Part shown: positions 1 to 64,000 of the stretch, in pieces
How the letters are laid out: every line of letters starts with the position of its first letter
How positions within the stretch are numbered: the first letter of the stretch is position 1
NCBI GenBank assembly: GCA_028282785.1
Contig: JANQHE010000035.1
Coordinates: forward strand, 1 to 64,000
DNA: 64,000 nucleotides
Source of the DNA: Bacteroidales bacterium
Lineage (GTDB): Bacteria; Bacteroidota; Bacteroidia; Bacteroidales; UBA12077
Direction: 5' to 3'
Translations under genes and position numbers: made by a program
The notes under the pieces: model-generated
Seen by the model: the letters and a program-made list of their open reading frames with translations, nothing else
Told to the model about the DNA's origin: nothing
Databases searched by the model: none

Positions 1-406
1 CCCAATTCATTTTACTATATAGCTATTATTCAAGAACTCACACCGTGACTTGCGAAATCAAGACAGGTATAAGGGAAGATGGAATTTTAGTTAATAGAAT
101 AACCCAGGCGGTAGTCTAAGCCGAACGGGCAAAATGAAGAAATCATACTAAATTTGAACTACTTAGAGCTTGCCTGCCGATAGGCACGGCCTATGCCTTT
201 ACATAGCAACGCGTGTTATAAGTTGGGCGCAAGTGCCACCATACCTTTCAAGTTAGTAGTTACTTTTCTATGTAAGACAAAAAATTAGTATTAAGGATTG
301 CTAATTGCTGGAACAGCAAAATAGGGTTGGATTACTAACTTTTTGGCAAACCAATTGGATTTGCCAAAGTGTTTGTAATTTATATTATGGATATTTCAAA
401 ATGCAT
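1..406. other. Non-coding left edge, possible cassette or repeat boundary
   Basis: I see no credible gene here. The stretch is richer in G+C than the AT-rich genes to its right. It contains the inverted repeat TGCCT...AGGCA near 171-186, a second AGGCA/TGCCT pairing just after it, and the partly palindromic string AACGCGTGTTATAAG near 208-222. Short motifs of this kind often mark cassette boundaries and dispersed repeats in environmental Bacteroidota genomes. That comparison is from memory and unconfirmed, and I found no integrase in the window. Confidence 0.3.
171..186. repeat. Dispersed palindrome, copy 1 (degenerate)
   Basis: TGCCTGCCGATAGGCA forms a 5-bp stem. Its sequence resembles the CCTGCCTG/CAGGCAGG palindrome family found at several other places in this window. 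Confidence 0.4.
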
Positions 407-1693
407 TTAGATATGCAATAACTCATTTAATTCTATAAATAATTTATCCAGTTTTGAATATAATTCTTCGTTATATTTCTCCATATCCAAGAATTCGGCA
501 ATACATAGCTTTATTTCATCTACTTTATCTAACACATCTCTTCTATCAAGATACTTTGGTAGTTGATGGAAACTAATTACAAATTCTTCTAATGAATCCT
601 TAAAAAGCACATCATCTGAAACTGATAACTTTATTTCATTACACTTTATAAATGCTGAGCGGATACTATCAAACCTATTAATTAGAAATGTTTCAACTGG
701 CATCTCAGGAAATAGAGCCAATCGATGAAAATCTAAACTTTTTATTTTAGATAGTGAATTTATTTGCCATAATATGGCTTCTACTTTATCACTTTTTTCT
801 ACTGAGGCTGATGCTCTTTCCTTTGCAATTTCAATGCTTTCTTTACTTTCTTCTAAATTTTTATTAGTTTCATCACTTTCCTTTTCAATAATTACTATTC
901 TTTCATGCAATTTCTCATATTTTGTTTCATAACTTGATAATGTTTTTTGTGTACTTTCAAGTGATTCTGAAACATCTGCATTTCTTCTTACAACATCTTC
1001 TAAATTTGCATTAATCTTATCTGTTTTAATGTTTACTCCATCTACCATTTTAACTGATATCTCTGCTTTTTTAATAGCATTTTGTGAAAGTTCTACTGTA
1101 TTTCCAATCTTTTTATCGATATCTTTTGTTGAAGAATAATTTAAAAATATTGGTACTAAAGCTCCGAACAAACCTAATATTCCTATCCAAATTGAAACCC
1201 ACATATTCAATTTAGCAATACTGTGTTCAATTTCCGCCTTAGTAGCTTCTATGTATTCATCTACCTTATCTGTTAAAAATTTTATATAACCCTTAATCAT
1301 TTCCAAATCTGCAGGAGTTAACTGATAATTTCCTAAAGAATCTTTTTCTTGAGGATATTTAACAAAAGGAACAAAATCTGTTTTTTTCAATATTGAATCA
1401 TTGAAAGCTTTATATGGCTTTAATAAAACTTTTGCTATATGCTTTTGGATTACTTCGATTTCATGTTCCTTTAATTTGTAGTTTCCTAAAGAATCCAGTT
1501 TATGAGGATACATTATAAAAGGTTTTCCACCATCTAAACGATATTCTTTTTTGATAAGCTCTATAACAGAATTTTCAATTTCTCTATTATTTTTTTCAAT
1601 GATTCTATTAACCATGAAATGTCTTAGTACGAAAAGAAATAATGCTAAAAACAGAGTTATGATAATTAAAATCGTAATATTTCTTCTAATCAT
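407..1693 (-). CDS. Membrane-anchored coiled-coil protein of unknown function
   Basis: The product has 428 residues and I do not recognise a named family. A hydrophobic segment at about residues 6-24 and a second at about 167-187 frame a roughly 140-residue non-membrane region. That region holds a tandem duplication: YPHKLDSLGNYKL near residue 61 and YPQEKDSLGNYQL near residue 113, each followed by an amphipathic helix. From about residue 195 to 310 the protein is a long Glu/Lys/Ser-rich coiled coil, and the tail is helical. It lies 9 bases downstream of the SMC-like ATPase gene on the same strand, so the two are almost certainly cotranscribed. I infer a membrane partner of that ATPase, possibly in a defence or DNA-handling system. 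No catalytic motif is visible. Confidence 0.8.
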   Translation of the reverse strand: MIRRNITILIIITLFLALFLFVLRHFMVNRIIEKNNREIENSVIELIKKEYRLDGGKPFIMYPHKLDSLGNYKLKEHEIEVIQKHIAKVLLKPYKAFNDSILKKTDFVPFVKYPQEKDSLGNYQLTPADLEMIKGYIKFLTDKVDEYIEATKAEIEHSIAKLNMWVSIWIGILGLFGALVPIFLNYSSTKDIDKKIGNTVELSQNAIKKAEISVKMVDGVNIKTDKINANLEDVVRRNADVSESLESTQKTLSSYETKYEKLHERIVIIEKESDETNKNLEESKESIEIAKERASASVEKSDKVEAILWQINSLSKIKSLDFHRLALFPEMPVETFLINRFDSIRSAFIKCNEIKLSVSDDVLFKDSLEEFVISFHQLPKYLDRRDVLDKVDEIKLCIAEFLDMEKYNEELYSKLDKLFIELNELLHI

Positions 1694-1702
1694 AATATGA
1701 TG

Positions 1703-4069
1703 CTATTTAAATAAATGTAATATTGATTGAGGTAACTTAGTCGGCATATTGTAATTTAATTTTAGTATTCCATCTATTGGCTCAGATTCACTATAATGCA
1801 ATAATTTTGAAAAGATTGTTTGTTTCTCAAATTCAGTATTTGATATTGCATTAATTGCTGAATCAAAAATAAGTTCATCGTGAGTAAATAGAATAAGTTG
1901 TAGTGGCATTTCCTTAAAATACTTCTTTAATAATTTTAATAAATTACTTAGAAATTTCTCAATGGTAGTTCTTTTAGAAAAGTCACTAGCGTAAAACACA
2001 TCATCTAATACGATAGGAAAATTAATTTTTGTTTTTAAACGAGAAGCAGCAGCAATACTTACTGAAACCATCATACAAAATAAACGATACCTAAAGGTAT
2101 TAAAATATTTATTTGGTGATAAAGGAAAATCATAGTCTTTATGTTTCAATTTTGCTTTTATAATTTCTGATAATATTTCTCCAGTTTCATCATCAATTAT
2201 TGTTTCTCTATCAATTTCAATTTTTACATCATCATTTTTTAGATAATCAGAAAGAATAGAAACAGTAATGTCTGAAATAGGCTCAAAGTATTTATTTACT
2301 GTTTCATTAATAACTTTAGAAACAACGGTTTTATAGGAATTAGTCTCAGTGATTAGTTTATTTACCTGATTTATAGTAATGTTTAATTTTTCAATTTCCT
2401 TATCAAAATTTTGTATTGCTGTTCTATTTCGCTGAATTTGTTCATTAATTCTTTTTATATCACTATTTAAAACTATTCTTTCTTCAATATTAGTTTTTGG
2501 AGCAATTTTTTGCTTTAATAATTCTTCTCCTTTATTTAATAATTCACTTCGAATTTTATTGAAATTTTCAATCTCTTTAGTTATGTCAATTTCATTCAAA
2601 AAAGATTCATTATTATCAATTATTTTATTCAGTCTAGAGAATCTTTCTCTTACTGGTTCAGAAGACTGAACTACATTGATTGCTTCTGTATAAAACTCAT
2701 TATTTAAATATGAATTAATTAGAGAAGAAAACTTCCTTTCTTCTTCTAATAAGGGAAACAATTCTGATATAGTAGCAATTTTTTCAATTTCCTTATCAAT
2801 ATAATCTTTTATTATTCGTGTTTGAGAATATACATTGTCTATATTCTCAACTAATCTGCTAAATGTTGATGTTAGATTTTTATATAAATCATTGTACTCC
2901 TTAAATGCTGATATTCGATTAGAAACATTGGATTTTATATTTTCAATCGATAATTCAGAATTTTGACAAAACGGACAATTTTTAATATCATGGTCAGATA
3001 TTAATTTTAGACCTTGAGAAAGAAATTCAATTTCAGACTGGCTGCTGTCACTTATTTTAATTTTATCAAATTCAGCAAAATCAAAATAAAATGATTCTAT
3101 TAAAGGAGATAGGTTGCTTAAACCGTAGGTTGAACCTAAACTTTCAGTCTTCAAGTTATTTATTAATTCAAGATTATCTCTTTTCTTTTTTTCTTCTGTA
3201 TTTTCGGTTTCTTTCTGTTCTGTAAATAAGGATTTTAACCTAGTTTCTTTAATTGATACTTCTTTTTCTAAATTTTCAATTTCTTTTAAATACTTATCTT
3301 TATTTGCTACATATTCATTTCGTGCTTTTGTTTCTTTTAGTCGTTTATAAAAAGATAATTGGTTTATAACTTCATTAAAATTCATTAAGTCCTGTAAACC
3401 TAAACTTGAAGCTATTAAGTAATGAAAAGAAGCAGAATCATTTGGATTTCCTGAATAATTAAGCTGTCCATTTTTATAAATATCATAATCACTTATAAAA
3501 TGACTATCAGGATTAACTTGGCTCGTATCTATTTTTTCAAAAATTGGGGATTGAATGTCATAATTACCGTTGTTAGTTTCAATCTTAAAATGGCAGTCTA
3601 AAAATGGAGCATTATTACGAGAAATATAATCTTTAAAATCTTCTTGGTTTCTTAATAGAGCTTCTCCAATTTTACCACCATAAACATACTCTAATGCAGT
3701 AAAAATTGAAGATTTACCTATGCCATTTGCACCAAGAATAACAGCATTTTTTATTTCATCATTTTCTACAAACTCAATACCGTAAGGAATTTCACTTTTA
3801 GGAAATCCCCTAATATTAGATATTGAAATTTTCTGAACACGAAAATCTCTTTCTTCTTGTTCAAAATCTTCAGGTAAATCAACAAATTCTATTTCTGTTA
3901 AATCTTCACCAAAATGTTTTTGATATAACGGGAAAACACTATTAAATAATTTATCACGACTTCCGAAATCAACTGAACTATATTTAGCTAAAATCCAAGC
4001 AAATAGATTCTTTTTTAATTCAGGTAAATTGTAAATTCTTTTTAAAAAATTATCAATTGGTTCTTGCAT
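1703..4069 (-). CDS. SMC/RecF-like AAA ATPase with CPFC hook
   Basis: The 788-residue protein has a Walker A motif (GANGIGKS, residues 113-120) after an N-terminal region of about 75 residues. Long coiled coils occupy roughly 245-360 and 390-600, around a CPFC motif (C365, C368) that looks like a zinc-hook apex. A Walker B-like segment (PIVLDD, D689/D690) is followed by a FTHDE segment near 725. This is the plan of RecF/Rad50/SMC-type ATPases, including those of several phage-defence proteins such as the RloC class. I do not see a nuclease motif. The membrane coiled-coil gene follows 9 bases downstream. The ATPase class is clear from the motifs; a defence role is inference from gene pairing and the accessory setting. 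The coding sequence is strongly AT-rich. Confidence 0.85.
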   Translation of the reverse strand: MQEPIDNFLKRIYNLPELKKNLFAWILAKYSSVDFGSRDKLFNSVFPLYQKHFGEDLTEIEFVDLPEDFEQEERDFRVQKISISNIRGFPKSEIPYGIEFVENDEIKNAVILGANGIGKSSIFTALEYVYGGKIGEALLRNQEDFKDYISRNNAPFLDCHFKIETNNGNYDIQSPIFEKIDTSQVNPDSHFISDYDIYKNGQLNYSGNPNDSASFHYLIASSLGLQDLMNFNEVINQLSFYKRLKETKARNEYVANKDKYLKEIENLEKEVSIKETRLKSLFTEQKETENTEEKKKRDNLELINNLKTESLGSTYGLSNLSPLIESFYFDFAEFDKIKISDSSQSEIEFLSQGLKLISDHDIKNCPFCQNSELSIENIKSNVSNRISAFKEYNDLYKNLTSTFSRLVENIDNVYSQTRIIKDYIDKEIEKIATISELFPLLEEERKFSSLINSYLNNEFYTEAINVVQSSEPVRERFSRLNKIIDNNESFLNEIDITKEIENFNKIRSELLNKGEELLKQKIAPKTNIEERIVLNSDIKRINEQIQRNRTAIQNFDKEIEKLNITINQVNKLITETNSYKTVVSKVINETVNKYFEPISDITVSILSDYLKNDDVKIEIDRETIIDDETGEILSEIIKAKLKHKDYDFPLSPNKYFNTFRYRLFCMMVSVSIAAASRLKTKINFPIVLDDVFYASDFSKRTTIEKFLSNLLKLLKKYFKEMPLQLILFTHDELIFDSAINAISNTEFEKQTIFSKLLHYSESEPIDGILKLNYNMPTKLPQSILHLFK

Positions 4070-4165
4070 TATTTTTGGTTAGTTTAATTTTTCCTTAATA
4101 AAGATAGACAAATTAATAAATTTGACAAAGATTTATACTTTTAGAAGGTGAAGCAGCAAATTGAA

Positions 4166-4483
4166 TTAAAAGCTTTGAGTGAATTTACAATTGGGATAAT
4201 TGCTGCATCCATAAAATGGACCGTATTTACCATTTCTAATTAATAGTTTTCCACTGCAATTTGGGCAAATTGTTGGGGTATTTCTTTTCTCTTTAATTGC
4301 AGACTGCTTCCTTTTCTTCTCAGTAAAATGGAAACTAACAGGTCCCATTTTTACCTTTCCATAAGACTTATTCTTTTTACGATTAGATAAAGGAATTGAA
4401 AAACCTGTTCCTCCGCTCCAGGGACTGAGTCGAGCAGCAGTTTTACCAAAAGTGAAAGGTCCAATTCTAAATCTAATTCTCAT
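4166..4483 (-). CDS. DUF4236 protein with topoisomerase-type zinc ribbon
   Basis: The N-terminus MRIRFRIGPF and the following GGTGFSIPL stretch match the DUF4236 pattern. The C-terminal third is a CPNC-X18-C-X5-C zinc ribbon of the kind found at the C-terminus of DNA topoisomerase I, with the characteristic GPFYGCSNYPNC run. I chose the start at 4483 because MRIRFRIG is the usual beginning of DUF4236 proteins; the frame is open seven codons further upstream to 4504. The product is about 105 residues. Function is unknown; the ribbon suggests nucleic-acid binding. It is transcribed in the same direction as the ATPase pair, about 95 bases upstream of it, and may or may not share a transcript. 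Confidence 0.7.
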   Translation of the reverse strand: MRIRFRIGPFTFGKTAARLSPWSGGTGFSIPLSNRKKNKSYGKVKMGPVSFHFTEKKRKQSAIKEKRNTPTICPNCSGKLLIRNGKYGPFYGCSNYPNCKFTQSF

Positions 4484-4570
4484 TATACAAAGCTTATAAA
4501 ACACTGATATACAAATATAATTAAAGCTTTTTCGCGAAGCAAATATGCTTTAATAAAACACTAATGGCAG

Positions 4571-4591
4571 CCTGCCTGTTCGGCAGACAGG
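4571..4591. repeat. Dispersed palindrome, copy 2
   Basis: CCTGCCTG and CAGACAGG flank a 5-base loop and form an 8-bp stem with one G-U type pair. This is the typical form of the family seen elsewhere in the window. Confidence 0.65.
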
Positions 4592-4690
4592 TTAAACCGG
4601 CAGTCAGGTTGTCAGAATGAGATTCAGTTTCCTACTAGTAAGGAGTGTCTTTTAAAAATGACTCTTGATTAAATGACTTTTCAATTTGAT

Positions 4691-4852
4691 ATGAAGTTGA
4701 CCAATTTTTTCAGCGCCTTACCTATACTTCGAATTATAAAGAAAGAAAATCACTATGAGTAGCAATGGATCAAAGATGATTTAATAAAAGCCGAGGGATT
4801 TGGGATTGAAACGGATAATGTTTTAATAGCAGGTTGGCAAAATATAGATTAA
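4691..4852 (+). pseudogene. Short decayed ORF with one in-frame TAG
   Basis: An ATG at 4691 opens a frame that reads through 53 codons to TAA at 4850-4852, broken only by TAG at 4760-4762. The second half encodes a protein-like segment ending in GWQNID. I do not recognise the family. It looks like the remnant of a small gene between repeats, but a 54-codon frame with a single stop could also be chance. Confidence 0.25.
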
Positions 4853-4872
4853 GCTTCTAAACTGTACAAGAG

Positions 4873-5026
4873 AAGGGGCTGTCCAAAAAGACTCGAAGAT
4901 GTCATTGCGAATGAAGTGAAGCAATCTTTTTATTCTTGTAATCAATAGATTACCTGCCTGCAGCAGGCAGGCTTCGTCGTTCCTCCTCGTAATGACAGTA
5001 GGTTTTGACTTTTTGGACAGCCCCTT
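4873..5026. repeat. MITE-like element with 18-bp terminal inverted repeats
   Basis: AAGGGGCTGTCCAAAAAG at 4873-4890 is repeated exactly in inverse at 5009-5026. A second nested inverted pair, GTCATTGCGA (4901-4910) with TCGTAATGAC (4987-4996), lies inside. Within that, the perfect palindrome CCTGCCTG-CAG-CAGGCAGG (4953-4971) sits between AGATTA and CTTCGTCG. There is no coding capacity. I read it as a non-autonomous insertion element or fold-back repeat that has itself received a smaller palindrome. Confidence 0.75.
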
Positions 5027-5044
5027 TTGATATATTTAATTTTA

Positions 5045-5917
5045 TTAAGCACTTTGTGCTGGTATTTGCCTATCAACTTTTTTCAATAATCCTTGTAATA
5101 CTGTACCAGGACCAACTTCCGTATAAGATGTCATTCCATCGGCAATCATATTTTGCATAATGTATGTCCATTTTACAGGAGAAGTTAATTGTTTTATCAA
5201 GTTTTCTTTTATTTGGGCAGGGTCCGAATATGGTTTTGCATCTACATTCTGATATACAGGGCAAACCGGAGTATTGAAATTAGTATTGTTTATTGCTTCT
5301 GCCAACTCAACTCTTGCAGGTTCCATTAAGGGAGAATGGAATGCACCGCCAACTTTTAATGGTAATGCACGTTTTGCTCCGGCTTCTTTTAACTTTTCAC
5401 AAGCAACCTCAATACCTTTCATCGATCCGGAAATTACCAACTGTCCGGGACAGTTATAGTTTGCAGGAACAACAACATCTTCAATTCCCGTACATATATC
5501 TTCAACAACATTATCTTCCAAACCAATAATTGCAGCCATTGTTGAAGGTTCAATTTCACAAGCTTTTTGCATAGCCATAGCACGTTGCGAAACTAATTTT
5601 AATCCATCTTCGAATGATAATGCACCATTTGCGACTAAAGCAGAGAATTCTCCTAATGAGTGACCAGCAACCATTTCAGGTTTGAAACCTTCCAAGGTTT
5701 TTGCCAGAATAACAGAATGTAAAAAAATGGCAGGTTGAGTAACTTTAGTTTGTTTTAAGTCATCTTCCGTACCTTCAAACATTAAGTCGGTAATTCTGAA
5801 ACCTAATATTTCATTAGCCTTTTCAAACATTTCTTTAGCAACAGGATAATTATCGTAAAGATCTTTACCCATTCCAACAAATTGCGCTCCCTGACCCGGG
5901 AATACATATGCTTTCAT
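5045..5917 (-). CDS. fabD: Malonyl-CoA:acyl carrier protein transacylase
   Basis: FabD moves malonyl from CoA to acyl carrier protein, supplying the extender unit for type II fatty acid synthesis in the cytoplasm. The 290-residue length is normal. The GQGAQ motif is at residues 8-12, the nucleophile Ser87 lies in GHSLGE (85-90), the conserved QR pair is at 111-112, and the catalytic His194 lies in GAFHSPLM. The C-terminal segment with EVGPG is typical. The start ATG gives the conserved KAYVFPGQG beginning. It stands alone: the upstream side is a 312-bp gap and the downstream side is the repeat element. Other fab genes are not in the window. Confidence 0.97.
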   Translation of the reverse strand: MKAYVFPGQGAQFVGMGKDLYDNYPVAKEMFEKANEILGFRITDLMFEGTEDDLKQTKVTQPAIFLHSVILAKTLEGFKPEMVAGHSLGEFSALVANGALSFEDGLKLVSQRAMAMQKACEIEPSTMAAIIGLEDNVVEDICTGIEDVVVPANYNCPGQLVISGSMKGIEVACEKLKEAGAKRALPLKVGGAFHSPLMEPARVELAEAINNTNFNTPVCPVYQNVDAKPYSDPAQIKENLIKQLTSPVKWTYIMQNMIADGMTSYTEVGPGTVLQGLLKKVDRQIPAQSA

Positions 5918-6229
5918 CTGTTTTATTTTAAGATTAATAATTGATTATCATAACCTGATTAATTCATCAATAGTAAGAATAATAATATTGATGGATACAT
6001 CAGGTTAAATAACAGTCGACAAAAATAATAAAATACCATTTGCCTGTCAACTTTTTTATTTAACACAGTTGGTAAAATGCATTTATTAAAAGTTGCCCGA
6101 GTTATCAAATAACAATTTACGAATTCCAATTAAAATTCAAGATCAAATAAATAAAAACCTAAATAATGTTTTAAGTATTGAAACATTGGACCTTTGATTT
6201 TAATTGTTTTTTGAATTTTGGAGTTTAAG
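5918..6229. other. 312-bp gap between folE and fabD
   Basis: No gene, hairpin terminator or riboswitch is evident. The fabD promoter must lie near its right-hand start codon. The end nearest folE carries a short dispersed repeat that also occurs after hldD. Confidence 0.5.
6201..6226 (-). repeat. Short dispersed repeat shared with 10092-10117
   Basis: Read on the minus strand, this 26-base stretch (AAACTCCAAAATTCAAA...) matches 24 of 26 bases at 10092-10117 on the plus strand. Both copies lie just after the 3' end of a gene (folE, hldD). Confidence 0.5.
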
Positions 6230-6868
6230 TTAGCTTAGTTTAGAACCGATCAGGTGTATAAATTCTTCTCGTGTCTTAGTATCTCTTAAAAATATTCCTG
6301 TAAATGCTGAAGTTGTGGTAACAGAATTTTGTTTTTGAACGCCTCGCATTTGCATACACATATGTGATGCTTCAATTACTACTGCAACACCCATCGGATC
6401 TAAGGTTTCCTGCAAACAATCACGAATTTGCATGGTTAGACGCTCTTGAACTTGTAATCTACGGGCATAAGCTTCAACTACATGCGCGACTTTGCTTAAA
6501 CCTGTAATATATTGATTAGGAATATATGCCACATGCGCTTTGCCGTAAAAAGGAATCATGTGATGTTCGCACATGGAATAAAGCTCAATGTCTTTTACTA
6601 TAACCATTTGTTTATAATCTTCCTTGAAAATAGCACTTTTCAAAATATCTTTAGGATCAATATTATATCCTTTAGTTAGAAATTGCATCGCTTTGGCTAC
6701 TCTCACGGGAGTATCTAATAATCCTTCTCTTTCGGTATTCTCACCGATAAGATCTAAAATGGCTTTATAGTGTTCAGCTAATTTTTTTGTTTTTTCATCA
6801 TCCCATTTGTCAATTCTTGTATATCCGCTGTCTTTCAGAGTTTTAACTCCATTGTTTATTATTTCCAT
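6230..6868 (-). CDS. folE: GTP cyclohydrolase I
   Basis: FolE converts GTP to 7,8-dihydroneopterin triphosphate, the entry point for folate and for pterin or deazapurine products. The zinc site is complete: C and H in MCEHH and the later C in SHMCMQM. The substrate-binding [10 protein letters not shown] segment is present near the C-terminus. I chose the ATG at 6868 (MEIINNGV), which leaves 7 bases after the upstream pterin synthase gene. An ATG at 6886 would add six residues and overlap that gene by 11 bases. The tight pairing with the PTPS/QueD-like gene means this FolE probably feeds that enzyme directly. Confidence 0.95.
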
Positions 6869-6875
6869 ATTGTAT

Positions 6876-7289
6876 TTAGTTACCAAAATATTCTACAAAA
6901 TTATTTTCCGTTTCTTCTACTTTAATCGAGTGTAATTGAATTCCAAGTTCATTTATTATGGGTTCTAGTTGTTCCCATATTCCTATGGCCACATTTTCAG
7001 TTGATGCCAGTTTTCCTTTCAAAAATTCAACATCAAGGTTTAAGTTTCTGTGATCAAGTTTTACAATGGCATTTTCTTTAATTATTTTACTCAAATGTTT
7101 GATGTTAACAACAAATCCCGTTTCGGGATTTAATTCACCCTTTACTGTAACATATAAAACATAATTATGCCCGTGCCAGTTAGGATAACTGCATTTTCCG
7201 AAAACATCGAAGTTTTTTTGTTCATCCCAGTCTTCTCTGTGTAACCGGTGTGCGGCACTAAACTTTTCTCTTCGCGTAATATAAATCAT
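6876..7289 (-). CDS. queD: 6-pyruvoyl-tetrahydropterin synthase / QueD family enzyme
   Basis: The family acts on dihydroneopterin triphosphate to give 6-carboxy-tetrahydropterin (QueD, queuosine pathway) or 6-pyruvoyl-tetrahydropterin (PTPS). At 137 residues the length is typical. Zinc ligands His14, His39 and His41 and the catalytic Cys33 are visible, in C-X5-HGH spacing with the HGHNY run. KLDHRNL near residue 78 and EETENN near the end complete the site. C-X5-HGH is the spacing I associate with PTPS-type enzymes, while classical QueD has a shorter spacer, so the product is uncertain. queC, queE and queF are not nearby. folE follows immediately, forming a two-gene pterin operon. Confidence 0.88.
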
Positions 7290-7401
7290 GATAATGTTAT
7301 TTATCTTACTGATTTCTAAAGAATTTACTTTTGTAAATGTAAATTAATAATAATTTTGATTTAAAAGCAATATCTTTGATTTTACAAAAGTAGTAATTAA
7401 G

Positions 7402-8085
7402 ATGAAGATATTAATTGTTTCTGCGACAGAAAAGGAAATTCTACCGACAAAAAATCAGCTAAAGTCCGGTTTTAATGATGATTTTGGAACAAAAAAATCG
7501 AACTCAAAAAAAACCGGTATAGATTTTTTAGTTACAGGTATTGGTGGAGTTTTAACATCATATGCATTAACAAAAACATTATCCGAAAAAAAATACGACT
7601 GGGTTATTAATGCTGGAATAGCAGGGAGTTTTAATAAAGACCTGGAAATTGGGGAGACCGTATTGGTTGATAAAGATCAATTAGCGGATGTGGGGATAGA
7701 AGACAAAGAGAATTTTTATACCATGTTTGAAAAGGGATTTGGTGATGAAAATGAATTTCCTTTTAAAAATGCTAAACTTGAAAATTTTAGCGGATTAAAT
7801 ATGGGTTTAAAAAAGGTAGAAGCCATAACAGTAAACAGAACACATGGGAATGTTAAATCAATAGAGATTTTCAGAAATAAATTTAAAGCAGATATTGAGA
7901 CTATGGAAGGAGCTGCTTTTTTCTATGTTTGTTTGATGGAAAATATGAACTTTTTACAGTTAAGATCAATTTCTAATTATGTTGAAGAAAGGAACAAAGC
8001 AAATTGGGATATACCATTAGCTATTAAGAACCTGAATGATAAACTTTCAGAAGTAATTGATGTTCTTTCTAAAAAGAATTCATAA
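7402..8085 (+). CDS. mqnB: Futalosine hydrolase
   Basis: MqnB removes the base from futalosine to give dehypoxanthine futalosine in the alternative (futalosine) menaquinone pathway. The 227-residue protein has the nucleoside-phosphorylase fold: TGIGGVLTSYALT near 50-62, INAGIAGSF near 72-80, and the late METMEGAAFFYV segment containing the substrate-binding ETMEGAA motif. The next gene, mqnD, starts directly after this stop codon (TAA then ATG), and both act in the same pathway. The upstream 112-base divergent gap with the pterin operon holds TATCTTTG, a possible -7 box. Confidence 0.93.
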   Translation: MKILIVSATEKEILPTKNQLKSGFNDDFGTKKSNSKKTGIDFLVTGIGGVLTSYALTKTLSEKKYDWVINAGIAGSFNKDLEIGETVLVDKDQLADVGIEDKENFYTMFEKGFGDENEFPFKNAKLENFSGLNMGLKKVEAITVNRTHGNVKSIEIFRNKFKADIETMEGAAFFYVCLMENMNFLQLRSISNYVEERNKANWDIPLAIKNLNDKLSEVIDVLSKKNS

Positions 8086-8928
8086 ATGAAAAAAATAACT
8101 TTAGGTTTTTCAACCTGTCCAAATGATACATTTATTTTTGATGCAATGGTTCATAAAAAAATAGATACGGAAGGGTTGGATTTTGATATTATTATGGGCG
8201 ATGTAGAGGAATTGAATCATAAGGCCATAAATAATGAATTGGATGTTACAAAAATCAGCTATTATGCATATTCAAAAATATTTCAAAAATATTTGATTCT
8301 TGATTCCGGAAGTGCGTTGGGTTATAAAAATGGCCCGTTACTGATAAGTAAATTTAAAATATATCCGGATGAGGTTAATGATCTTAAGATAGCAATTCCC
8401 GGTTTTAATACGACAGCAAATTTATTGTTCAGTATCGCATACCCTAAAGTAGGAAACAAAATTGAGTATTTATTTTCTGATATTGAAGAGGCAGTTTTAA
8501 GTAATGAGGTTGATGCGGGACTGATTATACATGAAAATAGATTTACATATGAGAAAAAGGGATTAAGGAAAATTGTGGATTTTGGAGAGTATTGGGAAAA
8601 AGAAACAGGACTACCAATTCCTTTAGGCGGTATTGCGGTGAATAGAGGCCTGGATGAGGAAATTCGGCATAAAATAAACAGGATTTTAAAAAGAAGCATT
8701 GAGTTTGCATTCGAAGATCCAAAGTCTGCATATCCGTTTATAAAACAGTATGCACAAGAAATGGAAGAGGAAATAATTTATAAACACATTGAATTATATG
8801 TTAATGAATTTACCAAAGATTTAGGTAAAGCAGGACGCAAGGCAATTAATGAGTTGTACAAGCGTGCAATTTCTTTAGGGATTTTACCGGAAATAAATCA
8901 AGAAATATTTCTTTCTGAAAAGATATGA
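8086..8928 (+). CDS. mqnD: 1,4-dihydroxy-6-naphthoate synthase
   Basis: MqnD converts cyclic dehypoxanthine futalosine to 1,4-dihydroxy-6-naphthoate, the last dedicated ring-forming step of the futalosine route. The 280-residue protein begins with the family signature LGFSTCPNDTFIFDAM and has the periplasmic-binding-protein-like fold. The conserved ALGYKNGPLL, PGFNTTANLL and GLPIPLGGIAVNR segments are present. It abuts mqnB with no gap. The other mqn genes must lie outside the window. Confidence 0.95.
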   Translation: MKKITLGFSTCPNDTFIFDAMVHKKIDTEGLDFDIIMGDVEELNHKAINNELDVTKISYYAYSKIFQKYLILDSGSALGYKNGPLLISKFKIYPDEVNDLKIAIPGFNTTANLLFSIAYPKVGNKIEYLFSDIEEAVLSNEVDAGLIIHENRFTYEKKGLRKIVDFGEYWEKETGLPIPLGGIAVNRGLDEEIRHKINRILKRSIEFAFEDPKSAYPFIKQYAQEMEEEIIYKHIELYVNEFTKDLGKAGRKAINELYKRAISLGILPEINQEIFLSEKI

Positions 8929-9115
8929 ACAAATTATTAATTTCAATATTGGTAAATGACGAAGACTAAGATGATTAAAAAAATTGTATTGATGAAAGTT
9001 AAATAAATAATAATATTTCAATATATTCAAACTTCACAATCCTCTTTATTTTATAGCCTATCGCATATAATTTTTATATTTTTGCTGAATAACAAACCAG
9101 ATAAATAATATTAAC

Positions 9116-10081
9116 ATGATCATAGTAACCGGAGCAGCAGGTTTTATAGGTAGTAATTTAGTTAGCAAATTAAACCAGGAAGGATTCAAAGATATAGTTG
9201 TTGTTGATGATTTTTCGCATCCTGAAAAGAATAAAAATCTGGATGGAAAAACCTTTTCTCAAAAAATTCACCGTGATGATTTTGTTGAATGGTTAGATGC
9301 TAACCAGAATTTAGTACAATTTGTATTTCATATGGGAGCAAGGTCAGCAACTACCGGTTTCCCAAAGGAGATTTATGATGTATTAAATTTAGATTACTCA
9401 AAAGCAGTGTGGGAGAAATGCGTTGAATATGGATTGCCTTTGGTTTATGCATCATCTGCAGCTACGTATGGATTAGGAGAACATGGATACAACGATGATC
9501 ATGATATTGTACAGAAGTTGAAACCGCTGAATTTATATGGCGAATCTAAAAATGATTTTGATAAGTGGGCGTTAGTACAAGATAAGAAACCTTATTTTTG
9601 GGCAGGACTTAAATTCTTTAATGTTTATGGGCCGAATGAATATCATAAAGGAAGAATGGCGTCAGTGGTATATCATGCATTTAATCAGATTTCAGCAACT
9701 GGATTGATGAAACTATTTAAATCTCATAATCCTGATTACCCGGATGGCGGACAAACCAGAGATTTTGTTTATGTTAAAGATTTAAGTGAGATCATGTTTT
9801 TCTTGATGAATCATAGAAAAGACCCGGGACTTTATAATATAGGAACCGGAACCGGTAGAACATTTCTGGATTTAACTAAAAATACGTTCAAGGGTATGGA
9901 GGTTGAAGAAAATATTGAATTTATAGATACTCCGGTTGATATTAGAGATAAATACCAGTATTTTACCGAAGCCAATATGAATAAACTTCGTTCGGTAGGG
10001 TATGATAAACCTTTCACAAGCCTGGAGGATGGAGTAGAGGACTATGTTAAGAATTACTTGATAAGTAAAAAGTATAATTGA
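9116..10081 (+). CDS. hldD: ADP-L-glycero-D-manno-heptose 6-epimerase
   Basis: HldD (RfaD) epimerises ADP-D-glycero-D-manno-heptose to the L-glycero form used in the lipopolysaccharide inner core. The 321-residue protein is a short-chain dehydrogenase/epimerase with the NAD(P)-binding GAAGFIG at residues 6-12 and the catalytic YGESK (Tyr141, Lys145). The KFFNVYGPNEYHKGRMAS run is typical of this subfamily. It appears to be monocistronic. TATTTTTG at 9077-9084 could be its -7 promoter box. Its presence implies heptose-containing LPS. Confidence 0.94.
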   Translation: MIIVTGAAGFIGSNLVSKLNQEGFKDIVVVDDFSHPEKNKNLDGKTFSQKIHRDDFVEWLDANQNLVQFVFHMGARSATTGFPKEIYDVLNLDYSKAVWEKCVEYGLPLVYASSAATYGLGEHGYNDDHDIVQKLKPLNLYGESKNDFDKWALVQDKKPYFWAGLKFFNVYGPNEYHKGRMASVVYHAFNQISATGLMKLFKSHNPDYPDGGQTRDFVYVKDLSEIMFFLMNHRKDPGLYNIGTGTGRTFLDLTKNTFKGMEVEENIEFIDTPVDIRDKYQYFTEANMNKLRSVGYDKPFTSLEDGVEDYVKNYLISKKYN

Positions 10082-10091
10082 GTCTTATTGA

Positions 10092-10117
10092 AAACTCCAA
10101 AATTCAAATCACAATTA
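10092..10117 (+). repeat. Short dispersed repeat shared with 6201-6226
   Basis: This stretch matches the complement of 6201-6226 at 24 of 26 bases, and it also follows a coding region closely. Confidence 0.5.
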
Positions 10118-10255
10118 ATTTCGAAAAACTAAAAACCAAATACCAAATACCAATATGGTTATACTATCAGGAATATAATTACCAACAGAAATAAGTTGAG
10201 TATTGCTGATAGTAATTTGTGTTTTTTTTCGTATCTGTTTTTTGTGACTTAACTT

Positions 10256-12244
10256 TTACAATCTAATACCAAGAATCAAGATATCATCAGTTTGACGATT
10301 ATTTCCTCGCCATTTGGCATGTTCGATTTCCAGCATCTCTTTTTGAAGATCCATGGGATTATTATGGATTTTTAAAATGAGTTCTCTTAAACGTTGACGT
10401 TTAAATTTTTTATTTTTAGAGCCACCGAATTGATCTGCATACCCATCAGTAAACAAATAGATCACATCGTCTTTCTGAATATCAAGTATGTTATTATTAA
10501 ATTGTCCATGTGATATTCCATGTTTACCAATTGGCATTTTATCACCTGTAATTACTTTTAAATTATTTTCACGAACTAAGTATAAAGGCCTGTTTGCTCC
10601 TGTAAAGTGTAGTTTATTTGTACTATGATCAATAAGAGCAAGACTGATATCCATACCATCACTTGATATGGACCCTGTTACATGATTTTGAAAAGATTCA
10701 ATTACTTTCTCACGTAGCATATCCAGTACATGATTTGCCATGGTTACTTCTTTTTTAAGTACGATTTCATTCAGGAAAGCAATTCCAAGCATACTCATTA
10801 ATGCTCCCGGAACACCGTGACCAGTGCAATCAACCGCAGCAATCAAAGATATATCAAACTCACTATTTTTTATCCTTTTGGCCCAATAGAAGTCACCACT
10901 TAAAATATCTTTTGGTTTATAATAAATGAAATTTCTGCTAAAATACCTGTTAAGCATGTCTTGTGAAGGTAAGAGTGCTTCCTGAATTAATTTAGCATAT
11001 TGTATACTTGATATGATATCTTTATTCTGCTGCTCTGTTTTTTTCTTCTGAAACTCAATTAAATGATTTTGACGGTATAATTCATCTCGTTGCGCTTCTA
11101 TTTCTTCTTTTTGCTGGTTGATTTTATTTTTTTGACAATTAATGGCACGTGTTCTCTCTTCAACTTTCTTTTGTAAACCATGAATTAAAGATAAAGTTTC
11201 GGTTCTTAGTGCGAGATAATTGTCAATTAACAAACCGACTTCATTTTTATTATATTGGTCAGGGAAATAGTTACCGGTATTTTTATCAAAATTACTATTT
11301 ACAAAATCAGAAATATTAGTACTTAATAATGATATGTTTTTTGTAATTCTTTTTGATAAATAAAAACTCAGAAAAATACATACTGAAATTAAAAAGGCAG
11401 ATGATATAATGTAATAAAACTTGATTCGCTTAAAGTATATCTCCTTTTTTAGAATAGTTTCATCTTTTATTAAGTTAAATTCGGAGATAATTTTATTTCC
11501 TAAAATATAAACTTCATGCCTTAATGCCGAATTGTCTTTTATCCCAATTTGTCTGTCGAGATATACCATTAAATTAAAATAATTCATGTAGTTATCCAGA
11601 TAGTGTAATGCAGTATCTTTTTTGCTTGAACTTAAATATGGGTTATTTTGGATGTCAGATCTAAACTCTTTGGACAGTACCAGCAAGTTTTGAATATATT
11701 TTTCTTCATTACGAATAATATAATCCTTTTCATGTCGACGAAGCATTAATACTTTGGTTACATTAATTTCTTTAATGTCTTCGAGTTGGTGGATAAAATT
11801 TCTCATTTTGCCTTCCGTTCCAAAATCTTTATACCCTCTGCGCTGAATTAATTCTACAATACGTTCAACTTTATTATCGTATTGATCCAAATCATGTTTT
11901 ATAGATGATATTTTTTGAATTATTCCAAACTGATTAATTCCATCAAGTTGTTGTAAGTTTTTTACTTCAGAGCGAATTAATTCCAGGTTATTTTTATGAG
12001 TTCTTAGATAATTACTCTTTCCTGAAACAAAGAATTCCGGATTTTTGGTGTCGTAAGTAAAAAAGGTACTTATGGTATTTGAATTATTAAGTATATAGTT
12101 ATTAATGTCTAATATTTTCTGGTGAATGTCTTCAAGTTTACTTTTTTGCTTAATGTATATAAAACTGATTATTGTTAATCCGACCAGAACAAATGATAAA
12201 AATATAAATACTGATAATAGCTGATACCTCAGTTTATTAAACAT
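10256..12244 (-). CDS. Membrane sensor with SpoIIE-type PP2C phosphatase domain
   Basis: The 662-residue protein has an N-terminal membrane helix (about residues 11-31), a helical extracytoplasmic sensor region of about 240 residues, and a second membrane helix (about 273-293). A HAMP-like linker and a strong coiled coil (about 350-410) follow, then a SpoIIE-type phosphatase domain from about 425. The phosphatase metal-site motifs are visible: SGDFYWA, VDCTGHGVPGALMSML and the late LFTDGYADQFGG. Proteins of this plan dephosphorylate anti-anti-sigma factors or similar partners in response to an external signal. No partner gene is adjacent and the signal is unknown. Confidence 0.9.
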   Translation of the reverse strand: MFNKLRYQLLSVFIFLSFVLVGLTIISFIYIKQKSKLEDIHQKILDINNYILNNSNTISTFFTYDTKNPEFFVSGKSNYLRTHKNNLELIRSEVKNLQQLDGINQFGIIQKISSIKHDLDQYDNKVERIVELIQRRGYKDFGTEGKMRNFIHQLEDIKEINVTKVLMLRRHEKDYIIRNEEKYIQNLLVLSKEFRSDIQNNPYLSSSKKDTALHYLDNYMNYFNLMVYLDRQIGIKDNSALRHEVYILGNKIISEFNLIKDETILKKEIYFKRIKFYYIISSAFLISVCIFLSFYLSKRITKNISLLSTNISDFVNSNFDKNTGNYFPDQYNKNEVGLLIDNYLALRTETLSLIHGLQKKVEERTRAINCQKNKINQQKEEIEAQRDELYRQNHLIEFQKKKTEQQNKDIISSIQYAKLIQEALLPSQDMLNRYFSRNFIYYKPKDILSGDFYWAKRIKNSEFDISLIAAVDCTGHGVPGALMSMLGIAFLNEIVLKKEVTMANHVLDMLREKVIESFQNHVTGSISSDGMDISLALIDHSTNKLHFTGANRPLYLVRENNLKVITGDKMPIGKHGISHGQFNNNILDIQKDDVIYLFTDGYADQFGGSKNKKFKRQRLRELILKIHNNPMDLQKEMLEIEHAKWRGNNRQTDDILILGIRL

Positions 12245-12374
12245 TAATTTAAATTTAGGTACACAAAAATAAATTTAATCAAATTATTCAAGATTCAGCA
12301 TGTATTAACATTGAGTTAATTAAAGTTTAATACGAATTACGGTTAAGTAAAACGTTATTTTCAAAATTATTATG

Positions 12375-12581
12375 CTATTTTATAATTAATGATTGTAAAT
12401 CATTTATAATAGTAATAATTTCTTCATCACTTAAGTTTTTTTCTTTTGCTGCATCTTCCAGCGTTCCCCAAATTGGTTCTCCACATGCTATGCATTTTAT
12501 CCCCTTTTCCATTAAATATTTAACAGATTCAGGTACATTTTCGACAAGTTCCTCAATGCTTATCTCTTTCGTAATTTTCAT
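12375..12581 (-). CDS. DUF1858 domain protein
   Basis: The small 68-residue cytoplasmic protein matches the DUF1858 pattern: an N-terminal EISIEELVENVPESVKYL segment, then CIACGEPIWGTLEDAA with a CXXC pair (C30, C33), then a short helix. Such proteins are common in anaerobes and may bind a metal or disulfide-reactive partner, but the function is not established. It lies just upstream of the SpoIIE-type gene and downstream of the MATE exporter on the same strand, with gaps of 130 and 54 bases. Confidence 0.85.
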   Translation of the reverse strand: MKITKEISIEELVENVPESVKYLMEKGIKCIACGEPIWGTLEDAAKEKNLSDEEIITIINDLQSLIIK

Positions 12582-12635
12582 TTATATTTTTTGATAACAT
12601 TACGAAATAAAGGTTTAAAAATTTAATGTTAAGGT

Positions 12636-14012
12636 TTATTTTATTTTGTTATAGATAGACCTTTGGGCATAAAGGCTTAATGTAACTAAACGAGCTATCA
12701 TAAATAACATAAATGCGGCCCATAAACCATGATTTTGGTAAAAATGATGCAATATGAAATAAGATGGAACAAATATCGTAAAAGTAGAAATTAGCATTGC
12801 ATTACGCATGCTTGAAGAGGCAGTAACACCAATAAAAATCCCATCCCAGATAAATGCCCCGAATGTTATAATTGGGACAAGATAAATCCATACCAAATAA
12901 GGTTGAATGTTTTGGATCACTTCTATATTGTTGGTCAAAACCCTTAGAAGCAAATTATCACCAAAAACATAACCTAAAGTAAATATAACAGCCATTATCA
13001 TTCCCCATCCAAATAACAATTTAGTGACTTTTATTAAACTGATTTTATCCTTTGCTCCAAAGTATTTACCCGCTAGTGCTTCACCCGCATATGCGAATCC
13101 GTCCACTATGTATGCATATATCGTAAAAAATTGTAACAGCAATGTATTTACAGCCAAAAGTGTATCACCAAATTTGGCTGATTTGGCAGTAAAAAAAGAT
13201 AGTGCAAAAACAAGACTCATTGTTCGAATAAAAATATCCTTATTAACATTCATAAATCTTTTTAATGATGAGAGATGGAGAATATCTTGAGAAATCAGAT
13301 ATTTTTTTAATCGTTTTTTATGTTTGGATAAAAATATGATTCCTGTAATTAGCCCTGAATACTGTGCACATAAAGTTCCTAAAGCAACTCCATCTGATTT
13401 CATTCCAAAAACCTTAACAAAAATTACGTTAAAGGCAATGTTCAATATATTAACCGTAATTGCTATAATCATAGGAACTCTTGCATTCTGCATACCTATA
13501 TACCAGCCCGATATAGAATAAATTGCTATGGTTGCCGGGGCAGCCCAGATCCTTATATAAAAATACTGACGGGCATAAAATTCGACTTCTTCACTACCAT
13601 TAATAATGAAGAAACTTAAAAGATCAATTGGTTTTTGTAATAAAAGTAAAAGAATGGAACCAAGTAATCCCACAAATAATGCCCTGTATAATTGATAAAA
13701 ACCTTCTTGAAAGTCCTTTTTGCCATAAGCTTGAGCAGCAAAACCACTGGTGCCCATCCGTAAAAAACTAAACCCCCAATAAATAAAATTGAAAATCATA
13801 GTTCCAATAGCAATAGCTCCAATATAAACTTCTGACTCAAGATGACCAACAAGCGCTAGGTCAACAATGCCGAGTAGAGGTATTGTAATGTTACTTACTA
13901 TATTAGGAATAGCAATGTTTAATATCCTTCTATTCACAGTGGCTTTTATTTGTGTTGCGAAAGTAATTTTTAAAAAATTAGTAAACAATTCAAAACATTC
14001 TTTGTTATACAA
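12636..14012 (-). CDS. MATE family efflux transporter (DinF-like)
   Basis: The 458-residue protein has about 12 hydrophobic segments and the MATE signatures: PNIVSNITIPLLGIVDLALVGHL at the first helix and the FLRMGTSGFAAQAYG run in the second. MATE proteins export drugs or metabolites using Na+ or H+ gradients. The DinF-like subgroup is suggested by the overall plan and by the GLVDxALVG-type first helix. The first 20 residues before the conserved region are unusual for the family, but no later ATG precedes the first helix. It diverges from the Mn-type SOD gene with a 78-base gap. Confidence 0.9.
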   Translation of the reverse strand: MYNKECFELFTNFLKITFATQIKATVNRRILNIAIPNIVSNITIPLLGIVDLALVGHLESEVYIGAIAIGTMIFNFIYWGFSFLRMGTSGFAAQAYGKKDFQEGFYQLYRALFVGLLGSILLLLLQKPIDLLSFFIINGSEEVEFYARQYFYIRIWAAPATIAIYSISGWYIGMQNARVPMIIAITVNILNIAFNVIFVKVFGMKSDGVALGTLCAQYSGLITGIIFLSKHKKRLKKYLISQDILHLSSLKRFMNVNKDIFIRTMSLVFALSFFTAKSAKFGDTLLAVNTLLLQFFTIYAYIVDGFAYAGEALAGKYFGAKDKISLIKVTKLLFGWGMIMAVIFTLGYVFGDNLLLRVLTNNIEVIQNIQPYLVWIYLVPIITFGAFIWDGIFIGVTASSSMRNAMLISTFTIFVPSYFILHHFYQNHGLWAAFMLFMIARLVTLSLYAQRSIYNKIK

Positions 14013-14049
14013 TCAAATAAATTAGAATCAATCTAAATAAAATGTATAA

Positions 14050-14071
14050 CCTGTCTGCCGAATGGCAGACT
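14050..14071. repeat. Dispersed palindrome, copy in the leader of the Mn-type SOD
   Basis: GTCTGCC (14053-14059) pairs with GGCAGAC (14064-14070) around a GAAT loop. It ends about 20 bases before the SOD start codon, so it is likely to be transcribed as a leader hairpin. Confidence 0.7.
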
Positions 14072-14090
14072 CTAAAATTAACTAACTATT

Positions 14091-14687
14091 ATGGCATTTC
14101 AATTACCAGATTTAAATTACGACTACAATGCATTAGAACCATATATTGATGCGCAGACTATGGAAATTCATTATACAAAGCATCATGGTGGATACACAAG
14201 TAAATTAAATGATGCAATAAAAGATTCAGAACTTGAAAATAAAACAATAGAAGACATATTAAAAGATGTATCGAAATACTCGGCTGGAGTTAGAAATAAT
14301 GGAGGCGGATTTTATAACCATAAGTTATTCTGGGATATTATGTCCGGAAGTGGCGGAGGACAACCTTCAGGCGATTTGTTAGAAACAATTAATAAAGATT
14401 TCGGTTCATTCGATAAATTAAAAGAAAAATTTAATACTACTGCTGCAACACGGTTTGGATCAGGTTGGGCGTGGCTGATTAACCAAAATGGTAAGTTAGT
14501 TGTAGCCTCTACTCCAAATCAGGATAATCCCTTAATGGATGTAGCAGAGGTTAAAGGAACACCAATATTAGGGTTAGATGTTTGGGAACATGCATATTAT
14601 TTAAAATATCAAAACAGAAGGCCTGAATATATAGATGCTTTCTGGAATGTTATTGATTGGGATCAAGTTGCTAAGCGTTTCGTTTAG
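14091..14687 (+). CDS. sodA: Superoxide dismutase, Mn-type
   Basis: The enzyme dismutates superoxide to oxygen and hydrogen peroxide in the cytoplasm. The four metal ligands are His27, His77, Asp163 and His167 (DVWEHAYYL). The second-shell pattern is the manganese one: Gly in the GGGFYNH segment and a Gln at position 144 in NQDNPLM, as in E. coli SodA. The [10 protein letters not shown] and [11 protein letters not shown] segments are also SodA-like. The length of 198 residues is normal. It is the first of two SOD genes separated by a terminator and a palindromic repeat. Confidence 0.92.
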
Positions 14688-14737
14688 TTTCCTGCTAAGG
14701 CAGGTTTGTTTAATTGTAATTTAGGTTTCGAAAGGTG

Positions 14738-14760
14738 GCCAGGGAATTCTCCCTGGCTTT
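14738..14760 (+). terminator. Rho-independent terminator after the Mn-type SOD
   Basis: GCCAGGGA (14738-14745) and TCCCTGGC (14750-14757) form a perfect 8-bp stem with a 4-base loop, followed by a T-rich run. It should separate transcription of the two SOD genes. Confidence 0.85.
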
Positions 14761-14814
14761 CTTCTTTCTATTCAGTAGAAGATTTTTTAAATTTGTTTAA
14801 TTTTAAATGTTAAA

Positions 14815-14858
14815 CCTGTCTGCCCTCGACCGCTGCCAAGCAGGCGACAAGGCAGGCC
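14815..14858. repeat. Dispersed palindrome, long variant before the Fe-type SOD
   Basis: CCTGTCTGCC at the left and GGCAGGCC at the right frame a longer GC-rich stretch with further internal pairing (CTGCC, AAGCAGGC). It ends 15 bases before the Fe-type SOD start codon, so it may affect translation. Confidence 0.65.
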
Positions 14859-14873
14859 TAAAATTAAACAAAC

Positions 14874-15449
14874 ATGGCTTTTGAATTACCTGAATTACCA
14901 TATGCATATAATGCATTAGAACCAATTATTTCTAAAAAAACCTTAGAATTTCATCATGATAAGCATCACGCTGCTTATGTAAATAATTTAAATAACCTTA
15001 TTAAGGGAACCGAATTTGAAAATGCAGATATCATTGATATTATAATGAAATCAGACGGAGGTATCTTTAACAATGCTGCACAGGTTTGGAACCATACTTT
15101 TTATTTCGATCAATTTGATAAGGATTCTTCAAAAGAGCCAAACGGCCAATTAGCCGAAGCGATTGATGCCAGTTTTGGATCATTTGATGAGTTCAAAGAA
15201 AAATTTACTACAGCTGCCAAAACATTGTTCGGATCAGGTTGGGCATGGTTGGTTAAAAAAACCAATGGAAGTTTAGACATAGTGCAAACTTCAAATGCAG
15301 CAAATCCTTTGACAGAAGGCTTAATTCCAATTTTAACATGTGATGTATGGGAGCATGCATATTATTTGGATTACCAAAATAAGCGTCCCGACTATATTGC
15401 AAGTTTCTGGGATATTATTAATTGGGATATTGTTTCCGGAAGATATTAA
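14874..15449 (+). CDS. sodB: Superoxide dismutase, Fe-type
   Basis: This second SOD (191 residues) has ligands His27, His74, Asp157 and His161. The second-shell pattern is the iron one: Gln70 in NNAAQVWNH and Ala in the NAANPLT segment, as in E. coli SodB, with the [20 protein letters not shown] run typical of anaerobic Bacteroidota. Its tandem placement with the Mn-type gene suggests that the cell can keep SOD activity under iron or manganese limitation. Rubrerythrin follows 117 bases later, so this is an oxidative-stress cluster. Metal specificity is inferred from residues only. Confidence 0.92.
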   Translation: MAFELPELPYAYNALEPIISKKTLEFHHDKHHAAYVNNLNNLIKGTEFENADIIDIIMKSDGGIFNNAAQVWNHTFYFDQFDKDSSKEPNGQLAEAIDASFGSFDEFKEKFTTAAKTLFGSGWAWLVKKTNGSLDIVQTSNAANPLTEGLIPILTCDVWEHAYYLDYQNKRPDYIASFWDIINWDIVSGRY

Positions 15450-15484
15450 CTTTAGTATTTAAAATCATTTTAAATTAACTAATT

Positions 15485-15504
15485 AGGTAGTTTGTTACCT
15501 TTTT
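15485..15504 (+). terminator. Weak terminator-like hairpin after the Fe-type SOD
   Basis: AGGTA and TACCT flank a 6-base loop and are followed by TTTTT. The stem is only 5 bp, so termination is uncertain. Confidence 0.3.
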
Positions 15505-15566
15505 ATCGTAATTGATTTTTTATCTTCGAGTTCTATTTCGAATTTCTAATCAAAATTAAACAAATT

Positions 15567-16142
15567 ATGAGCTCAATAAAAGGAACACGAACCGAACAAA
15601 ATCTATTAAAATCTTTTGCCGGAGAATCTCAGGCAAAAAATAGATATGAATTTTTTGCAAAAGTTGCAAAGAAAGAAGGTTATGAACAAATAGCCGAATT
15701 TTTTGAGGAGACTGCAATGCAAGAACAACAGCATGCAAAAACATTCTTTAAGTTTTTAGAAGGAGGAATGGTTGAAATTACAGCAGCTTATCCGGCGGGG
15801 GTAATCGGAACTACTGCTGAAAATTTAAAAGCTGCGGCCGATGGTGAAAATGAAGAATGGACAGACTTATATCCTGAATTTGCAAAAATAGCAGAAGAAG
15901 AAGGATTCAAGAAAATTGCAACTGCTTATAAGCTCATTGCAAAAATTGAAGCTGAACATGAGGCAAGATACCGTAAACTTCTTTCTAATCTGGAGGAAGG
16001 AAAGGTATTTGAAAGAGAAGAAAAGGTGCGTTGGGTATGTCGTAAATGCGGTCATGTTCATGAAAGCACTAAAGCTCTTAAGAATTGTCCTGTTTGTGCA
16101 CACCCGGAAGCTTATTTTGAAATTGAAAAAAACAATTACTAG
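15567..16142 (+). CDS. rbr: Rubrerythrin
   Basis: Rubrerythrin reduces hydrogen peroxide to water in anaerobes. The N-terminal four-helix ferritin-like domain carries the di-iron ligands, including Glu20 and the EQQH (53-56) and EAEH (128-131) motifs. The C-terminal rubredoxin domain has CRKC (C158, C161) and CPVC (C174, C177). The 191-residue length is canonical. It complements the two SODs upstream by removing the peroxide they make. The electron donor (rubredoxin or an NADH:rubredoxin reductase) is not in the window. Confidence 0.96.
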   Translation: MSSIKGTRTEQNLLKSFAGESQAKNRYEFFAKVAKKEGYEQIAEFFEETAMQEQQHAKTFFKFLEGGMVEITAAYPAGVIGTTAENLKAAADGENEEWTDLYPEFAKIAEEEGFKKIATAYKLIAKIEAEHEARYRKLLSNLEEGKVFEREEKVRWVCRKCGHVHESTKALKNCPVCAHPEAYFEIEKNNY

Positions 16143-16168
16143 AAAATCTGATTTGTTAATTCTATCAT

Positions 16169-16191
16169 ACTTCGACAGGCTCAGCATGACA
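16169..16191 (+). repeat. Short dispersed repeat fragment
   Basis: ACTTCGACAGGCTCAGCATG resembles the widespread 'TTCGACAGGCTCAG...TGACA' dispersed repeat of Bacteroidota genomes. This is recognised from memory; only one copy is in this window. Confidence 0.35.
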
Positions 16192-16210
16192 ACTTTTTTT
16201 ATTAAAATTT

Positions 16211-16783
16211 ATGACAACGATAAAAGATTTAGTTTTAAAAAACAGAAGCTACCGGAGGTTTTATGAAAGCCATAAAATATCTGTAGAAGAATTAAAAGGC
16301 TTTGTTGAACTTGCGCGTTTATCAGCATCAGGAAGAAATTTGCAACCTCTTAAATATTATTTATCCGCGGATGAAGAAACGAATAAAAAGATTTTTTCAA
16401 CCCTGATCTGGGCAGGTTATTTAAAAGATTGGAGCGGACCAGGGGAAGGAGAAAAGCCATCAGGTTATATTGTAATTTTAGGAGATACACAATTAACCAA
16501 AAATTATTATTGCGATCATGGCATTGCTTCTCAAAGCATTCTTTTAGGGGCAGTTGAGAAAGGATTAGGAGGTTGCATATTTGCATCTGTTCAAAGAGAA
16601 AAGCTTGCGAAACTTTTAAACATTGATAAATGTTTTGAAATATTGTTGGTATTAGCAATAGGTAAACCCAAAGAAGAAGTTGTGGTTGAGAATGTTAAGA
16701 ATAATGATATAAAATATTACCGAGATTCAGACCAGGTTCATCATGTTCCAAAAAGAGGCCTGGAAGAAATTATAGTTTCATGA
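16211..16783 (+). CDS. Nitroreductase family protein
   Basis: The 190-residue protein fits the FMN-dependent nitroreductase fold: an N-terminal NRSYRRF segment (Arg-Ser-x-Arg-Arg-Phe-type FMN phosphate contact) and LARLSASGRNLQPLKYYL. GLGGCIFASVQREKLAKLL and LAIGKPKEEVVVE complete the pattern. The single-domain short form usually acts on quinones, nitro compounds or flavin-linked substrates. The natural substrate cannot be told. It follows rubrerythrin with a 68-base gap that contains a repeat fragment, so cotranscription is possible. The context suggests a redox-stress role. Confidence 0.88.
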   Translation: MTTIKDLVLKNRSYRRFYESHKISVEELKGFVELARLSASGRNLQPLKYYLSADEETNKKIFSTLIWAGYLKDWSGPGEGEKPSGYIVILGDTQLTKNYYCDHGIASQSILLGAVEKGLGGCIFASVQREKLAKLLNIDKCFEILLVLAIGKPKEEVVVENVKNNDIKYYRDSDQVHHVPKRGLEEIIVS

Positions 16784-16967
16784 AAAGGAGCCTTCCAAAA
16801 AGTAAGCATATGTGATTTTCATCATCTTTCTGCCCTAAACAAACCCTAAAGCCTGCCTTGTCGGCAGACAGGGGTGAAGATGTTGAAAATCAGGACTCCC
16901 TTTAGGGAAGAGGCAAATCCTGATTTTCAGATATAGATGTAAAACTAGACTTTTTGAACAGCCCCTC
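16784..16967. repeat. Fold-back repeat related to 4873-5026
   Basis: The ends AAAGGAGCCTTCCAAAAAGT (left) and ACTTTTTGAACAGCCCCT (right) form an imperfect inverted repeat resembling the termini at 4873 and 5009. Inside, GATTTTCATCATCTT (from about 16814) pairs at 14 of 15 bases with AAGATGTTGAAAATC (about 16877-16891). The dispersed palindrome lies at 16852-16872. The element begins directly after the nitroreductase stop codon. Confidence 0.6.
16852..16872. repeat. Dispersed palindrome, copy inside the fold-back repeat
   Basis: CCTGCCTTGTCGGCAGACAGG belongs to the same family as the copies at 4571, 4953, 14050 and 38799. As at 4953, it is nested within a larger inverted-repeat element. Confidence 0.6.
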
Positions 16968-16985
16968 TGAAATTCTGTATTTTAA

Positions 16986-19900
16986 TTATTGAATGATTAT
17001 TTTTCTAATGTAAATATCCTGATTAATATTTAATCGTAGATAATAAACTCCATGTGCAAATTGATTAACATCAATTCTTTCTATTCTATCTTCAACATTG
17101 TTCAATTTATCATTATAAATTACTTGACCATTTGAACTTACTAATTCAACCGTTATATCTGTTGCTACTTTGAGTTTGAAATCAATTAATAGTTTATCAG
17201 AAGCCGGATTAGGATAATATGTTACTTCATATCCGTTTCCTGAGATAATATTATCAATTCCTGTAGCTTTCTGACAGAATATATCTCCTTCGCCCTGACA
17301 TTCAAATACATCTGTAACAGTTACACTGTATAATCCTGTTTCCGTTACTATAATACTTTCGGTAATTTCTCCAGTGCTCCATAAATAAGAATTATATGAT
17401 ACACTTGTGGATAACTGGACAGAGGTAGTAAAAAATAACGTATCACTCGGACCTAGTACTACTTCCGGTCCAGAAATATTAACAGAAGTTCCGGATGTTA
17501 ATGTATCGTTAGAAATATTTCCGTCATCCGCAAGTTTAACAAATGGTTTAAATCTGTAGATTTCAGGTGCACTAAATGATATTTCGTCTTCAAATGTATG
17601 CGTACGGGTATCATTTGCATCCATTGCTGTTGACAGACTAAATGTTTCTGTGACAGGAGTGCTGTCATCAATTGTATATCCAACAGTGAAACTTGTTCCC
17701 GGATTTAGATTAACTACTCCTGAATTAGTAATTTCAATGGTTACCGGATAATTTTCGGTCTGTTGCCAACAGCCATCTTCAGGAGAACTTATATCTGTGA
17801 CAGATAAATCAGCTGTGGTTGTAAATGTTACCTCAATTGAATCATTTGCTTCACAACCATCAGAATTGGTAACGGTTACAGCATAATAGTGACTCGGATT
17901 CTGATTGTTTATATCTACTGTATAAGTCTGATCAACCGAATTATCAAACCATAGATAACTTGTATATTCAGAGCCTGCATCAATAATATATTGCGAATTC
18001 CCTGTAACTACTGCATCTCCCAGATCAAATTCAGGTTTTTGATAATCGACATTAGCGGTAATACCATCATTTGTTTCTGCATCATAATCTGCAAATTGGG
18101 CAGAGATATCGAATTGATGCAATTGATTATTTGATAAATCAGCTGTTTGAGTAAATGTATAGCTAATAGTTTCATTTGGCTTTAATGTATCGGTTAAACT
18201 AAAAGATTCGTTAACAGGCGATCCTGAATTTAAAATATAACTTACATTAATAGTTTCATTTGTTAAAGTATCCAAACTATTATTAATTACATTTATACTT
18301 ACTGTTTCTGCATTTGTTAATTCACACTGGCTTGCGGGAGAAGTTAGGCTTACAGGAGCAATATCATACGTGTAAACTGTAATACTATCATCAGCTGTAC
18401 AACCATTTATATCATTTACAGTTATAGTGTAAGTTTGTGTTGCAAGGTAAGTAACCGGTAAAGAGTCATTCCTGGTACCTTCATCCCAGTAGTAACCTTG
18501 AAATCCGGGAGCTGCAACAAGAATTACCGTATCGGGTTGTGTGGTTAATATATCATCTCCAAGGTCAATGGTAGGATAGCCAAATGTTTTTATTACATCA
18601 ATGTATGTATCATTTGTTGAAGCTACATCTAACTCATAGTTCGTAAACAACTCAAAGTTATAAGTATTTATACCTGATAAATCGGCTCTGGTTGTAAAAG
18701 TGTAATTGACAGATTGTTGAGGGTCTAATGCAGAGCTTAATGTGAAATTCTCATTAATAGTTGTTCCTCCGTTAATAGTATATCCAACAGGAATTAATGT
18801 TCCTGCCTGTAAGGTATCATAACTATAATTTCTTACGGAAACTATTACTTTTTCATTGGTATTATGCTCGCAAGCACTTAATGGATATACTAAGCTATTT
18901 ATTCCAACATTATATGTAATAATTTGAGTAGAATCAACATCACTACCGCAACCATTAACATCTGTAACGGTTACAACATAATTATATGTATAATTATTAG
19001 TAACGGTTAATGTATCATTAGTTGAACCATTATTCCAGTTATATGTTGCAAATCCTTCCTGAGCGATTAATTCTACGGTATCTGCTTGTGTTGTAAATAT
19101 GGTATCATGTGTTAAATCTACGTCAGGTAAAGGATAGGTTTGGAATGTATATTCTAATGTGTCATTCGTATTTTTTACATCAATGTCTGATGAAGTATAC
19201 ACTTTTAATGTATGAGTACCTGCATTCGTAACATCCAAAGTAGCTATATTTGTTAATATAACAGAATCTGAAGCTCCAATATTTAACTCAGGATTAACCT
19301 CGTTCCATCCTTGATTATCAAAGTTATAGAAAATTCTAACAGTAGTTGGACCACTATATACACTATCACTATAATTAGCTACTTCTACATTTAATGGGGT
19401 TGAAGCAGATGCTAGATCTTCACAAATATTAACAGGAGATGTAACCGCACTTATTCCTAAATCATGAGTTTCAATATAAGTTGAGTCTTTATCACTCCCG
19501 CAGGCGTGTATATCAGTAACAGTTACTTTGTAATAATATGAACTATTTGTTGGTGTTTCAGTTTGGGTTGAACTTCCTGAATTCCAATTGTACGTACCGA
19601 AACCAGCTCCGGCATCCAATGTAAGTGTATCGGCTTGTGATGATTGTATTGTATCATAAGCTAACTGTACATCAGGTAATCCCCAAGTGTTTATTGTAGT
19701 TTTTATTGTATCGTCTCTTCGGTCGAGATCATCTAAAAAGTTTGTAAATACCCTAATCGTATATTCACCTGGTACTGTTAAATCACATTTCTGAGAGAAC
19801 TTAAATGATATGGTATCGTTCGGTGAAGTTGTTGTTAAATTTCGCCCATTTAAAAATAACGTATCATAAACCTCAGGTAAATCATTTACCTGGTATCCAA

Positions 19901-22900
19901 ATGGAATTGTATCGTTTACGTCATCAATAAAATTAATTCCTTTATTTGATATAGCGGCCCATATCTCAGTTTGCTCAAATCTTAAACAAGAGTCTTCAAG
20001 GACAGTTCTTATGCTATCCATTTTTACATCATTCAAAGATTGAGTTACTTGTAGCGAATCATTTGCAGAACAGGGTATTCCGTTAGTAACAGTTACATAA
20101 TAAATTCCTTCGGCCTGTGCCCTATACGTTTGGGTAGTGGCAACTTCACTTCCTCCAAAATACCATGAATAGGTATTATAACCGGCGCCTGCATCAAGAA
20201 GAGTATCAACATCTTCGGATCCAACAATCCAACCAAGATCATATTGTGGCATTCCTTGCACGGTTACCGTAGCAGTTGTTGTATCGTTACTAAGTGTATC
20301 ATTATAAAAATATGAATTGGATTCCAATAAGGTATAGACAACAAAATCATAATCGTCGGCATATGACATATCAACGGTTTCTGCAAATGTAAACTCTACT
20401 GTTTCACCCGGATTTAGCGGTGATGCAAGAGTTAAAGTGTCCGTTGTATAATGACTCCCGTTAAAATCTAAGCTTATAGGAACCTTGCTTCCTACCTCAA
20501 GTGTAGTAATACCAAAGTTTTCTATATTAACTTTTACCTGTGTTGTATCACTCCATTCACAAGCGGTGTAAGGCTCTACAATAGAGCTAACTCCGACATC
20601 AGCTGGTGCTTCGTATATTTTAACATTATCAATACCAACACCTTCATATTTAAAAGAACCGTTACTTTCAAACATAAAACGGAATTTAACATTACTTTGA
20701 TTACTTACTTGCGGTGGAAGTAGCTGCCTGAACATTATCCATTGTCCATCTGTGGTATCAATTCCAGGTAATTCCAACTCGCTAATTAAAGTTTCGTTAT
20801 ACCAATTCCAATAAAAATCACCATCGTTTGGTACTACATTCCAATTTGTACCCTCATCAATGCTATATAAAACCGTTATTCCATCTGTTTGATCTTCTGC
20901 AACAACTGTAGCTCTAAATTCAAATATTATGGAATCATAACCTGCAAAATTAAAACATGGACTTTCGATGAAAGAAGAATCATTATTTAAATACTCACCG
21001 GTTAAATTTGTTACCCAAGCTTTTGTTCCGGAAGCAGCTGAATTGATAACAGTTCCGGCGGGTTCTCCATAAGCCCAGGTTGAGAACGCACTACCTCCGG
21101 GAAGATAATACCCGTTATTGGATTCGAAATTTTCATAGTATGGCAATGAATATGTCGGGAATGAAAATATTGTTTTTGACATAGAATTATTTCCTGGTAT
21201 TTCATCCCCGGAAAGCATAGTTTCAACATCAATTGTGTGGAAACCAGGTGCACTTAAATCAGCACCAACAGAGAAAGTAAATAATGCGGAGTCACCAATT
21301 GGTATAGATGTACTATAGGCATCAGTAACATAAGATCCACTATTGTCAATTTCATACCTTACCGGAACTGAGGTTGGAGTTGCTTCTCCGGCATAATTTT
21401 CGATATATACGGTTATATCATCAGAAGCAGTATGTCCACAACCTGTTTCCGGCATGGTAATTTCGGAAATACCAACGTCTTTTGAGATAAAGTCTCCTAT
21501 TAAAATGAAATCGTCAATGTTCCAACCTGTAAATGGATCATTAAAATCCGTAGTACCTAGTGCAAACCTTAACTTAACTTCTTCTTTGAAGTTAGCATCC
21601 TCCAGCTCATATGTTACAATTGACCATTCACTTTCTACTAAAGTTCCTGAATTTTTGTACAACTGATTCCAGGTGGTACCATTATCAGTACTCAAATCAA
21701 TATATGCATTATGAAAACCGGAAATATTCAACCATCTGGCAAAATATAAAGTAACATCTTTATAATAAAAACAATCTAGAGTTGGAGAAACCGCAGAATC
21801 CTTTTTGTTACTTAAGTTTCTGGCATATTCACCATCTACGGTAAGGTCAGTACCTAATACATAGTTTCCATTATATGCAGTTTCCGGATCCGGGGAACCT
21901 GGGGTGCCTCCCAATCCTTGAGGAATAGCCCTTTCAAAACTTCCATTAAGAATCCATCCCATATCTGTTTCAAAGGTTTCATTAAAAATGGCTTCTTTCA
22001 ATAAACGCTCTCCATCAGGAGATTTATCGGCAAATGGGAACGCAGACCCATTAATATAAATACCTTCAGCTTCAATTTTAGCATCAACAATGTTGTTATG
22101 TATTTCATGATCAACTGCTTCTGCTATATCATATGTAATCCACAGAGTTGTAATGCCTCTTGGTAAATCGTAGTTGATATTTTTAAACCAGGCATGTCCG
22201 TTTACAAAATCTACTCCACCTTTTAATAGCATTGGATTATTAAATGTTGAATCCCCTGTTGCATAAAGTTTAACTCCATTGCTGGCTAAATTAGCATCAT
22301 CAGTATTTAGAGAAGTAACTTTTAATGAATCAAGGTATAAAGTTCCATCATTGCCCTGTACATCCAATATAATTTTTAATATAGTATTATTAGTTGTATT
22401 TGTTGGAATAAAATCAGTAGATGCTTGTTGAATTGAATAACTATCTATGTATTTTGCTATAATTCCGGTTTCGACTATTCGGACTGTATCTATACATGTA
22501 CCATAACCAAAACCGGTTATCCCTTCAAATGCAATATAATATGTACTTGATAAACTGCTATCTGGAAGTAAAATAGAACGATTTAACCAATTTTCTAAAG
22601 GTTCATTATAAGTTTCCATTAATACCCAGGCGCTATCCAATCCTCGTTTATAATATATCTTTAATACATCATTATACTCGTTTCCGCCAAAATACCAGGT
22701 TAATTGAGCATGGGCAAACCTTAACTCAGGTTTTAAAACATCACTAAGGTCTATCGCAGGAGTAATTAATTTGGTTGCCTCGCCATCGTAACTCTCTAAT
22801 TGAAACATAGCATTATAATTTCCTTGATAGGCATTGTCAGGATATTCGAAATATCCACCATTCAAATATTGCCAGTTAACCGTAGAGCCTGATGGAGTAC

Positions 22901-23042
22901 CTCCTAATCCCAACACTTTTTCTTGTGTCCAATCTACAGGATTTACACCTCCCTCAAACCCTTCATGAAAAACTATAGTTTCCTGGGCAAGAGAAAATTT
23001 CGAGAGTGTAACTATAATAAAAAGGGTTATTAGTTTTTTCAT
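16986..23042 (-). CDS. Giant secreted protein with CARDB repeats and T9SS type A sorting tail
   Basis: The 2018-residue protein starts with a signal peptide (cleavage after about residue 19). Two MAM-like, choice-of-anchor-type regions follow, each beginning with an 'FEGG/FETD...W' segment. The rest alternates about seven CARDB-like Ig modules (each opening with 'vgis.i..P...C' and containing 'v...N.g...l') with about six modules carrying a YxWxxG core and ending in VTVTDxxGC. The last 75 residues are a type IX secretion sorting domain (YYPNPASDKL, then GVYYLRL, ending KIIIQ). Known biology predicts export through the T9SS and attachment to or release from the cell surface. The role is probably adhesive; no enzyme domain is visible. 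It diverges from the PKD-repeat giant gene across 208 bases. Confidence 0.92.
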   Translation of the reverse strand: MKKLITLFIIVTLSKFSLAQETIVFHEGFEGGVNPVDWTQEKVLGLGGTPSGSTVNWQYLNGGYFEYPDNAYQGNYNAMFQLESYDGEATKLITPAIDLSDVLKPELRFAHAQLTWYFGGNEYNDVLKIYYKRGLDSAWVLMETYNEPLENWLNRSILLPDSSLSSTYYIAFEGITGFGYGTCIDTVRIVETGIIAKYIDSYSIQQASTDFIPTNTTNNTILKIILDVQGNDGTLYLDSLKVTSLNTDDANLASNGVKLYATGDSTFNNPMLLKGGVDFVNGHAWFKNINYDLPRGITTLWITYDIAEAVDHEIHNNIVDAKIEAEGIYINGSAFPFADKSPDGERLLKEAIFNETFETDMGWILNGSFERAIPQGLGGTPGSPDPETAYNGNYVLGTDLTVDGEYARNLSNKKDSAVSPTLDCFYYKDVTLYFARWLNISGFHNAYIDLSTDNGTTWNQLYKNSGTLVESEWSIVTYELEDANFKEEVKLRFALGTTDFNDPFTGWNIDDFILIGDFISKDVGISEITMPETGCGHTASDDITVYIENYAGEATPTSVPVRYEIDNSGSYVTDAYSTSIPIGDSALFTFSVGADLSAPGFHTIDVETMLSGDEIPGNNSMSKTIFSFPTYSLPYYENFESNNGYYLPGGSAFSTWAYGEPAGTVINSAASGTKAWVTNLTGEYLNNDSSFIESPCFNFAGYDSIIFEFRATVVAEDQTDGITVLYSIDEGTNWNVVPNDGDFYWNWYNETLISELELPGIDTTDGQWIMFRQLLPPQVSNQSNVKFRFMFESNGSFKYEGVGIDNVKIYEAPADVGVSSIVEPYTACEWSDTTQVKVNIENFGITTLEVGSKVPISLDFNGSHYTTDTLTLASPLNPGETVEFTFAETVDMSYADDYDFVVYTLLESNSYFYNDTLSNDTTTATVTVQGMPQYDLGWIVGSEDVDTLLDAGAGYNTYSWYFGGSEVATTQTYRAQAEGIYYVTVTNGIPCSANDSLQVTQSLNDVKMDSIRTVLEDSCLRFEQTEIWAAISNKGINFIDDVNDTIPFGYQVNDLPEVYDTLFLNGRNLTTTSPNDTISFKFSQKCDLTVPGEYTIRVFTNFLDDLDRRDDTIKTTINTWGLPDVQLAYDTIQSSQADTLTLDAGAGFGTYNWNSGSSTQTETPTNSSYYYKVTVTDIHACGSDKDSTYIETHDLGISAVTSPVNICEDLASASTPLNVEVANYSDSVYSGPTTVRIFYNFDNQGWNEVNPELNIGASDSVILTNIATLDVTNAGTHTLKVYTSSDIDVKNTNDTLEYTFQTYPLPDVDLTHDTIFTTQADTVELIAQEGFATYNWNNGSTNDTLTVTNNYTYNYVVTVTDVNGCGSDVDSTQIITYNVGINSLVYPLSACEHNTNEKVIVSVRNYSYDTLQAGTLIPVGYTINGGTTINENFTLSSALDPQQSVNYTFTTRADLSGINTYNFELFTNYELDVASTNDTYIDVIKTFGYPTIDLGDDILTTQPDTVILVAAPGFQGYYWDEGTRNDSLPVTYLATQTYTITVNDINGCTADDSITVYTYDIAPVSLTSPASQCELTNAETVSINVINNSLDTLTNETINVSYILNSGSPVNESFSLTDTLKPNETISYTFTQTADLSNNQLHQFDISAQFADYDAETNDGITANVDYQKPEFDLGDAVVTGNSQYIIDAGSEYTSYLWFDNSVDQTYTVDINNQNPSHYYAVTVTNSDGCEANDSIEVTFTTTADLSVTDISSPEDGCWQQTENYPVTIEITNSGVVNLNPGTSFTVGYTIDDSTPVTETFSLSTAMDANDTRTHTFEDEISFSAPEIYRFKPFVKLADDGNISNDTLTSGTSVNISGPEVVLGPSDTLFFTTSVQLSTSVSYNSYLWSTGEITESIIVTETGLYSVTVTDVFECQGEGDIFCQKATGIDNIISGNGYEVTYYPNPASDKLLIDFKLKVATDITVELVSSNGQVIYNDKLNNVEDRIERIDVNQFAHGVYYLRLNINQDIYIRKIIIQ

Positions 23043-23250
23043 GATATTAATGTTTTATTATTTCTCTAATTTTGAGTAAATTTATATTGTAAGTTTAATG
23101 AGAACTTTAAAGTTATGCTTTTTTAGTACAAAGTTCTTATAACTTTCTAAAAAAAAAACCGTACAATTTCCATGAACGTCATTTTTTTGTACGTAAAAGT
23201 TGTTTTTTTGTTTATGAATAGTCATTTTTTATTAATGAAAGGTCAAAGAA

Positions 23251-26200
23251 ATGAAAAGGATTCTGCAATATATAACCATTCTGACTATTGTTTTGTTCTA
23301 TTTTAGTGCTTTTGCTCAAACAGATACAGAGTTTTGGTTTGTAAAACCTAACATTACGCAAGAACATACCAATGAAACGTTTAAAATTGTTGTTACTGCG
23401 CGAGAGTTCGATGCAGATGTGACAATTGAGATGCCTGCAGAAGGTACATTTACTCCTGTAAATTTCACAGTCCCAGCATATACTACATATACATATACGG
23501 TTACGCAACCAAGTGCAGAATTTACTCTCATGGAAAACAATACTGTTGTTAATGAGTGGGCTACATTGCCTGTTGGTAGTAGAGATAATATAGGAAATAA
23601 GGCTATACTTTTAACAAGTACAGCTCCTGTAAATGCTTATTTGACCCAAACAGCAAATAATAATAGTGATATTTACGCATTAAAGGGAGAAAATGGAATA
23701 GGAACTGAATTTATTATTCCTTTTCAAGAACATGGTTATAATCAACATCCGGGTTATAATGAACGAGCATTTTCTTCTGTTGATATTATTAGTTATGAAG
23801 ATGGAACTGTCGTAGAAATAACTCCACCGACCGGTAGAAATGTTTATAGGGATGGATCTAATCCCAGTTATGGCGCAGCTTACACTGTAACCTTAAATAG
23901 AGGGCAGGTATATACATGTCCACCTGCCTGGGATGCCTCAGTTACCAGGAATAATACTGCAAATTCCGGATGGTGGGGAATTGAAGGCAACCAAAGACTG
24001 GGGGGAATTATCATTAAAGTATTAACTGGAGAAGGAGTTGCAGTTGTAAAAAAGGATGATTCGGTAAGAAGATATACTACAGGAGGCTGGGATGAAATTG
24101 CAGACCAATGGGTGCCTTATAAAGGAATAGTTGGCGAGGATAATGATATTTTGGGAACCGAATATGTAGCTATGAGAGGAGGCCTAAATGATGGTTGGGA
24201 ATTTGTATATGTTGCGGCTCCTGAAGATAACACGCGCATATGGTGGGGGAATAGTATAGATACAACAGTTGCTCCGGTTAATGCTGTTATTGATAGAGGA
24301 GAACAGGTTGGAATCCAGTTTGATAATGGTACTTTTACCAATAATTTTATGGATATTATTTCCAATAAACCTTTGTCGGTACTTCATGTTTCGGGAACAG
24401 GAAGAGAAATGGGTGGTGCTGTATTACCCCCAATTGATAAATGTACGGGTTCAACATCAGTTTCGTTTTCCAGAGATATTAATTGGCCCTTTTATATCAA
24501 TATTATGGCAAGGGCCGGGCATGAAAACGAATTTTTAGTTGATGGTGTGGTACGAAATGATATTATTGATCCTGCATCCTTTGTGCCGGTTGGTTTGAGT
24601 GGAGAATGGGTTGCAACGCAACTTTATTATGCTACCGGCGATTTAGTTGATTTTCCTGTTGGTACAGTTCGAACGATTTCAAACACGGGAGATGTATTTC
24701 ATATTGGATTAATAAATGGGAATAGTTCGGGAGGTTGTCGATTTGGATATTTTTCTGACTTTAATGAGTTAACAGTTGCTGCAAATACTATACAAGGAGA
24801 TGGCTCTCAACCAAGTTCTACTATTCGCGCTTGTAAAGGAGATACAGTTCAATTGTATGCTTCCGGGGGTAGTGTATTTAACTGGTGGCCTTCAGATAAT
24901 TTATCAAGTACAACAGTGTCAAGTCCAGAAGCTGTTGTATTAGACAACCAAACTTATTTTGTAGAGGTTTCAGGTGCTTGTGATAATACAGATACCGCAA
25001 CTGTTACTATTGAGGTTGCTGAGCAACCAGACGCAGTATTTTTTATGGGAAAAGGAGAAGGATGTGCTCCATTAGACGTACAATTTAGAAATTTATCGAC
25101 AGATGTAAATCAGATTTATTGGGATTTTAACACAACCGGTATTGGTGGAGTTGTTGATAGAGATACAACCAAATATCACCCGTCGGTAATTACAGATGTG
25201 GATACAACTTTTACTCACACATTCTTTAATACTAGTTTTGAACCTGTAGATTCGCCTGAAACTTATCATATTCAATTAAAAGTGAGAGCAACTAAATGCG
25301 AAGACACAATAAATACAACACTAACTGTTTATCCTGAAATTACAGCTGATTTTACTCTGTCAGACCTTAATGATACATTAAGCTGTAATCCTGCAGTTGT
25401 TGATTTTGAGGCAACTGCATTATCCATTAATGAAGACTTCTATAAATGGAATTTTGGAGATGGTGCGTTATCAGCCACAGGAGATACAACACATGAATAT
25501 GTTAATGTTCAACCAGATCGGGATACGACGTATACAGCTCGACTTGTAGTTCGGTCACAATGGAATTGCAGAGATACCGCGTATATGGATTTCACGGTTC
25601 ATCCGTACCTTGAGGGAGGTTTTACCATTAATAAAGATAAAGGTTGCTCTCCTTTTGATGTAACCATTGAAAATTTGTCAACAGGAGCGGATAGCATTTT
25701 CCTTGATTATGGCGATGGAACCATTGATACTTTATTATCATTTAGTTCGATCACTCATTTTTATCAAAATAATGATGGAGTTGATGAAGTGGACACAAAT
25801 ATTATTGTAATGCGCGTAAAAAACGATGAAGGTTGTGAGTTTATTGATAGAGATACAATTTTGGTATATCCTGAGTTTGTTGCTGATTATACCATTGACG
25901 GAAACAATTATGAAGGATGTAATTCACGTACTGTAACTTTTACCAATACTACTAACGATGGTACGTATTTAGCATCAAGATATTTGTGGGAGTTTGATGA
26001 TGGTACTAATATGGACACAACAAACAATACCATTGATAAATATTATAATAATACCAGCTCAGGCGATAATACATATAACTTTAGATTAACTGCAAGGTCC
26101 ATTTTTGGTTGTACTGATGATACAACTAATAGTATAGACATATATCGTGCTTATGCCAATTTTACAGTTGATAATAACGAAGGTTGCTCGCCTGTGGTTG

Positions 26201-29200
26201 TTGGTGTTACTAATATTTCTATTGGGGATCAAATTACCACATGGGACTGGGATTATGGAGATGGGCATACAGATAATGTTGAAAATCCATTCCCTTATTC
26301 AATTACAAATACCGGATTTGAGAATGATACTAATAAATTAGTACTTGAAGTTACGGGAACCAATGGATGTAGCACCAGGGATAGTATTGATATTATTGTA
26401 TATCCTGAAATTAGAGCTACATACACAACCACATTAACTTCTATGGCAAGTTGTGACTCATTAGTTGCCGAATTTGATTCGGACTTAATTCATCCTGCTT
26501 TGCCATCAGTTGTTTATGAATGGGACTTTGGAGATGGAGGAACTGCATCCGTACCGGATCCGGATCATACATACAGAAACTTGTTAAGTTCAACAGTGAT
26601 AAATAGAAGAGTTGATTTAAGGGTTGAAACAGATATGGGTTGTTCCTATGACACAAGTTCATTTATTGATGTTTATCCAATGGTTAGAGCCGATATTTCT
26701 ATTGATCAATCAGTAGGATGTTCTCCTTTAACTGTAAATGTTAGTGCTCAAGGATATCCTGGAAATGATAGTTATAATTGGAATTATGGAGATGGTATTG
26801 GTACAAATACAAATCAAGATCCAAATGCATATACTTATCCTGCAAATCCTCCGGGAACAAATGATGTTTACACACTAAGGCTGGATGTGGAAGACATAAC
26901 AGGAACTTGTACCGATTTTGACACAAAAACCATAACAGTTTACGATGAAGCTCTTGCGGATTTTGATCCTAAAAACTCAACAGATTGTGATCCATATGAG
27001 GTAACATTTGATAACCTATCTCAAAATGCTTTAACATATAAATGGGATTTTGATGACGGTGGCACAACATCTACGGATTTTGAACCAACTTATGAATTTG
27101 TTAATAACTTATCGTCGACACGAATATTTAATGTTGAGCTCGAAGTGACCTCAGATGAAGGGTGTACAGATGAATTTACATCATCCGTGAATGTATTACC
27201 TGTAATTGAAGCGGATTTTGATATTGATATTTCTGAAGGTTGTTCGCCTCTTACAGTAACAATATCAAATAATTTTGTTGGAACTCAGTGTTACTGGTTC
27301 TGGGATAAAGACGACAGAACGGCAAATGCCGGTGTTGTTGCTACAGCGGATAGTATTGTTAATTTCGGGACTTTTACAAAAACATACATTAATACAGTTC
27401 CGGGAACTTCAAGAACGGATAGTCTTACTTTAATAGTTGGAAATGGAAACGGTTGTTATGAGATATTCAAACGTGCAATAACAGTGCATTCTTCTATTGA
27501 TGCGGAATTTGATATGGATCCGGCAAGCGGTGAAGGATGTAATGAGTTGACCGTCCAGTTTACAAATACTACAGTTGGTAGTACAACATATAATTGGGAT
27601 TTTGGAAATGGTTCTTCTACTGCAACCGAATCTCCGACTCATTCATTTATTAATCCTGATATTAATGATAAATATTTTACCGTTCGCCTAACCGCAGAAT
27701 CAGCAGATGGCTGTACCGATACTGAGGATACAGTAATTACAGTATATTCAAAAGTTGTAGCAGATTTTTCAATACCTTTAAATAAAGATTGTCCACCATT
27801 TACTACTACAATTGATAATACTTCTGTTGGTAATTCTGCTAATACTTATCAGTGGTTAATTGATAATATTCCAGTTGTAGGATCACCAACAGATGATTCG
27901 GATTTTGAGCATACTTATGAAAATACTGTAAGTACAACGAGATATTATGAAGTAAAGCTAATTGCAACTAATCCTCATGGTTGTACATCGGAATTTATTG
28001 ATACGGTTACTGTTTTTGAATATATCGAAGCTTCATTTAGTATGGATATTGATGAAGGGTGTACCCCTCTGGAGGTTGATTTTACAGATTTATCTTCAGT
28101 GCCTACTAACTCTACATATACATGGGATTTTGGAGATGGAGCATCATCAGGATTATCTGAACCAAATCATACTTTTTATAATTCAAGCCGAACGACAGAT
28201 TTAACAAGAACGATTAATTTAACAGTTGAATCACCAAATTATTGCTCGGATGATACTTCATTAACAGTTGATATATATCACCAACCATTGGCAAAATTTT
28301 ATATTGATAAAACCTCATCATGTCCGCCATTACAATCAACTTTGACTAAACTATCCGAAGGAGAGGATTCTTTTGAATGGCGGTTTGGTGACGGAAGTAC
28401 AAATACAGTAGATGCTAATTTGGTTTATTCATGGGATAATACAGATATAAACAATGTTCAAATGTATGATTTAGAACTTTGGGTAAGTACAGTTAACAAT
28501 TGTAAGGATAGTTCAAATCTCGATTTAACAGTATTTCCAAAAGTAGATGCAGATTATATTATGGATAATAACGCAGGTTGTAGTCCGTTTGAGAATGTAC
28601 AGTTTACAAATACCTCCACTTCTCCTGCAACACAATTCTTTTGGAGCTTCGGTGATGGCACAACAACAAATATCGAAAATCCTTCGCATAGTTTTACTAA
28701 TGTGGGGATAAGTGATAGGATCTACGATATATTCCTTAGAGCATCCTCCGAATATAATTGCTGGGATACAATTACAAAGCAGGTTACCGTATATGTTCAA
28801 CCAAAGGCAGAATTTTATGTAGATCCTGTTTTATTAACTTTCCCTGATAATATGGTTGCACTTGATAATAAAACTAATTCAGGACCATTTACATATATGT
28901 GGGAATTTGGAGATTTAAATAATTCAACTTCTCAAGAAGAGGAGCCAGGTTCATTTGAATATGAGCACTGGGGAGAAAAGTCTATAATTTTAGAAGTTAC
29001 GAGTGAAACAAATACCGAATGTACAAGTACTTTTTCGGATACAATTTTAATACAGCCACCACTAGTTAATGCAGATTTTATTACCGATAAAGATGGTGGA
29101 TGTTGGGATGGAGGATTAGAAGTTCAATTTACAGCTGCCAGCTCTGCATATGCAGAAGAATACGAATATGAATGGGATTTTGGTGATGGTGGTACAAGCA

Positions 29201-29874
29201 CAGGGCAAGTAACCAGTCATATATTTGAAAGTACTGGTACTTATAATGTTCAACTAACGGCAAGGAGCACGGAAGGCGCTGGTGAAGACTTTGCATATAA
29301 AAAGATATATGTTTATGATAATCCGGAAGTAAGTTTTGAAGTTTCTCCAAAGCTAGCTATGCTTGATGCATCTACTCTTGAGGCTCGTGTTAAATTCTTT
29401 AATACATCATTATGTAATGATACCTCGGGGTGCGCGTATACATGGGATTTTGGTGATGGAAATACTGCAATTTCGAAGGATGTTACGCATGGTTATACGG
29501 AACTTGGTAAGTATGATGTAACACTATTAGCAGTAACAGCAAATGGCTGTAGAGATTCTTTAACATTATATGAAGAAGTTGAAATTATTGGAGCAGGTGA
29601 AATAGCATTCCCTAATGCATTTACTCCTAATAATAGCGGTCCGGAAATGAATGAAACATTCAGGCCGCTCGCAGAAGGAGTAATTGAATATGAACTATTT
29701 GTATATAATAGATGGGGAGAATTGATTTTTACAACCAAAGATTTAAGTGTTGGTTGGGATGGAACCATTGATGGTGAAATGGCTAAACCGGATGTTTATG
29801 TGTGGAAGGCACAAGGTAAGTTTACAAATGGAAGGTCGTTCGAATTGGCCGGTGATGTTACTTTAATACGTTAA
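23251..29874 (+). CDS. Giant PKD-repeat surface protein with gliding-associated C-terminus
   Basis: The 2207-residue protein has a signal peptide, then a roughly 450-residue IgGFc-binding-type N-terminal region (TDTEFWFVKPN...GTEFIIPFQEHG...LPPIDKCTGS). About 17 PKD-type modules follow, recognised by W(D/E/N)FGDG-like cores and paired cysteines in 'GCSPL.V.f' openings. The last roughly 90 residues (FPNAFTPNNSG..., YNRWGELIF, GWDG, ending VTLIR) are the gliding-motility-associated type B sorting domain. The plan is that of SprB-like adhesins. The PorP/SprF gene follows 151 bases later, a standard pairing in which the SprF-type protein supports secretion or anchoring of the adhesin. Gliding itself is not shown. 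Confidence 0.93.
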   Translation: MKRILQYITILTIVLFYFSAFAQTDTEFWFVKPNITQEHTNETFKIVVTAREFDADVTIEMPAEGTFTPVNFTVPAYTTYTYTVTQPSAEFTLMENNTVVNEWATLPVGSRDNIGNKAILLTSTAPVNAYLTQTANNNSDIYALKGENGIGTEFIIPFQEHGYNQHPGYNERAFSSVDIISYEDGTVVEITPPTGRNVYRDGSNPSYGAAYTVTLNRGQVYTCPPAWDASVTRNNTANSGWWGIEGNQRLGGIIIKVLTGEGVAVVKKDDSVRRYTTGGWDEIADQWVPYKGIVGEDNDILGTEYVAMRGGLNDGWEFVYVAAPEDNTRIWWGNSIDTTVAPVNAVIDRGEQVGIQFDNGTFTNNFMDIISNKPLSVLHVSGTGREMGGAVLPPIDKCTGSTSVSFSRDINWPFYINIMARAGHENEFLVDGVVRNDIIDPASFVPVGLSGEWVATQLYYATGDLVDFPVGTVRTISNTGDVFHIGLINGNSSGGCRFGYFSDFNELTVAANTIQGDGSQPSSTIRACKGDTVQLYASGGSVFNWWPSDNLSSTTVSSPEAVVLDNQTYFVEVSGACDNTDTATVTIEVAEQPDAVFFMGKGEGCAPLDVQFRNLSTDVNQIYWDFNTTGIGGVVDRDTTKYHPSVITDVDTTFTHTFFNTSFEPVDSPETYHIQLKVRATKCEDTINTTLTVYPEITADFTLSDLNDTLSCNPAVVDFEATALSINEDFYKWNFGDGALSATGDTTHEYVNVQPDRDTTYTARLVVRSQWNCRDTAYMDFTVHPYLEGGFTINKDKGCSPFDVTIENLSTGADSIFLDYGDGTIDTLLSFSSITHFYQNNDGVDEVDTNIIVMRVKNDEGCEFIDRDTILVYPEFVADYTIDGNNYEGCNSRTVTFTNTTNDGTYLASRYLWEFDDGTNMDTTNNTIDKYYNNTSSGDNTYNFRLTARSIFGCTDDTTNSIDIYRAYANFTVDNNEGCSPVVVGVTNISIGDQITTWDWDYGDGHTDNVENPFPYSITNTGFENDTNKLVLEVTGTNGCSTRDSIDIIVYPEIRATYTTTLTSMASCDSLVAEFDSDLIHPALPSVVYEWDFGDGGTASVPDPDHTYRNLLSSTVINRRVDLRVETDMGCSYDTSSFIDVYPMVRADISIDQSVGCSPLTVNVSAQGYPGNDSYNWNYGDGIGTNTNQDPNAYTYPANPPGTNDVYTLRLDVEDITGTCTDFDTKTITVYDEALADFDPKNSTDCDPYEVTFDNLSQNALTYKWDFDDGGTTSTDFEPTYEFVNNLSSTRIFNVELEVTSDEGCTDEFTSSVNVLPVIEADFDIDISEGCSPLTVTISNNFVGTQCYWFWDKDDRTANAGVVATADSIVNFGTFTKTYINTVPGTSRTDSLTLIVGNGNGCYEIFKRAITVHSSIDAEFDMDPASGEGCNELTVQFTNTTVGSTTYNWDFGNGSSTATESPTHSFINPDINDKYFTVRLTAESADGCTDTEDTVITVYSKVVADFSIPLNKDCPPFTTTIDNTSVGNSANTYQWLIDNIPVVGSPTDDSDFEHTYENTVSTTRYYEVKLIATNPHGCTSEFIDTVTVFEYIEASFSMDIDEGCTPLEVDFTDLSSVPTNSTYTWDFGDGASSGLSEPNHTFYNSSRTTDLTRTINLTVESPNYCSDDTSLTVDIYHQPLAKFYIDKTSSCPPLQSTLTKLSEGEDSFEWRFGDGSTNTVDANLVYSWDNTDINNVQMYDLELWVSTVNNCKDSSNLDLTVFPKVDADYIMDNNAGCSPFENVQFTNTSTSPATQFFWSFGDGTTTNIENPSHSFTNVGISDRIYDIFLRASSEYNCWDTITKQVTVYVQPKAEFYVDPVLLTFPDNMVALDNKTNSGPFTYMWEFGDLNNSTSQEEEPGSFEYEHWGEKSIILEVTSETNTECTSTFSDTILIQPPLVNADFITDKDGGCWDGGLEVQFTAASSAYAEEYEYEWDFGDGGTSTGQVTSHIFESTGTYNVQLTARSTEGAGEDFAYKKIYVYDNPEVSFEVSPKLAMLDASTLEARVKFFNTSLCNDTSGCAYTWDFGDGNTAISKDVTHGYTELGKYDVTLLAVTANGCRDSLTLYEEVEIIGAGEIAFPNAFTPNNSGPEMNETFRPLAEGVIEYELFVYNRWGELIFTTKDLSVGWDGTIDGEMAKPDVYVWKAQGKFTNGRSFELAGDVTLIR

Positions 29875-30025
29875 AATCAACATCATAGGCTAATGCAAGT
29901 TGTTAGGTTTTTGTTTATAACTTATATCTTGTGAGATTTGGAAATATTGCTAAATTTACAATTTCGATCGATAAAATTTCGTTTTAACGTAATATTATCG
30001 GTCAAAAGAAAGAAAGCTAACAATC

Positions 30026-31006
30026 GTGAAAAGAATATATTTTATATTCCTAGTACTATTTTTTATTATCGTAAAAGCTGGTTATTCCCAAGATACACAG
30101 TTTTCACAGTTCTATGCTAGTCCTTTATTTTTAGCCCCGTCTTTTGCCGGATCAACGGACGGAGATCGTATAAATGTAAACTACCGTAATCAATGGCCTG
30201 CTATTTCCAAATCATTCCAAACTTATTCGCTTGGATATGATCACTATTTTCCACATTTAAAAAGTGGATTTGGATTATTATTGTTCAGAGAACAGGCAGG
30301 AGCTAGTGTTTTGGCAACTACTAATATAGGTATAGCTTATTCTTATAAATTCAGATTTAGAAGTGGATGGCGTATTAGCCCCGGAATAAGCTTCTTTTAT
30401 ACACAAAGAAACATTGATTTTACCTCATTGGAATTTTATGATGAACTTGATTCGGGAACACCAACCATTGAGCAGGATATATTAGGAAAAAAAGCCGATA
30501 TAGATGCTTCTTTTTCTACTTTGGTATTTAATAGGAATTTATGGTTTGGGTTTTCGTGGGATAGAATTCTAAAACCAAACAGATCATTAACAGGTGAAGT
30601 AAGACAAGATCCCTGGAAGTTTTCAATATATGGAGGTACCAGGTTTAGTATTTTTGACAAGTATAATTGGGCAAGTGGACAAAGTCTTTCCCCTTCATTC
30701 TTATTTAAGATGCAAGACAAATATACTCAGTTAGACCTGGGTGTATATTGGTATCAAGAGCCACTGGTATTGGGAATCTGGTATCGTGGAATACCAATTT
30801 TTAAGGAACTTGCAAGTAATGATGCATTAGTATTTTTATTGGGTTTTAAAGTAGATCAATTTAGTATAGGATACAGCTATGATCTTACTATCTCAAAACT
30901 GGTTGGATTTACTGGAGGTGCGCACGAGATATCAGTTACATATCTGTTTAACCAAGGTGTTACAAAAAGAGAAAAAAGAAAAATTATTCCTTGCCCAACC
31001 TTTTAA
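30026..31006 (+). CDS. PorP/SprF family type IX secretion outer-membrane protein
   Basis: The 326-residue protein has a signal peptide (cleavage near YSQD, residue 21) and the family opening QDTQFSQFYASPLFLAPSFAGS. The remainder is predicted beta-barrel, with the internal NYRNQWPAI motif and a C-terminal HEISVTYLF strand. PorP/SprF proteins sit in the outer membrane and are needed for secretion or surface fixation of the large type B-tailed protein encoded next to them. Context therefore points to service for the PKD adhesin upstream. I chose the ATG-like start at 30026 (GTG in the DNA) because it gives a complete signal peptide. Confidence 0.93.
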   Translation: MKRIYFIFLVLFFIIVKAGYSQDTQFSQFYASPLFLAPSFAGSTDGDRINVNYRNQWPAISKSFQTYSLGYDHYFPHLKSGFGLLLFREQAGASVLATTNIGIAYSYKFRFRSGWRISPGISFFYTQRNIDFTSLEFYDELDSGTPTIEQDILGKKADIDASFSTLVFNRNLWFGFSWDRILKPNRSLTGEVRQDPWKFSIYGGTRFSIFDKYNWASGQSLSPSFLFKMQDKYTQLDLGVYWYQEPLVLGIWYRGIPIFKELASNDALVFLLGFKVDQFSIGYSYDLTISKLVGFTGGAHEISVTYLFNQGVTKREKRKIIPCPTF

Positions 31007-31105
31007 GATGAGTTACTTTAGATTTTGTTTTCTTGCATAATATCAAATCGTTAGCATCAAATCATAAAAAAAAATAAAATTCTTTTAAGATGTGTGATAT
31101 TCGTT

Positions 31106-31113
31106 TATATTTG
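31106..31113 (+). promoter_or_regulatory. Putative -7 promoter box for the OmpH-like gene
   Basis: TATATTTG matches the Bacteroidota -7 consensus TAnnTTTG and lies 42 bases before the start codon. I see no convincing -33 box. Confidence 0.4.
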
Positions 31114-31154
31114 CTTTTTTAAAATAAGATGAATAAAAATTAAATTTTGAAACT

Positions 31155-31760
31155 ATGAAGAAAGTATCTCTTGTGTTAAATGTTGTTTTAATTTTAGCTG
31201 TGGTAGGGATTTATTATTTACATTTTTCAGGAAATAAAACGACTAAAAAGGAAGTTAGCAAGGATGAAGCAGAACAAATTATTGACAGAGATTATGCAAT
31301 TGCATATGTTAATATTGATACATTAGTAAGTAATTATAATTTATTTGTTGATAAAAGTGATGAGCTAACTCAGAAAAGAAATGAATCTGAAGCTGAATTG
31401 CAAATTCAATCAAAAAATTTTGAAAATGAAGTTCTAGATTTTCAGGACAAAGTTAACAAGGGATTAATTACTCGTACAAAAGCTCAAATGTTACAGCAAG
31501 AACTAGCGCAAAAAGAGCAACAATTGTATGCTATGAGGGATAATATGGCAATGCAATTAGCAGAAGAGGAGCAAGTTATGTACCGTCAGGTATTAAATGA
31601 AGTAATGGAATACCTGGAAGAGTATAATGAAAAATACAACTATCGATTTATTTTCAGTAATTCATTTGGTGGACAATTACTTTATACTGATAAAAGTTTA
31701 AATATCACAATGGATGTACTTGATGGATTAAATGAAAAGTACGATAAGTCTAAGGAATAA
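31155..31760 (+). CDS. OmpH/Skp-like periplasmic chaperone family protein
   Basis: The 201-residue protein has one N-terminal hydrophobic segment (about residues 5-23). A Skp-like core follows: AYVNIDTLVSNYNLF, then a long charged coiled coil rich in Gln/Glu (about 70-150), and a C-terminal YNYRFIFSNSFGGQLLYTDKSLNIT strand segment. Skp family proteins hold outer-membrane proteins in the periplasm on their way to assembly. The hydrophobic segment could be an uncleaved anchor rather than a signal peptide. A glycosyltransferase gene starts 5 bases after its stop codon, so the two are cotranscribed. Confidence 0.88.
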   Translation: MKKVSLVLNVVLILAVVGIYYLHFSGNKTTKKEVSKDEAEQIIDRDYAIAYVNIDTLVSNYNLFVDKSDELTQKRNESEAELQIQSKNFENEVLDFQDKVNKGLITRTKAQMLQQELAQKEQQLYAMRDNMAMQLAEEEQVMYRQVLNEVMEYLEEYNEKYNYRFIFSNSFGGQLLYTDKSLNITMDVLDGLNEKYDKSKE

Positions 31761-31765
31761 AAAAA

Positions 31766-33031
31766 ATGGCTTTTGCAGATGCCTATTTGGAAAAACAAAG
31801 GAATTTTCAAATAAAAATTCAAGCAAAACCATGTGCCAATCTAAAATATATTATTGTAATTCCATGTTTCAATGAGTTTAATCTAATTGAAACTTTAAAG
31901 TCTTTAAGGAATTGCGATAAAGTCAAACCTTCAATTGAGGTTATAGTAATTATTAATTCTCCTAAAGGTTGCAATAAAGAGATATTAGATCAAAATAACA
32001 AAACATTAAATGAAGCGAAGAATTGGATTCATGAAACTGAAGATTCTTCGTTTCGTTTTTTTATTCTTCACGAGAAGGATTTACCAAAGAAATTTGCTGG
32101 TGCTGGATTAGCCCGAAAAATTGGAATGGACCAGGCAGTCGCAAGGTTTAATCAATTGAATAGAAATGATGGTATCATAGTATCAATGGATGCAGATTCA
32201 AAAGTTCAATCAAATTACTTTATCGAACTCGAAAAACATTTTACCAGGTATCCAAAAACAAATGTGGTTACAACTTATTTTGAGCATCCGGTCGAAGGGA
32301 ATGAATTTGATGAAAATATCTATAATGCAGCTACGATTTATGAGTTATATATGCGTTACTATAAACTTTCTATGGATTATACAGGTTTCCCGTATTCATA
32401 TTATACAGTTGGTTCGTGTTTTGCAGTGAGATCTAATTCATATGTAAAACAAGGTGGAATGAACCGAAAGCAGGCAGGAGAGGATTTTTATTTCTTACAT
32501 AAGATTTTTCCTCTTGGAAACTCATATGAAATAAACACGACATGTGTAATGCCTTCTTCTCGAATATCGGACCGTGTTCCTTTTGGCACCGGTCCTATGA
32601 TACGATCAATTATTGATTCAAATAACAAGGAGTTTCTAACTTATAATTTTAGCGCATTTTTAGAATTGAAAATATTTTTTTCCGGAATTAGAGAACTTTT
32701 TAAAATAGAAAAATCAGATTTAGAAAAGACGATAAAGGAATTACCAAATTGTATTTCGAAGTTTCTTATTGATAATGAAATAAGTGAGGCTTTGAAGGAA
32801 ATAAATGAAAATAGTTCAAATATCAAAACGTTTACCAAACGTTTTTACAATTGGTTTGATGCTTTTAAAATTCTTAAATATCTAAATTTTGCTCATGAGA
32901 CCAGCTATACAAAAAAACCGTTACTTGGTGAAGCAGAAAAACTATTAATGAATATAGCAAGTATTAAACCCGCGCAGAAAAACTTTAAAGAATATCTAGA
33001 AGTTTATAGAAGCCTGGAAAGAAAGTTTTAA
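31766..33031 (+). CDS. Family 2-like glycosyltransferase
   Basis: The 421-residue protein has a GT-A fold N-terminus (YIIVIPCFNEFNLIETLKSL) and the DXD-like motif in VSMDADSKVQSNYF around residues 138-151. A QAGEDFYFLHKIF segment matches the GED acceptor motif of family 2 enzymes. No membrane helix is evident, so the enzyme is probably cytoplasmic. Donor and acceptor are unknown. It is cotranscribed with the OmpH-like gene. Its last four bases overlap the 3' end of the convergent DivIC-like gene. Confidence 0.85.
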   Translation: MAFADAYLEKQRNFQIKIQAKPCANLKYIIVIPCFNEFNLIETLKSLRNCDKVKPSIEVIVIINSPKGCNKEILDQNNKTLNEAKNWIHETEDSSFRFFILHEKDLPKKFAGAGLARKIGMDQAVARFNQLNRNDGIIVSMDADSKVQSNYFIELEKHFTRYPKTNVVTTYFEHPVEGNEFDENIYNAATIYELYMRYYKLSMDYTGFPYSYYTVGSCFAVRSNSYVKQGGMNRKQAGEDFYFLHKIFPLGNSYEINTTCVMPSSRISDRVPFGTGPMIRSIIDSNNKEFLTYNFSAFLELKIFFSGIRELFKIEKSDLEKTIKELPNCISKFLIDNEISEALKEINENSSNIKTFTKRFYNWFDAFKILKYLNFAHETSYTKKPLLGEAEKLLMNIASIKPAQKNFKEYLEVYRSLERKF

Positions 33032-33339
33032 TCTTCTTCAACAATAACAAAAATATCTTCGTCATCTTTTTTCATTAAATATTGCTCTCTGGCAAATTTC
33101 TCAAGATTCTTGCTGTTGGTTTTGAGTTGCTTTAATCGCTTGGAATCTTTGTCGATTCGTTCTATGTAATACTTTTTGTCTTTTTCCAGTTGTTTAAGAT
33201 GACGCAATTCTTTTGCCCTGTCAATTAGATTATTTCGATCAAAAAATAAAAGCCAGGTTATAAAAATTATAAAAGACAGAATAAATTTGTTCTTAACAAA
33301 TGGCAAGATCTTTTTCCATATTTTTAAAGCTGAACTCAT
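33028..33339 (-). CDS. Septum formation initiator (DivIC/FtsB family)
   Basis: The 103-residue protein has a short cytoplasmic N-terminus, one membrane helix (about residues 16-33), then a coiled coil (about 38-75) and the family segment NLEKFAREQYLMKKDDEDIFVI, typical of DivIC/FtsB proteins. These form a trimeric complex with FtsL and FtsQ/DivIB at the division septum. It is encoded convergently to the glycosyltransferase, overlapping it by four bases. Confidence 0.88.
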   Translation of the reverse strand: MSSALKIWKKILPFVKNKFILSFIIFITWLLFFDRNNLIDRAKELRHLKQLEKDKKYYIERIDKDSKRLKQLKTNSKNLEKFAREQYLMKKDDEDIFVIVEED

Positions 33340-33488
33340 ATTGCAATATTAAAAGTAATTATATGCCTGACAAAACATTCAAGTTGGAAAGTATTAACAA
33401 TAAATAGTTAAAAGATAAAAGGCAAAAGACAAAAGATTAAACATTGTGAATAACTAATAACTTAATAATTTTAATTATTTATTAAAGA

Positions 33489-33692
33489 TTATCCTCCACT
33501 TACTAAATGGAGAACAGTAACATTGTCACCATCATTAATTTCAAAAGTATCGTAGGAATCCTTTTTAACAAGAGTACCATTGACTTTTATAACCAACATT
33601 TTAAATGTGTATTTTTTCATAGCTAGCAGTTCAGAAATTGTAACTTGCTTTTGCTCTAAGGATTCCAGCCTGTTATTTAGAGTTATTTTCAT
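33489..33692 (-). CDS. thiS: ThiS/MoaD-like sulfur carrier protein
   Basis: This 67-residue ubiquitin-fold protein ends in GlyGly (HLVSGG), as needed for adenylation and thiocarboxylate formation. It starts inside the stop codon of the ThiF-like gene (TAATG overlap), so the E1 enzyme and carrier are translationally coupled. ThiS carries sulfur for thiamin thiazole, and MoaD for the dithiolene of molybdopterin. No thiamin genes (thiG, thiH) or moaE are near, but two aldehyde:ferredoxin oxidoreductase genes are. I infer that it serves pyranopterin or tungsten-cofactor maturation. A second copy lies at 38261. Confidence 0.85.
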   Translation of the reverse strand: MKITLNNRLESLEQKQVTISELLAMKKYTFKMLVIKVNGTLVKKDSYDTFEINDGDNVTVLHLVSGG

Positions 33693-34276
33693 TACTTATT
33701 ACTTAACAAAATTTCTAGAACTGTATTTGCTTGCATGTTAGCTACTATTCCAACTCTAGGTGCCAATGGTGGATTATCATCTGCAATTTCCGATTCTTCG
33801 TCTCCGCAAATATATAAATTCTCCGATTGCCTGAATTTTATCAAATTGTTTTTGCCATAGCCAGCCATACCTAAACCTAATACAATTTTTTTCTCTGGTA
33901 ATTCAGAAAGAAATGTTTCGATCAACATTTTTTTCATTTCAGCCAGGTCAAAAGCCTCAACAATTACATCACAATCTTTATAAATTTCAACAATATTATT
34001 TTCATTTAGTTTAGTATCATTGGTAATAATTTTAACTTCAGGATTTATTCCAGCGATATTTTCCTTTAGCGCATGAACCTTCTTTTGTCCTAACTGATCT
34101 CTAAAAAAATATTGGCGGTTTAGGTTGGACTCGTTCACAATATCAAAATCTGAAATGACTAGTTTACCTATTCCAACTCTGGCAAGTGCTACAGCACAAT
34201 TTGAACCTAATCCACCGGCTCCTGCTATGCCAACTGTACATTTTTTTAATTTTGATTTTATTTCTTCAAATATCAT
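33692..34276 (-). CDS. thiF: ThiF-family E1-like adenylyltransferase (short form)
   Basis: The 194-residue protein has the ATP-binding GIAGAGGLGSNCAVALARVG (residues about 16-35), the DFD...NLNRQYFF segment and the C-terminal LAPRVGIVANMQAN motif. This matches the short ThiF family 2 form, which lacks the paired CXXC zinc motifs of MoeB and ThiF. The family activates the C-terminal glycine of ThiS or MoaD using ATP. The carrier gene overlaps its stop codon. A closely similar copy lies at 37581. Its place beside AOR genes suggests sulfur transfer for the tungsten-pyranopterin cofactor; thiamin synthesis is the alternative. Confidence 0.87.
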   Translation of the reverse strand: MIFEEIKSKLKKCTVGIAGAGGLGSNCAVALARVGIGKLVISDFDIVNESNLNRQYFFRDQLGQKKVHALKENIAGINPEVKIITNDTKLNENNIVEIYKDCDVIVEAFDLAEMKKMLIETFLSELPEKKIVLGLGMAGYGKNNLIKFRQSENLYICGDEESEIADDNPPLAPRVGIVANMQANTVLEILLSNK

Positions 34277-34438
34277 CGTTAAATCATTCGTACGTGTTCT
34301 TTGTGAGTTTCTATTTTACCACAAAGATCACAAGGGGTTACACAAAGTTTGGAATATCGAATATCGAATAAGGAATTATGATTTTCGAAGCTTAGAAAAT
34401 ACTTCTTTATTCGCTATTCGTTGTTCATTATTCAAAAT
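34277..34438. repeat. Low-complexity gap with dispersed-repeat-like sequence
   Basis: This gap has 'ACCACAAAGATCACAAGG...ACACAAAG' and 'TCGAATATCGAATAAGGAAT' near 34318-34376 and a partly inverted partner, 'TTCGCTATTCGTTGTTCATTATTCAAAATTC', downstream. Such strings recur in Bacteroidota intergenic regions. I see no gene in it. Confidence 0.3.
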
Positions 34439-35146
34439 TCAAATTCTACTCGGTCTTAAATAAACCTTGTTTATGAATGGTAAAAATTGTTTTGTTCCAC
34501 CTCCTTGTTGGATAATTCTTAACGTATTAACATCATTAGGTTCAAAGATAACACCAAATAATAATTTTATGTTTCGGTACTGAAACATTTCCTTATCTAA
34601 AATTGTCGATGGACCAAGTGTATAAATATCGCAACCGTCCTTTGTTGTATTAATTAGCTCCAAAAAAGTGTTGTTGAATACTGTTGTAGAAGATAGTATT
34701 ACAGCATCAGCTTTTGAAACTATATTAAGTTGTTCAGACATAGTGGTGAGTTTTTCATCCTCAAACGCTTTGTCAAAAATGATAAGATCGATGTTTTCGT
34801 TTTCAAATTTCTCAACTAAGGATCGAAAAAAACCTATCATTACTATCTTTTTATATTTTGTAAAATCAATTTTATCAAAAATATCAATTGTAGAATCATA
34901 TTGATTTTGATAGTTAAATATTGCGTTGTAATATGCGTTTAAAACTATACGATGTTGTATGTTAATTAAATCTGGAAATCTTAAATCTTTAACATCAATA
35001 TTAACATAATTATCCAGAGTTGCACAAACACCCAATTTGCCATCTTTTAAAATAACGGCTACATATTTTTCGCCACAAACTATATGATTTATCTTTTGCA
35101 AATCGATTCCATATTTCTCGAAATAGTATTCTAATGGTTCTAACAT
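34439..35146 (-). CDS. DUF364 (putative heavy-metal chelation domain) protein
   Basis: The 235-residue protein has a short N-terminal domain resembling DUF4213. A Rossmann-like half follows, with KIVMIGFF near residue 95 and ADAVILSSTTVFNNT near 147-161. The strongly diagnostic segment is TLGPSTILDKEMF...GVIFEP, with QQGGGTKQF near the end. These features match the DUF364 and DUF4213 families, described as putative heavy-metal chelation domains. It diverges from the first AOR gene (234-base gap) and precedes the ThiF/ThiS pair on its own strand. I infer a role in handling molybdate/tungstate or the metal-loaded cofactor for the AORs. Confidence 0.82.
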   Translation of the reverse strand: MLEPLEYYFEKYGIDLQKINHIVCGEKYVAVILKDGKLGVCATLDNYVNIDVKDLRFPDLINIQHRIVLNAYYNAIFNYQNQYDSTIDIFDKIDFTKYKKIVMIGFFRSLVEKFENENIDLIIFDKAFEDEKLTTMSEQLNIVSKADAVILSSTTVFNNTFLELINTTKDGCDIYTLGPSTILDKEMFQYRNIKLLFGVIFEPNDVNTLRIIQQGGGTKQFLPFINKVYLRPSRI

Positions 35147-35267
35147 GTTTTATATCATTATTTAATGTTTTAGCAACAAATTTAAGATATTTTCTTACGA
35201 TAAACTTTAATAAAAAGATTGATAAACCGCTCATATTCATATATGTAATTGTAACGTTTTATTTATT

Positions 35268-35349
35268 AGCGATATGCACTATATAACATATTGATTTAAG
35301 TCATTTTATACTTTTAGTACACACTATATTTTTATAGTTTTGAAATGCT
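35268..35349 (+). promoter_or_regulatory. Upstream regulatory block of AOR1 (duplicated before AOR2)
   Basis: Beginning AGCGATATGC, this block is identical at 71 of 80 aligned bases to 38699-38778 upstream of AOR2. It is AT-rich and contains TAGTTTTG at 35335-35342, which fits the -7 consensus TAnnTTTG. The conserved 5' part (AGCGATATGCAYTATRTAACATATTG) may be a regulator site. It ends about 30 bases before the AOR1 start codon. Confidence 0.6.
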
Positions 35350-35380
35350 AAGCACGAAATAAACTTTAAGAAAAATAAAC

Positions 35381-37537
35381 ATGGATATTCAGAAACTTAA
35401 AGCAGAACAAAAACTGCTAAAAGCATGGAGTTACGACTGGCATCCTATTGAAAGAGGATATAACAATCGTACTTTATACATTAATGTTGGAAGCAATGAA
35501 GTAAGTGAAAAACCGGTTTCTCAGGAAATGAAAGATAAATTTGTTGGTGGAAAAGGTTTTGGTTTAAGATTACTTTGGGATGCAACAACACCGGACACAA
35601 AATGGGACGATCCGGAAAATGAGATCATCATATCTCCAGGACCAATTGGCGGTATAACTCAATATTCAGGTGCTGGAAAATCACTACTGGTTTCTATATC
35701 TCCTCAAACTGATTCTATAATGGACTCAAACGTAGGTGGATTCTTCGGTCCATTTATGAAGTTTGCTGGTTTTGATGCTCTTGAGCTACAGGGTAAAGCT
35801 GATAAAGACATTATCATTTATCTTGATGGTGTTAATCATAAAGTAGAAATTTATGATGATCCGGGATTTGCGGTTGATTCGCATATTCTTGGTGAAGAGC
35901 TTACCGAACTATTCGCAGAAGATGAAAAAGATGCAAAAAATATTGGAATTGTTTCTGCCGGAGCTGCTGCAGAAAATTCGCTTATCGGAATGCTTAATTT
36001 TACATTTTGGGATAGTAAACGTAAGATGGTTCGTCTGAAACAAGCTGGTAGAGGTGGTATCGGAACAGTTTTTCGCAATAAAAACATTAAAGCTATTGTT
36101 GCAAGAACTTCTGGTGTAAAAGGAAATCTTAACAATGTTGCTAATATGGATATGATCACAAAAGTTGGCCGCGACTATGCAGGCGAAATGCGTGACCTTG
36201 ACGATAAGCAAAACCAAATGAAGAAAAAAGGAACAGCAAATATTGTAAACGTAATGGCCGATTATGATTTGCTTCCTACACATAACTTCAAATATGGAAC
36301 TCATGATGATGCTCCTAAAATCCATTCTGATTTTCTAAGAGATAAATGGTTTACACTTGGTATAAATGATGCATGTTGGATTGGTTGTGCTATGCAATGT
36401 GCAAAAGGAGCTGATGATTTTGAACTTAGAACAGGACCTTATAAAGGAACAAAAGTAATCGTTGATGGACCAGAATACGAAACAGCAGCTGGTTTAGGTT
36501 CAAATATTGGTATTTTTGATTATCATCCTATTATAGAAGCTAATTTCTATTGTGATACATATGGTATTTGTACTATTACCTGGGGAACAATTGTTGCCTT
36601 CATAATGGAATGTTACGAAAATGGTGTGATCAACAAAGAAATCACAGGTGGACTTGAACTTAACTTTGGTAATGTTGAAGCTTCATTAGAATTATTACAT
36701 CAACTTGCAAGAGGCGAAGGTTTTGGTAAAGTTGCAGGAACAGGTGTTCGACAAATGAAAAAACTTTTCATTGAAGAATACGGTGCAGATGCTGATTTCT
36801 TAAATGATATCGGTATGGAAAACAAAGGTCTTGAGTATTCTCAGTATGTTTCGAAAGAATCACTTGCTCAGCAAGGTGGATATGCAATGACGAATAAAGG
36901 GCCACAACACGATGAAGCTTGGTTAATTTTCATGGATATGGTAAATAATCAAATTCCTACGTTTGAAAATAAAGCTGATGCTCTTCACTGGTTCCCAATG
37001 TTCAGAACATGGTTCGGTTTACAAGGATTATGTAAGATTGTTTGGAATGATGTTACTCCTGAAGACAATAAGTTTGAGGAAGAACCTCATAAAATACCTA
37101 AGCACTTAAGAAACTACTTAGCAGTTTATGAAGGTGTTACCGGTAATCCGCTTGACGAAGCAGGTTTGATCCGTCAGTCTGAAAGAGTTTATAACTTCCA
37201 ACGAATTTTCAATATCCGTCGTGGTTATGGTTTACGTAAACATGATGCTCAACCGTATCGTGCAGCAGGACCTGTAACTGTTGAGGAGTACGAATCTAGA
37301 GCAGAACGTTACGATGGACAAATGAAGGATATTATTGGAATTGATCCAACTGGTAAAACAACGGAAGAGAAAGTTGCTATTACTAGAAAATACAGAGAAG
37401 AACAGTATGAAAAATTACTGGACGCTGTTTATGAAAGAAGAGGATGGACCAACAACGGAGTTCCAAAAATTGAACACCTTAAAGAAATTGGTATGGACCT
37501 TCCGGAATTGATTGAAGTAATCAAACCTTTACAATAA
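35381..37537 (+). CDS. aor: Aldehyde:ferredoxin oxidoreductase, large form (AOR1)
   Basis: AOR oxidises aldehydes to acids, passing electrons to ferredoxin, or runs in reverse, with a tungsten bis-pyranopterin and one [4Fe-4S] cluster. This protein has 718 residues, against about 605-660 for well-known AORs. The N-terminal cofactor domain shows GGKGFGLRLLW, GPIGG, DSNVGGFFGPFMKFAGFD and GRGGIGTVFRNK. GPEYET (363-368) matches the catalytic glutamate region, and His510 lies in GPQHDEAW. The cluster cysteines are C332, C336 and C340 in CX3CX3C spacing, with C551 a likely fourth. Classical AOR has CX2CX3C. It is followed by a terminator and then thiF/thiS. Confidence 0.93.
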   Translation: MDIQKLKAEQKLLKAWSYDWHPIERGYNNRTLYINVGSNEVSEKPVSQEMKDKFVGGKGFGLRLLWDATTPDTKWDDPENEIIISPGPIGGITQYSGAGKSLLVSISPQTDSIMDSNVGGFFGPFMKFAGFDALELQGKADKDIIIYLDGVNHKVEIYDDPGFAVDSHILGEELTELFAEDEKDAKNIGIVSAGAAAENSLIGMLNFTFWDSKRKMVRLKQAGRGGIGTVFRNKNIKAIVARTSGVKGNLNNVANMDMITKVGRDYAGEMRDLDDKQNQMKKKGTANIVNVMADYDLLPTHNFKYGTHDDAPKIHSDFLRDKWFTLGINDACWIGCAMQCAKGADDFELRTGPYKGTKVIVDGPEYETAAGLGSNIGIFDYHPIIEANFYCDTYGICTITWGTIVAFIMECYENGVINKEITGGLELNFGNVEASLELLHQLARGEGFGKVAGTGVRQMKKLFIEEYGADADFLNDIGMENKGLEYSQYVSKESLAQQGGYAMTNKGPQHDEAWLIFMDMVNNQIPTFENKADALHWFPMFRTWFGLQGLCKIVWNDVTPEDNKFEEEPHKIPKHLRNYLAVYEGVTGNPLDEAGLIRQSERVYNFQRIFNIRRGYGLRKHDAQPYRAAGPVTVEEYESRAERYDGQMKDIIGIDPTGKTTEEKVAITRKYREEQYEKLLDAVYERRGWTNNGVPKIEHLKEIGMDLPELIEVIKPLQ

Positions 37538-37544
37538 TAACTTA

Positions 37545-37570
37545 AAAGCCCTTTTTAAAGGGCTTTTTTT
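37545..37570 (+). terminator. Rho-independent terminator between AOR1 and thiF2
   Basis: AAAGCCCTTT pairs with AAAGGGCTTT across a 2-base loop and is followed by a T run. It lies only 8 bases after the AOR1 stop codon, so thiF2 and thiS2 may be expressed mainly by read-through. Confidence 0.8.
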
Positions 37571-37580
37571 ACTTCTTATC

Positions 37581-38159
37581 ATGAATTTTAAAGAAATTAA
37601 AGAGAAACTAAAAACAAAAACTGTAGGAATTGCCGGTTGCGGTGGTTTAGGTTCCAATTGTGCCGTAGCATTGGCAAGGGTGGGAATAGGTAAATTAGTA
37701 ATTGCCGACTTTGATAAAATCGAAGAATCTAACCTTAACAGACAATATTACTTTTGGGATCAGATTGGGAAAGTAAAGTCAGATACTCTAAAGGAGAACA
37801 TAAAGAGAATTAATAAAGATATTGAAGTTACCAATCACAATGTTTTTATTGAAGAATCTAATTTTGAAGAATTATTCAAGGAATGTGATTTGGTAATTGA
37901 AGCATTCGACAGGTCTGAATCCAAAGAAATGATTGTTCGAGCTATGAGTAAGTTTTTCCCTGATAAAATGCTCATAATGGGAATAGGAATGTCTGGTTGG
38001 GGTCAAAATGATTCTATTAAAGAAACCAGATACGATAATTTAATAATTTGTGGAGATCAAGCTTCAGAAATTTCAGATGAATTACCCCCACTTGCACCAC
38101 GAGTTGGGATGGTAGCCAATATGCAGGCAAATGTTGCTTTGGAAATTTTGTTAAAATAA
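37581..38159 (+). CDS. thiF: ThiF-family E1-like adenylyltransferase, second copy
   Basis: The 192-residue protein is a close paralogue of the one at 33692. It shares the GIAGCGGLGSNCAVALARVGIGKLV nucleotide loop, NLNRQYYFWDQ, AFDRSESK and the final LAPRVGMVANMQANVALEIL. It is the same short form, without CXXC zinc pairs. It starts 43 bases after AOR1, just past the terminator, and the ThiS-like gene follows about 100 bases later. Keeping a separate E1 and carrier pair on each side of AOR1 suggests a specialised sulfur-transfer step for the enzyme's cofactor. Confidence 0.87.
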   Translation: MNFKEIKEKLKTKTVGIAGCGGLGSNCAVALARVGIGKLVIADFDKIEESNLNRQYYFWDQIGKVKSDTLKENIKRINKDIEVTNHNVFIEESNFEELFKECDLVIEAFDRSESKEMIVRAMSKFFPDKMLIMGIGMSGWGQNDSIKETRYDNLIICGDQASEISDELPPLAPRVGMVANMQANVALEILLK

Positions 38160-38260
38160 AAATGAATAGCTATACTTGCCTAAATTGTATGATGATTTTC
38201 AATCTTTAGTATTACTTTATAGAAGAAATTGTGTAGTTAGCCAACAAATAAATTAGCAAA

Positions 38261-38464
38261 ATGAAGATCACTTTAAATAACAGACCGGAAACATTTGAAA
38301 GCACAAGCATGACAATGGGAGAGTTGATGAGAATCAAAAATTTTACATATAAAAAGATTATCGTTAAGGTTAATAATAAAATTGTAGAACCACACGAATA
38401 TGATTCCACAATCTTAAATGAAAACGATATTGTTGTTGTTTTACACCTTCTTGCAGGTGGATAA
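38261..38464 (+). CDS. thiS: ThiS/MoaD-like sulfur carrier, second copy
   Basis: The 67-residue ubiquitin-fold protein begins MKITLNNRPE, almost as the first copy does (MKITLNNRLE), and ends HLLAGG with the C-terminal GlyGly. It lies between thiF2 and AOR2. Its likely job is to be adenylated by the neighbouring ThiF-like protein and to carry sulfur. The recipient is unknown; the pyranopterin dithiolene is the best guess from context. Confidence 0.85.
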   Translation: MKITLNNRPETFESTSMTMGELMRIKNFTYKKIIVKVNNKIVEPHEYDSTILNENDIVVVLHLLAGG

Positions 38465-38468
38465 TCTT

Positions 38469-38638
38469 CTAGAAAATAGCTATTGATCCTGCAATACTTC
38501 TTATATCACCAAATAAGATTTTTATATCGGATATTGGTAGTTTAGATATTCTCATATTGCTTCCGGGATAAAATACATTTCATATCCTGAATTTTTACCT
38601 TCGAATAAAGCTTCTTTTAAAGTAGTAATCTTACGCAT
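38469..38638 (-). other. Two tiny overlapping ORFs in the thiS2-AOR2 gap
   Basis: On the minus strand, 38552-38638 encodes 28 residues (MRKITTLKEALFEGKNSGYE...) and 38469-38555 encodes another 28 (MRISKLPISDIKILFGD...), with start and stop overlapping (ATGA). The first resembles the C-terminal end of a ParD-like antitoxin and the second the opening of a ParE-like toxin, but both are too short to be functional. They could be remnants or chance. The rest of this 311-base gap holds the AOR2 promoter block. Confidence 0.2.
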
Positions 38639-38698
38639 TTTATCTCAGAACCATTTTAGGCTCTTTATATGATAAAAAAAGTGATTTGTTGTGAATTA

Positions 38699-38780
38699 AG
38701 CGATATGCATTATGTAACATATTGATTTAAGTTATTTTACACTTTTAATACACATTAAATTTTTATAATTTTAAAATGCC
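38699..38780 (+). promoter_or_regulatory. Upstream regulatory block of AOR2
   Basis: This block matches 35268-35347 at 71 of 80 bases, starting AGCGATATGC. The position of the AOR1 -7 box reads TAATTTTA here. Conservation stops at about the point where the leader sequences diverge, and the palindromic repeat then lies between this block and the AOR2 start codon. Confidence 0.55.
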
Positions 38781-38798
38781 TAAATCAAAACAAATCTA

Positions 38799-38814
38799 CC
38801 TGTCGGCAGACAGG
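38799..38814. repeat. Dispersed palindrome in the AOR2 leader
   Basis: CCTGTC and GACAGG flank a GGCA loop. The element ends 15 bases before the likely AOR2 start codon at 38830. An upstream in-frame ATG at 38776 would translate through it. Confidence 0.7.
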
Positions 38815-38829
38815 CTAAAAAAACTAGAT

Positions 38830-40983
38830 ATGGATATTCAGAAAATGAAGGAAGCCCACAAACTCATAAAAGAGTGGAAATATGAGCTTCGCCCAATAGA
38901 AAAGGGATATAATGATCGTACGTTATACGTTAATGTTGGATCAAACGAAATTAAGGAAAGACCTGTGCCACAGCAAATGAAGGAAAAATTCATTGGTGGT
39001 AAAGGATATGGTTTAAGATTATTATGGGATGCAACAACACCAGAAACAAAATGGAACGATCCTGAAAATGAAATTATCATTGCTGGAGGCCCTATTTGTG
39101 GTATTACACAATATTCGGGTACTGGTAAAGCATTGGTAGTATCTATATCTCCGCAAACTGATTCTGTAATGGATTCAAATGTTGGTGGTTTCTTCGGACC
39201 ATTTTCAAAGTTTGCTGGATTCGATGCAGTAGAAATACAAGGTAAAGCTAATAAAGAAGTTATCGTTTTTCTTGACGGAGTAAACGGTAAAGTTGAAATT
39301 TTAGAAGCTCCAGAAGAGCCAATCGATAGTCATGTTTTAGGCGAAATATTACACGAAATGTATTCGGATGATGAAAAAGACCGAAAAAATGTTTCTGTTG
39401 TATCGGCAGGTTCTGCAGCTGATCATACATTAATCGGTATGTTAAACTTCACTTTCTGGGATAACAAACGTAAACTTGTTCGTTTAAAGCAAGCTGGTCG
39501 TGGCGGTATCGGAACTGTTTTCAGAAATAAAAAAATCAAAGCACTAGTTTGTAAAATTCCGGGTGTAAAAGGTAATTTAAATAATGTTGTTGATATGGAC
39601 TCTATCATGGAACGTGGTAAGAGATTCAACAGAGAAATGCGTGAGTTAGACGATCAACAATGTGAAATGAAAACTAAAGGTACTGCTCACCTTACTAATA
39701 TCATGAATGATTATGATTTATTACCTGTAAATAACTTTCAGTACGGACATCATAAGAATGCAGACAAGATTCATGGAGATGTTTGGAAATCATTTTTTAC
39801 TCAAGGTGTTCCTGATGGTTGTTGGATCGGTTGTAATATGTCATGCGCAAAAGGTGTCGATAATTACGAATTAAGAACCGGACCTTATGCTGGTGATAAA
39901 GTAATAGTTGATGGGCCTGAGTATGAAACAACTTCATCGAATGGTTCAATTATGGGAATTTTCAATCCTGATTTTACAATTGAAACTAATTTCTATTGTG
40001 ATACTTATGGTATTTGTACTATTACTTATGGTACGATCATGGGATTTGTAATGGAATGTTTTGAGAACGGAATTTTAAACGAAGAACGCACTGGTGGTTT
40101 AAAACTAAACTTTGGTAATGCAGGTGCTGCAATGGAAGTTTTACATCAAATGGGTCGTGGCGAAGGATTCGGCTTAATCGCCGGACAAGGTGTTCGTAAA
40201 ATGAAAAAAATGTTTGCTGAAAAAGGATGGGGTGATCCTAAATTCATGCAAGACATTGGAATGGAAAATAAAGGATTAGAATATTCTCAATACATTTCTA
40301 AAGAATCATTAGCTCAGCAAGGTGGTTATGCAATGACAAACAAAGGACCACAACACGACGAAGCTTGGTTAATTTTCATGGATATGGTGAACAACCAAAT
40401 CCCGACATTCGAAAATAAAGCAGAAGCGTTGCATTATTTCCCAATGTTCCGTACCTGGTTTGGTTTAATGGGATTATGTAAGCTTCCTTGGAACGATGTT
40501 GAGCCGGAAAACAATGCAGAAACAGATGAACCGGCTAAAGTACCTGAGCACGTTGATAATTATGTTACAATTTATAAAGCTGTTACTGGCTTGGATTTTG
40601 ATAAGAAAGAAATGATTCGTCAATCGGAAAGAGTGTATAACTTCCAGCGTATTTTCAATATCCGAAGAGGTTATGGTTTACGTAAAGATGACGCTCAGCC
40701 TTATCGTGCAGCAGGACCTGTTACAGTTGCTGAATACGAATCTAAAGCCGAACATTATGATAAGCAGTTAAAAGAGATCACTGGTGTTGATCCTACTAAA
40801 ATGTCTATCGAAGAGAAAATGTCTGCAACAAGAAAATACAGAGAAGATCAATATGAAAAATTATTAGATGCTGTTTACAAGCGTCGTGGTTGGACCTCTA
40901 ATGGTGTTCCGAAAATTGAACACTTAAAAGATTTAGGTATGGATCTTCCGGAATTAATCGAAACTGTTAAAGATATTCAATAA
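38830..40983 (+). CDS. aor: Aldehyde:ferredoxin oxidoreductase, large form (AOR2)
   Basis: AOR2 is a close paralogue of AOR1, with almost unbroken identity around MENKGLEYSQY...GPQHDEAWLIFMDMVNNQIPTFENKA. I chose ATG 38830 (MDIQKMKEAHK) because it aligns exactly with the AOR1 start (MDIQKLKAEQK). The in-frame ATG at 38776 would add 18 residues encoded partly by a palindromic repeat. The product has 717 residues. The cluster cysteines are C331, C335 and C339, again CX3CX3C. Both paralogues also keep GPEYET and GRGGIGTVFRNK. Having two may give different aldehyde ranges or a heteromeric enzyme. The nearby ThiF/ThiS and DUF364 genes probably support its tungsten cofactor. Confidence 0.93.
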   Translation: MDIQKMKEAHKLIKEWKYELRPIEKGYNDRTLYVNVGSNEIKERPVPQQMKEKFIGGKGYGLRLLWDATTPETKWNDPENEIIIAGGPICGITQYSGTGKALVVSISPQTDSVMDSNVGGFFGPFSKFAGFDAVEIQGKANKEVIVFLDGVNGKVEILEAPEEPIDSHVLGEILHEMYSDDEKDRKNVSVVSAGSAADHTLIGMLNFTFWDNKRKLVRLKQAGRGGIGTVFRNKKIKALVCKIPGVKGNLNNVVDMDSIMERGKRFNREMRELDDQQCEMKTKGTAHLTNIMNDYDLLPVNNFQYGHHKNADKIHGDVWKSFFTQGVPDGCWIGCNMSCAKGVDNYELRTGPYAGDKVIVDGPEYETTSSNGSIMGIFNPDFTIETNFYCDTYGICTITYGTIMGFVMECFENGILNEERTGGLKLNFGNAGAAMEVLHQMGRGEGFGLIAGQGVRKMKKMFAEKGWGDPKFMQDIGMENKGLEYSQYISKESLAQQGGYAMTNKGPQHDEAWLIFMDMVNNQIPTFENKAEALHYFPMFRTWFGLMGLCKLPWNDVEPENNAETDEPAKVPEHVDNYVTIYKAVTGLDFDKKEMIRQSERVYNFQRIFNIRRGYGLRKDDAQPYRAAGPVTVAEYESKAEHYDKQLKEITGVDPTKMSIEEKMSATRKYREDQYEKLLDAVYKRRGWTSNGVPKIEHLKDLGMDLPELIETVKDIQ

Positions 40984-41002
40984 GATTAATAATATAAAAA
41001 AG

Positions 41003-41044
41003 AAAGGCTTGGCCCTGTTCACTATCGGGATTAAGCCTTTTTTC
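41003..41044. terminator. Terminator between convergent AOR2 and permease genes
   Basis: AAAGGCTT (41003-41010) pairs with AAGCCTTT (41033-41040) around a 22-base loop. A-rich sequence lies on the left and a T run on the right, so it can serve both strands. Confidence 0.65.
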
Positions 41045-43456
41045 TTATTCATATCTTAATGCTTCTACCGGATTTTTATTAGCTGCAATAACAGCGTGTA
41101 AGCTTATTGTTAACTGTGCTATTATTAAGGTAATTAGGCCTGATAGTATATATATCCAATACGGCATTTCAATTTTATAAGAGAAATTTGACAGCCATTT
41201 ATTCATGAAATAATAAACTAATGGCCATGCTATAACATTTGATAAAACTACCAGCCATATAAACCCAGTTGACATATTCATTACAATAGTATACACAGAA
41301 GCTCCCAATGCCTTTTTTATTCCAATTTCTTTGGTTCTTTGTTCAGCAGCGTATAAAGTCAATCCGTATAATCCTAAACAAGCTACAAATATTCCAAAAG
41401 CTGTAAATAGGCTAACAAGCCTACCCGCTTTTACTTCTTCAATATAATGCCTGTTAAAGTCTTCATCAATAAAGTAATATACAAAAGGATTTTCCGGATA
41501 AAGTTCATTCCATTTATTTTCAATAAACTTTAAAGAAGATTTAATATTGATTGCATTAATACTCAAATTTATAGTTCTAAACTGGTCAGGAAAAAACTCT
41601 AGTATGAGCGGTTCAATTTTATTCTGCAGGCCCATAAAGTGGAAATTCTTAACCACACCTACCACCTTTAATTTACGACCACCTAATCCTGTAATAATTT
41701 CTTGCCCAATTGCTTCTTCTGGTGAAGACCATCCAAAAGATTCAACTGAAGCTTCGTTTAAAATAAAGGACCCATTTTCCATGTTATCCCATGAAGAAAT
41801 ATCAGATACTATATTTTTATTAAAGTTTCTTCCGGCAATTAACTCTATATCGAATTGTTTAATAAAATTATCATCAATATGCATGTAATACATGGACTGA
41901 GATTTGTTGTCATCTTCATTATCTAAAGATGCCGCGTAATTATTAACATCTTTTCCAATTGAACTTGAAGATACAGAGGCGTTAGTAATGTTTGAGTTAG
42001 AAAGAAATTCGGTTTTAATCTCTTCATAATTTTGTTCTATATCAATTCCGCCTCTTAATGGTAAAACAATTTTATTTGATTTATTAAAACCAAGATTACG
42101 ATTTTTCATGTAATCTACCTGTAAATAAATAATGAATGAGGCAATAATTAATGCAATTGATATTGCGAATTGTATAATTACTAGTCCTTTTCGAACATAG
42201 GAGCTAATCGAATCTCTACTTTTTTCATTTCTAAAAATGTCAACTGGTTTCACAATAGATAAATATATTGAGGGATAAAGTCCCGATAAAATCCCTAATA
42301 ATATTCCGAACATAATTAAGCCTGGTAATATCCACCAATTACTCAAATACTCTATATTTAAATCCTTTTCTACAAGATTATTAAATGCAGTTTGAATTAA
42401 CTCAACAGTATATAGTGCAATATTAAGCGCAATGAAACTTAATATAACAGATTCTATAAGAAACTGAGAAATAATAAACTTTCTGGTTCCGCCAACTATT
42501 TTTCTTATGGCTATTTCTTTAAAGTTATTAATGTTCTTTGAAGTAGAAAGGTTCATGAAGTTTACACTTCCAATTATCAAAATAAATATTCCAATAATAG
42601 AGAATATATATATATAAATTTTGTTACCATGAGTACTTTTATCTAATCGTAAAGGTTCATTTAAATGTACATCTGCAATTGCTTCTAATTCAAAATTAAT
42701 ATTATAACCATTTTCTTTCAAATCATCAGCAATATAATGATAGGCTAATGTATCAATATCTTTTTTGAATGCTGCAAAATCTATATCGGGCAGAAGTTTG
42801 ATATAAGTAAAAAACATTGTATTGTACCAATTATTGAGTTGGTCCCAATCTTTCCATGTGGATAATGACGCAATAAAATCGTATTCTAAAATAGAATTAT
42901 CGTAACTATCTTTGATGATCCCGGTTATTTCATATTCATTTGTATTAATTTTCATTACTTTCCCTATAGGATCTTCATTTCCGAAATATTTCTTTACAGT
43001 ACTTTCAGTAATTAATAATGTATTAGGTTTTACCAGAGCGTCATCAGGATTACCTTTAATTAATGGTATATTAAATATTTTCAATAAATCTGGTTCGGAT
43101 ATTATCATTTTATTTTCATAAAATGATTTGTCTTGGTATTTAAATAACCGATTTCCCCATACATAAGTTCTGGCAGAATATTTTACTTGTGGATATCTGT
43201 CTTTTATTGCAGCACCAGCAGGTCCGCAGATAGGAGCATACATTGTTGTTTCTGATCCCCGGCCTATACTTTCAACCACTCTGTAAATTCTTTCATAACC
43301 CGGATGAAATTTATCATAGCTAAGTTCATTGCTTACCCACTGGAATATAAGTATACTACAAGCAATACTAATTGCCAGGCTAAGTATCTTTATGATAGAA
43401 AATATCTTATCATTAATAATTTTTCTAAAACTTATTTTAACATGATTCCAAAACAT
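41045..43456 (-). CDS. FtsX/MacB-type ABC transporter permease
   Basis: The 803-residue protein has the double-unit plan of Bacteroidota FtsX-like permeases. It has an N-terminal membrane helix, a periplasmic MacB-like domain, three helices near 285-400, a fifth near 425-450 and a second periplasmic domain. Three final helices from about 685 end in NPVEALRYE. EIAIRKIVGG and EIGIKKALGA are the paired coupling motifs that contact the ATPase. No ATPase gene is adjacent, so the partner is encoded elsewhere. It diverges from an NtrC-type response regulator. A sigma-54-like promoter lies 31 bases before its start, so I infer control by that two-component system. Confidence 0.9.
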   Translation of the reverse strand: MFWNHVKISFRKIINDKIFSIIKILSLAISIACSILIFQWVSNELSYDKFHPGYERIYRVVESIGRGSETTMYAPICGPAGAAIKDRYPQVKYSARTYVWGNRLFKYQDKSFYENKMIISEPDLLKIFNIPLIKGNPDDALVKPNTLLITESTVKKYFGNEDPIGKVMKINTNEYEITGIIKDSYDNSILEYDFIASLSTWKDWDQLNNWYNTMFFTYIKLLPDIDFAAFKKDIDTLAYHYIADDLKENGYNINFELEAIADVHLNEPLRLDKSTHGNKIYIYIFSIIGIFILIIGSVNFMNLSTSKNINNFKEIAIRKIVGGTRKFIISQFLIESVILSFIALNIALYTVELIQTAFNNLVEKDLNIEYLSNWWILPGLIMFGILLGILSGLYPSIYLSIVKPVDIFRNEKSRDSISSYVRKGLVIIQFAISIALIIASFIIYLQVDYMKNRNLGFNKSNKIVLPLRGGIDIEQNYEEIKTEFLSNSNITNASVSSSSIGKDVNNYAASLDNEDDNKSQSMYYMHIDDNFIKQFDIELIAGRNFNKNIVSDISSWDNMENGSFILNEASVESFGWSSPEEAIGQEIITGLGGRKLKVVGVVKNFHFMGLQNKIEPLILEFFPDQFRTINLSINAINIKSSLKFIENKWNELYPENPFVYYFIDEDFNRHYIEEVKAGRLVSLFTAFGIFVACLGLYGLTLYAAEQRTKEIGIKKALGASVYTIVMNMSTGFIWLVVLSNVIAWPLVYYFMNKWLSNFSYKIEMPYWIYILSGLITLIIAQLTISLHAVIAANKNPVEALRYE

Positions 43457-43486
43457 ATATTAAAATTTAATGGTTTTGAAACCATG

Positions 43487-43503
43487 AACCAATAGTAATG
43501 CCA
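43487..43503 (-). promoter_or_regulatory. Sigma-54-like promoter of the first FtsX-type permease
   Basis: Read on the minus strand, TGGCATTACTATTGG has the -24 TGGCA box with GG-N10-GG spacing. The -12 element is TTGG rather than the canonical TTGC. It lies about 31 bases before the permease start codon, nearly the same as at 55175-55189. Confidence 0.45.
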
Positions 43504-43567
43504 TAAAATATAACAAGCTGAATAGTAGAATTTTATAAGAATTGAGCATTTTCATTTAAAAGTTAAA

Positions 43568-43606
43568 TGTAGCAATTCGATTATCTAAGTGTAGCATTTT
43601 GCTACA
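43568..43606. promoter_or_regulatory. Palindromic operator pair (candidate response-regulator site)
   Basis: TGTAGCA-TTT-TGCTACA is a perfect 17-base palindrome (43590-43606). A half site TGTAGCA lies at 43568-43574, 22 bases upstream, or two helical turns. The same architecture (TGTAACA-TAA-TGTTACA) occurs in the paralogous gap at 55105-55121. It is about 108 bases from the permease -12 box, a normal distance for a sigma-54 enhancer site. Confidence 0.65.
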
Positions 43607-43663
43607 GTAAATTTTGAACTATTACTAAACTACAATATTTTTGATGTACTAAATCAAAAAAAA

Positions 43664-45034
43664 TTGAAAAACGTAAAAGGTACAATCTTAATTGTTGATG
43701 ATAATAAAAGCCTCTTGAAAGCTTTAGAACTTCTTCTGTCCAGTGAATTTGAATTTATAAAAACACTAACCAATCCTAATTTAATTCCGGAAACACTTAA
43801 AACTTATGAATTTGATATTGTCTTGCTTGATATGAATTTCAGGACTGGAATTAACACGGGAAAAGAAGGCCTTTTTTGGTTAAAAGAGATTCAAAGTTTT
43901 GATCCGGATATTGTTGTGATAATGATTACGGCTTTTGGAGATATTAACCTGGCAGTTAAAGCAATAAAAGAAGGAGCTACTGACTTTATTTTAAAGCCCT
44001 GGGAAGATAATAAATTAATTTCGACATTAAAAAATGCATTAAAACTTCGTAAATCAAAAAAAGAAATCGATAACCTAAAACAAAAGCAAAGGTATTTGAC
44101 TGAAAATATTGATAAAAACTATTCAAAAATAATAGGTAAATCACCTTGTATGCAAGATATCTTTTCCAAAATTGAGAAAGTCGCGAAAACAGATGCAAAT
44201 GTTTTAGTGTTAGGTGAAAATGGAACCGGGAAGGAATTGATTGCGAGAGAAATTCATAGAAAATCTTTAAGAAAGGGTGAGATTTTTCTTGGAGTTGATT
44301 TAGGTGCAATAAGTGAATTTCTTTTTGAAAGTGAATTATTCGGGCACACAAAAGGAGCATTTACTGATGCAAAAGATGAAAGAGCAGGTAAATTTGAATC
44401 TGCTTCGGGAGGAACTATTTTTTTGGATGAAATTGGAAACCTATCTCAGAGTATGCAGGCAAAATTGCTATCGGTTCTCGAAAAAAGGACAATTACTAAA
44501 GTCGGAGCTGATCGGGAAATACCTATTGATGTTAGGGTAATTTCTGCTACAAATCAGGATTTAAAGAAACTGGTTGTGGAAAGTAAATTTAGAGAGGATT
44601 TATTATATCGCATAAATACTATTGAAATTGAGATTCCACCATTACGTGAGCGTAAAGAAGATATTATCGAAATTGCAAATCATTATCTTGAGGTATATTC
44701 TAAACGTTATAGTAAACAGGATTTGTTTTTTGATGATATTAGTGTTACTAATCTGCAAAAATATAATTGGCCCGGAAATATCAGAGAACTCAGGCATACA
44801 GTAGAGAAAGCTGTAATTCTTTCAGAATCAAATATGCTAACTATTTCAGATTTGCGAATTGAAAATGAGTTTATAAGCCCAACAGATAAACTATCTTTAG
44901 ATGAAATAGAGAAACGCGCAATATTAAAAGTATTAAAAAAACATAAATGGAATCATAGCCATACAGCAGATGAATTAAAAATTGCCAGAACTACTTTAAT
45001 AAGAAAACTCAAGAAATATGGACTACACAATTAA
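43664..45034 (+). CDS. NtrC-family sigma-54 response regulator
   Basis: The 456-residue protein has a receiver domain (Asp56 in VLLDMNF), an AAA+ sigma-54 interaction domain with Walker A GENGTGKE (184-191) and Walker B FLDEIG (253-258), and a C-terminal Fis-type HTH (HTADELKIARTTLIRKLKKYGL). The sigma-54-contacting loop reads GAFTDA (231-236) instead of GAFTGA. The only plausible start is TTG at 43664, since ATG upstream runs into a stop. The kinase gene follows 7 bases later. It probably binds the palindromes at 43568-43606 and activates the divergent permease. Confidence 0.94.
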   Translation: MKNVKGTILIVDDNKSLLKALELLLSSEFEFIKTLTNPNLIPETLKTYEFDIVLLDMNFRTGINTGKEGLFWLKEIQSFDPDIVVIMITAFGDINLAVKAIKEGATDFILKPWEDNKLISTLKNALKLRKSKKEIDNLKQKQRYLTENIDKNYSKIIGKSPCMQDIFSKIEKVAKTDANVLVLGENGTGKELIAREIHRKSLRKGEIFLGVDLGAISEFLFESELFGHTKGAFTDAKDERAGKFESASGGTIFLDEIGNLSQSMQAKLLSVLEKRTITKVGADREIPIDVRVISATNQDLKKLVVESKFREDLLYRINTIEIEIPPLRERKEDIIEIANHYLEVYSKRYSKQDLFFDDISVTNLQKYNWPGNIRELRHTVEKAVILSESNMLTISDLRIENEFISPTDKLSLDEIEKRAILKVLKKHKWNHSHTADELKIARTTLIRKLKKYGLHN

Positions 45035-45041
45035 TTAGAAA

Positions 45042-46391
45042 ATGGTTTATAAAAAATTCTATATCAATATTATAATAAGAGTAATCTTTTTGATTGCAAC
45101 CTGCTTTTTAATTACATTTTCAGTACCAACAAAAAAAACTTTTTTAATACTTAACCATATACTGCTACTATTAATTCAGATAGTTTTATTGATAAGATAT
45201 CTGAATAGAATTAATTACGAATTAGCTGATTTTTTTGAAAGTATTTCTAATAGTGATTATAATTTCTTAAAGCTTCCGCGGAACAAAGGAAAATCTTTTG
45301 ATAAATTGTATGATTCATTATTTGAAATTGAAAAAGTGCTTAAAGAATCAGAAATAGAAAGTATTCTGAAATCACAATATTTATATACAGCAATTGAGAA
45401 TGTAGCAACAGGTTTAATCTGGTTCGATGAAAACGGAGATGTGATTTTAATTAATAAAGCCACAAGACAGCTATTAAATCTTAAATCAATTCAAAATATT
45501 AACGAATTAGAAAAATTAATCAATGGTTTTACCAGAATTTTAAAGGAAATTAGACCATCGGAAAATAAGCTGATAAAGTTAAATGTTGATAATGAGGTTA
45601 AACAACTTTCAATAAATGCAACGGAATTGATTCAACAAGGTAAACATATAAAATTGATTTCAATACAGAATATAAAGAGTGAACTGGATGAAGCTGAGCT
45701 TGAATCCTGGCAAAAATTAATAAGGGTTCTAGCCCATGAAATTATGAATTCTATTGGTCCGATAACAACCACGACAACAGCAATTACCAAATATTTTAGA
45801 GATGAACAAGGAAAAGCCATAAATAAAGAATGTATAAATGATTTCACGATTAATAATACTTTAGAAGCATTAGAAATAATTGAGGATAGAAGTATAGGAT
45901 TAAAAGATTTTGTAGCAAATTACAGGCAGCTTACTAATCTGCCGAAGCCTGATTTTATTAGAATCAGGCTAAAGGATTTTATGGAAGGAATTGTAAGATT
46001 ATTTAATGAAGAATTTTCAAAAAATAATATAAAAATACATGTTGAAGTTAATCCGAACGAGTTAGTTTTAATTGCGGATGAAAAATTAATTTCACATGTT
46101 CTTATAAATTTGATTAAAAACTCAATTGAAGCCTTTGGAAACAGAGAAAATCCGGAAATCAAAATTGTCGCTTATAAAGAAAAGCAGGATGAAGTAATAA
46201 TATGTGTAAGTGATAATGGTCTTGGTATTCCTTCGGATGTAATAGATAAAGTTTTTATTCCATTCTTTACGACCAAAGATGAAGGATCTGGTATAGGTTT
46301 AAGTTTATCTCGCCAGATTATGCGTTTACACAAAGGTTCAATAGATGTTAATTCCTCGGAAATTGGAACAGAGTTTCGCTTAAGCTTTTAG
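45042..46391 (+). CDS. Sensor histidine kinase (NtrY/NtrB-like)
   Basis: The 449-residue protein begins with two membrane helices (about residues 10-27 and 33-50). A linker and a PAS-like region (about 115-210) follow, then a histidine phosphotransfer segment with His232 in LAHEIMNSIGPI. The HATPase domain shows NLIKNSIEAFG, DNGLGIP and GSGIGLSLSRQIM. The tail is a normal kinase end. It is cotranscribed with the upstream response regulator. The start MVYKKFYINI closely resembles that of the paralogous kinase at 53727 (MVYKNFYIGI), which supports the start and the common origin of the two systems. Confidence 0.93.
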   Translation: MVYKKFYINIIIRVIFLIATCFLITFSVPTKKTFLILNHILLLLIQIVLLIRYLNRINYELADFFESISNSDYNFLKLPRNKGKSFDKLYDSLFEIEKVLKESEIESILKSQYLYTAIENVATGLIWFDENGDVILINKATRQLLNLKSIQNINELEKLINGFTRILKEIRPSENKLIKLNVDNEVKQLSINATELIQQGKHIKLISIQNIKSELDEAELESWQKLIRVLAHEIMNSIGPITTTTTAITKYFRDEQGKAINKECINDFTINNTLEALEIIEDRSIGLKDFVANYRQLTNLPKPDFIRIRLKDFMEGIVRLFNEEFSKNNIKIHVEVNPNELVLIADEKLISHVLINLIKNSIEAFGNRENPEIKIVAYKEKQDEVIICVSDNGLGIPSDVIDKVFIPFFTTKDEGSGIGLSLSRQIMRLHKGSIDVNSSEIGTEFRLSF

Positions 46392-46536
46392 ATATGCATG
46401 TTTTATAACAGAAAACTATTTGTAAATAGAACGTATTCCAACCTGTAAATTCTTAATAATTGATAAGAACAAGGATTGTTTTGTTGTTACAAAATTAACA
46501 ATGTTATTAAAGTAGCAAAATACCTAATTGTTGGTA

Positions 46537-46567
46537 TTGCGGAATTAAAAAGCTTGATTTACTTTTG
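46537..46567 (+). promoter_or_regulatory. Promoter of the 125-residue His-containing protein
   Basis: TTG at 46537-46539 and TACTTTTG at 46560-46567, 20 bases apart, fit the Bacteroidota -33/-7 pattern. The start codon (46576) is only 8 bases beyond the -7 box, so the transcript would have almost no leader. Confidence 0.5.
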
Positions 46568-46575
46568 GACTCTGA

Positions 46576-46953
46576 ATGAAGGTTAGAGAATTAAATATCA
46601 GAAGAGGATTAGTAACTTCATTATTTTTAATAATAATTGGCGGGATCATTGTTAATTCTACTGTTTTTCTACATACTCACAGAGTAGAGACCGGTAAAAT
46701 TGTTTTTCATGCACACCCCTACGATAAAGGTGCTGAAAAAGAAGATCCATCATCGAAACACTGCCACAATAAAATCGAATTAAATTATTTAAGCTCATTT
46801 GAACATTATACAGCTTTTGAGAATTTTATAAATCTGGACAACAGTACAGATATTGAATTAGAGCTATTAAGTAAGCCATGCATCATTTCTAATTCGGTTA
46901 ACTTAAGTTTATTTAATACTCGTGGACCTCCTTCCGAATTACTAATAAGTTAA
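46576..46953 (+). CDS. Small exported His-containing protein with C-terminal RGPP motif
   Basis: The 125-residue protein has one N-terminal membrane helix (about residues 14-33). Histidine clusters follow: VFLHTHRV, VFHAHPY and KHCHNK. The tail ends with LFNTRGPPSELLIS. I do not recognise a named family. The His/Cys pattern and its place before a TonB-dependent receptor suggest metal binding on the periplasmic side. A second small protein with a similar plan and a C-terminal RGPP lies at 57678, before a metal-efflux operon. A strong hairpin separates it from the receptor gene. Confidence 0.7.
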   Translation: MKVRELNIRRGLVTSLFLIIIGGIIVNSTVFLHTHRVETGKIVFHAHPYDKGAEKEDPSSKHCHNKIELNYLSSFEHYTAFENFINLDNSTDIELELLSKPCIISNSVNLSLFNTRGPPSELLIS

Positions 46954-46961
46954 TTCAATTG

Positions 46962-46991
46962 TATTATTTAATCGTCTAGGATTAAATAATA
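46962..46991. promoter_or_regulatory. 12-bp stem hairpin between the His protein and TonB receptor genes
   Basis: TATTATTTAATC (46962-46973) and GATTAAATAATA (46980-46991) form a perfect 12-bp stem with the loop GTCTAG. There is no T run after it, so it may be an operator, a processing site or an attenuator rather than a classic terminator. Confidence 0.6.
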
Positions 46992-47082
46992 ATTCAAGTA
47001 CTTAATATCATAAAATATTTTAAAAACGAAATTGTATTTCGTAATAATTTAAGGTTATCTAAATAACCATAAAAACATTACA

Positions 47083-49440
47083 ATGAAAAAAATTATATAT
47101 ATATCACAGTTACTATTAATTATATTGTTATCTATAAATGCATCAGCACAAAGAAATAGAACTGATGCAAATATTGTTGGGCATGTTGTCGATTCAGAAG
47201 GAAAACATTTACCATTCGCTACTGTAGTGATTAAAGGTACAACCATTGGAACAGCGACAGATGAAACAGGCCATTTTAACCTTATTCATATGCCAGTTGG
47301 TAATTTTACTTTAGTGGCATCAGCTATAGGTTATAAACCATTTAGCCAGGAAGTAGAATTAAAAGAGAAAAATACAATCGAATTGAAAATTCATTTAGAA
47401 AATGATGTTTTAGGATTGGAAGAAGTTGTGGTTACAGCCGACCGTAATGAAAAAAACAGAAAGGAAGCATCGGTTATTGTTAATACAATAACTCCGCGTT
47501 TATTTGATGTTGCACATACTGCAACAATTAGTGATGGTCTTAATTTTTGCCCTGGTTTAAGAATGGAAAACAATTGTCAAAATTGTGGTTTTACACAAAT
47601 TCGTATGAACGGTATGGATGGAGCACATTCGCAAATCTTAATTAATAGCCGTCCAATTTTTAGTGGATTAGCAGGTGTATATGGTTTAGAACTTATTCCT
47701 TCGAATATGATAGAACGTATGGAGATTATTCGTGGTGGTGGTTCTGCACTTTATGGTAGTAATGCAGTTGCAGGTACAATTAACTTAATCTTAAAGGATC
47801 CTGTAAATAATTCTTATGAAGTTGGAGCTTCTTCTGGTTACACAGGTGTTGGAATCGATGGTGATGGAGATGCTGCTTTCGATTATAATTTAAATTTCAA
47901 TACATCATTAGTTTCTTCTGATAGTAGAACAGGAATGGCATTATACGGATATTATAGAGATCATGAAGCCTATGATGCTAACAATGATGGTTTTTCTGAA
48001 ATATCTCAATTAAATAACCAAACAGTTGGAACCAGGGTATTCCACCGTTTCACCCATAGAAATAAGATTGCTGTTGATTTCTTTAATATTAAAGAAGAAA
48101 GAAGAGGAGGTAATAAATTTGAATTACCAAATCATCAAGCTGATATTTCTGAAGCATTAAATCATAATATTACAACTGGAGCTGTTACTTTTGATCAGTT
48201 TTTCAGAGATAGAGACAAATTATCTATGTTTATTTCAGCTCAAAAGGTTGACCGTGATTCGTATTATGGTGCGGAACAATCATTACAAGATTATGGTAAA
48301 ACTGAAGGTTTAACATATAATATTGGAACACAATATACAGCTCACTTCAAAAATTCAAATTTAGTTAGTGGTATTGAATATAGAGGTGAAACTATAGAAG
48401 ATAAAAAACTTGGATATCCAGTGAATGAGATAGTGGGTAGTGTAATCGAAACTACACATGAAGAAAACACATTAGTTGCCGATCAGGTTTCTACTATTTA
48501 TGGTGCATTCGCACAATACGAGCATAAGTTTAATAAGTTAACTGTTTCAGCAGGTTTAAGATTCGATATTTACGATATAGATGATAGAGTGGATGATCAT
48601 GATGCATCAGGAAATGTATTAAGTCCTAGACTAACTTTAAAATATGATATCTTAGATATGATTCAAGTTCGTGGTAGCTATTCTCAAGGCTATCGTGCAC
48701 CACAAATTTTTGACGAAGATTTACATATTGAGACTTCAGGATCAAGAAAAGTTTTACACGAAAATGACCCAAACTTAAAGCAAGAAACGAGTCATAGTTA
48801 TATGTTGTCTCTTGATTTTAATAAAAAAATTGGAAATGTTTACACAGGATTCTTAGTTGAAGGTTTTTATACTCAGTTAGTTGATGCTTTTGCACCTGAA
48901 TACGGAGATCCAGATGTAAATGGTACGGTTATTTACACTCGTATTAATGCAGAAGGTGGAGCAACAGTTAGTGGTGCAAACTTGGAGTTTAACATAGTGC
49001 CTTCAGATGAATTCACACTTACAGGTGGATTTACAATTCAAAAAAGTGCATTTGAAGAAGCACAAGAATTTGACGAAAAAGATTTCTTCAGAACTCCTAA
49101 CAACTATGGTTATTTAACAATTGATTGGGATTTTTATAAAGGATTCTGTTTCTTGGCTTCAGGAACTTATACAGGAAGTATGTTAGTGCCATATTTCGGA
49201 ACTGAAAACCCTGCAGGTGAATTAAGAGAATCTGATTCTTTTTATGATTTAGGAGCTAAACTAAGTTATACATTTAAATTAAATGGAGCAGGTATGCAAG
49301 TATTTGTTGGTATGAAAAATATATTCAATTCTTACCAGGACGATTTTGATGTAACTATAAATAGAGATCCGGGATATTTGTATGGACCTTCGTTACCAAG
49401 AACTGTATATTTTGGATTTAAAATAGGAAACTTATTATAG
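47083..49440 (+). CDS. TonB-dependent receptor with regulatory-like N-terminal domain
   Basis: The 785-residue outer-membrane receptor has a signal peptide (cleavage near residue 22) and a carboxypeptidase-D-like beta-sandwich (about 28-105: GHVVDSEGKHLPFATVVIKGT). The plug domain has RMNGMDGAHSQILINSRP, EIIRGGGSALYGSNAVAGTINLI, and a CXXC pair in NCQNCGF (C165, C168). A 22-strand type barrel ends with a C-terminal aromatic-containing strand. It imports a TonB-dependent ligand. The CXXC pair and the His-rich protein before it suggest a metal or metal complex, but the substrate is unknown. Confidence 0.93.
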   Translation: MKKIIYISQLLLIILLSINASAQRNRTDANIVGHVVDSEGKHLPFATVVIKGTTIGTATDETGHFNLIHMPVGNFTLVASAIGYKPFSQEVELKEKNTIELKIHLENDVLGLEEVVVTADRNEKNRKEASVIVNTITPRLFDVAHTATISDGLNFCPGLRMENNCQNCGFTQIRMNGMDGAHSQILINSRPIFSGLAGVYGLELIPSNMIERMEIIRGGGSALYGSNAVAGTINLILKDPVNNSYEVGASSGYTGVGIDGDGDAAFDYNLNFNTSLVSSDSRTGMALYGYYRDHEAYDANNDGFSEISQLNNQTVGTRVFHRFTHRNKIAVDFFNIKEERRGGNKFELPNHQADISEALNHNITTGAVTFDQFFRDRDKLSMFISAQKVDRDSYYGAEQSLQDYGKTEGLTYNIGTQYTAHFKNSNLVSGIEYRGETIEDKKLGYPVNEIVGSVIETTHEENTLVADQVSTIYGAFAQYEHKFNKLTVSAGLRFDIYDIDDRVDDHDASGNVLSPRLTLKYDILDMIQVRGSYSQGYRAPQIFDEDLHIETSGSRKVLHENDPNLKQETSHSYMLSLDFNKKIGNVYTGFLVEGFYTQLVDAFAPEYGDPDVNGTVIYTRINAEGGATVSGANLEFNIVPSDEFTLTGGFTIQKSAFEEAQEFDEKDFFRTPNNYGYLTIDWDFYKGFCFLASGTYTGSMLVPYFGTENPAGELRESDSFYDLGAKLSYTFKLNGAGMQVFVGMKNIFNSYQDDFDVTINRDPGYLYGPSLPRTVYFGFKIGNLL

Positions 49441-49465
49441 TTAGGTTAGGTTTTCAGGATAGTAC

Positions 49466-49504
49466 GAAGAAGTTATTCTGTGGAATAGCTTCTTCTTTTT
49501 TTAT
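49466..49504 (+). terminator. Terminator after the TonB receptor
   Basis: GAAGAAG (49466-49472) pairs with CTTCTTC (49489-49495), with the inner TTATTC/GAATAG extending the stem. A T-rich run follows. It lies between convergent genes. Confidence 0.75.
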
Positions 49505-50530
49505 TTAAAATTTCCACCATTCTCTTCCTTTACTTGTAAGCTCAGAATAGATGACTTCGATATTTACGGCAAGTTGATTTTCATGTCCTTTTAATCGAAA
49601 ATCAGAATGTTTTATCTTTTCCTTTATCTCTTCCAAATCGTAGCCGGCATTTTTTAATTCTTCTATTCTACGAGAAAGATCTTTAAAATAATCAGATTGA
49701 TCCTTTAAAGCAATCTTTCTACCAATTTCACCATGACCAGGAACAACGGTTGTAATATTTTCTTTATATAGATCATCTAAAATTCTGACCCAGTTGTAAA
49801 TGTCTACTCCATGTTCAACAATTGTATACGGAAACGAACCATTAAAAACCAAATCACCGGTATGAATTACATTATGATTGGAAAATTTAACAACAATATT
49901 ATCATTAGTATGTCCTGGGCCCGGATATTCAAGCATTATGCGCTGGTCTGTAATTTTGAATCTATAATAATCTTCAAAGGTTATATCTGGTTTTCTAAAT
50001 TCGATTCGTTTAATATTTTCAAAATAGTCAACATGCGAATTATAGGTTTCTATCAACTCTAAATACTCTTCACTTTCTTTGTCACTTATAGAATCTAATT
50101 GTTTTCTAAGATTGGCTAAATGTTCAGGAAGAATATTTTCCATATAATTTTCTAAATTCTCTTTATTGAATTTTGTATTGTTAGCTTCCAGATCCTTATG
50201 AGCAATGATAGTTACATCATCAGGAAATCCTGCTACTCCATTTACATGATCTCCATGCAAATGAGTAAGAATTAAGTATTTTATAGGTTTTTTAGTAACA
50301 GACCTGATTGTTTCAACGATATCTCGTCCGTTTTGAGGTGTTGATCCGGCATCAACAACTACAACTCCTTTACGAGTTACCAGGAACGCAATATTTCCTC
50401 CTTGAGGATTTATAATAGCATAAAGTTTATAAGATAACTCTTTTACTTCCAGTTCATTTTGAGAGCGAGCTGTAAAGGATAAAGAAAAAAAGTAGATAAC
50501 AATTAGTGTAAATATGATTCTTATTTTCAT
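49505..50530 (-). CDS. Secreted metallo-beta-lactamase-fold hydrolase
   Basis: The 341-residue protein has a signal peptide (cleavage near residue 23) and the MBL metal motif THLHGDH (H90, H92, D94, H95). A later GPGHTNDN histidine and PGHG complete the dinuclear site. The conserved VVVDAG aspartate segment is near residues 58-62. The C-terminal 90 residues are helical. It resembles periplasmic MBL-fold hydrolases of unknown substrate. It is convergent with the TonB receptor gene, and the neighbouring upstream gene (the HAMP/GAF protein) is on the same strand 67 bases away. Confidence 0.88.
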   Translation of the reverse strand: MKIRIIFTLIVIYFFSLSFTARSQNELEVKELSYKLYAIINPQGGNIAFLVTRKGVVVVDAGSTPQNGRDIVETIRSVTKKPIKYLILTHLHGDHVNGVAGFPDDVTIIAHKDLEANNTKFNKENLENYMENILPEHLANLRKQLDSISDKESEEYLELIETYNSHVDYFENIKRIEFRKPDITFEDYYRFKITDQRIMLEYPGPGHTNDNIVVKFSNHNVIHTGDLVFNGSFPYTIVEHGVDIYNWVRILDDLYKENITTVVPGHGEIGRKIALKDQSDYFKDLSRRIEELKNAGYDLEEIKEKIKHSDFRLKGHENQLAVNIEVIYSELTSKGREWWKF

Positions 50531-50597
50531 TACTTAAGATTTAAATAAAACTACCTTTTAGCAAAGGGTATTTAAAACTAATACAATTTAGTTGGTT

Positions 50598-51929
50598 TTA
50601 TTTCTTTTTTAAGTTTTCTTCAAGTTCCTTTATTTTTTTATTTGCGGAATCCAACTTTACCTGCCATACTTTTTCACGTTCTTCATATTCAGCAATTTTA
50701 GCTTCAATTACCTCGGCTTGTTGTTGTGATTGTTCCAATAGCCTCTCTACCTCCTGATTTCGCCTTGTGGATTCTTCTTGTGTAGCTTGCAACTCTTCCA
50801 TATTCTGACGCATTTCTTCTTCTTGAGCAGCCATTTCCTCGGCTTGCTGTTGTGTTTTTTTCAAGAGTTCTGAAGTCCGACTATTTGTTTCAGCCATATT
50901 TAAAGAGCTCGCTATGCTTAATGAAGCTTGCTCTAAGAAATTAATCTGATATTTTTCAAATTCATTAAAAGAAGCAATTTCAACAATACCAAGAACTTCT
51001 TCTTCCATTTTCATAGGTATAAGTAAAAGGCTATGAGGATTAGCCCCACCCAAACCACTGGTGATTTCAATATAGTTATCAGGAATTTCTGTTAAATGAA
51101 TTGTTTGTTTTTCCAGTGCACAGTTTCCAACCAAACCTTCTCCCCATTCAAATGTTTTCTTGATAAATTTCCGCCTGTCAAATGCATAAAACGACTTAAG
51201 TTCAAGTACGATATTGTTGGGATCTTCTGCATTACGAATGAATATACCTCCCTGGTTAGCATCCATATAATTAATTAGAAAACTTAAAATTTGGTACGAT
51301 AATTCGCTAGCATCATCTTGCTTTCTTAAAATTTCATTTAGTTTAGCTAACCCCTGATTTGCCCAGGATCTTTTTTCTTCATCAATGCGTTTTTCTTCTT
51401 GCAATTTTGAAGCTTCCTTAAGTTTTTCTCTCATTTCCAGAAGAGCACTTCTTAAATGATCAGAATCTCCTAATAATTGAATTTCATGATCTAAATTACC
51501 GTCTCCTACCTGACGAGCAAATTCTGCAGTATCATTTAAATTATGAATCATTTTATTCAAAACCTGATTCATTTGTCCTGTTTCATCATTACTATTTATA
51601 AGCTTTTCACTTATCTCTACATTTAAATCTCCTTCCGAAACTTTTCTTAAAACCTCGATAGATCCCTTTAACGGTCGTTGTATGTGCTTCTTGAAAATTA
51701 TGTTTCCCATTAATAATGTTAAATAGCCAAAGGGAATATAAAAAAATAAAAATTTGATACCATATTCGCCAACTATAAACCCGGCAAATGTTACCAATAA
51801 ATTTGTAGAGAGTACCGCAATTGCAGTTTTATATATAATTGTACTTCTATATTTGTACCAGTAAACAAAAATAGAAACAGGTAAAATTCCAAATATCATC
51901 ACCAATAAAAGTAAAAGTAAATCGCTCAT
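50598..51929 (-). CDS. Membrane HAMP-GAF protein with coiled-coil tail
   Basis: The 443-residue protein has three N-terminal hydrophobic segments, then a HAMP domain (about residues 80-140: IQRPLKGSIEVLRKVSEGDLNVEIS). A GAF-like domain (about 205-340) contains GGIFIRN and LGIVEIASFNEF. A long C-terminal coiled coil is rich in Gln, Glu and Lys. No kinase or cyclase domain is present, so it is a signal-receiving scaffold or a partner of a separate output protein. The gene order suggests a local signalling role, but nothing specific can be said. Confidence 0.8.
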   Translation of the reverse strand: MSDLLLLLLVMIFGILPVSIFVYWYKYRSTIIYKTAIAVLSTNLLVTFAGFIVGEYGIKFLFFYIPFGYLTLLMGNIIFKKHIQRPLKGSIEVLRKVSEGDLNVEISEKLINSNDETGQMNQVLNKMIHNLNDTAEFARQVGDGNLDHEIQLLGDSDHLRSALLEMREKLKEASKLQEEKRIDEEKRSWANQGLAKLNEILRKQDDASELSYQILSFLINYMDANQGGIFIRNAEDPNNIVLELKSFYAFDRRKFIKKTFEWGEGLVGNCALEKQTIHLTEIPDNYIEITSGLGGANPHSLLLIPMKMEEEVLGIVEIASFNEFEKYQINFLEQASLSIASSLNMAETNSRTSELLKKTQQQAEEMAAQEEEMRQNMEELQATQEESTRRNQEVERLLEQSQQQAEVIEAKIAEYEEREKVWQVKLDSANKKIKELEENLKKK

Positions 51930-51994
51930 AAGAATACATTTTTAGTCCGTTCTAAAATAGCATTTTTTTTATTAGAATTATAAAATTAGAGCCA

Positions 51995-52333
51995 TTAATT
52001 ACCATTCAGATTTCTCAGGAAGTCTTTAGTCCTCTCTTTCAGAAACAAATATAAAGGTAATCCACTAGAAACGCCTATGGTAAGAGTTGCCAGAATTGCC
52101 AATGCAAAATACTGTACTTTTATTTTACTTTGATCATATATTATATAAATGATAAGGACTATAGCAGATATAATTACATCAATACCAAAAAATATACTAA
52201 TGTTATTAGCTGTAAGTTCAGATATAATTAATTTTATATCTAATCCGTGCTTTAAAAGAAATGGAAGAAAAAAATAATATGGAATAACACTTCCGATTAT
52301 AAATAGTAAGAAATAAGAAATTTTGATTTTCAT
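51995..52333 (-). CDS. DUF2834 small membrane protein
   Basis: I chose the ATG at 52333 (MKIKISYFLLF), 45 bases after the upstream in-frame ATG at 52378, because it gives the standard start. The 112-residue protein has three to four hydrophobic segments and the DUF2834-like pattern: GSVIPYYFFLPFLLKHG, NISIFFGIDVIISAIVLIIY and LPLYLFLKERTKD. Function is unknown. It lies 59 bases downstream of the second kinase on the same strand. Confidence 0.7.
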   Translation of the reverse strand: MKIKISYFLLFIIGSVIPYYFFLPFLLKHGLDIKLIISELTANNISIFFGIDVIISAIVLIIYIIYDQSKIKVQYFALAILATLTIGVSSGLPLYLFLKERTKDFLRNLNGN

Positions 52334-52392
52334 AAGTTTAATTTTTGAATGTAAAACTATAATTGAATTATGAAACAATGATGAAGAAAACC

Positions 52393-53727
52393 TTAAATTT
52401 TAAACAAATCAAAATAAATTTTAACGGATGTGCCTTTACCTGTTTTTGATTGAATGTCAATTCTGCCTCCTTGTTTATTAATTAGTTGCTTTGAAATTGT
52501 TAATCCAATACCTGAGCCATTTTCTTTTGTGCTAAAAAAAGGTATAAAGACATTTTCAAGATCTTCAATATCAATTCCTGTACCATTATCAGTGATTTCC
52601 AGAACAGCAGTATTGTCATTCAAAACTCCTCTGATATTAATCACAGGATTGGAAATTGATTGAATGGCTTCTGAAGCATTTCTTATAATATTTAAAGCAG
52701 CCTGCATGATTAAATTTTTATCGGCATGAATTAAGAGTTCTTCTTCGGGTTTGTGAATTTTTAATGACGGTTTTAAATGAAATTCTGCACTGGATATAAT
52801 TTCTAAATCACTAATAATTTCATTTAATGATATTGGTTTTAATATAGGTTCGGGTATATCAGTTACTTGTCGGTATTTCGAAACAAAGTTCATTAATCCA
52901 TCGCTTCTTTGATAAATAATATTTACACCATCTTTAACATCATTTAAATATTTTGAATCACTCTTATTAATTAACTTAATTAAATGATCGCTTAGCGAAC
53001 GAATAGGAGAAACCGAGCTTGAAATTTCGTGTGCAAGTATTCTGATTATTTTCTGCCATGCATCAATTTCCTTTTGTTCTATCTCTTGATGAACATCATG
53101 AAATGAAATTAATTTTACCTGATCTTTAAAAAGTTTAAACTCAGAAGCCCGTAACGATAAGTCTTTAATTTCGTTTTGAATTATGGCTTTGGTAAGTAAA
53201 TGCTCGCCCGTTCTGATTTTAGTTATATTGTTATAAAATTGTTTGCCGAACTTTTTCAGGTCCGAAACTTTATACAACTCATGGTTCCCCAAAATATTTA
53301 CTCCGGTATTATTTAATAAATCTATTTTTTCATTATTAAGTATAGAAATTATTCCGGTATTAATATGCTCTACCAAATATTTTAAGAAGTAATGTTCGTT
53401 TTCTTTTTCAATCCTTGTTTTTTGAATGGTTTCAACAACATTGTTTAATCTTTTTGAAAGTAATTTAAAGGCACTTTCTTCCAAAGTACTTTCGAATTTA
53501 ATAGATGTGCCATCTTCTTTAATCGATGAGAAAAATCTATCCAGCATTCTATTGGTTTTATTTACAAAAGTAATGAGCCATATAAATTCAAGAATAAATA
53601 AAAAATGTAAAAATATTAGGGTATGAAGATATTCTTGATTAAAACCAATCCAACTAATCATATAAGCAGTTCCAATAATTGAAACTCCGATAATTAGGAT
53701 TCCTATATAAAAGTTTTTATAAACCAT
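52393..53727 (-). CDS. Sensor histidine kinase (paralogue of 45042)
   Basis: The 444-residue protein has two membrane helices (about residues 10-28 and 36-53) and a PAS-like linker. His233 lies in LAHEISSSVSPI. The HATPase has NIIRNASEAIQ, DNGTGIDI and GSGIGLTISKQLI. Its ORF overlaps the upstream response regulator ORF by 11 bases. It has the same gene order (regulator then kinase) and the same N-terminus as the pair at 43664-46391, so the two are duplicates in inverted orientation. The signal is unknown. Confidence 0.93.
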   Translation of the reverse strand: MVYKNFYIGILIIGVSIIGTAYMISWIGFNQEYLHTLIFLHFLFILEFIWLITFVNKTNRMLDRFFSSIKEDGTSIKFESTLEESAFKLLSKRLNNVVETIQKTRIEKENEHYFLKYLVEHINTGIISILNNEKIDLLNNTGVNILGNHELYKVSDLKKFGKQFYNNITKIRTGEHLLTKAIIQNEIKDLSLRASEFKLFKDQVKLISFHDVHQEIEQKEIDAWQKIIRILAHEISSSVSPIRSLSDHLIKLINKSDSKYLNDVKDGVNIIYQRSDGLMNFVSKYRQVTDIPEPILKPISLNEIISDLEIISSAEFHLKPSLKIHKPEEELLIHADKNLIMQAALNIIRNASEAIQSISNPVINIRGVLNDNTAVLEITDNGTGIDIEDLENVFIPFFSTKENGSGIGLTISKQLINKQGGRIDIQSKTGKGTSVKIYFDLFKI

Positions 53728-55078
53728 ATTTTTTTATTTTTCGATATATGGATGGGCGCGAAAGGTTTAATTCACGAGCAATTTCAGAGATATTTCCATG
53801 ATATTTATTGAAGGTTTTTCTTAAATAAAATCTCTCGATTTCGTTCCAGGTTTTAGGCTCTGCTTTCATCCTGGTTCTATGTTGCTTTACAAAACCTACT
53901 TGATCTATTGCAATATTATCTTTATTTGCCAGAATTACGGCTCTTTCAATGGTGTGTTTTAGTTCCCTGATATTTCCTGGCCAGTCATAAGATTCAATAT
54001 ACTTGATTGTACTTTTCTGTAGCTGGCAATGCTTGCTATATTTATCATTGAAACGATTAAGGAAAAAAACTGCAAGTTTTTTAATATCTTCTTTTCGATA
54101 CCTTAATGGTGGTATTTCTATCTGAATTGTATTTATTCTGTATAGTAAGTCTTCGCGGAAATTATTTTCTTCTACTAATAACTCCAGGTTTTTATTTGTT
54201 GCGCAAATTATACGCACATTAGATTCCACAATTCTTTCGCTTCCTACCGGGTAAAATTCTTTGTTTTGAATCACCGATAATAATTTGCCTTGGTTTGTCA
54301 CGGATATATTTCCAATCTCATCTAAAAATAATGTGCTTTTATTAGCAATTTCAAACCTTCCCAGTTTATTTGCTACTGCACCTGTAAAAGCTCCTTTTAT
54401 GTGCCCGAACAATTCACTTTCAAATAAATTTTCGGATATTGATCCCAGATCCACTTGTACTAAATATTTATTTTTGCGTAACGAATTACGATGAATTTCT
54501 CGCGCAATAATTTCTTTCCCGGTTCCGTTTTCTCCTAATATTAATACATTGGCTTCTGTTGGAGCAACAATTTTAATTGTATCAAGCACTTTTTGCATTT
54601 TCGGAGAACTACTTTCCATTAAAGAAAGTTCATTTTCAAGGTTGTTATTAATTGATGTATTCAGGGCTTTACTTTTAGCTAATTCTTCTTTAGTTTTACT
54701 TAGCTTACATGCTGATTTAATTGTTGCTATTAACTTTTGATTTTCCCAGGGTTTTAAAATGAAATCCACAGCACCTTCTTTCATAATTTCTATTGCTAAA
54801 TCAATGGTTGCATAAGCAGAAATCATTACAACGGTAGCTTCCTGGTCAATTTCTTTTATCTTTCTTAACCAAAATAGTCCTTCATTCCCGCTTATTTTAC
54901 CAGCTGAAAAGTTCATGTCCAATAAAATAACATCAAATCGTTCTTTTTTTATTATTTCAGGGACCAGGTTTGGATTTTTAACAGTACTGATTTTTTCGAA
55001 TTCATATTTTAATATTAACGAAAGTGTATCAAGTAACTGCTGATCATCGTCAATTATCAATAGTTTATTTCCTATCAT
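53717..55078 (-). CDS. NtrC-family sigma-54 response regulator (paralogue of 43664)
   Basis: The 453-residue protein has a receiver domain with Asp54, Walker A GENGTGKE (183-190) and a canonical GAFTGA loop (229-234). Walker B and a C-terminal Fis-type HTH (ELNLSRPSIYRKIKKYGL) follow. The start lies 35 bases from the center of the palindromic operator at 55105-55121, which fits autoregulation. The divergent permease at 55222 has a sigma-54-like promoter and is the likely target. The duplicate system at 43664 differs in having GAFTDA. Confidence 0.94.
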   Translation of the reverse strand: MIGNKLLIIDDDQQLLDTLSLILKYEFEKISTVKNPNLVPEIIKKERFDVILLDMNFSAGKISGNEGLFWLRKIKEIDQEATVVMISAYATIDLAIEIMKEGAVDFILKPWENQKLIATIKSACKLSKTKEELAKSKALNTSINNNLENELSLMESSSPKMQKVLDTIKIVAPTEANVLILGENGTGKEIIAREIHRNSLRKNKYLVQVDLGSISENLFESELFGHIKGAFTGAVANKLGRFEIANKSTLFLDEIGNISVTNQGKLLSVIQNKEFYPVGSERIVESNVRIICATNKNLELLVEENNFREDLLYRINTIQIEIPPLRYRKEDIKKLAVFFLNRFNDKYSKHCQLQKSTIKYIESYDWPGNIRELKHTIERAVILANKDNIAIDQVGFVKQHRTRMKAEPKTWNEIERFYLRKTFNKYHGNISEIARELNLSRPSIYRKIKKYGL

Positions 55079-55091
55079 GAGTGTAATGTGT

Positions 55092-55121
55092 TGTTACATA
55101 TTATTGTAACATAATGTTACA
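55092..55121. promoter_or_regulatory. Palindromic operators (candidate response-regulator sites)
   Basis: TGTAACA-TAA-TGTTACA at 55105-55121 is a 17-base palindrome. TGTTACA at 55092-55098 pairs with the same TGTAACA across 6 bases. The palindrome has the same shape as 43590-43606 (TGTARCA-N3-TGYTACA) and lies about 75 bases before the permease -12 box. Confidence 0.65.
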
Positions 55122-55174
55122 AATATATAAAATTTGAATTTTATAAAGCATTGAATATGAGCTTTTTTTTTATT

Positions 55175-55189
55175 TGGCATCTTTTTGGA
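55175..55189 (+). promoter_or_regulatory. Sigma-54-like promoter of the second FtsX-type permease
   Basis: TGGCATCTTTTTGGA has a TGGCA -24 box and a TTGGA -12-like element. The spacer is one base shorter than at 43487-43503. It lies 33 bases before the permease start codon. Confidence 0.4.
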
Positions 55190-55221
55190 CTATTAATGGT
55201 AAATATTAAATTTGATAAATT

Positions 55222-57591
55222 ATGTTAAGAAATTATTTACTTATAGCATACCGATTTTTAATTCGGTATAAAGGGTACACAGTAATAAATATTTTAGGGT
55301 TAGCAACGGGCTTGGCGTGTTCAATAATTATTTATTTATGGATTCTGGATGAACTCAATTATGATAAATTTCATGAAAATTATGAATCAATATATAGGTT
55401 AGTACAAGCTCAACAATATACCGATGGAGAGTTTAAAGTTGCGGCAACTCCTGCTCCAATGGTAAAAAAGTTTGATGAAGAGTTTCCCGAAATCTTAAAA
55501 TCAGCACGATTTAGACCATATATAAAAGAACTACTTTTTACATGTGGTGACAAAAAGTTTTACGATAATGGCTATGGTTATGTCGACCCGGATTTTTTTG
55601 ACATTTTCAGTTTTAAGATAAAAGAAGGATCTCTTGAACAATTTAAGGAGTTAACTACCAGTATGCTTATTACAGAATCATTTGCGAGAAAATGTTTTGG
55701 TCAGGAAAATCCAATAGGAAAAGATATAATGATAAACCAATCAAGCATTTATACTGTAGTTGGTGTTGTTGAAGATGTGCCGTCAAATTCTCATTTACAA
55801 TTCAATGCTTTGGTTCCATTTAAAAGATTGGAAGAAATTGGCTGGAATATTAGTTGGAACAATAACTATTATTATGCTTATGTACTATTTGATAACAATA
55901 TAGATTATAAAAGTATGAATATTAAGTTTACGGAAAGTGCACAGGAGGCTTACGATTATGAGATTGATCAAATTTACTATTTACAACCATTAAGTGAGAT
56001 ACATTTAAAATCTGATTTTAATATTGATGTATACTCACACACCGAAATACAATATCAATATGTTTATCTTTTTTCTGTTGTTGGTTTAATAATTATACTG
56101 ATCGTAGTAATTAACTACATGAATCTTTCAACAGCCCGGGCAACCAGAAGAGCTCGCGAAGTAGGAATAAGAAAAGTTTCGGGTGCTTCACGGCGCCAGT
56201 TAATATTTCAATTTATTGGAGAATCTTTAATATTAACCATAATCTCCTATTTTATAGCAATAATAACCGTTGAATTACTATTACCCTATATAAATGAGTT
56301 TACAGGCAAAGCTTTAGAAGTTAGTTATTCGAACAGTCAATTTTTATACGGTTTATTATTAATTCTATTATTCACAGGATTATTGGCAGGTAGTTACCCG
56401 GCATTTTATTTATCTTCTTTTATTCCTGTTAATGTTTTAAAAGGAGATATTCAATCAGGGTCATCTTTGTTTAGAAAAGTGCTTGTTATATTTCAATTCA
56501 CATTATCTATAGCTTTAATTATTGGAACTTTTTTCGTTTATAAACAATTAAACTATATACAAAAAAGAAATTTGGGAATTGATAAGGAACAGATTCTTTA
56601 TACATCTATAAGAGGTGACCTATTTGATAATTTCTTTTCATTGAAAAACGAATTAAAAAATCTAAATGGCGTGCATAATGTCACTTATGCAAACAATATT
56701 CCAACGTATACGGTTAATTCTTCAACGGGAATTGATTGGGAAGATAGAGATACAACAGGGTCAGAAGAAAGTCATGTTCTAGTTCACTGGTATTTTGCAG
56801 ATCATGATTATGTTCAAACTTTTGACATAAATATTATCGAAGGCAGAAACTTTGATCTTGGCAGGCCTTCCGATTCTACCAATTTTATTTTGAATGAAAC
56901 TGCAATAAAACAAATGAAACTTAAAGATCCAATTGGTAAATGGTTTCAATTCTGGGGCACCAGAGGATACATAATTGGAATTATGAAAGATTTTAATTTT
57001 AAATCCTTGCATAGGCCGGTAGAACCATTATTACTTGCATTAAATAAAAATGTATATGGTTATATATTCATAAAAATTGATGGTGCAGAAATACAAAAGA
57101 CAATTAAGGAAATTAATAATGTCTGGAACCATTTTAATAGTGAATTTCCTATGGATTTTAAGTTTTTGGATGAAGAATATAATAAACTTTATAAGTCTGA
57201 ACAAAAGTTAGGAAGACTATTCGGGATTTTTGCCGCAATAGCGATATTTCTATCTTGTTTAGGATTATTTGGATTAGCATCATACATGACCGAACGAAGA
57301 ACTAAAGAAATAGGGATACGAAAAGCGCACGGAGCTTCCAGTCAAACTATTACAAGAATGCTGACATGGGAATTTACAAAATGGGTCATTATTTCAATGA
57401 TAATTGCCTGGCCTTTTGCATATTTTTATTTGGATAAATGGCTGCAGAATTTTTCTTACAGAACAGGGCTAGATTACTACATTTTTATATTAGCAGGGAT
57501 CCTCGTTATGTTTATTGCCCAGATATCTGTGTTGTATCAATCTTTAAAAGCATCAAAAGCTAATCCTGCAACCATTCTTAAATACGAATAA
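55222..57591 (+). CDS. FtsX/MacB-type ABC transporter permease (paralogue of 41045)
   Basis: The 789-residue protein has the same plan as the permease at 41045: N-terminal helix, MacB-like periplasmic domain, three helices around 285-400, a fifth near 420-445, and a second periplasmic domain. The final three helices end in NPATILKYE. The two coupling segments, EVGIRKVSGA and EIGIRKAHGA, are intact. No ATPase gene lies beside it. Its divergent partner is the response regulator at 53717, in mirror image to the first unit. A terminator follows it at 57608-57637. Confidence 0.9.
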   Translation: MLRNYLLIAYRFLIRYKGYTVINILGLATGLACSIIIYLWILDELNYDKFHENYESIYRLVQAQQYTDGEFKVAATPAPMVKKFDEEFPEILKSARFRPYIKELLFTCGDKKFYDNGYGYVDPDFFDIFSFKIKEGSLEQFKELTTSMLITESFARKCFGQENPIGKDIMINQSSIYTVVGVVEDVPSNSHLQFNALVPFKRLEEIGWNISWNNNYYYAYVLFDNNIDYKSMNIKFTESAQEAYDYEIDQIYYLQPLSEIHLKSDFNIDVYSHTEIQYQYVYLFSVVGLIIILIVVINYMNLSTARATRRAREVGIRKVSGASRRQLIFQFIGESLILTIISYFIAIITVELLLPYINEFTGKALEVSYSNSQFLYGLLLILLFTGLLAGSYPAFYLSSFIPVNVLKGDIQSGSSLFRKVLVIFQFTLSIALIIGTFFVYKQLNYIQKRNLGIDKEQILYTSIRGDLFDNFFSLKNELKNLNGVHNVTYANNIPTYTVNSSTGIDWEDRDTTGSEESHVLVHWYFADHDYVQTFDINIIEGRNFDLGRPSDSTNFILNETAIKQMKLKDPIGKWFQFWGTRGYIIGIMKDFNFKSLHRPVEPLLLALNKNVYGYIFIKIDGAEIQKTIKEINNVWNHFNSEFPMDFKFLDEEYNKLYKSEQKLGRLFGIFAAIAIFLSCLGLFGLASYMTERRTKEIGIRKAHGASSQTITRMLTWEFTKWVIISMIIAWPFAYFYLDKWLQNFSYRTGLDYYIFILAGILVMFIAQISVLYQSLKASKANPATILKYE

Positions 57592-57607
57592 ATTAAATGT
57601 ATTTTGT

Positions 57608-57637
57608 GGGTGCTTTTAAACCAGGCACCCTTTTTTA
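57608..57637 (+). terminator. Terminator after the second permease
   Basis: GGGTGC (57608-57613) and GCACCC (57625-57630) flank an 11-base loop, with a T run after. It lies within the 5' part of the longest frame of the following gene, which argues for a later start there. Confidence 0.75.
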
Positions 57638-57665
57638 TATCATAGTATGGAATGGAATTATTCAT

Positions 57666-57673
57666 TATATTTG
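57666..57673 (+). promoter_or_regulatory. Putative -7 box of the small His-rich protein
   Basis: TATATTTG fits TAnnTTTG and lies only 4 bases before the chosen GTG start codon, an arrangement like that at 46560-46567. I do not see a clear -33 box. Confidence 0.4.
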
Positions 57674-57677
57674 CTCT

Positions 57678-58085
57678 GTGATTAAAAACAAAAGAACAAT
57701 ATTATCCATTTTATTTTTAGCATGGACGATCATCTTTGCTCATAGTGTTGTTCCGCATCACCATCATGTAGAGAAGTTTTATTCAGAAAAGACCAGCCAT
57801 TCACATGATCACCATCATCATCACTATCCTCACCAACACGAGAATAATTTGTGGAATGACCAAATTCATGAGTGTAATCATGATTGTCATGATCATACTT
57901 GTCATTTTCATGTGGAGGTTTTAACTCAAATCTCAATTGATAAGACTTTTATTGCAAATATTGAGAATACCTTTTTTTCTTATTCACCTTTAAAGGAAAA
58001 AACCGATTACACGTATTATACGGAAATTGTTTTTGATCAATTACCTAAAACGGATCACCTTAGAGGCCCTCCTGTTATTACGTAA
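57678..58085 (+). CDS. Small exported His-rich protein with C-terminal RGPP motif
   Basis: I chose the GTG at 57678, giving a roughly 135-residue protein. The frame runs back to an ATG at 57597, but a terminator and promoter-like box lie in that extension. The protein has a hydrophobic segment (RTILSILFLAWTIIFAHS), then histidine clusters (PHHHH, HSHDHHHHHYPHQH, HECNHDCHDHTCHFH). The last residues are LRGPPVIT. Such His/Cys density is a metal-binding feature. It precedes an RND metal-efflux operon by about 90 bases. I propose a periplasmic metal buffer or sensor; no named family is recognised. Confidence 0.75.
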   Translation: MIKNKRTILSILFLAWTIIFAHSVVPHHHHVEKFYSEKTSHSHDHHHHHYPHQHENNLWNDQIHECNHDCHDHTCHFHVEVLTQISIDKTFIANIENTFFSYSPLKEKTDYTYYTEIVFDQLPKTDHLRGPPVIT

Positions 58086-58175
58086 TCCAACTATCTACAT
58101 AGATACAAACTTGGAGGTTTAAAGTATCGCCTCTAGGTTATTTTTAATATTTAAATCATAATAATTTTATATAAA

Positions 58176-59681
58176 ATGAAACAAATTTCAATATTTGTTC
58201 TGATTTTGGTAATCATTACAATGAGTTGTAGTGTTAACGAATCAGATAATCATGATCATAGTGGACACGACCATGGTGAAGTAAAACTTCAATTGATTGC
58301 ATATACAAACCAATTTGAGTTATTTGCAGAAGCAGATCCATTTTCAAAAGGTAATGCTTCTGAAATATTAGCACATTTTACTTCAATACCAGACTTTAAA
58401 CCCTTAGCTGATGCTTCGGTTACTGCTATCTTGAAAGTTGGAAGCAGTGAAGCTAAACAAACAGTTGAAAATAGTGAAACTCCAGGTATTTTTAGATTTT
58501 CTCTAAAACCGGAAAAGAGCGGTTCGGGAAAATTAACTTTTGAAATTACAAAAGAAAAAAAGTATATAATCGAGGTTGACTTAGTTGTGTATGCCGATGA
58601 ACATAATGCAGTTCATATAGCAGAAAAAAAACAAACGGAGCATGTAAATGCAATTAATTTTACTAAGGAACAATCCTGGAAGATTGATTTTGCTACAGAA
58701 TATCCAACTTTTGATTACTTCGGAAAGCTTATTAAAACATCAGCTCAGCTATTACCAAATCAAAGCAGTGAAACACTGATTACTGCTAAAACCAATGGTG
58801 TAATAAAATTCCACAAAAATATTCTTGAAGGGCAGGAATTAAAAAGTGGAGAATCACTTTTAACTATTTCCGGTAAAGGTTTAGCAAGTGATAATGCAGA
58901 AGTTCGGTTTCTCAAGGCAAAAAACAATTTTGAAGCTGCAAAAGCTGATTACGATAGAAAATTTGCTTTATCACAAAACCAAATTGTTTCAGAAAAAGAG
59001 CTAGAAGAATCTAAGGTAGAATTTCAAAATGCAAAAGCAGTTTTTGAAAATTTAAGAAGTAATTTTAATGAGAACGGACAAGTTGTTTTTTCTCCGGAAA
59101 AAGGTACAATTAATCATGTATATGCGGAAAATGGACAATACGTAGAAGCTGGCGAGGCTTTATTTTCTATTTGCAAAGAACATAAGCTAGTTGTTAAAGC
59201 TGAAGTTCAGCAAAGTTATTTTCCATACTTAAGTTCAATTACATCATTCAATATAAAATCGTCTATAAATAATAAATACTATTCAAAAAAGGAATTAAAT
59301 GGTAAGTTGCTTTCTTTTGGTAAACATATTGATGGAGATGAGGGATATTTAATACCTGTAAATTTTCAGATTGATGACAATGAGAGCCTTTTAACCGGGA
59401 GCTTTGTAGAAATCATCATTAAAACTAAGGCTGAAAGTAAATCCTTACTAGTTCCGAATACAGGACTTTTAGAAGAACAAGGAAATTATTTTGTACTTGT
59501 ACAACGTAATCCGGAAACTTTTGAGAAAGTTGAAGTGAAAGTAGGAGTTAGCGATGGTGTTAATACTGAAATTTTATCCGGAATAAGCAAAACTGATAGA
59601 ATTGTTACGCGTGGTGCTGTAATTGTTAAATTGGCAGCAGTTTCAAATAGTCTAGATCCGCATGCAGGCCATGTTCACTAA
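58176..59681 (+). CDS. RND efflux periplasmic adaptor lipoprotein (CusB/CzcB-like)
   Basis: The 501-residue lipoprotein (lipobox ITMSC, Cys18) has a short His-rich segment HDHSGHDHG at residues 26-34. A beta-sandwich domain (about 40-150) and a standard membrane-fusion-protein core follow: lipoyl halves around 195-235 and 305-335, a coiled coil in between, and a C-terminal beta-barrel/MPD ending HAGHVH. It bridges the inner-membrane pump and the outer-membrane channel. The pump gene follows 12 bases later. The extra N-terminal domain and terminal histidines are typical of heavy-metal adaptors. Confidence 0.94.
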   Translation: MKQISIFVLILVIITMSCSVNESDNHDHSGHDHGEVKLQLIAYTNQFELFAEADPFSKGNASEILAHFTSIPDFKPLADASVTAILKVGSSEAKQTVENSETPGIFRFSLKPEKSGSGKLTFEITKEKKYIIEVDLVVYADEHNAVHIAEKKQTEHVNAINFTKEQSWKIDFATEYPTFDYFGKLIKTSAQLLPNQSSETLITAKTNGVIKFHKNILEGQELKSGESLLTISGKGLASDNAEVRFLKAKNNFEAAKADYDRKFALSQNQIVSEKELEESKVEFQNAKAVFENLRSNFNENGQVVFSPEKGTINHVYAENGQYVEAGEALFSICKEHKLVVKAEVQQSYFPYLSSITSFNIKSSINNKYYSKKELNGKLLSFGKHIDGDEGYLIPVNFQIDDNESLLTGSFVEIIIKTKAESKSLLVPNTGLLEEQGNYFVLVQRNPETFEKVEVKVGVSDGVNTEILSGISKTDRIVTRGAVIVKLAAVSNSLDPHAGHVH

Positions 59682-59693
59682 AAATGAAGTGCT

Positions 59694-62600
59694 ATGTTAA
59701 ATAATATCATAAAATTTTCTTTAAACAATAAGTTCTTCATACTTCTTAGCGCAATAGCTCTTATGATTACAGGAGTTTACACTGCCGATAAGATGGATGT
59801 AGATGTGTTTCCTGACCTTACAGCTCCAACCGTTGTTGTTATGACCGATGCACATGGTATGGCAGCAGAAGAAGTAGAAAGAATGGTGACATTTCCAATT
59901 GAAACCGCTGTGAATGGTGCTACAGATGTTCGAAGAGTTCGTTCGGCATCAAGCCAGGGATTCTCATTTGTTTGGGTCGAATTTGATTGGGGTACTGATA
60001 TCTTCAAAGCACGCCAGATTGTTAGTGAAAAGATGGTAACATTAGCAGGACAGTTACCACTGCATATCGGGCAACCCACATTGGCGCCTCAATCTTCTGT
60101 AATGGGAGAAATATTGTTTGTTGGTTTGCAATCGGACTCCACTTCTCTAATGGACCTAAGAACTATTGCAGACTGGAATGTAAAACCTGTGCTATTGGCA
60201 ACCGGAGGAGTTTCGCAAGTAACGATAATTGGAGGTGATTATAAGCAATACCAGGTTTTAGCAGACCCGATGAAAATGAAACATTATGGAGTTTCAATGA
60301 AAGAACTCGCAGACGTTTGCGAAGGGATAAGCGAAAACTCTGCCGGAAGTGTTGTACGTGAATATGGAAATGAATATGTAGTTCGCGGAATGGGCCGTAC
60401 ATACGATTTAGAACAATTAAGTAAGTCATTTATAAAATCAATAAATGGAAGGCCTGTTCTTGTTGATGATGTTGCCGAAGTAAAAATTGGATCTGCTGTT
60501 AAAATGGGCTATGCATCTCAAAATGCAAAACCATCCGTAATAATATCTATATCGAAGCAACCTAACACAAATACTTTAAAGCTTACAGAAAATATAGAAA
60601 AGAATCTGGAAGAGTTGAGAAAAACTCTTCCAGCAGACGTTACATTAGATAGTAAAATTTTCCGTCAGGCGGATTTTATTGAAAAATCTGTAAACAATGT
60701 GCAAAGAGCATTGATCGAAGGTGCAATATTCGTGGTAATTATTCTTTTTATATTCTTAGGTAGTTTTAGAACAACCATAATCTCTGTTATTGCAATTCCG
60801 ATTTCGTTATTGGGAACTATTATTGTTCTTAAGCTACTTGGTTTAAACATTAATACAATGAGTTTGGGTGGAATGGCTATTGCTATTGGTTCACTGGTTG
60901 ATGATGCTATTATTGATGTAGAAAATGTATATAAACGATTGCGGCAAAATCATAAATTACCTAAAAAGGATAGAGAATCTGCATTTCATGTAGTGTATGA
61001 AGCATCGAAAGAAATCCGTGCATCGATCATATATGCAACATTTATAATCATTGCAGCATTTGTTCCTTTGTTTTTCCTTACAGGAATGGAAGGACGAATG
61101 TTAAAGCCTTTAGGTATTGCATATATTGTTTCATTATGTATATCAACTATTGTAGCAATGACACTGACACCACTTCTTTGTAAGCTAATGTTATCAAATG
61201 AGAAATATTTAATCCGAAAAGAAAAAGACAGTTGGTTTATTACAAAGTTAAATAGTGGGTATATTAAAACTTTAGAATGGGTTCTGCGCTATAAAAAAGC
61301 TGTTTTATTTGGAGCTATTGGCTTGTTTATAATTTCGCTAGTTGCCCTTTCTACTATGGGGCGTAGTTTCTTACCGGAGTTTAACGAAGGTGCTTTAACG
61401 ATTTCTGCAATTAGTACGCCAGGTGTTTCTTTAGAAGAAAGTAATCGTTTAGGAAACTTAATTGAAAGAGAGTTGTTAACAGTTCCTGAAGTTTCAAGTA
61501 CAGCTCGAAGAACCGGACGTGGTGAATTAGACGAACATTCGCAAACAACTAACAGTGCCGAGATTGATGTTAACTTTGAACTGGAAGAAAGAAGCCGTGA
61601 TGAATTTATGGCAGATGTTCGTGATAAGTTGTCAGGAGTTCCCGGAATTGCATTTACAGTAGGACAACCATTGGGGCACAGAATTGATCATATGCTTTCC
61701 GGAACACGTGCAAATATAGCTATAAAGCTTTTTGGAACTGACCTTAATAAGATGTTTACAATTGGTAATCAAATTCAAGCAGCTATTTCTGGCATTCCTG
61801 GGTTAGTTGATGTAAGCGTTGAACAGCAAGTTGAAATTCCGCAAATACAGATTAAAGCAAATCGCGAAATGTTAGCCCGTTACGGTATTTCAATGAACAC
61901 TTTTAACGAGTTTGTTGAAATGGCATTTGCAGGAGAAAAACTAGGAGATATCTACGAAGGCCAGCGAAAGTTTGATTTAATAGTTCGCTTAAACAAAGAA
62001 TACACGGAATCTATTGAAGGAATCAGGAGCGCGTTAATTGATACTGAAGATGGAAAGAAAATACCATTGGAACAAGTTGCTGATATAGTCTCCGTAGCGG
62101 GCCCAAGTTCGATTAGCCGCGAGAATGTACAGCGTAAAATTGTTATTTCAGCTAATGTAGCCGAACGAGATCTGCGAAGTGTTGTGACTGATATTCAGAA
62201 GGAAATAAATGAAAATATAACCTTGCCGGAAAACTATATGATTCAGTACGGTGGGCAATTCGAAAGCGAAGCAAGAGCATCCCAAACGTTAATGTTGGTT
62301 TCAGCTATTGCAATTCTTATAATCTTTTTACTGTTGTATCAAGAGTTGAAAGACCTGAAACTTGCAGCTATAATTATGGTGAATTTACCACTTGCATTAA
62401 TTGGCGGTGTATTCACAATATATTTTACATCGGGAATTATAAGTATTCCTTCAATAATTGGTTTTATTACTTTGTTTGGTATTGCCACGCGAAACGGAAT
62501 ATTACTTATGTCTCATTATCAGCAATTAGAGCTACAAGGTGTTCCTTTGAAAACTTATATTACTTCAGGTTCGGCAAATCGTTTACATCCTATTTTAATG

Positions 62601-62789
62601 ACTGCTTTAACAGCAGCATTGGCTTTAATACCATTGGCAATTAAAGGGGATGTAACCGGAAATGAAATTCAAAGCCCAATGGCCAAGGTTATTCTTGGGG
62701 GATTATTAACGTCAACATTATTAAATATTTACCTTGTTCCGGTAATTTATTATTTAGTTCACAGAAAGGAGATAAAAGATGAAAACTAA
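59694..62789 (+). CDS. Heavy-metal efflux RND transporter (CusA/CzcA family)
   Basis: The 1031-residue protein has 12 membrane helices in the RND plan, with two large periplasmic loops. The early DVFPDLTAPTVVVMTDAHGMAAEEVE segment is a CzcA/CusA hallmark. TM4 carries acidic residues in the VDDAIIDVEN segment near residues 401-412, as in heavy-metal RND pumps. Metal choice (Cu/Ag versus Zn/Co/Cd) is not safe to call from sequence. It sits between the adaptor and the TolC-like gene; the latter overlaps its 3' end by 11 bases. It exports metal ions from the periplasm or cytoplasm across the outer membrane. Confidence 0.95.
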   Translation: MLNNIIKFSLNNKFFILLSAIALMITGVYTADKMDVDVFPDLTAPTVVVMTDAHGMAAEEVERMVTFPIETAVNGATDVRRVRSASSQGFSFVWVEFDWGTDIFKARQIVSEKMVTLAGQLPLHIGQPTLAPQSSVMGEILFVGLQSDSTSLMDLRTIADWNVKPVLLATGGVSQVTIIGGDYKQYQVLADPMKMKHYGVSMKELADVCEGISENSAGSVVREYGNEYVVRGMGRTYDLEQLSKSFIKSINGRPVLVDDVAEVKIGSAVKMGYASQNAKPSVIISISKQPNTNTLKLTENIEKNLEELRKTLPADVTLDSKIFRQADFIEKSVNNVQRALIEGAIFVVIILFIFLGSFRTTIISVIAIPISLLGTIIVLKLLGLNINTMSLGGMAIAIGSLVDDAIIDVENVYKRLRQNHKLPKKDRESAFHVVYEASKEIRASIIYATFIIIAAFVPLFFLTGMEGRMLKPLGIAYIVSLCISTIVAMTLTPLLCKLMLSNEKYLIRKEKDSWFITKLNSGYIKTLEWVLRYKKAVLFGAIGLFIISLVALSTMGRSFLPEFNEGALTISAISTPGVSLEESNRLGNLIERELLTVPEVSSTARRTGRGELDEHSQTTNSAEIDVNFELEERSRDEFMADVRDKLSGVPGIAFTVGQPLGHRIDHMLSGTRANIAIKLFGTDLNKMFTIGNQIQAAISGIPGLVDVSVEQQVEIPQIQIKANREMLARYGISMNTFNEFVEMAFAGEKLGDIYEGQRKFDLIVRLNKEYTESIEGIRSALIDTEDGKKIPLEQVADIVSVAGPSSISRENVQRKIVISANVAERDLRSVVTDIQKEINENITLPENYMIQYGGQFESEARASQTLMLVSAIAILIIFLLLYQELKDLKLAAIIMVNLPLALIGGVFTIYFTSGIISIPSIIGFITLFGIATRNGILLMSHYQQLELQGVPLKTYITSGSANRLHPILMTALTAALALIPLAIKGDVTGNEIQSPMAKVILGGLLTSTLLNIYLVPVIYYLVHRKEIKDEN

Positions 62790-63954
62790 GACAATATTGA
62801 TTATTTCATTATTATTTCTATCAACAAACATTTTTTCTCAATCATTTGACGAGATTTTAAAAACCATCGAAGAAAATAATAAAGATATTCAGGCTGGTAA
62901 AAAATATGTTGAAAGTAAATCTTATGAATACAGACGGACCAACCTACCTGAAGGACCTAAAGTTACTTACGGATATTTTCCAAATAATTCTTCTGTTCCG
63001 GGAACCAAGGAAGTCTTTGAAGTTAGTCAATCGTTTCAATTGCCTTGTTATTATAGAAATCATAAGACTTATGCTAACTTAATGATTAATAGGGAAGAAT
63101 ATAATCATTTGATCTTAAAACAAAATGTTTTGAATGAGGCAAAAACGCTTTTGAACGAATATATTTATTTAATGAAAAAGACAGCAATAAATGATAAACG
63201 ATTGAATTTTGCGGATGATGTTCATAATGCATATTTAATTCGATTAGAAGTTGGAGATGCAAATGCTTTGGAAGTGAATAAAGCCAAACTTCATTTAATG
63301 CAAGTTAAAAAAGAAAAAAAATTAATAAAATCTGAGTCATTAGCTATAAAAGAAAAGTTAAAAAAACTTAATGGAGGAAATGATCTGGATATTTCAGTTG
63401 ATAATTACCAGGAAGGACAATTAATTGATTTGGATTCTCTTCTTTTTGAAAGACTTTCTTCAGATCCTGAATTACTTTCTCAACAAAAAGCTGCAGAAGC
63501 TTCAAGTAGGCAACTTAAAGTTACTAAGAACTTACAGTTACCGGAGTTTAGTCTGGGTTATACTAGAGAAACAGTTGTTGATGAGAAATTTAAGGGAATA
63601 ATGTTTGGAGTGTCCATTCCGTTATGGAGCAGCAAAAGGGCAATTCAAAAGGCTAAAATTGAATCAGAGTATTTTGAATTAAGTACCATTTCATTGAACG
63701 AAACCAAGGTTGCAGAAACAAGGATAATGTACGATCAGATTTTAACCTTAAAAGAAAACCTTGAAAGTTATCAGACTATTTTAGGTTTGGTAAATAGTCA
63801 GGAATTATTAAATATATCATTAAAAAACGGTGAAATTTCTGTAATAGAGTTCTTTACGGAAATGTTCTATTACTATGAAATTTATGATGAATATTTAACA
63901 GTTGAAAAAGATTATTACCAGGCCCTGGCCGGTTTGTATAAATATCGATTGTAA
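62779..63954 (+). CDS. TolC family outer-membrane efflux protein
   Basis: The 391-residue protein has a signal peptide (cleavage near residue 20) and the OEP/TolC helical pattern: two homologous halves with long coiled coils (NNKDIQAGKKYVESK..., AEASSRQLKVTKNLQLPEFSLGY). It overlaps the pump gene by 11 bases and so is translated with it. It provides the outer-membrane exit of the metal-efflux complex. The protein appears complete, since the frame ends in TAA at 63954. The last 46 bases of the window show nothing I can assign. Confidence 0.93.
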   Translation: MKTKTILIISLLFLSTNIFSQSFDEILKTIEENNKDIQAGKKYVESKSYEYRRTNLPEGPKVTYGYFPNNSSVPGTKEVFEVSQSFQLPCYYRNHKTYANLMINREEYNHLILKQNVLNEAKTLLNEYIYLMKKTAINDKRLNFADDVHNAYLIRLEVGDANALEVNKAKLHLMQVKKEKKLIKSESLAIKEKLKKLNGGNDLDISVDNYQEGQLIDLDSLLFERLSSDPELLSQQKAAEASSRQLKVTKNLQLPEFSLGYTRETVVDEKFKGIMFGVSIPLWSSKRAIQKAKIESEYFELSTISLNETKVAETRIMYDQILTLKENLESYQTILGLVNSQELLNISLKNGEISVIEFFTEMFYYYEIYDEYLTVEKDYYQALAGLYKYRL

Positions 63955-64000
63955 TTTTTAAGTCAGGAGGTGACTCATTTGAAGTACGTATGGGTTAGTC

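Follow-up and report, generated by a model that had tools for sequence, protein, structure and literature searches.

Two aldehyde:ferredoxin oxidoreductases (AORs) of a Bacteroidales bacterium are encoded with two pairs of a ThiS-type sulphur carrier (WorX) and a short ThiF, behind a shared palindrome, in a genome in which a profile search did not find MoaE. We consider it fairly probable that this is a tungsten AOR locus belonging to a tungsten regulon, with a route to molybdopterin that runs from WorX/ThiF to a MOSC protein. More tentatively, and with slightly more doubt than belief, we propose a second kind of molybdopterin synthase, in which a MOSC domain with three cysteines would stand in for MoaE and cyclic pyranopterin monophosphate would there receive the sulphur of WorX charged by the short ThiF; in AOR bacteria this synthase would serve tungstopterin synthesis, within a tungsten regulon of ModE-like type switching between AOR and NAD-linked semialdehyde dehydrogenases. 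The absence of MoaE and the shared operator go beyond the preliminary description of this DNA.

Organisation of the AOR locus

The window (the whole stretch analysed, 64,000 nucleotides) contains seven genes at 33489-40983: two AORs, two short ThiF-type E1s, two ThiS-type carriers ending in GlyGly and one DUF364 gene. This gene set, listed in the preliminary description, was recovered in full, and profile searches placed all seven genes above the curated Pfam cut-off of their main family.

33489-33692, minus strand: ThiSa, WorX-type sulphur carrier, 67 aa, C-terminus ...HLVSGG
33692-34276, minus strand: ThiFa, short E1-type adenylyltransferase, 194 aa (Pfam, tree)
34439-35146, minus strand: DUF364 protein (PF04016), lineage-specific accessory, 235 aa (Pfam)
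35270-35293, no strand: Operator 1, CGATATG-N10-CATATTG, in the DUF364/AOR1 divergent promoter region
35381-37537, plus strand: AOR1 (WorL), cassette B, 718 aa, AFOR_N and AFOR_C over cut-off
37544-37567, plus strand: terminator-like hairpin between AOR1 and ThiFb
37581-38159, plus strand: ThiFb, short E1-type adenylyltransferase, cassette B, 192 aa
38261-38464, plus strand: ThiSb, WorX-type sulphur carrier, cassette B, 67 aa, C-terminus ...HLLAGG
38701-38724, no strand: Operator 2, CGATATG-N10-CATATTG, 5' of AOR2
38776-40983, plus strand: AOR2 (WorL), AOR of unit A, 735 aa as listed, AFOR_N and AFOR_C over cut-off

The true start of AOR2 is probably the ATG at 38830, which aligns with the start of AOR1 and would give 717 aa. 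The hairpin could hold expression of the carrier genes below that of the AOR. A known riboswitch was rejected, as an Rfam search of seven sources returned zero matches at gathering score; two sub-threshold matches fell within 30000-44000 of the window, and the terminator hairpin accounts for one of the two.

Analysis of 46 AOR loci (the window and 45 fetched loci) by BLAST neighbour clusters identified ThiF in 26, ThiS in 26 and DUF364 in 7. The grouping is thus not due to chance. At the locus, WorL adjoins a GG-ending ThiS-like carrier and ThiF but no Fe-S small subunit; a ferredoxin-type neighbour family was found in 5 of the 46 loci, none titled Bacteroidota.

The preliminary description had proposed a little-described system, a claim not supported in that form: AOR, WorX and ThiF have already been described together (PMC13328260, PMC1779556). 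CsWOR87 of Cetobacterium somerae is a class I WOR with WorX and thiF (PMC13328260) and resembles the present case in lacking a small subunit, in the adjoining ThiS-like WorX and thiF genes, and in their predicted role in pterin biosynthesis. The AORs described here are longer (around 718 aa vs 604-633 aa in matched solved AORs), and the locus also has a nested second cassette, DUF364 and an operator, in a genome without MoaE. Iyer et al. 2006 (PMC1779556) reported AOR-MoaD associations, some including MoeB, in which a ubiquitin-like carrier adjoins AOR, in many cases together with an E1, and proposed a role in tungsten-cofactor synthesis; here, in contrast, MoaE is absent and a short ThiF takes the place of the E1. 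A passage of their table lists no Bacteroidota.

AOR1 and AOR2 share 71% identity, ThiFa and ThiFb 58%. Trees of AOR (45 of 47 rows, leaving out two not longer than 680 aa) and of ThiF placed cassette B (AOR1-ThiFb-ThiSb) inside unit A (ThiSa-ThiFa-DUF364 / AOR2) and ruled out tandem duplication. About 80 bp around Operator 2 are similar to the promoter region of unit-A AORs. The doubled arrangement, previously read as a dedicated module, is instead a nested cassette, seen in one other fetched locus (L025), where ThiFb is missing.

MoaE and the MOSC protein

MoaE was present in only 1 of the 45 other genomes with the same AOR. Across a phylum set of 395 genomes it was found in 147, none of which is among the 4 further AOR+ genomes of that set. 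Incompleteness of the metagenome assemblies is an unlikely explanation, because MoaC was found in 38 of the same 45 genomes; it is also present in the genome studied here and in 4/4 of the further AOR+ genomes. Among the 43 genomes with both MoaC and AOR, MoaE was detected in 1 and a MOSC protein encoded with the molybdenum cofactor (Moco) genes, mostly fused to MogA, in 42, so that the two are complementary without exception. MOSC was found in 43 of 50 AOR+ genomes (our own, 45 others and 4 further ones among the 395) vs, at a strong score, 0/24 MoaE+ controls; as the genomes are related, Fisher values for these gene-content patterns overstate independence. Controls for both MOSC and ThiF comprised 24 phylum genomes taken from the 147 that carry MoaE, plus 6 from the 243 that lack both MoaE and AOR.

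In the genome under study, contig C80 encodes MoaA, MoaC, MoeA, a MOSC::MogA fusion and a MobA-like protein, and the same contig carries WtpA and a ModE-type HTH gene. Two other loci (L142 and L143) combine uptake genes, AOR, ThiS, ThiF, MoeA, MoaA, MoaC, MOSC::MogA and P5CDH. The MOSC domain is of a three-cysteine type, its cysteine conservation having been checked on 33 aligned rows. Given that MoaE is absent, we propose this domain as the catalytic partner, and the MOSC protein, fed by WorX/ThiF, as a candidate for the missing synthase subunit. Its fusion to MogA (the next step) or to MoaC (the previous step, PRK14499) fits the missing middle step. A compact MoaA (266 aa) was rejected as a companion of MoaE loss: MoaA proteins of MoaE-less Peptococcaceae and Calditrichales have 330 and 326 aa.

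The MOSC domain may act elsewhere. MOSC domains of other proteins bind or use Moco, the domain is fused here to a late-step enzyme, MogA, and in the PDB it is weakly related to YiiM proteins; MOSC domains have also been classed as molybdoproteins (PMC6147048). This would agree with a scheme in which the locus and the carriers are as described, another protein replaces MoaE, and MOSC::MogA uses its MOSC domain on the finished cofactor, for inserting the metal or for sulphuration. We regard that scheme as rather unlikely, although it deserves serious attention. Against it stands the strict complementarity of MOSC and MoaE in the 43 genomes. The best NCBIfam model, PRK14499, describes a family of MoaC/MOSC fusions, the match lying in the MOSC half, and so joins MOSC to an early-step enzyme. 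Moreover, MOSC proteins without MogA adjoin MoaC or MoaA in three genomes (G028, G031 and G041), and across 22 clustered Moco stretches no family beyond MoaA, MoaC, MoeA and MOSC::MogA was present in more than 7 (this clustering covered the MoaC neighbourhoods of our own genome and 20 others, and some further stretches were labelled).

Some observations count against a MOSC-based synthase. In six AOR+ genomes none of MoaC, MOSC and MoaE was found; these include both Cloacimonadota genomes, which have AOR, ThiF and ThiS. In four others (G022, G028, G031 and G041), MoaC and MOSC were found but no short ThiF at E<=1e-25. In G. sulfurreducens moaE occurs together with a mosC gene, of this or another MOSC subfamily (PMC2700814), so MOSC and MoaE are not exclusive everywhere.

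Moco pathways without moaE have been reported in Dehalobacter (PMC4751268), Geobacter metallireducens (PMC2700814) and Thermotoga thermarum (PMC4148951), where, as here, the cofactor is needed and moaE was not found. In the first two, MOSC genes lie among the Moco genes, and the 2016 Dehalobacter paper suggested MOSC proteins as a possible synthase. Those were remarks on single genomes, whereas the present comparison covers 50 AOR genomes and 24 controls and adds a MOSC subfamily signature and the pairing with AOR-linked WorX/ThiF.

The metal and the shared palindrome

Both AORs keep the residues equivalent to PfAOR Thr243, Glu313, Tyr427 and His448, together with the Fe-S cysteines. Glu, Tyr, His and the four Cys were found in 45/45 aligned rows and Thr in 44/45. 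This Thr/Glu/Tyr/His list of tungstopterin-site residues was reported for aldehyde-oxidising WORs (PMC13328260). AOR1 and AOR2 are probably tungsten-dependent, aldehyde-oxidising enzymes.

Both AORs of the locus, and a third AOR operon of the genome, have a 24-bp palindrome (CGATATG-N10-CATATCG) upstream. Counting the window, 24 of 45 loci have it 5' of the AOR, vs at most 1 AOR locus for any of 200 permuted motifs; 45 of the 46 loci could be used because in L054 the AOR, although detected by search, was missing from the neighbour clusters, with a 1031-aa frame in its place. Other sites lay mostly 5' of ModE-type and P5CDH genes, here and in relatives. The locus shares its operator with a ModE-like gene and with genes for semialdehyde dehydrogenases; downstream, on the same strand, lies a gene for a WtpA-type tungstate-binding protein. 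The genome operator scan detected no site of its own for that WtpA gene, and for the C80 MoeA-MoaA-MoaC-MOSC::MogA genes only a match with 2 mismatches inside a neighbouring gene (39/200 shuffles gave as many).

The ModE-type gene encodes 125 aa, a length that leaves no room for the metal-binding part of a full-length ModE, and scored 70.9 bits (E 7e-20), below the TIGR00637 cut-off of 98.5. The palindrome resembles the ModE box, printed as ATCGCTATATANNNNNNTATATAACGAT in PMC2700814, in its 24-bp core and inverted CG-TAT outer half-sites, and the ModE-type HTH gene here carries the box itself. It differs in its half-site, CGATATG(CA), and in the short, sub-cut-off protein, whose binding is putative. 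We hypothesize that the palindrome is probably the operator of a tungsten regulon and that the ModE-like protein likely regulates the AORs and two NAD-linked semialdehyde dehydrogenases. These P5C and P6C dehydrogenases may be counterparts of the AORs that need no tungsten.

That the metal of the locus is molybdenum appears improbable. ModE-type regulators and Moco genes usually go with molybdenum. E. coli YdhV, a class V WOR, favours it (PMC13328260). However, the C80 substrate-binding protein scores 384 bits with the WtpA tungstate model, above the cut-off of 355, and the four site residues of aldehyde-oxidising WORs are kept. Tungsten is the metal we predict.

Carriers, DUF364 and the proposed route

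The locus carriers and E1s pass the cut-offs of the NCBIfam thiamin models TIGR01683 (ThiS) and TIGR02354 (ThiF), as surplus thiamin genes lying beside AOR by accident would. A separate thi operon on contig C7 encodes a ThiS and a ThiF-type E1 of its own besides ThiC, ThiE and ThiH, which score over cut-off; this E1 passes no NCBIfam cut-off, ThiG was identified by eye only, and the E1 could also serve another pathway. The C7 ThiS, which shares 21% identity with ThiSa, is the third of three ThiS-family matches in the whole genome, the other two being at the locus. There, the neighbours are AOR and DUF364, not thiazole genes, and thi genes were not among the recurrent AOR neighbours in the 46 loci. 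ThiF and ThiS adjoin AOR in the 26 loci each mentioned above, Cloacimonadota included. Short ThiF was found in 41/50 AOR+ genomes vs 0/24 MoaE-bearing controls at comparable score, counted at E<=1e-25 with weaker E1s left out; one of the 9 AOR+ genomes below this limit (G002) has a ThiF fragment at a contig end. That the pairs are surplus thiamin genes is therefore very unlikely.

Alignment of the short ThiF with MoeB (1JW9) indicated that Arg, Lys and Asp, presumably with ATP-site roles, are kept. The two CxxC zinc motifs of canonical MoeB/ThiF E1s are absent, with one invariant Cys157 across 12 aligned rows.

The DUF364 gene scored 76.1 bits (PF04016, cut-off 23), its DUF4213 match remaining below cut-off (22.3 vs 23.5). 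The profile aligned to 3NPG (E 7.6e-5) and did not match 3L5O (Dhaf4260), and the proteins here form a divergent group beside AOR. That DUF364 supplies the missing molybdopterin-synthase component is scarcely credible: the crystallographers of 3L5O predicted a pterin/flavin-type active site, with a pterin-synthesis idea, and noted tungstate and molybdate transporter neighbours (PMC2954201), and DUF364 shares the AOR promoter region with its operator, yet MoaE is missing nearly everywhere while PF04016 occurs in 17/46 AOR genomes (16 over cut-off), which rules it out as a general substitute, and next to AOR in 7/46 loci. DUF364 is a lineage-specific extra. The earlier reading as a tungsten-cofactor and AOR locus is supported by the site residues, the separate thi operon and the operator linkage; DUF364 as a general component of the system is not supported.

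In the route that we infer for the WorX/ThiF-MOSC system, two class I-like AORs without a small subunit would be made with two WorX/ThiF pairs. MoaA and MoaC (contig C80) would provide cyclic pyranopterin monophosphate. ThiF would adenylate the C-terminal GlyGly of WorX, which would then become a thiocarboxylate and pass its sulphur to this precursor, forming the molybdopterin dithiolene, most likely on the three-cysteine MOSC domain fused to MogA in place of MoaE. The MogA domain would adenylate the product, tungsten would enter via the WtpA-type binding protein and be inserted by MoeA, and the bis-pterin cofactor would reach the AORs. The ModE-like protein at the palindrome would control the AORs and the P5C and P6C dehydrogenases, and DUF364 would be an auxiliary gene of one lineage, sharing a divergent promoter with AOR1.

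Since at least 2009, genome papers have not settled how organisms lacking MoaE make molybdopterin (PMC2700814), and AOR genomes without MoaE offer a way to learn how the cofactor arises. The gene-content pattern names the MOSC protein as a candidate and WorX/ThiF as the likely sulphur donor; both are small, which makes tests simple. For a group of Bacteroidota, the palindrome provides a probable tungsten regulon and points to possible uptake genes; if AORs and P5C/P6C dehydrogenases are alternatives, it also allows a guess at the AOR substrates. If the proposal is true, a second kind of molybdopterin synthase exists, with a MOSC domain in place of MoaE.

Gene content and origin of the doubled AOR locus

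The preliminary description read this locus as a tungsten-cofactor and aldehyde-oxidation system. All seven of its genes were found at the positions it had assigned, and the core of that reading, a tungsten AOR locus with the ThiS-type sulphur carrier WorX and ThiF, is well supported, though ordinary. The window contains:

33489-40983, minus strand: ThiSa, ThiFa and DUF364, the latter divergent from AOR1
33489-40983, plus strand: AOR1, ThiFb, ThiSb and AOR2
35270-35293 and 38701-38724: the only palindrome sites with up to two mismatches
23251-29874: a protein of 2207 aa in which, by eye, WDFGDG-type domains recur and the C-terminus is of gliding/T9SS type
30026-31006: PorP/SprF-like gene (by eye), following that of the 2207-aa protein

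AOR1 and AOR2 are 71% identical, and Pyrococcus AOR (1AOR) matched AOR1 at E 8e-53. Alignment paired the tungstopterin-site residues Thr243, Glu313, Tyr427 and His448 (Pyrococcus AOR numbering, from an excerpt of PMC13328260) with T285, E367, Y489 and H510 of AOR1, indicating that this site is conserved, as are the Fe-S cysteines. The Glu, Tyr and His residues and four Cys were invariant in 45/45 aligned AOR rows, and the Thr was present in 44. ThiFa and ThiFb are short E1-type enzymes (192-194 aa). Alignment to MoeB revealed counterparts of its adenylation residues, and the zinc-binding CxxC motifs were absent from both ThiFs. The cysteine C157 was conserved in all 12 aligned short ThiF rows, and both ThiSa and ThiSb end in GlyGly.

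NCBIfam models label the window ThiS and ThiF families as thiamin proteins. This assignment was set aside because the genome has a distinct thi operon on contig C7, encoding ThiC, ThiE and ThiH (above cut-offs), a ThiD-like protein and a ThiF-type E1 (both under cut-offs), ThiG (recognised by eye, with no model match at E 1e-30) and ThiS. The three ThiS-family matches in the genome are the two at the window locus and the one on C7.

Scanning genome contigs with AOR1 and AOR2 revealed at least 45 further AOR loci outside the window; among the matches listed, these were mainly from Bacteroidota, with others from Calditrichota, Cloacimonadota, Myxococcota, Bipolaricaulota, Chloroflexota, Lokiarchaeota and Bacillota. 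Neighbours were counted in 46 loci (the window and 45 among the matches listed, some with a contig end near the AOR): ThiF and ThiS clusters each recurred in 26, P5C dehydrogenase-like (P5CDH) genes in 12, a ModE-type gene in 11, a tungstate-type binding protein in 8, DUF364 in 7, and MoeA and MoaA in 4 each. Two loci (L142, L143) gathered uptake genes, AOR, ThiS, ThiF, MoeA, MoaA, MoaC, the MOSC::MogA fusion and P5CDH within 19 kb; a third locus, L144, had the same set except for ThiF and ThiS, which are absent from the stretch fetched for that genome. Two Cloacimonadota loci (L053, L055) had AOR, ThiF, ThiS and a ferredoxin-type gene, and MoaC, MoaE and MOSC were not found in their genomes; these genomes may be incomplete or may draw on another pterin source.

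Both trees split the two halves of the locus. AOR1 grouped with L024, L026, L052 and the first AOR of L025 (support 100/99), and AOR2 with L030, L034, L035, L059, L062 and the second AOR of L025 (100/98). Likewise, ThiFb grouped with L024, L026 and L052 (100/97), and ThiFa with L030, L034, L035, L059 and L062 (99/96). In these AOR2 relatives the AOR is divergent from ThiS-ThiF-DUF364, with no known gene in the gap (a 62-aa frame is listed there in L035). Together, the trees and this layout indicate that the doubled locus is a cassette B (AOR1-ThiFb-ThiSb) nested within a unit A (ThiSa-ThiFa-DUF364 / AOR2). Sequence upstream of AOR1 resembles unit-A promoters (81% over 160 bp against L034), about 80 bp of the unit-A promoter element is repeated ahead of AOR2, and a terminator-like hairpin lies between AOR1 and ThiFb.

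A palindrome upstream of AOR, P5CDH and ModE-type genes

The shared promoter element contains a 24-bp palindrome, CGATATG-N10-CATATCG. The window alone is weak evidence for it, because 4/100 shuffles gave as many strand-matches. The window and the 45 other AOR loci together contained 37 sites, 25 of them immediately upstream of an AOR. Of the 45 loci whose AOR start was known (window counted), 24 had the palindrome ahead of an AOR; 200 permuted palindromes gave a mean of 2.0 sites and never struck more than one AOR locus. A larger scan (94 stretches, 1,302,130 bases, some genomes represented twice) found 50 sites. Most of these preceded AOR, P5CDH or the ModE-type gene; two were close to a gene for a tungstate-binding protein, and a putative lipoprotein gene accounted for three or four.

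Contig C80 of the genome that contains the window (L022) had four sites (8 strand-matches against 0/200 shuffles), located ahead of the ModE-type gene, ahead of P5CDH and at two genes judged lipoprotein-like by eye. Downstream of the P5CDH site, on a single strand, are genes for a WtpA-type tungstate-binding protein, L-glutamate semialdehyde dehydrogenase and L-piperidine-6-carboxylate dehydrogenase, each above its NCBIfam cut-off. Near MoeA-MoaA-MoaC-MOSC::MogA on C80, the sole match had 2 mismatches and lay inside an adjacent gene (39/200 shuffles equal). Contig C55 had one palindrome ahead of an AOR operon, a count equalled in 12/200 shuffles, and none was found at the AOR on contig C30. 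The palindrome equals the ModE consensus in core length and outline, as far as the excerpt of PMC2700814 describes it, and the 125-aa ModE-type protein matched the ModE HTH model under its cut-off. Collectively, these data suggest that the palindrome is probably the operator of a tungsten regulon. We infer that AORs may be swapped against NAD-dependent semialdehyde dehydrogenases; in relatives, too, P5CDH and the palindrome occur together, which may point to AOR substrates or to metal-sparing isoenzymes.

Other genes observed in this genome were:

L022 3560-6855: P5C dehydrogenase, then piperidine-6-carboxylate dehydrogenase; palindrome 48 bp upstream
L022 1737-2477: 246-aa protein adjoining the ModE-type gene; methanogenesis marker 11 and TiaS models matched it below their cut-offs; family seen in 3/22 Moco stretches
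L013 7355-10197: third AOR (604 aa), preceded by a 4Fe-4S protein whose N-terminus looks signal-like and contains RR (by eye) and by a 113-aa protein that matched no Pfam family; palindrome 43 bp ahead of the operon's first gene
L014 7104-9267: fourth AOR (604 aa), adjoining a 140-aa 4Fe-4S protein; palindrome not found on this stretch at up to 2 mismatches
L021 17963-19999 (minus strand) with L022 1-257, and L022 254-1183, 8908-9474, 9596-10501 and 10512-12833: TonB-dependent receptors (one confirmed with Pfam, another from similarity) together with uncharacterised genes resembling lipoproteins, near Moco/tungstate genes, candidates for outer-membrane uptake of tungstate or molybdate; palindromes at the start of 254-1183 and ahead of 8908

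MoaE and MOSC in AOR genomes

MoaE, the textbook molybdopterin-synthase subunit, had no match in this genome (completeness 100%, contamination 2.93%), whose contig C80 encodes MoaA, MoaC, MoeA, a MOSC::MogA fusion and a MobA-like protein. Among the matches listed, 45 other AOR genomes included one with MoaE (Chloroflexota, L057) and 38 with MoaC. In a phylum set of 395 genomes, MoaE was found in 147 and in none of the five with AOR, this genome among them (Fisher p = 0.16 for those five alone); adding 35 Bacteroidota-titled loci gave p = 2e-8, which is optimistic given the kinship of the genomes. The excerpt of PMC2700814 describes G. metallireducens as lacking moaE and having moaD, moeB and mosC, a matter its authors call unknown. 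MoaA is just 266 aa in these Bacteroidota (L021 14744-15544), with its C-terminal Pfam domain matched at 55-101 of 128 and the C-terminal cysteines retained (by eye).

We surveyed 80 genomes (50 with AOR, 24 with MoaE and no AOR, 6 with neither) using the MOSC part of the fusion as query. MOSC was found in 43/50 AOR genomes and, at strong score, in 0/24 MoaE controls, three of which gave weak matches (E 2.8e-6 to 5.6e-4); the six genomes with neither had no match. MoaC was present in 43/50 AOR genomes (38/45 others, this genome and four more), 42 of which had MOSC without MoaE; the L057 genome had MoaE without MOSC. G. sulfurreducens has moaE and mosC together (excerpt of PMC2700814), which counts against strict exclusion. 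The short ThiF was found in 41/50 AOR genomes at 211 bits or more; none of the 24 MoaE controls reached that level, and one of them matched at 92.7 bits. Four genomes (G022, G028, G031, G041) had MoaC and MOSC without a short ThiF at that level and would therefore need a different E1, if the scheme holds.

The MOSC match had no adjoining MogA in G028, G031 and G041, and linkers, frames or contig ends broke up the fusion in some other genomes. C105, C110 and C119 of the MOSC domain were each kept in 32/33 aligned rows, C105 aligning with a cysteine found in YiiM-type MOSC. The sole exception, L135_11475, is the second copy of a tandem MOSC pair (L135 11022-12392), fused to MogA and lacking all three cysteines; this looks like division of labour or decay. 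The best NCBIfam model was a MoaC/MOSC fusion, scoring below the whole-protein cut-off because only its MOSC half matched. If the model's name is right, MOSC would be tied to the steps before and after the missing one. From these gene distributions we infer that MOSC may replace MoaE; the pathway roles of MOSC, WorX, ThiF and DUF364 are likewise predicted.

AOR-linked MoaD/MoeB (PMC1779556) and WorX/thiF with AOR (PMC13328260) are already described in the excerpts of those papers, and the lack of moaE has been remarked on for single genomes. Among the papers listed by searches of the open-licence PMC literature, none joined WorX/ThiF, the MOSC subfamily and the palindrome. What is new is the nested cassette, the putative palindrome operator with its probable regulon and the MoaE/MOSC complementarity, the last of which renders a long-standing gap, the MoaE-less pathway, testable.
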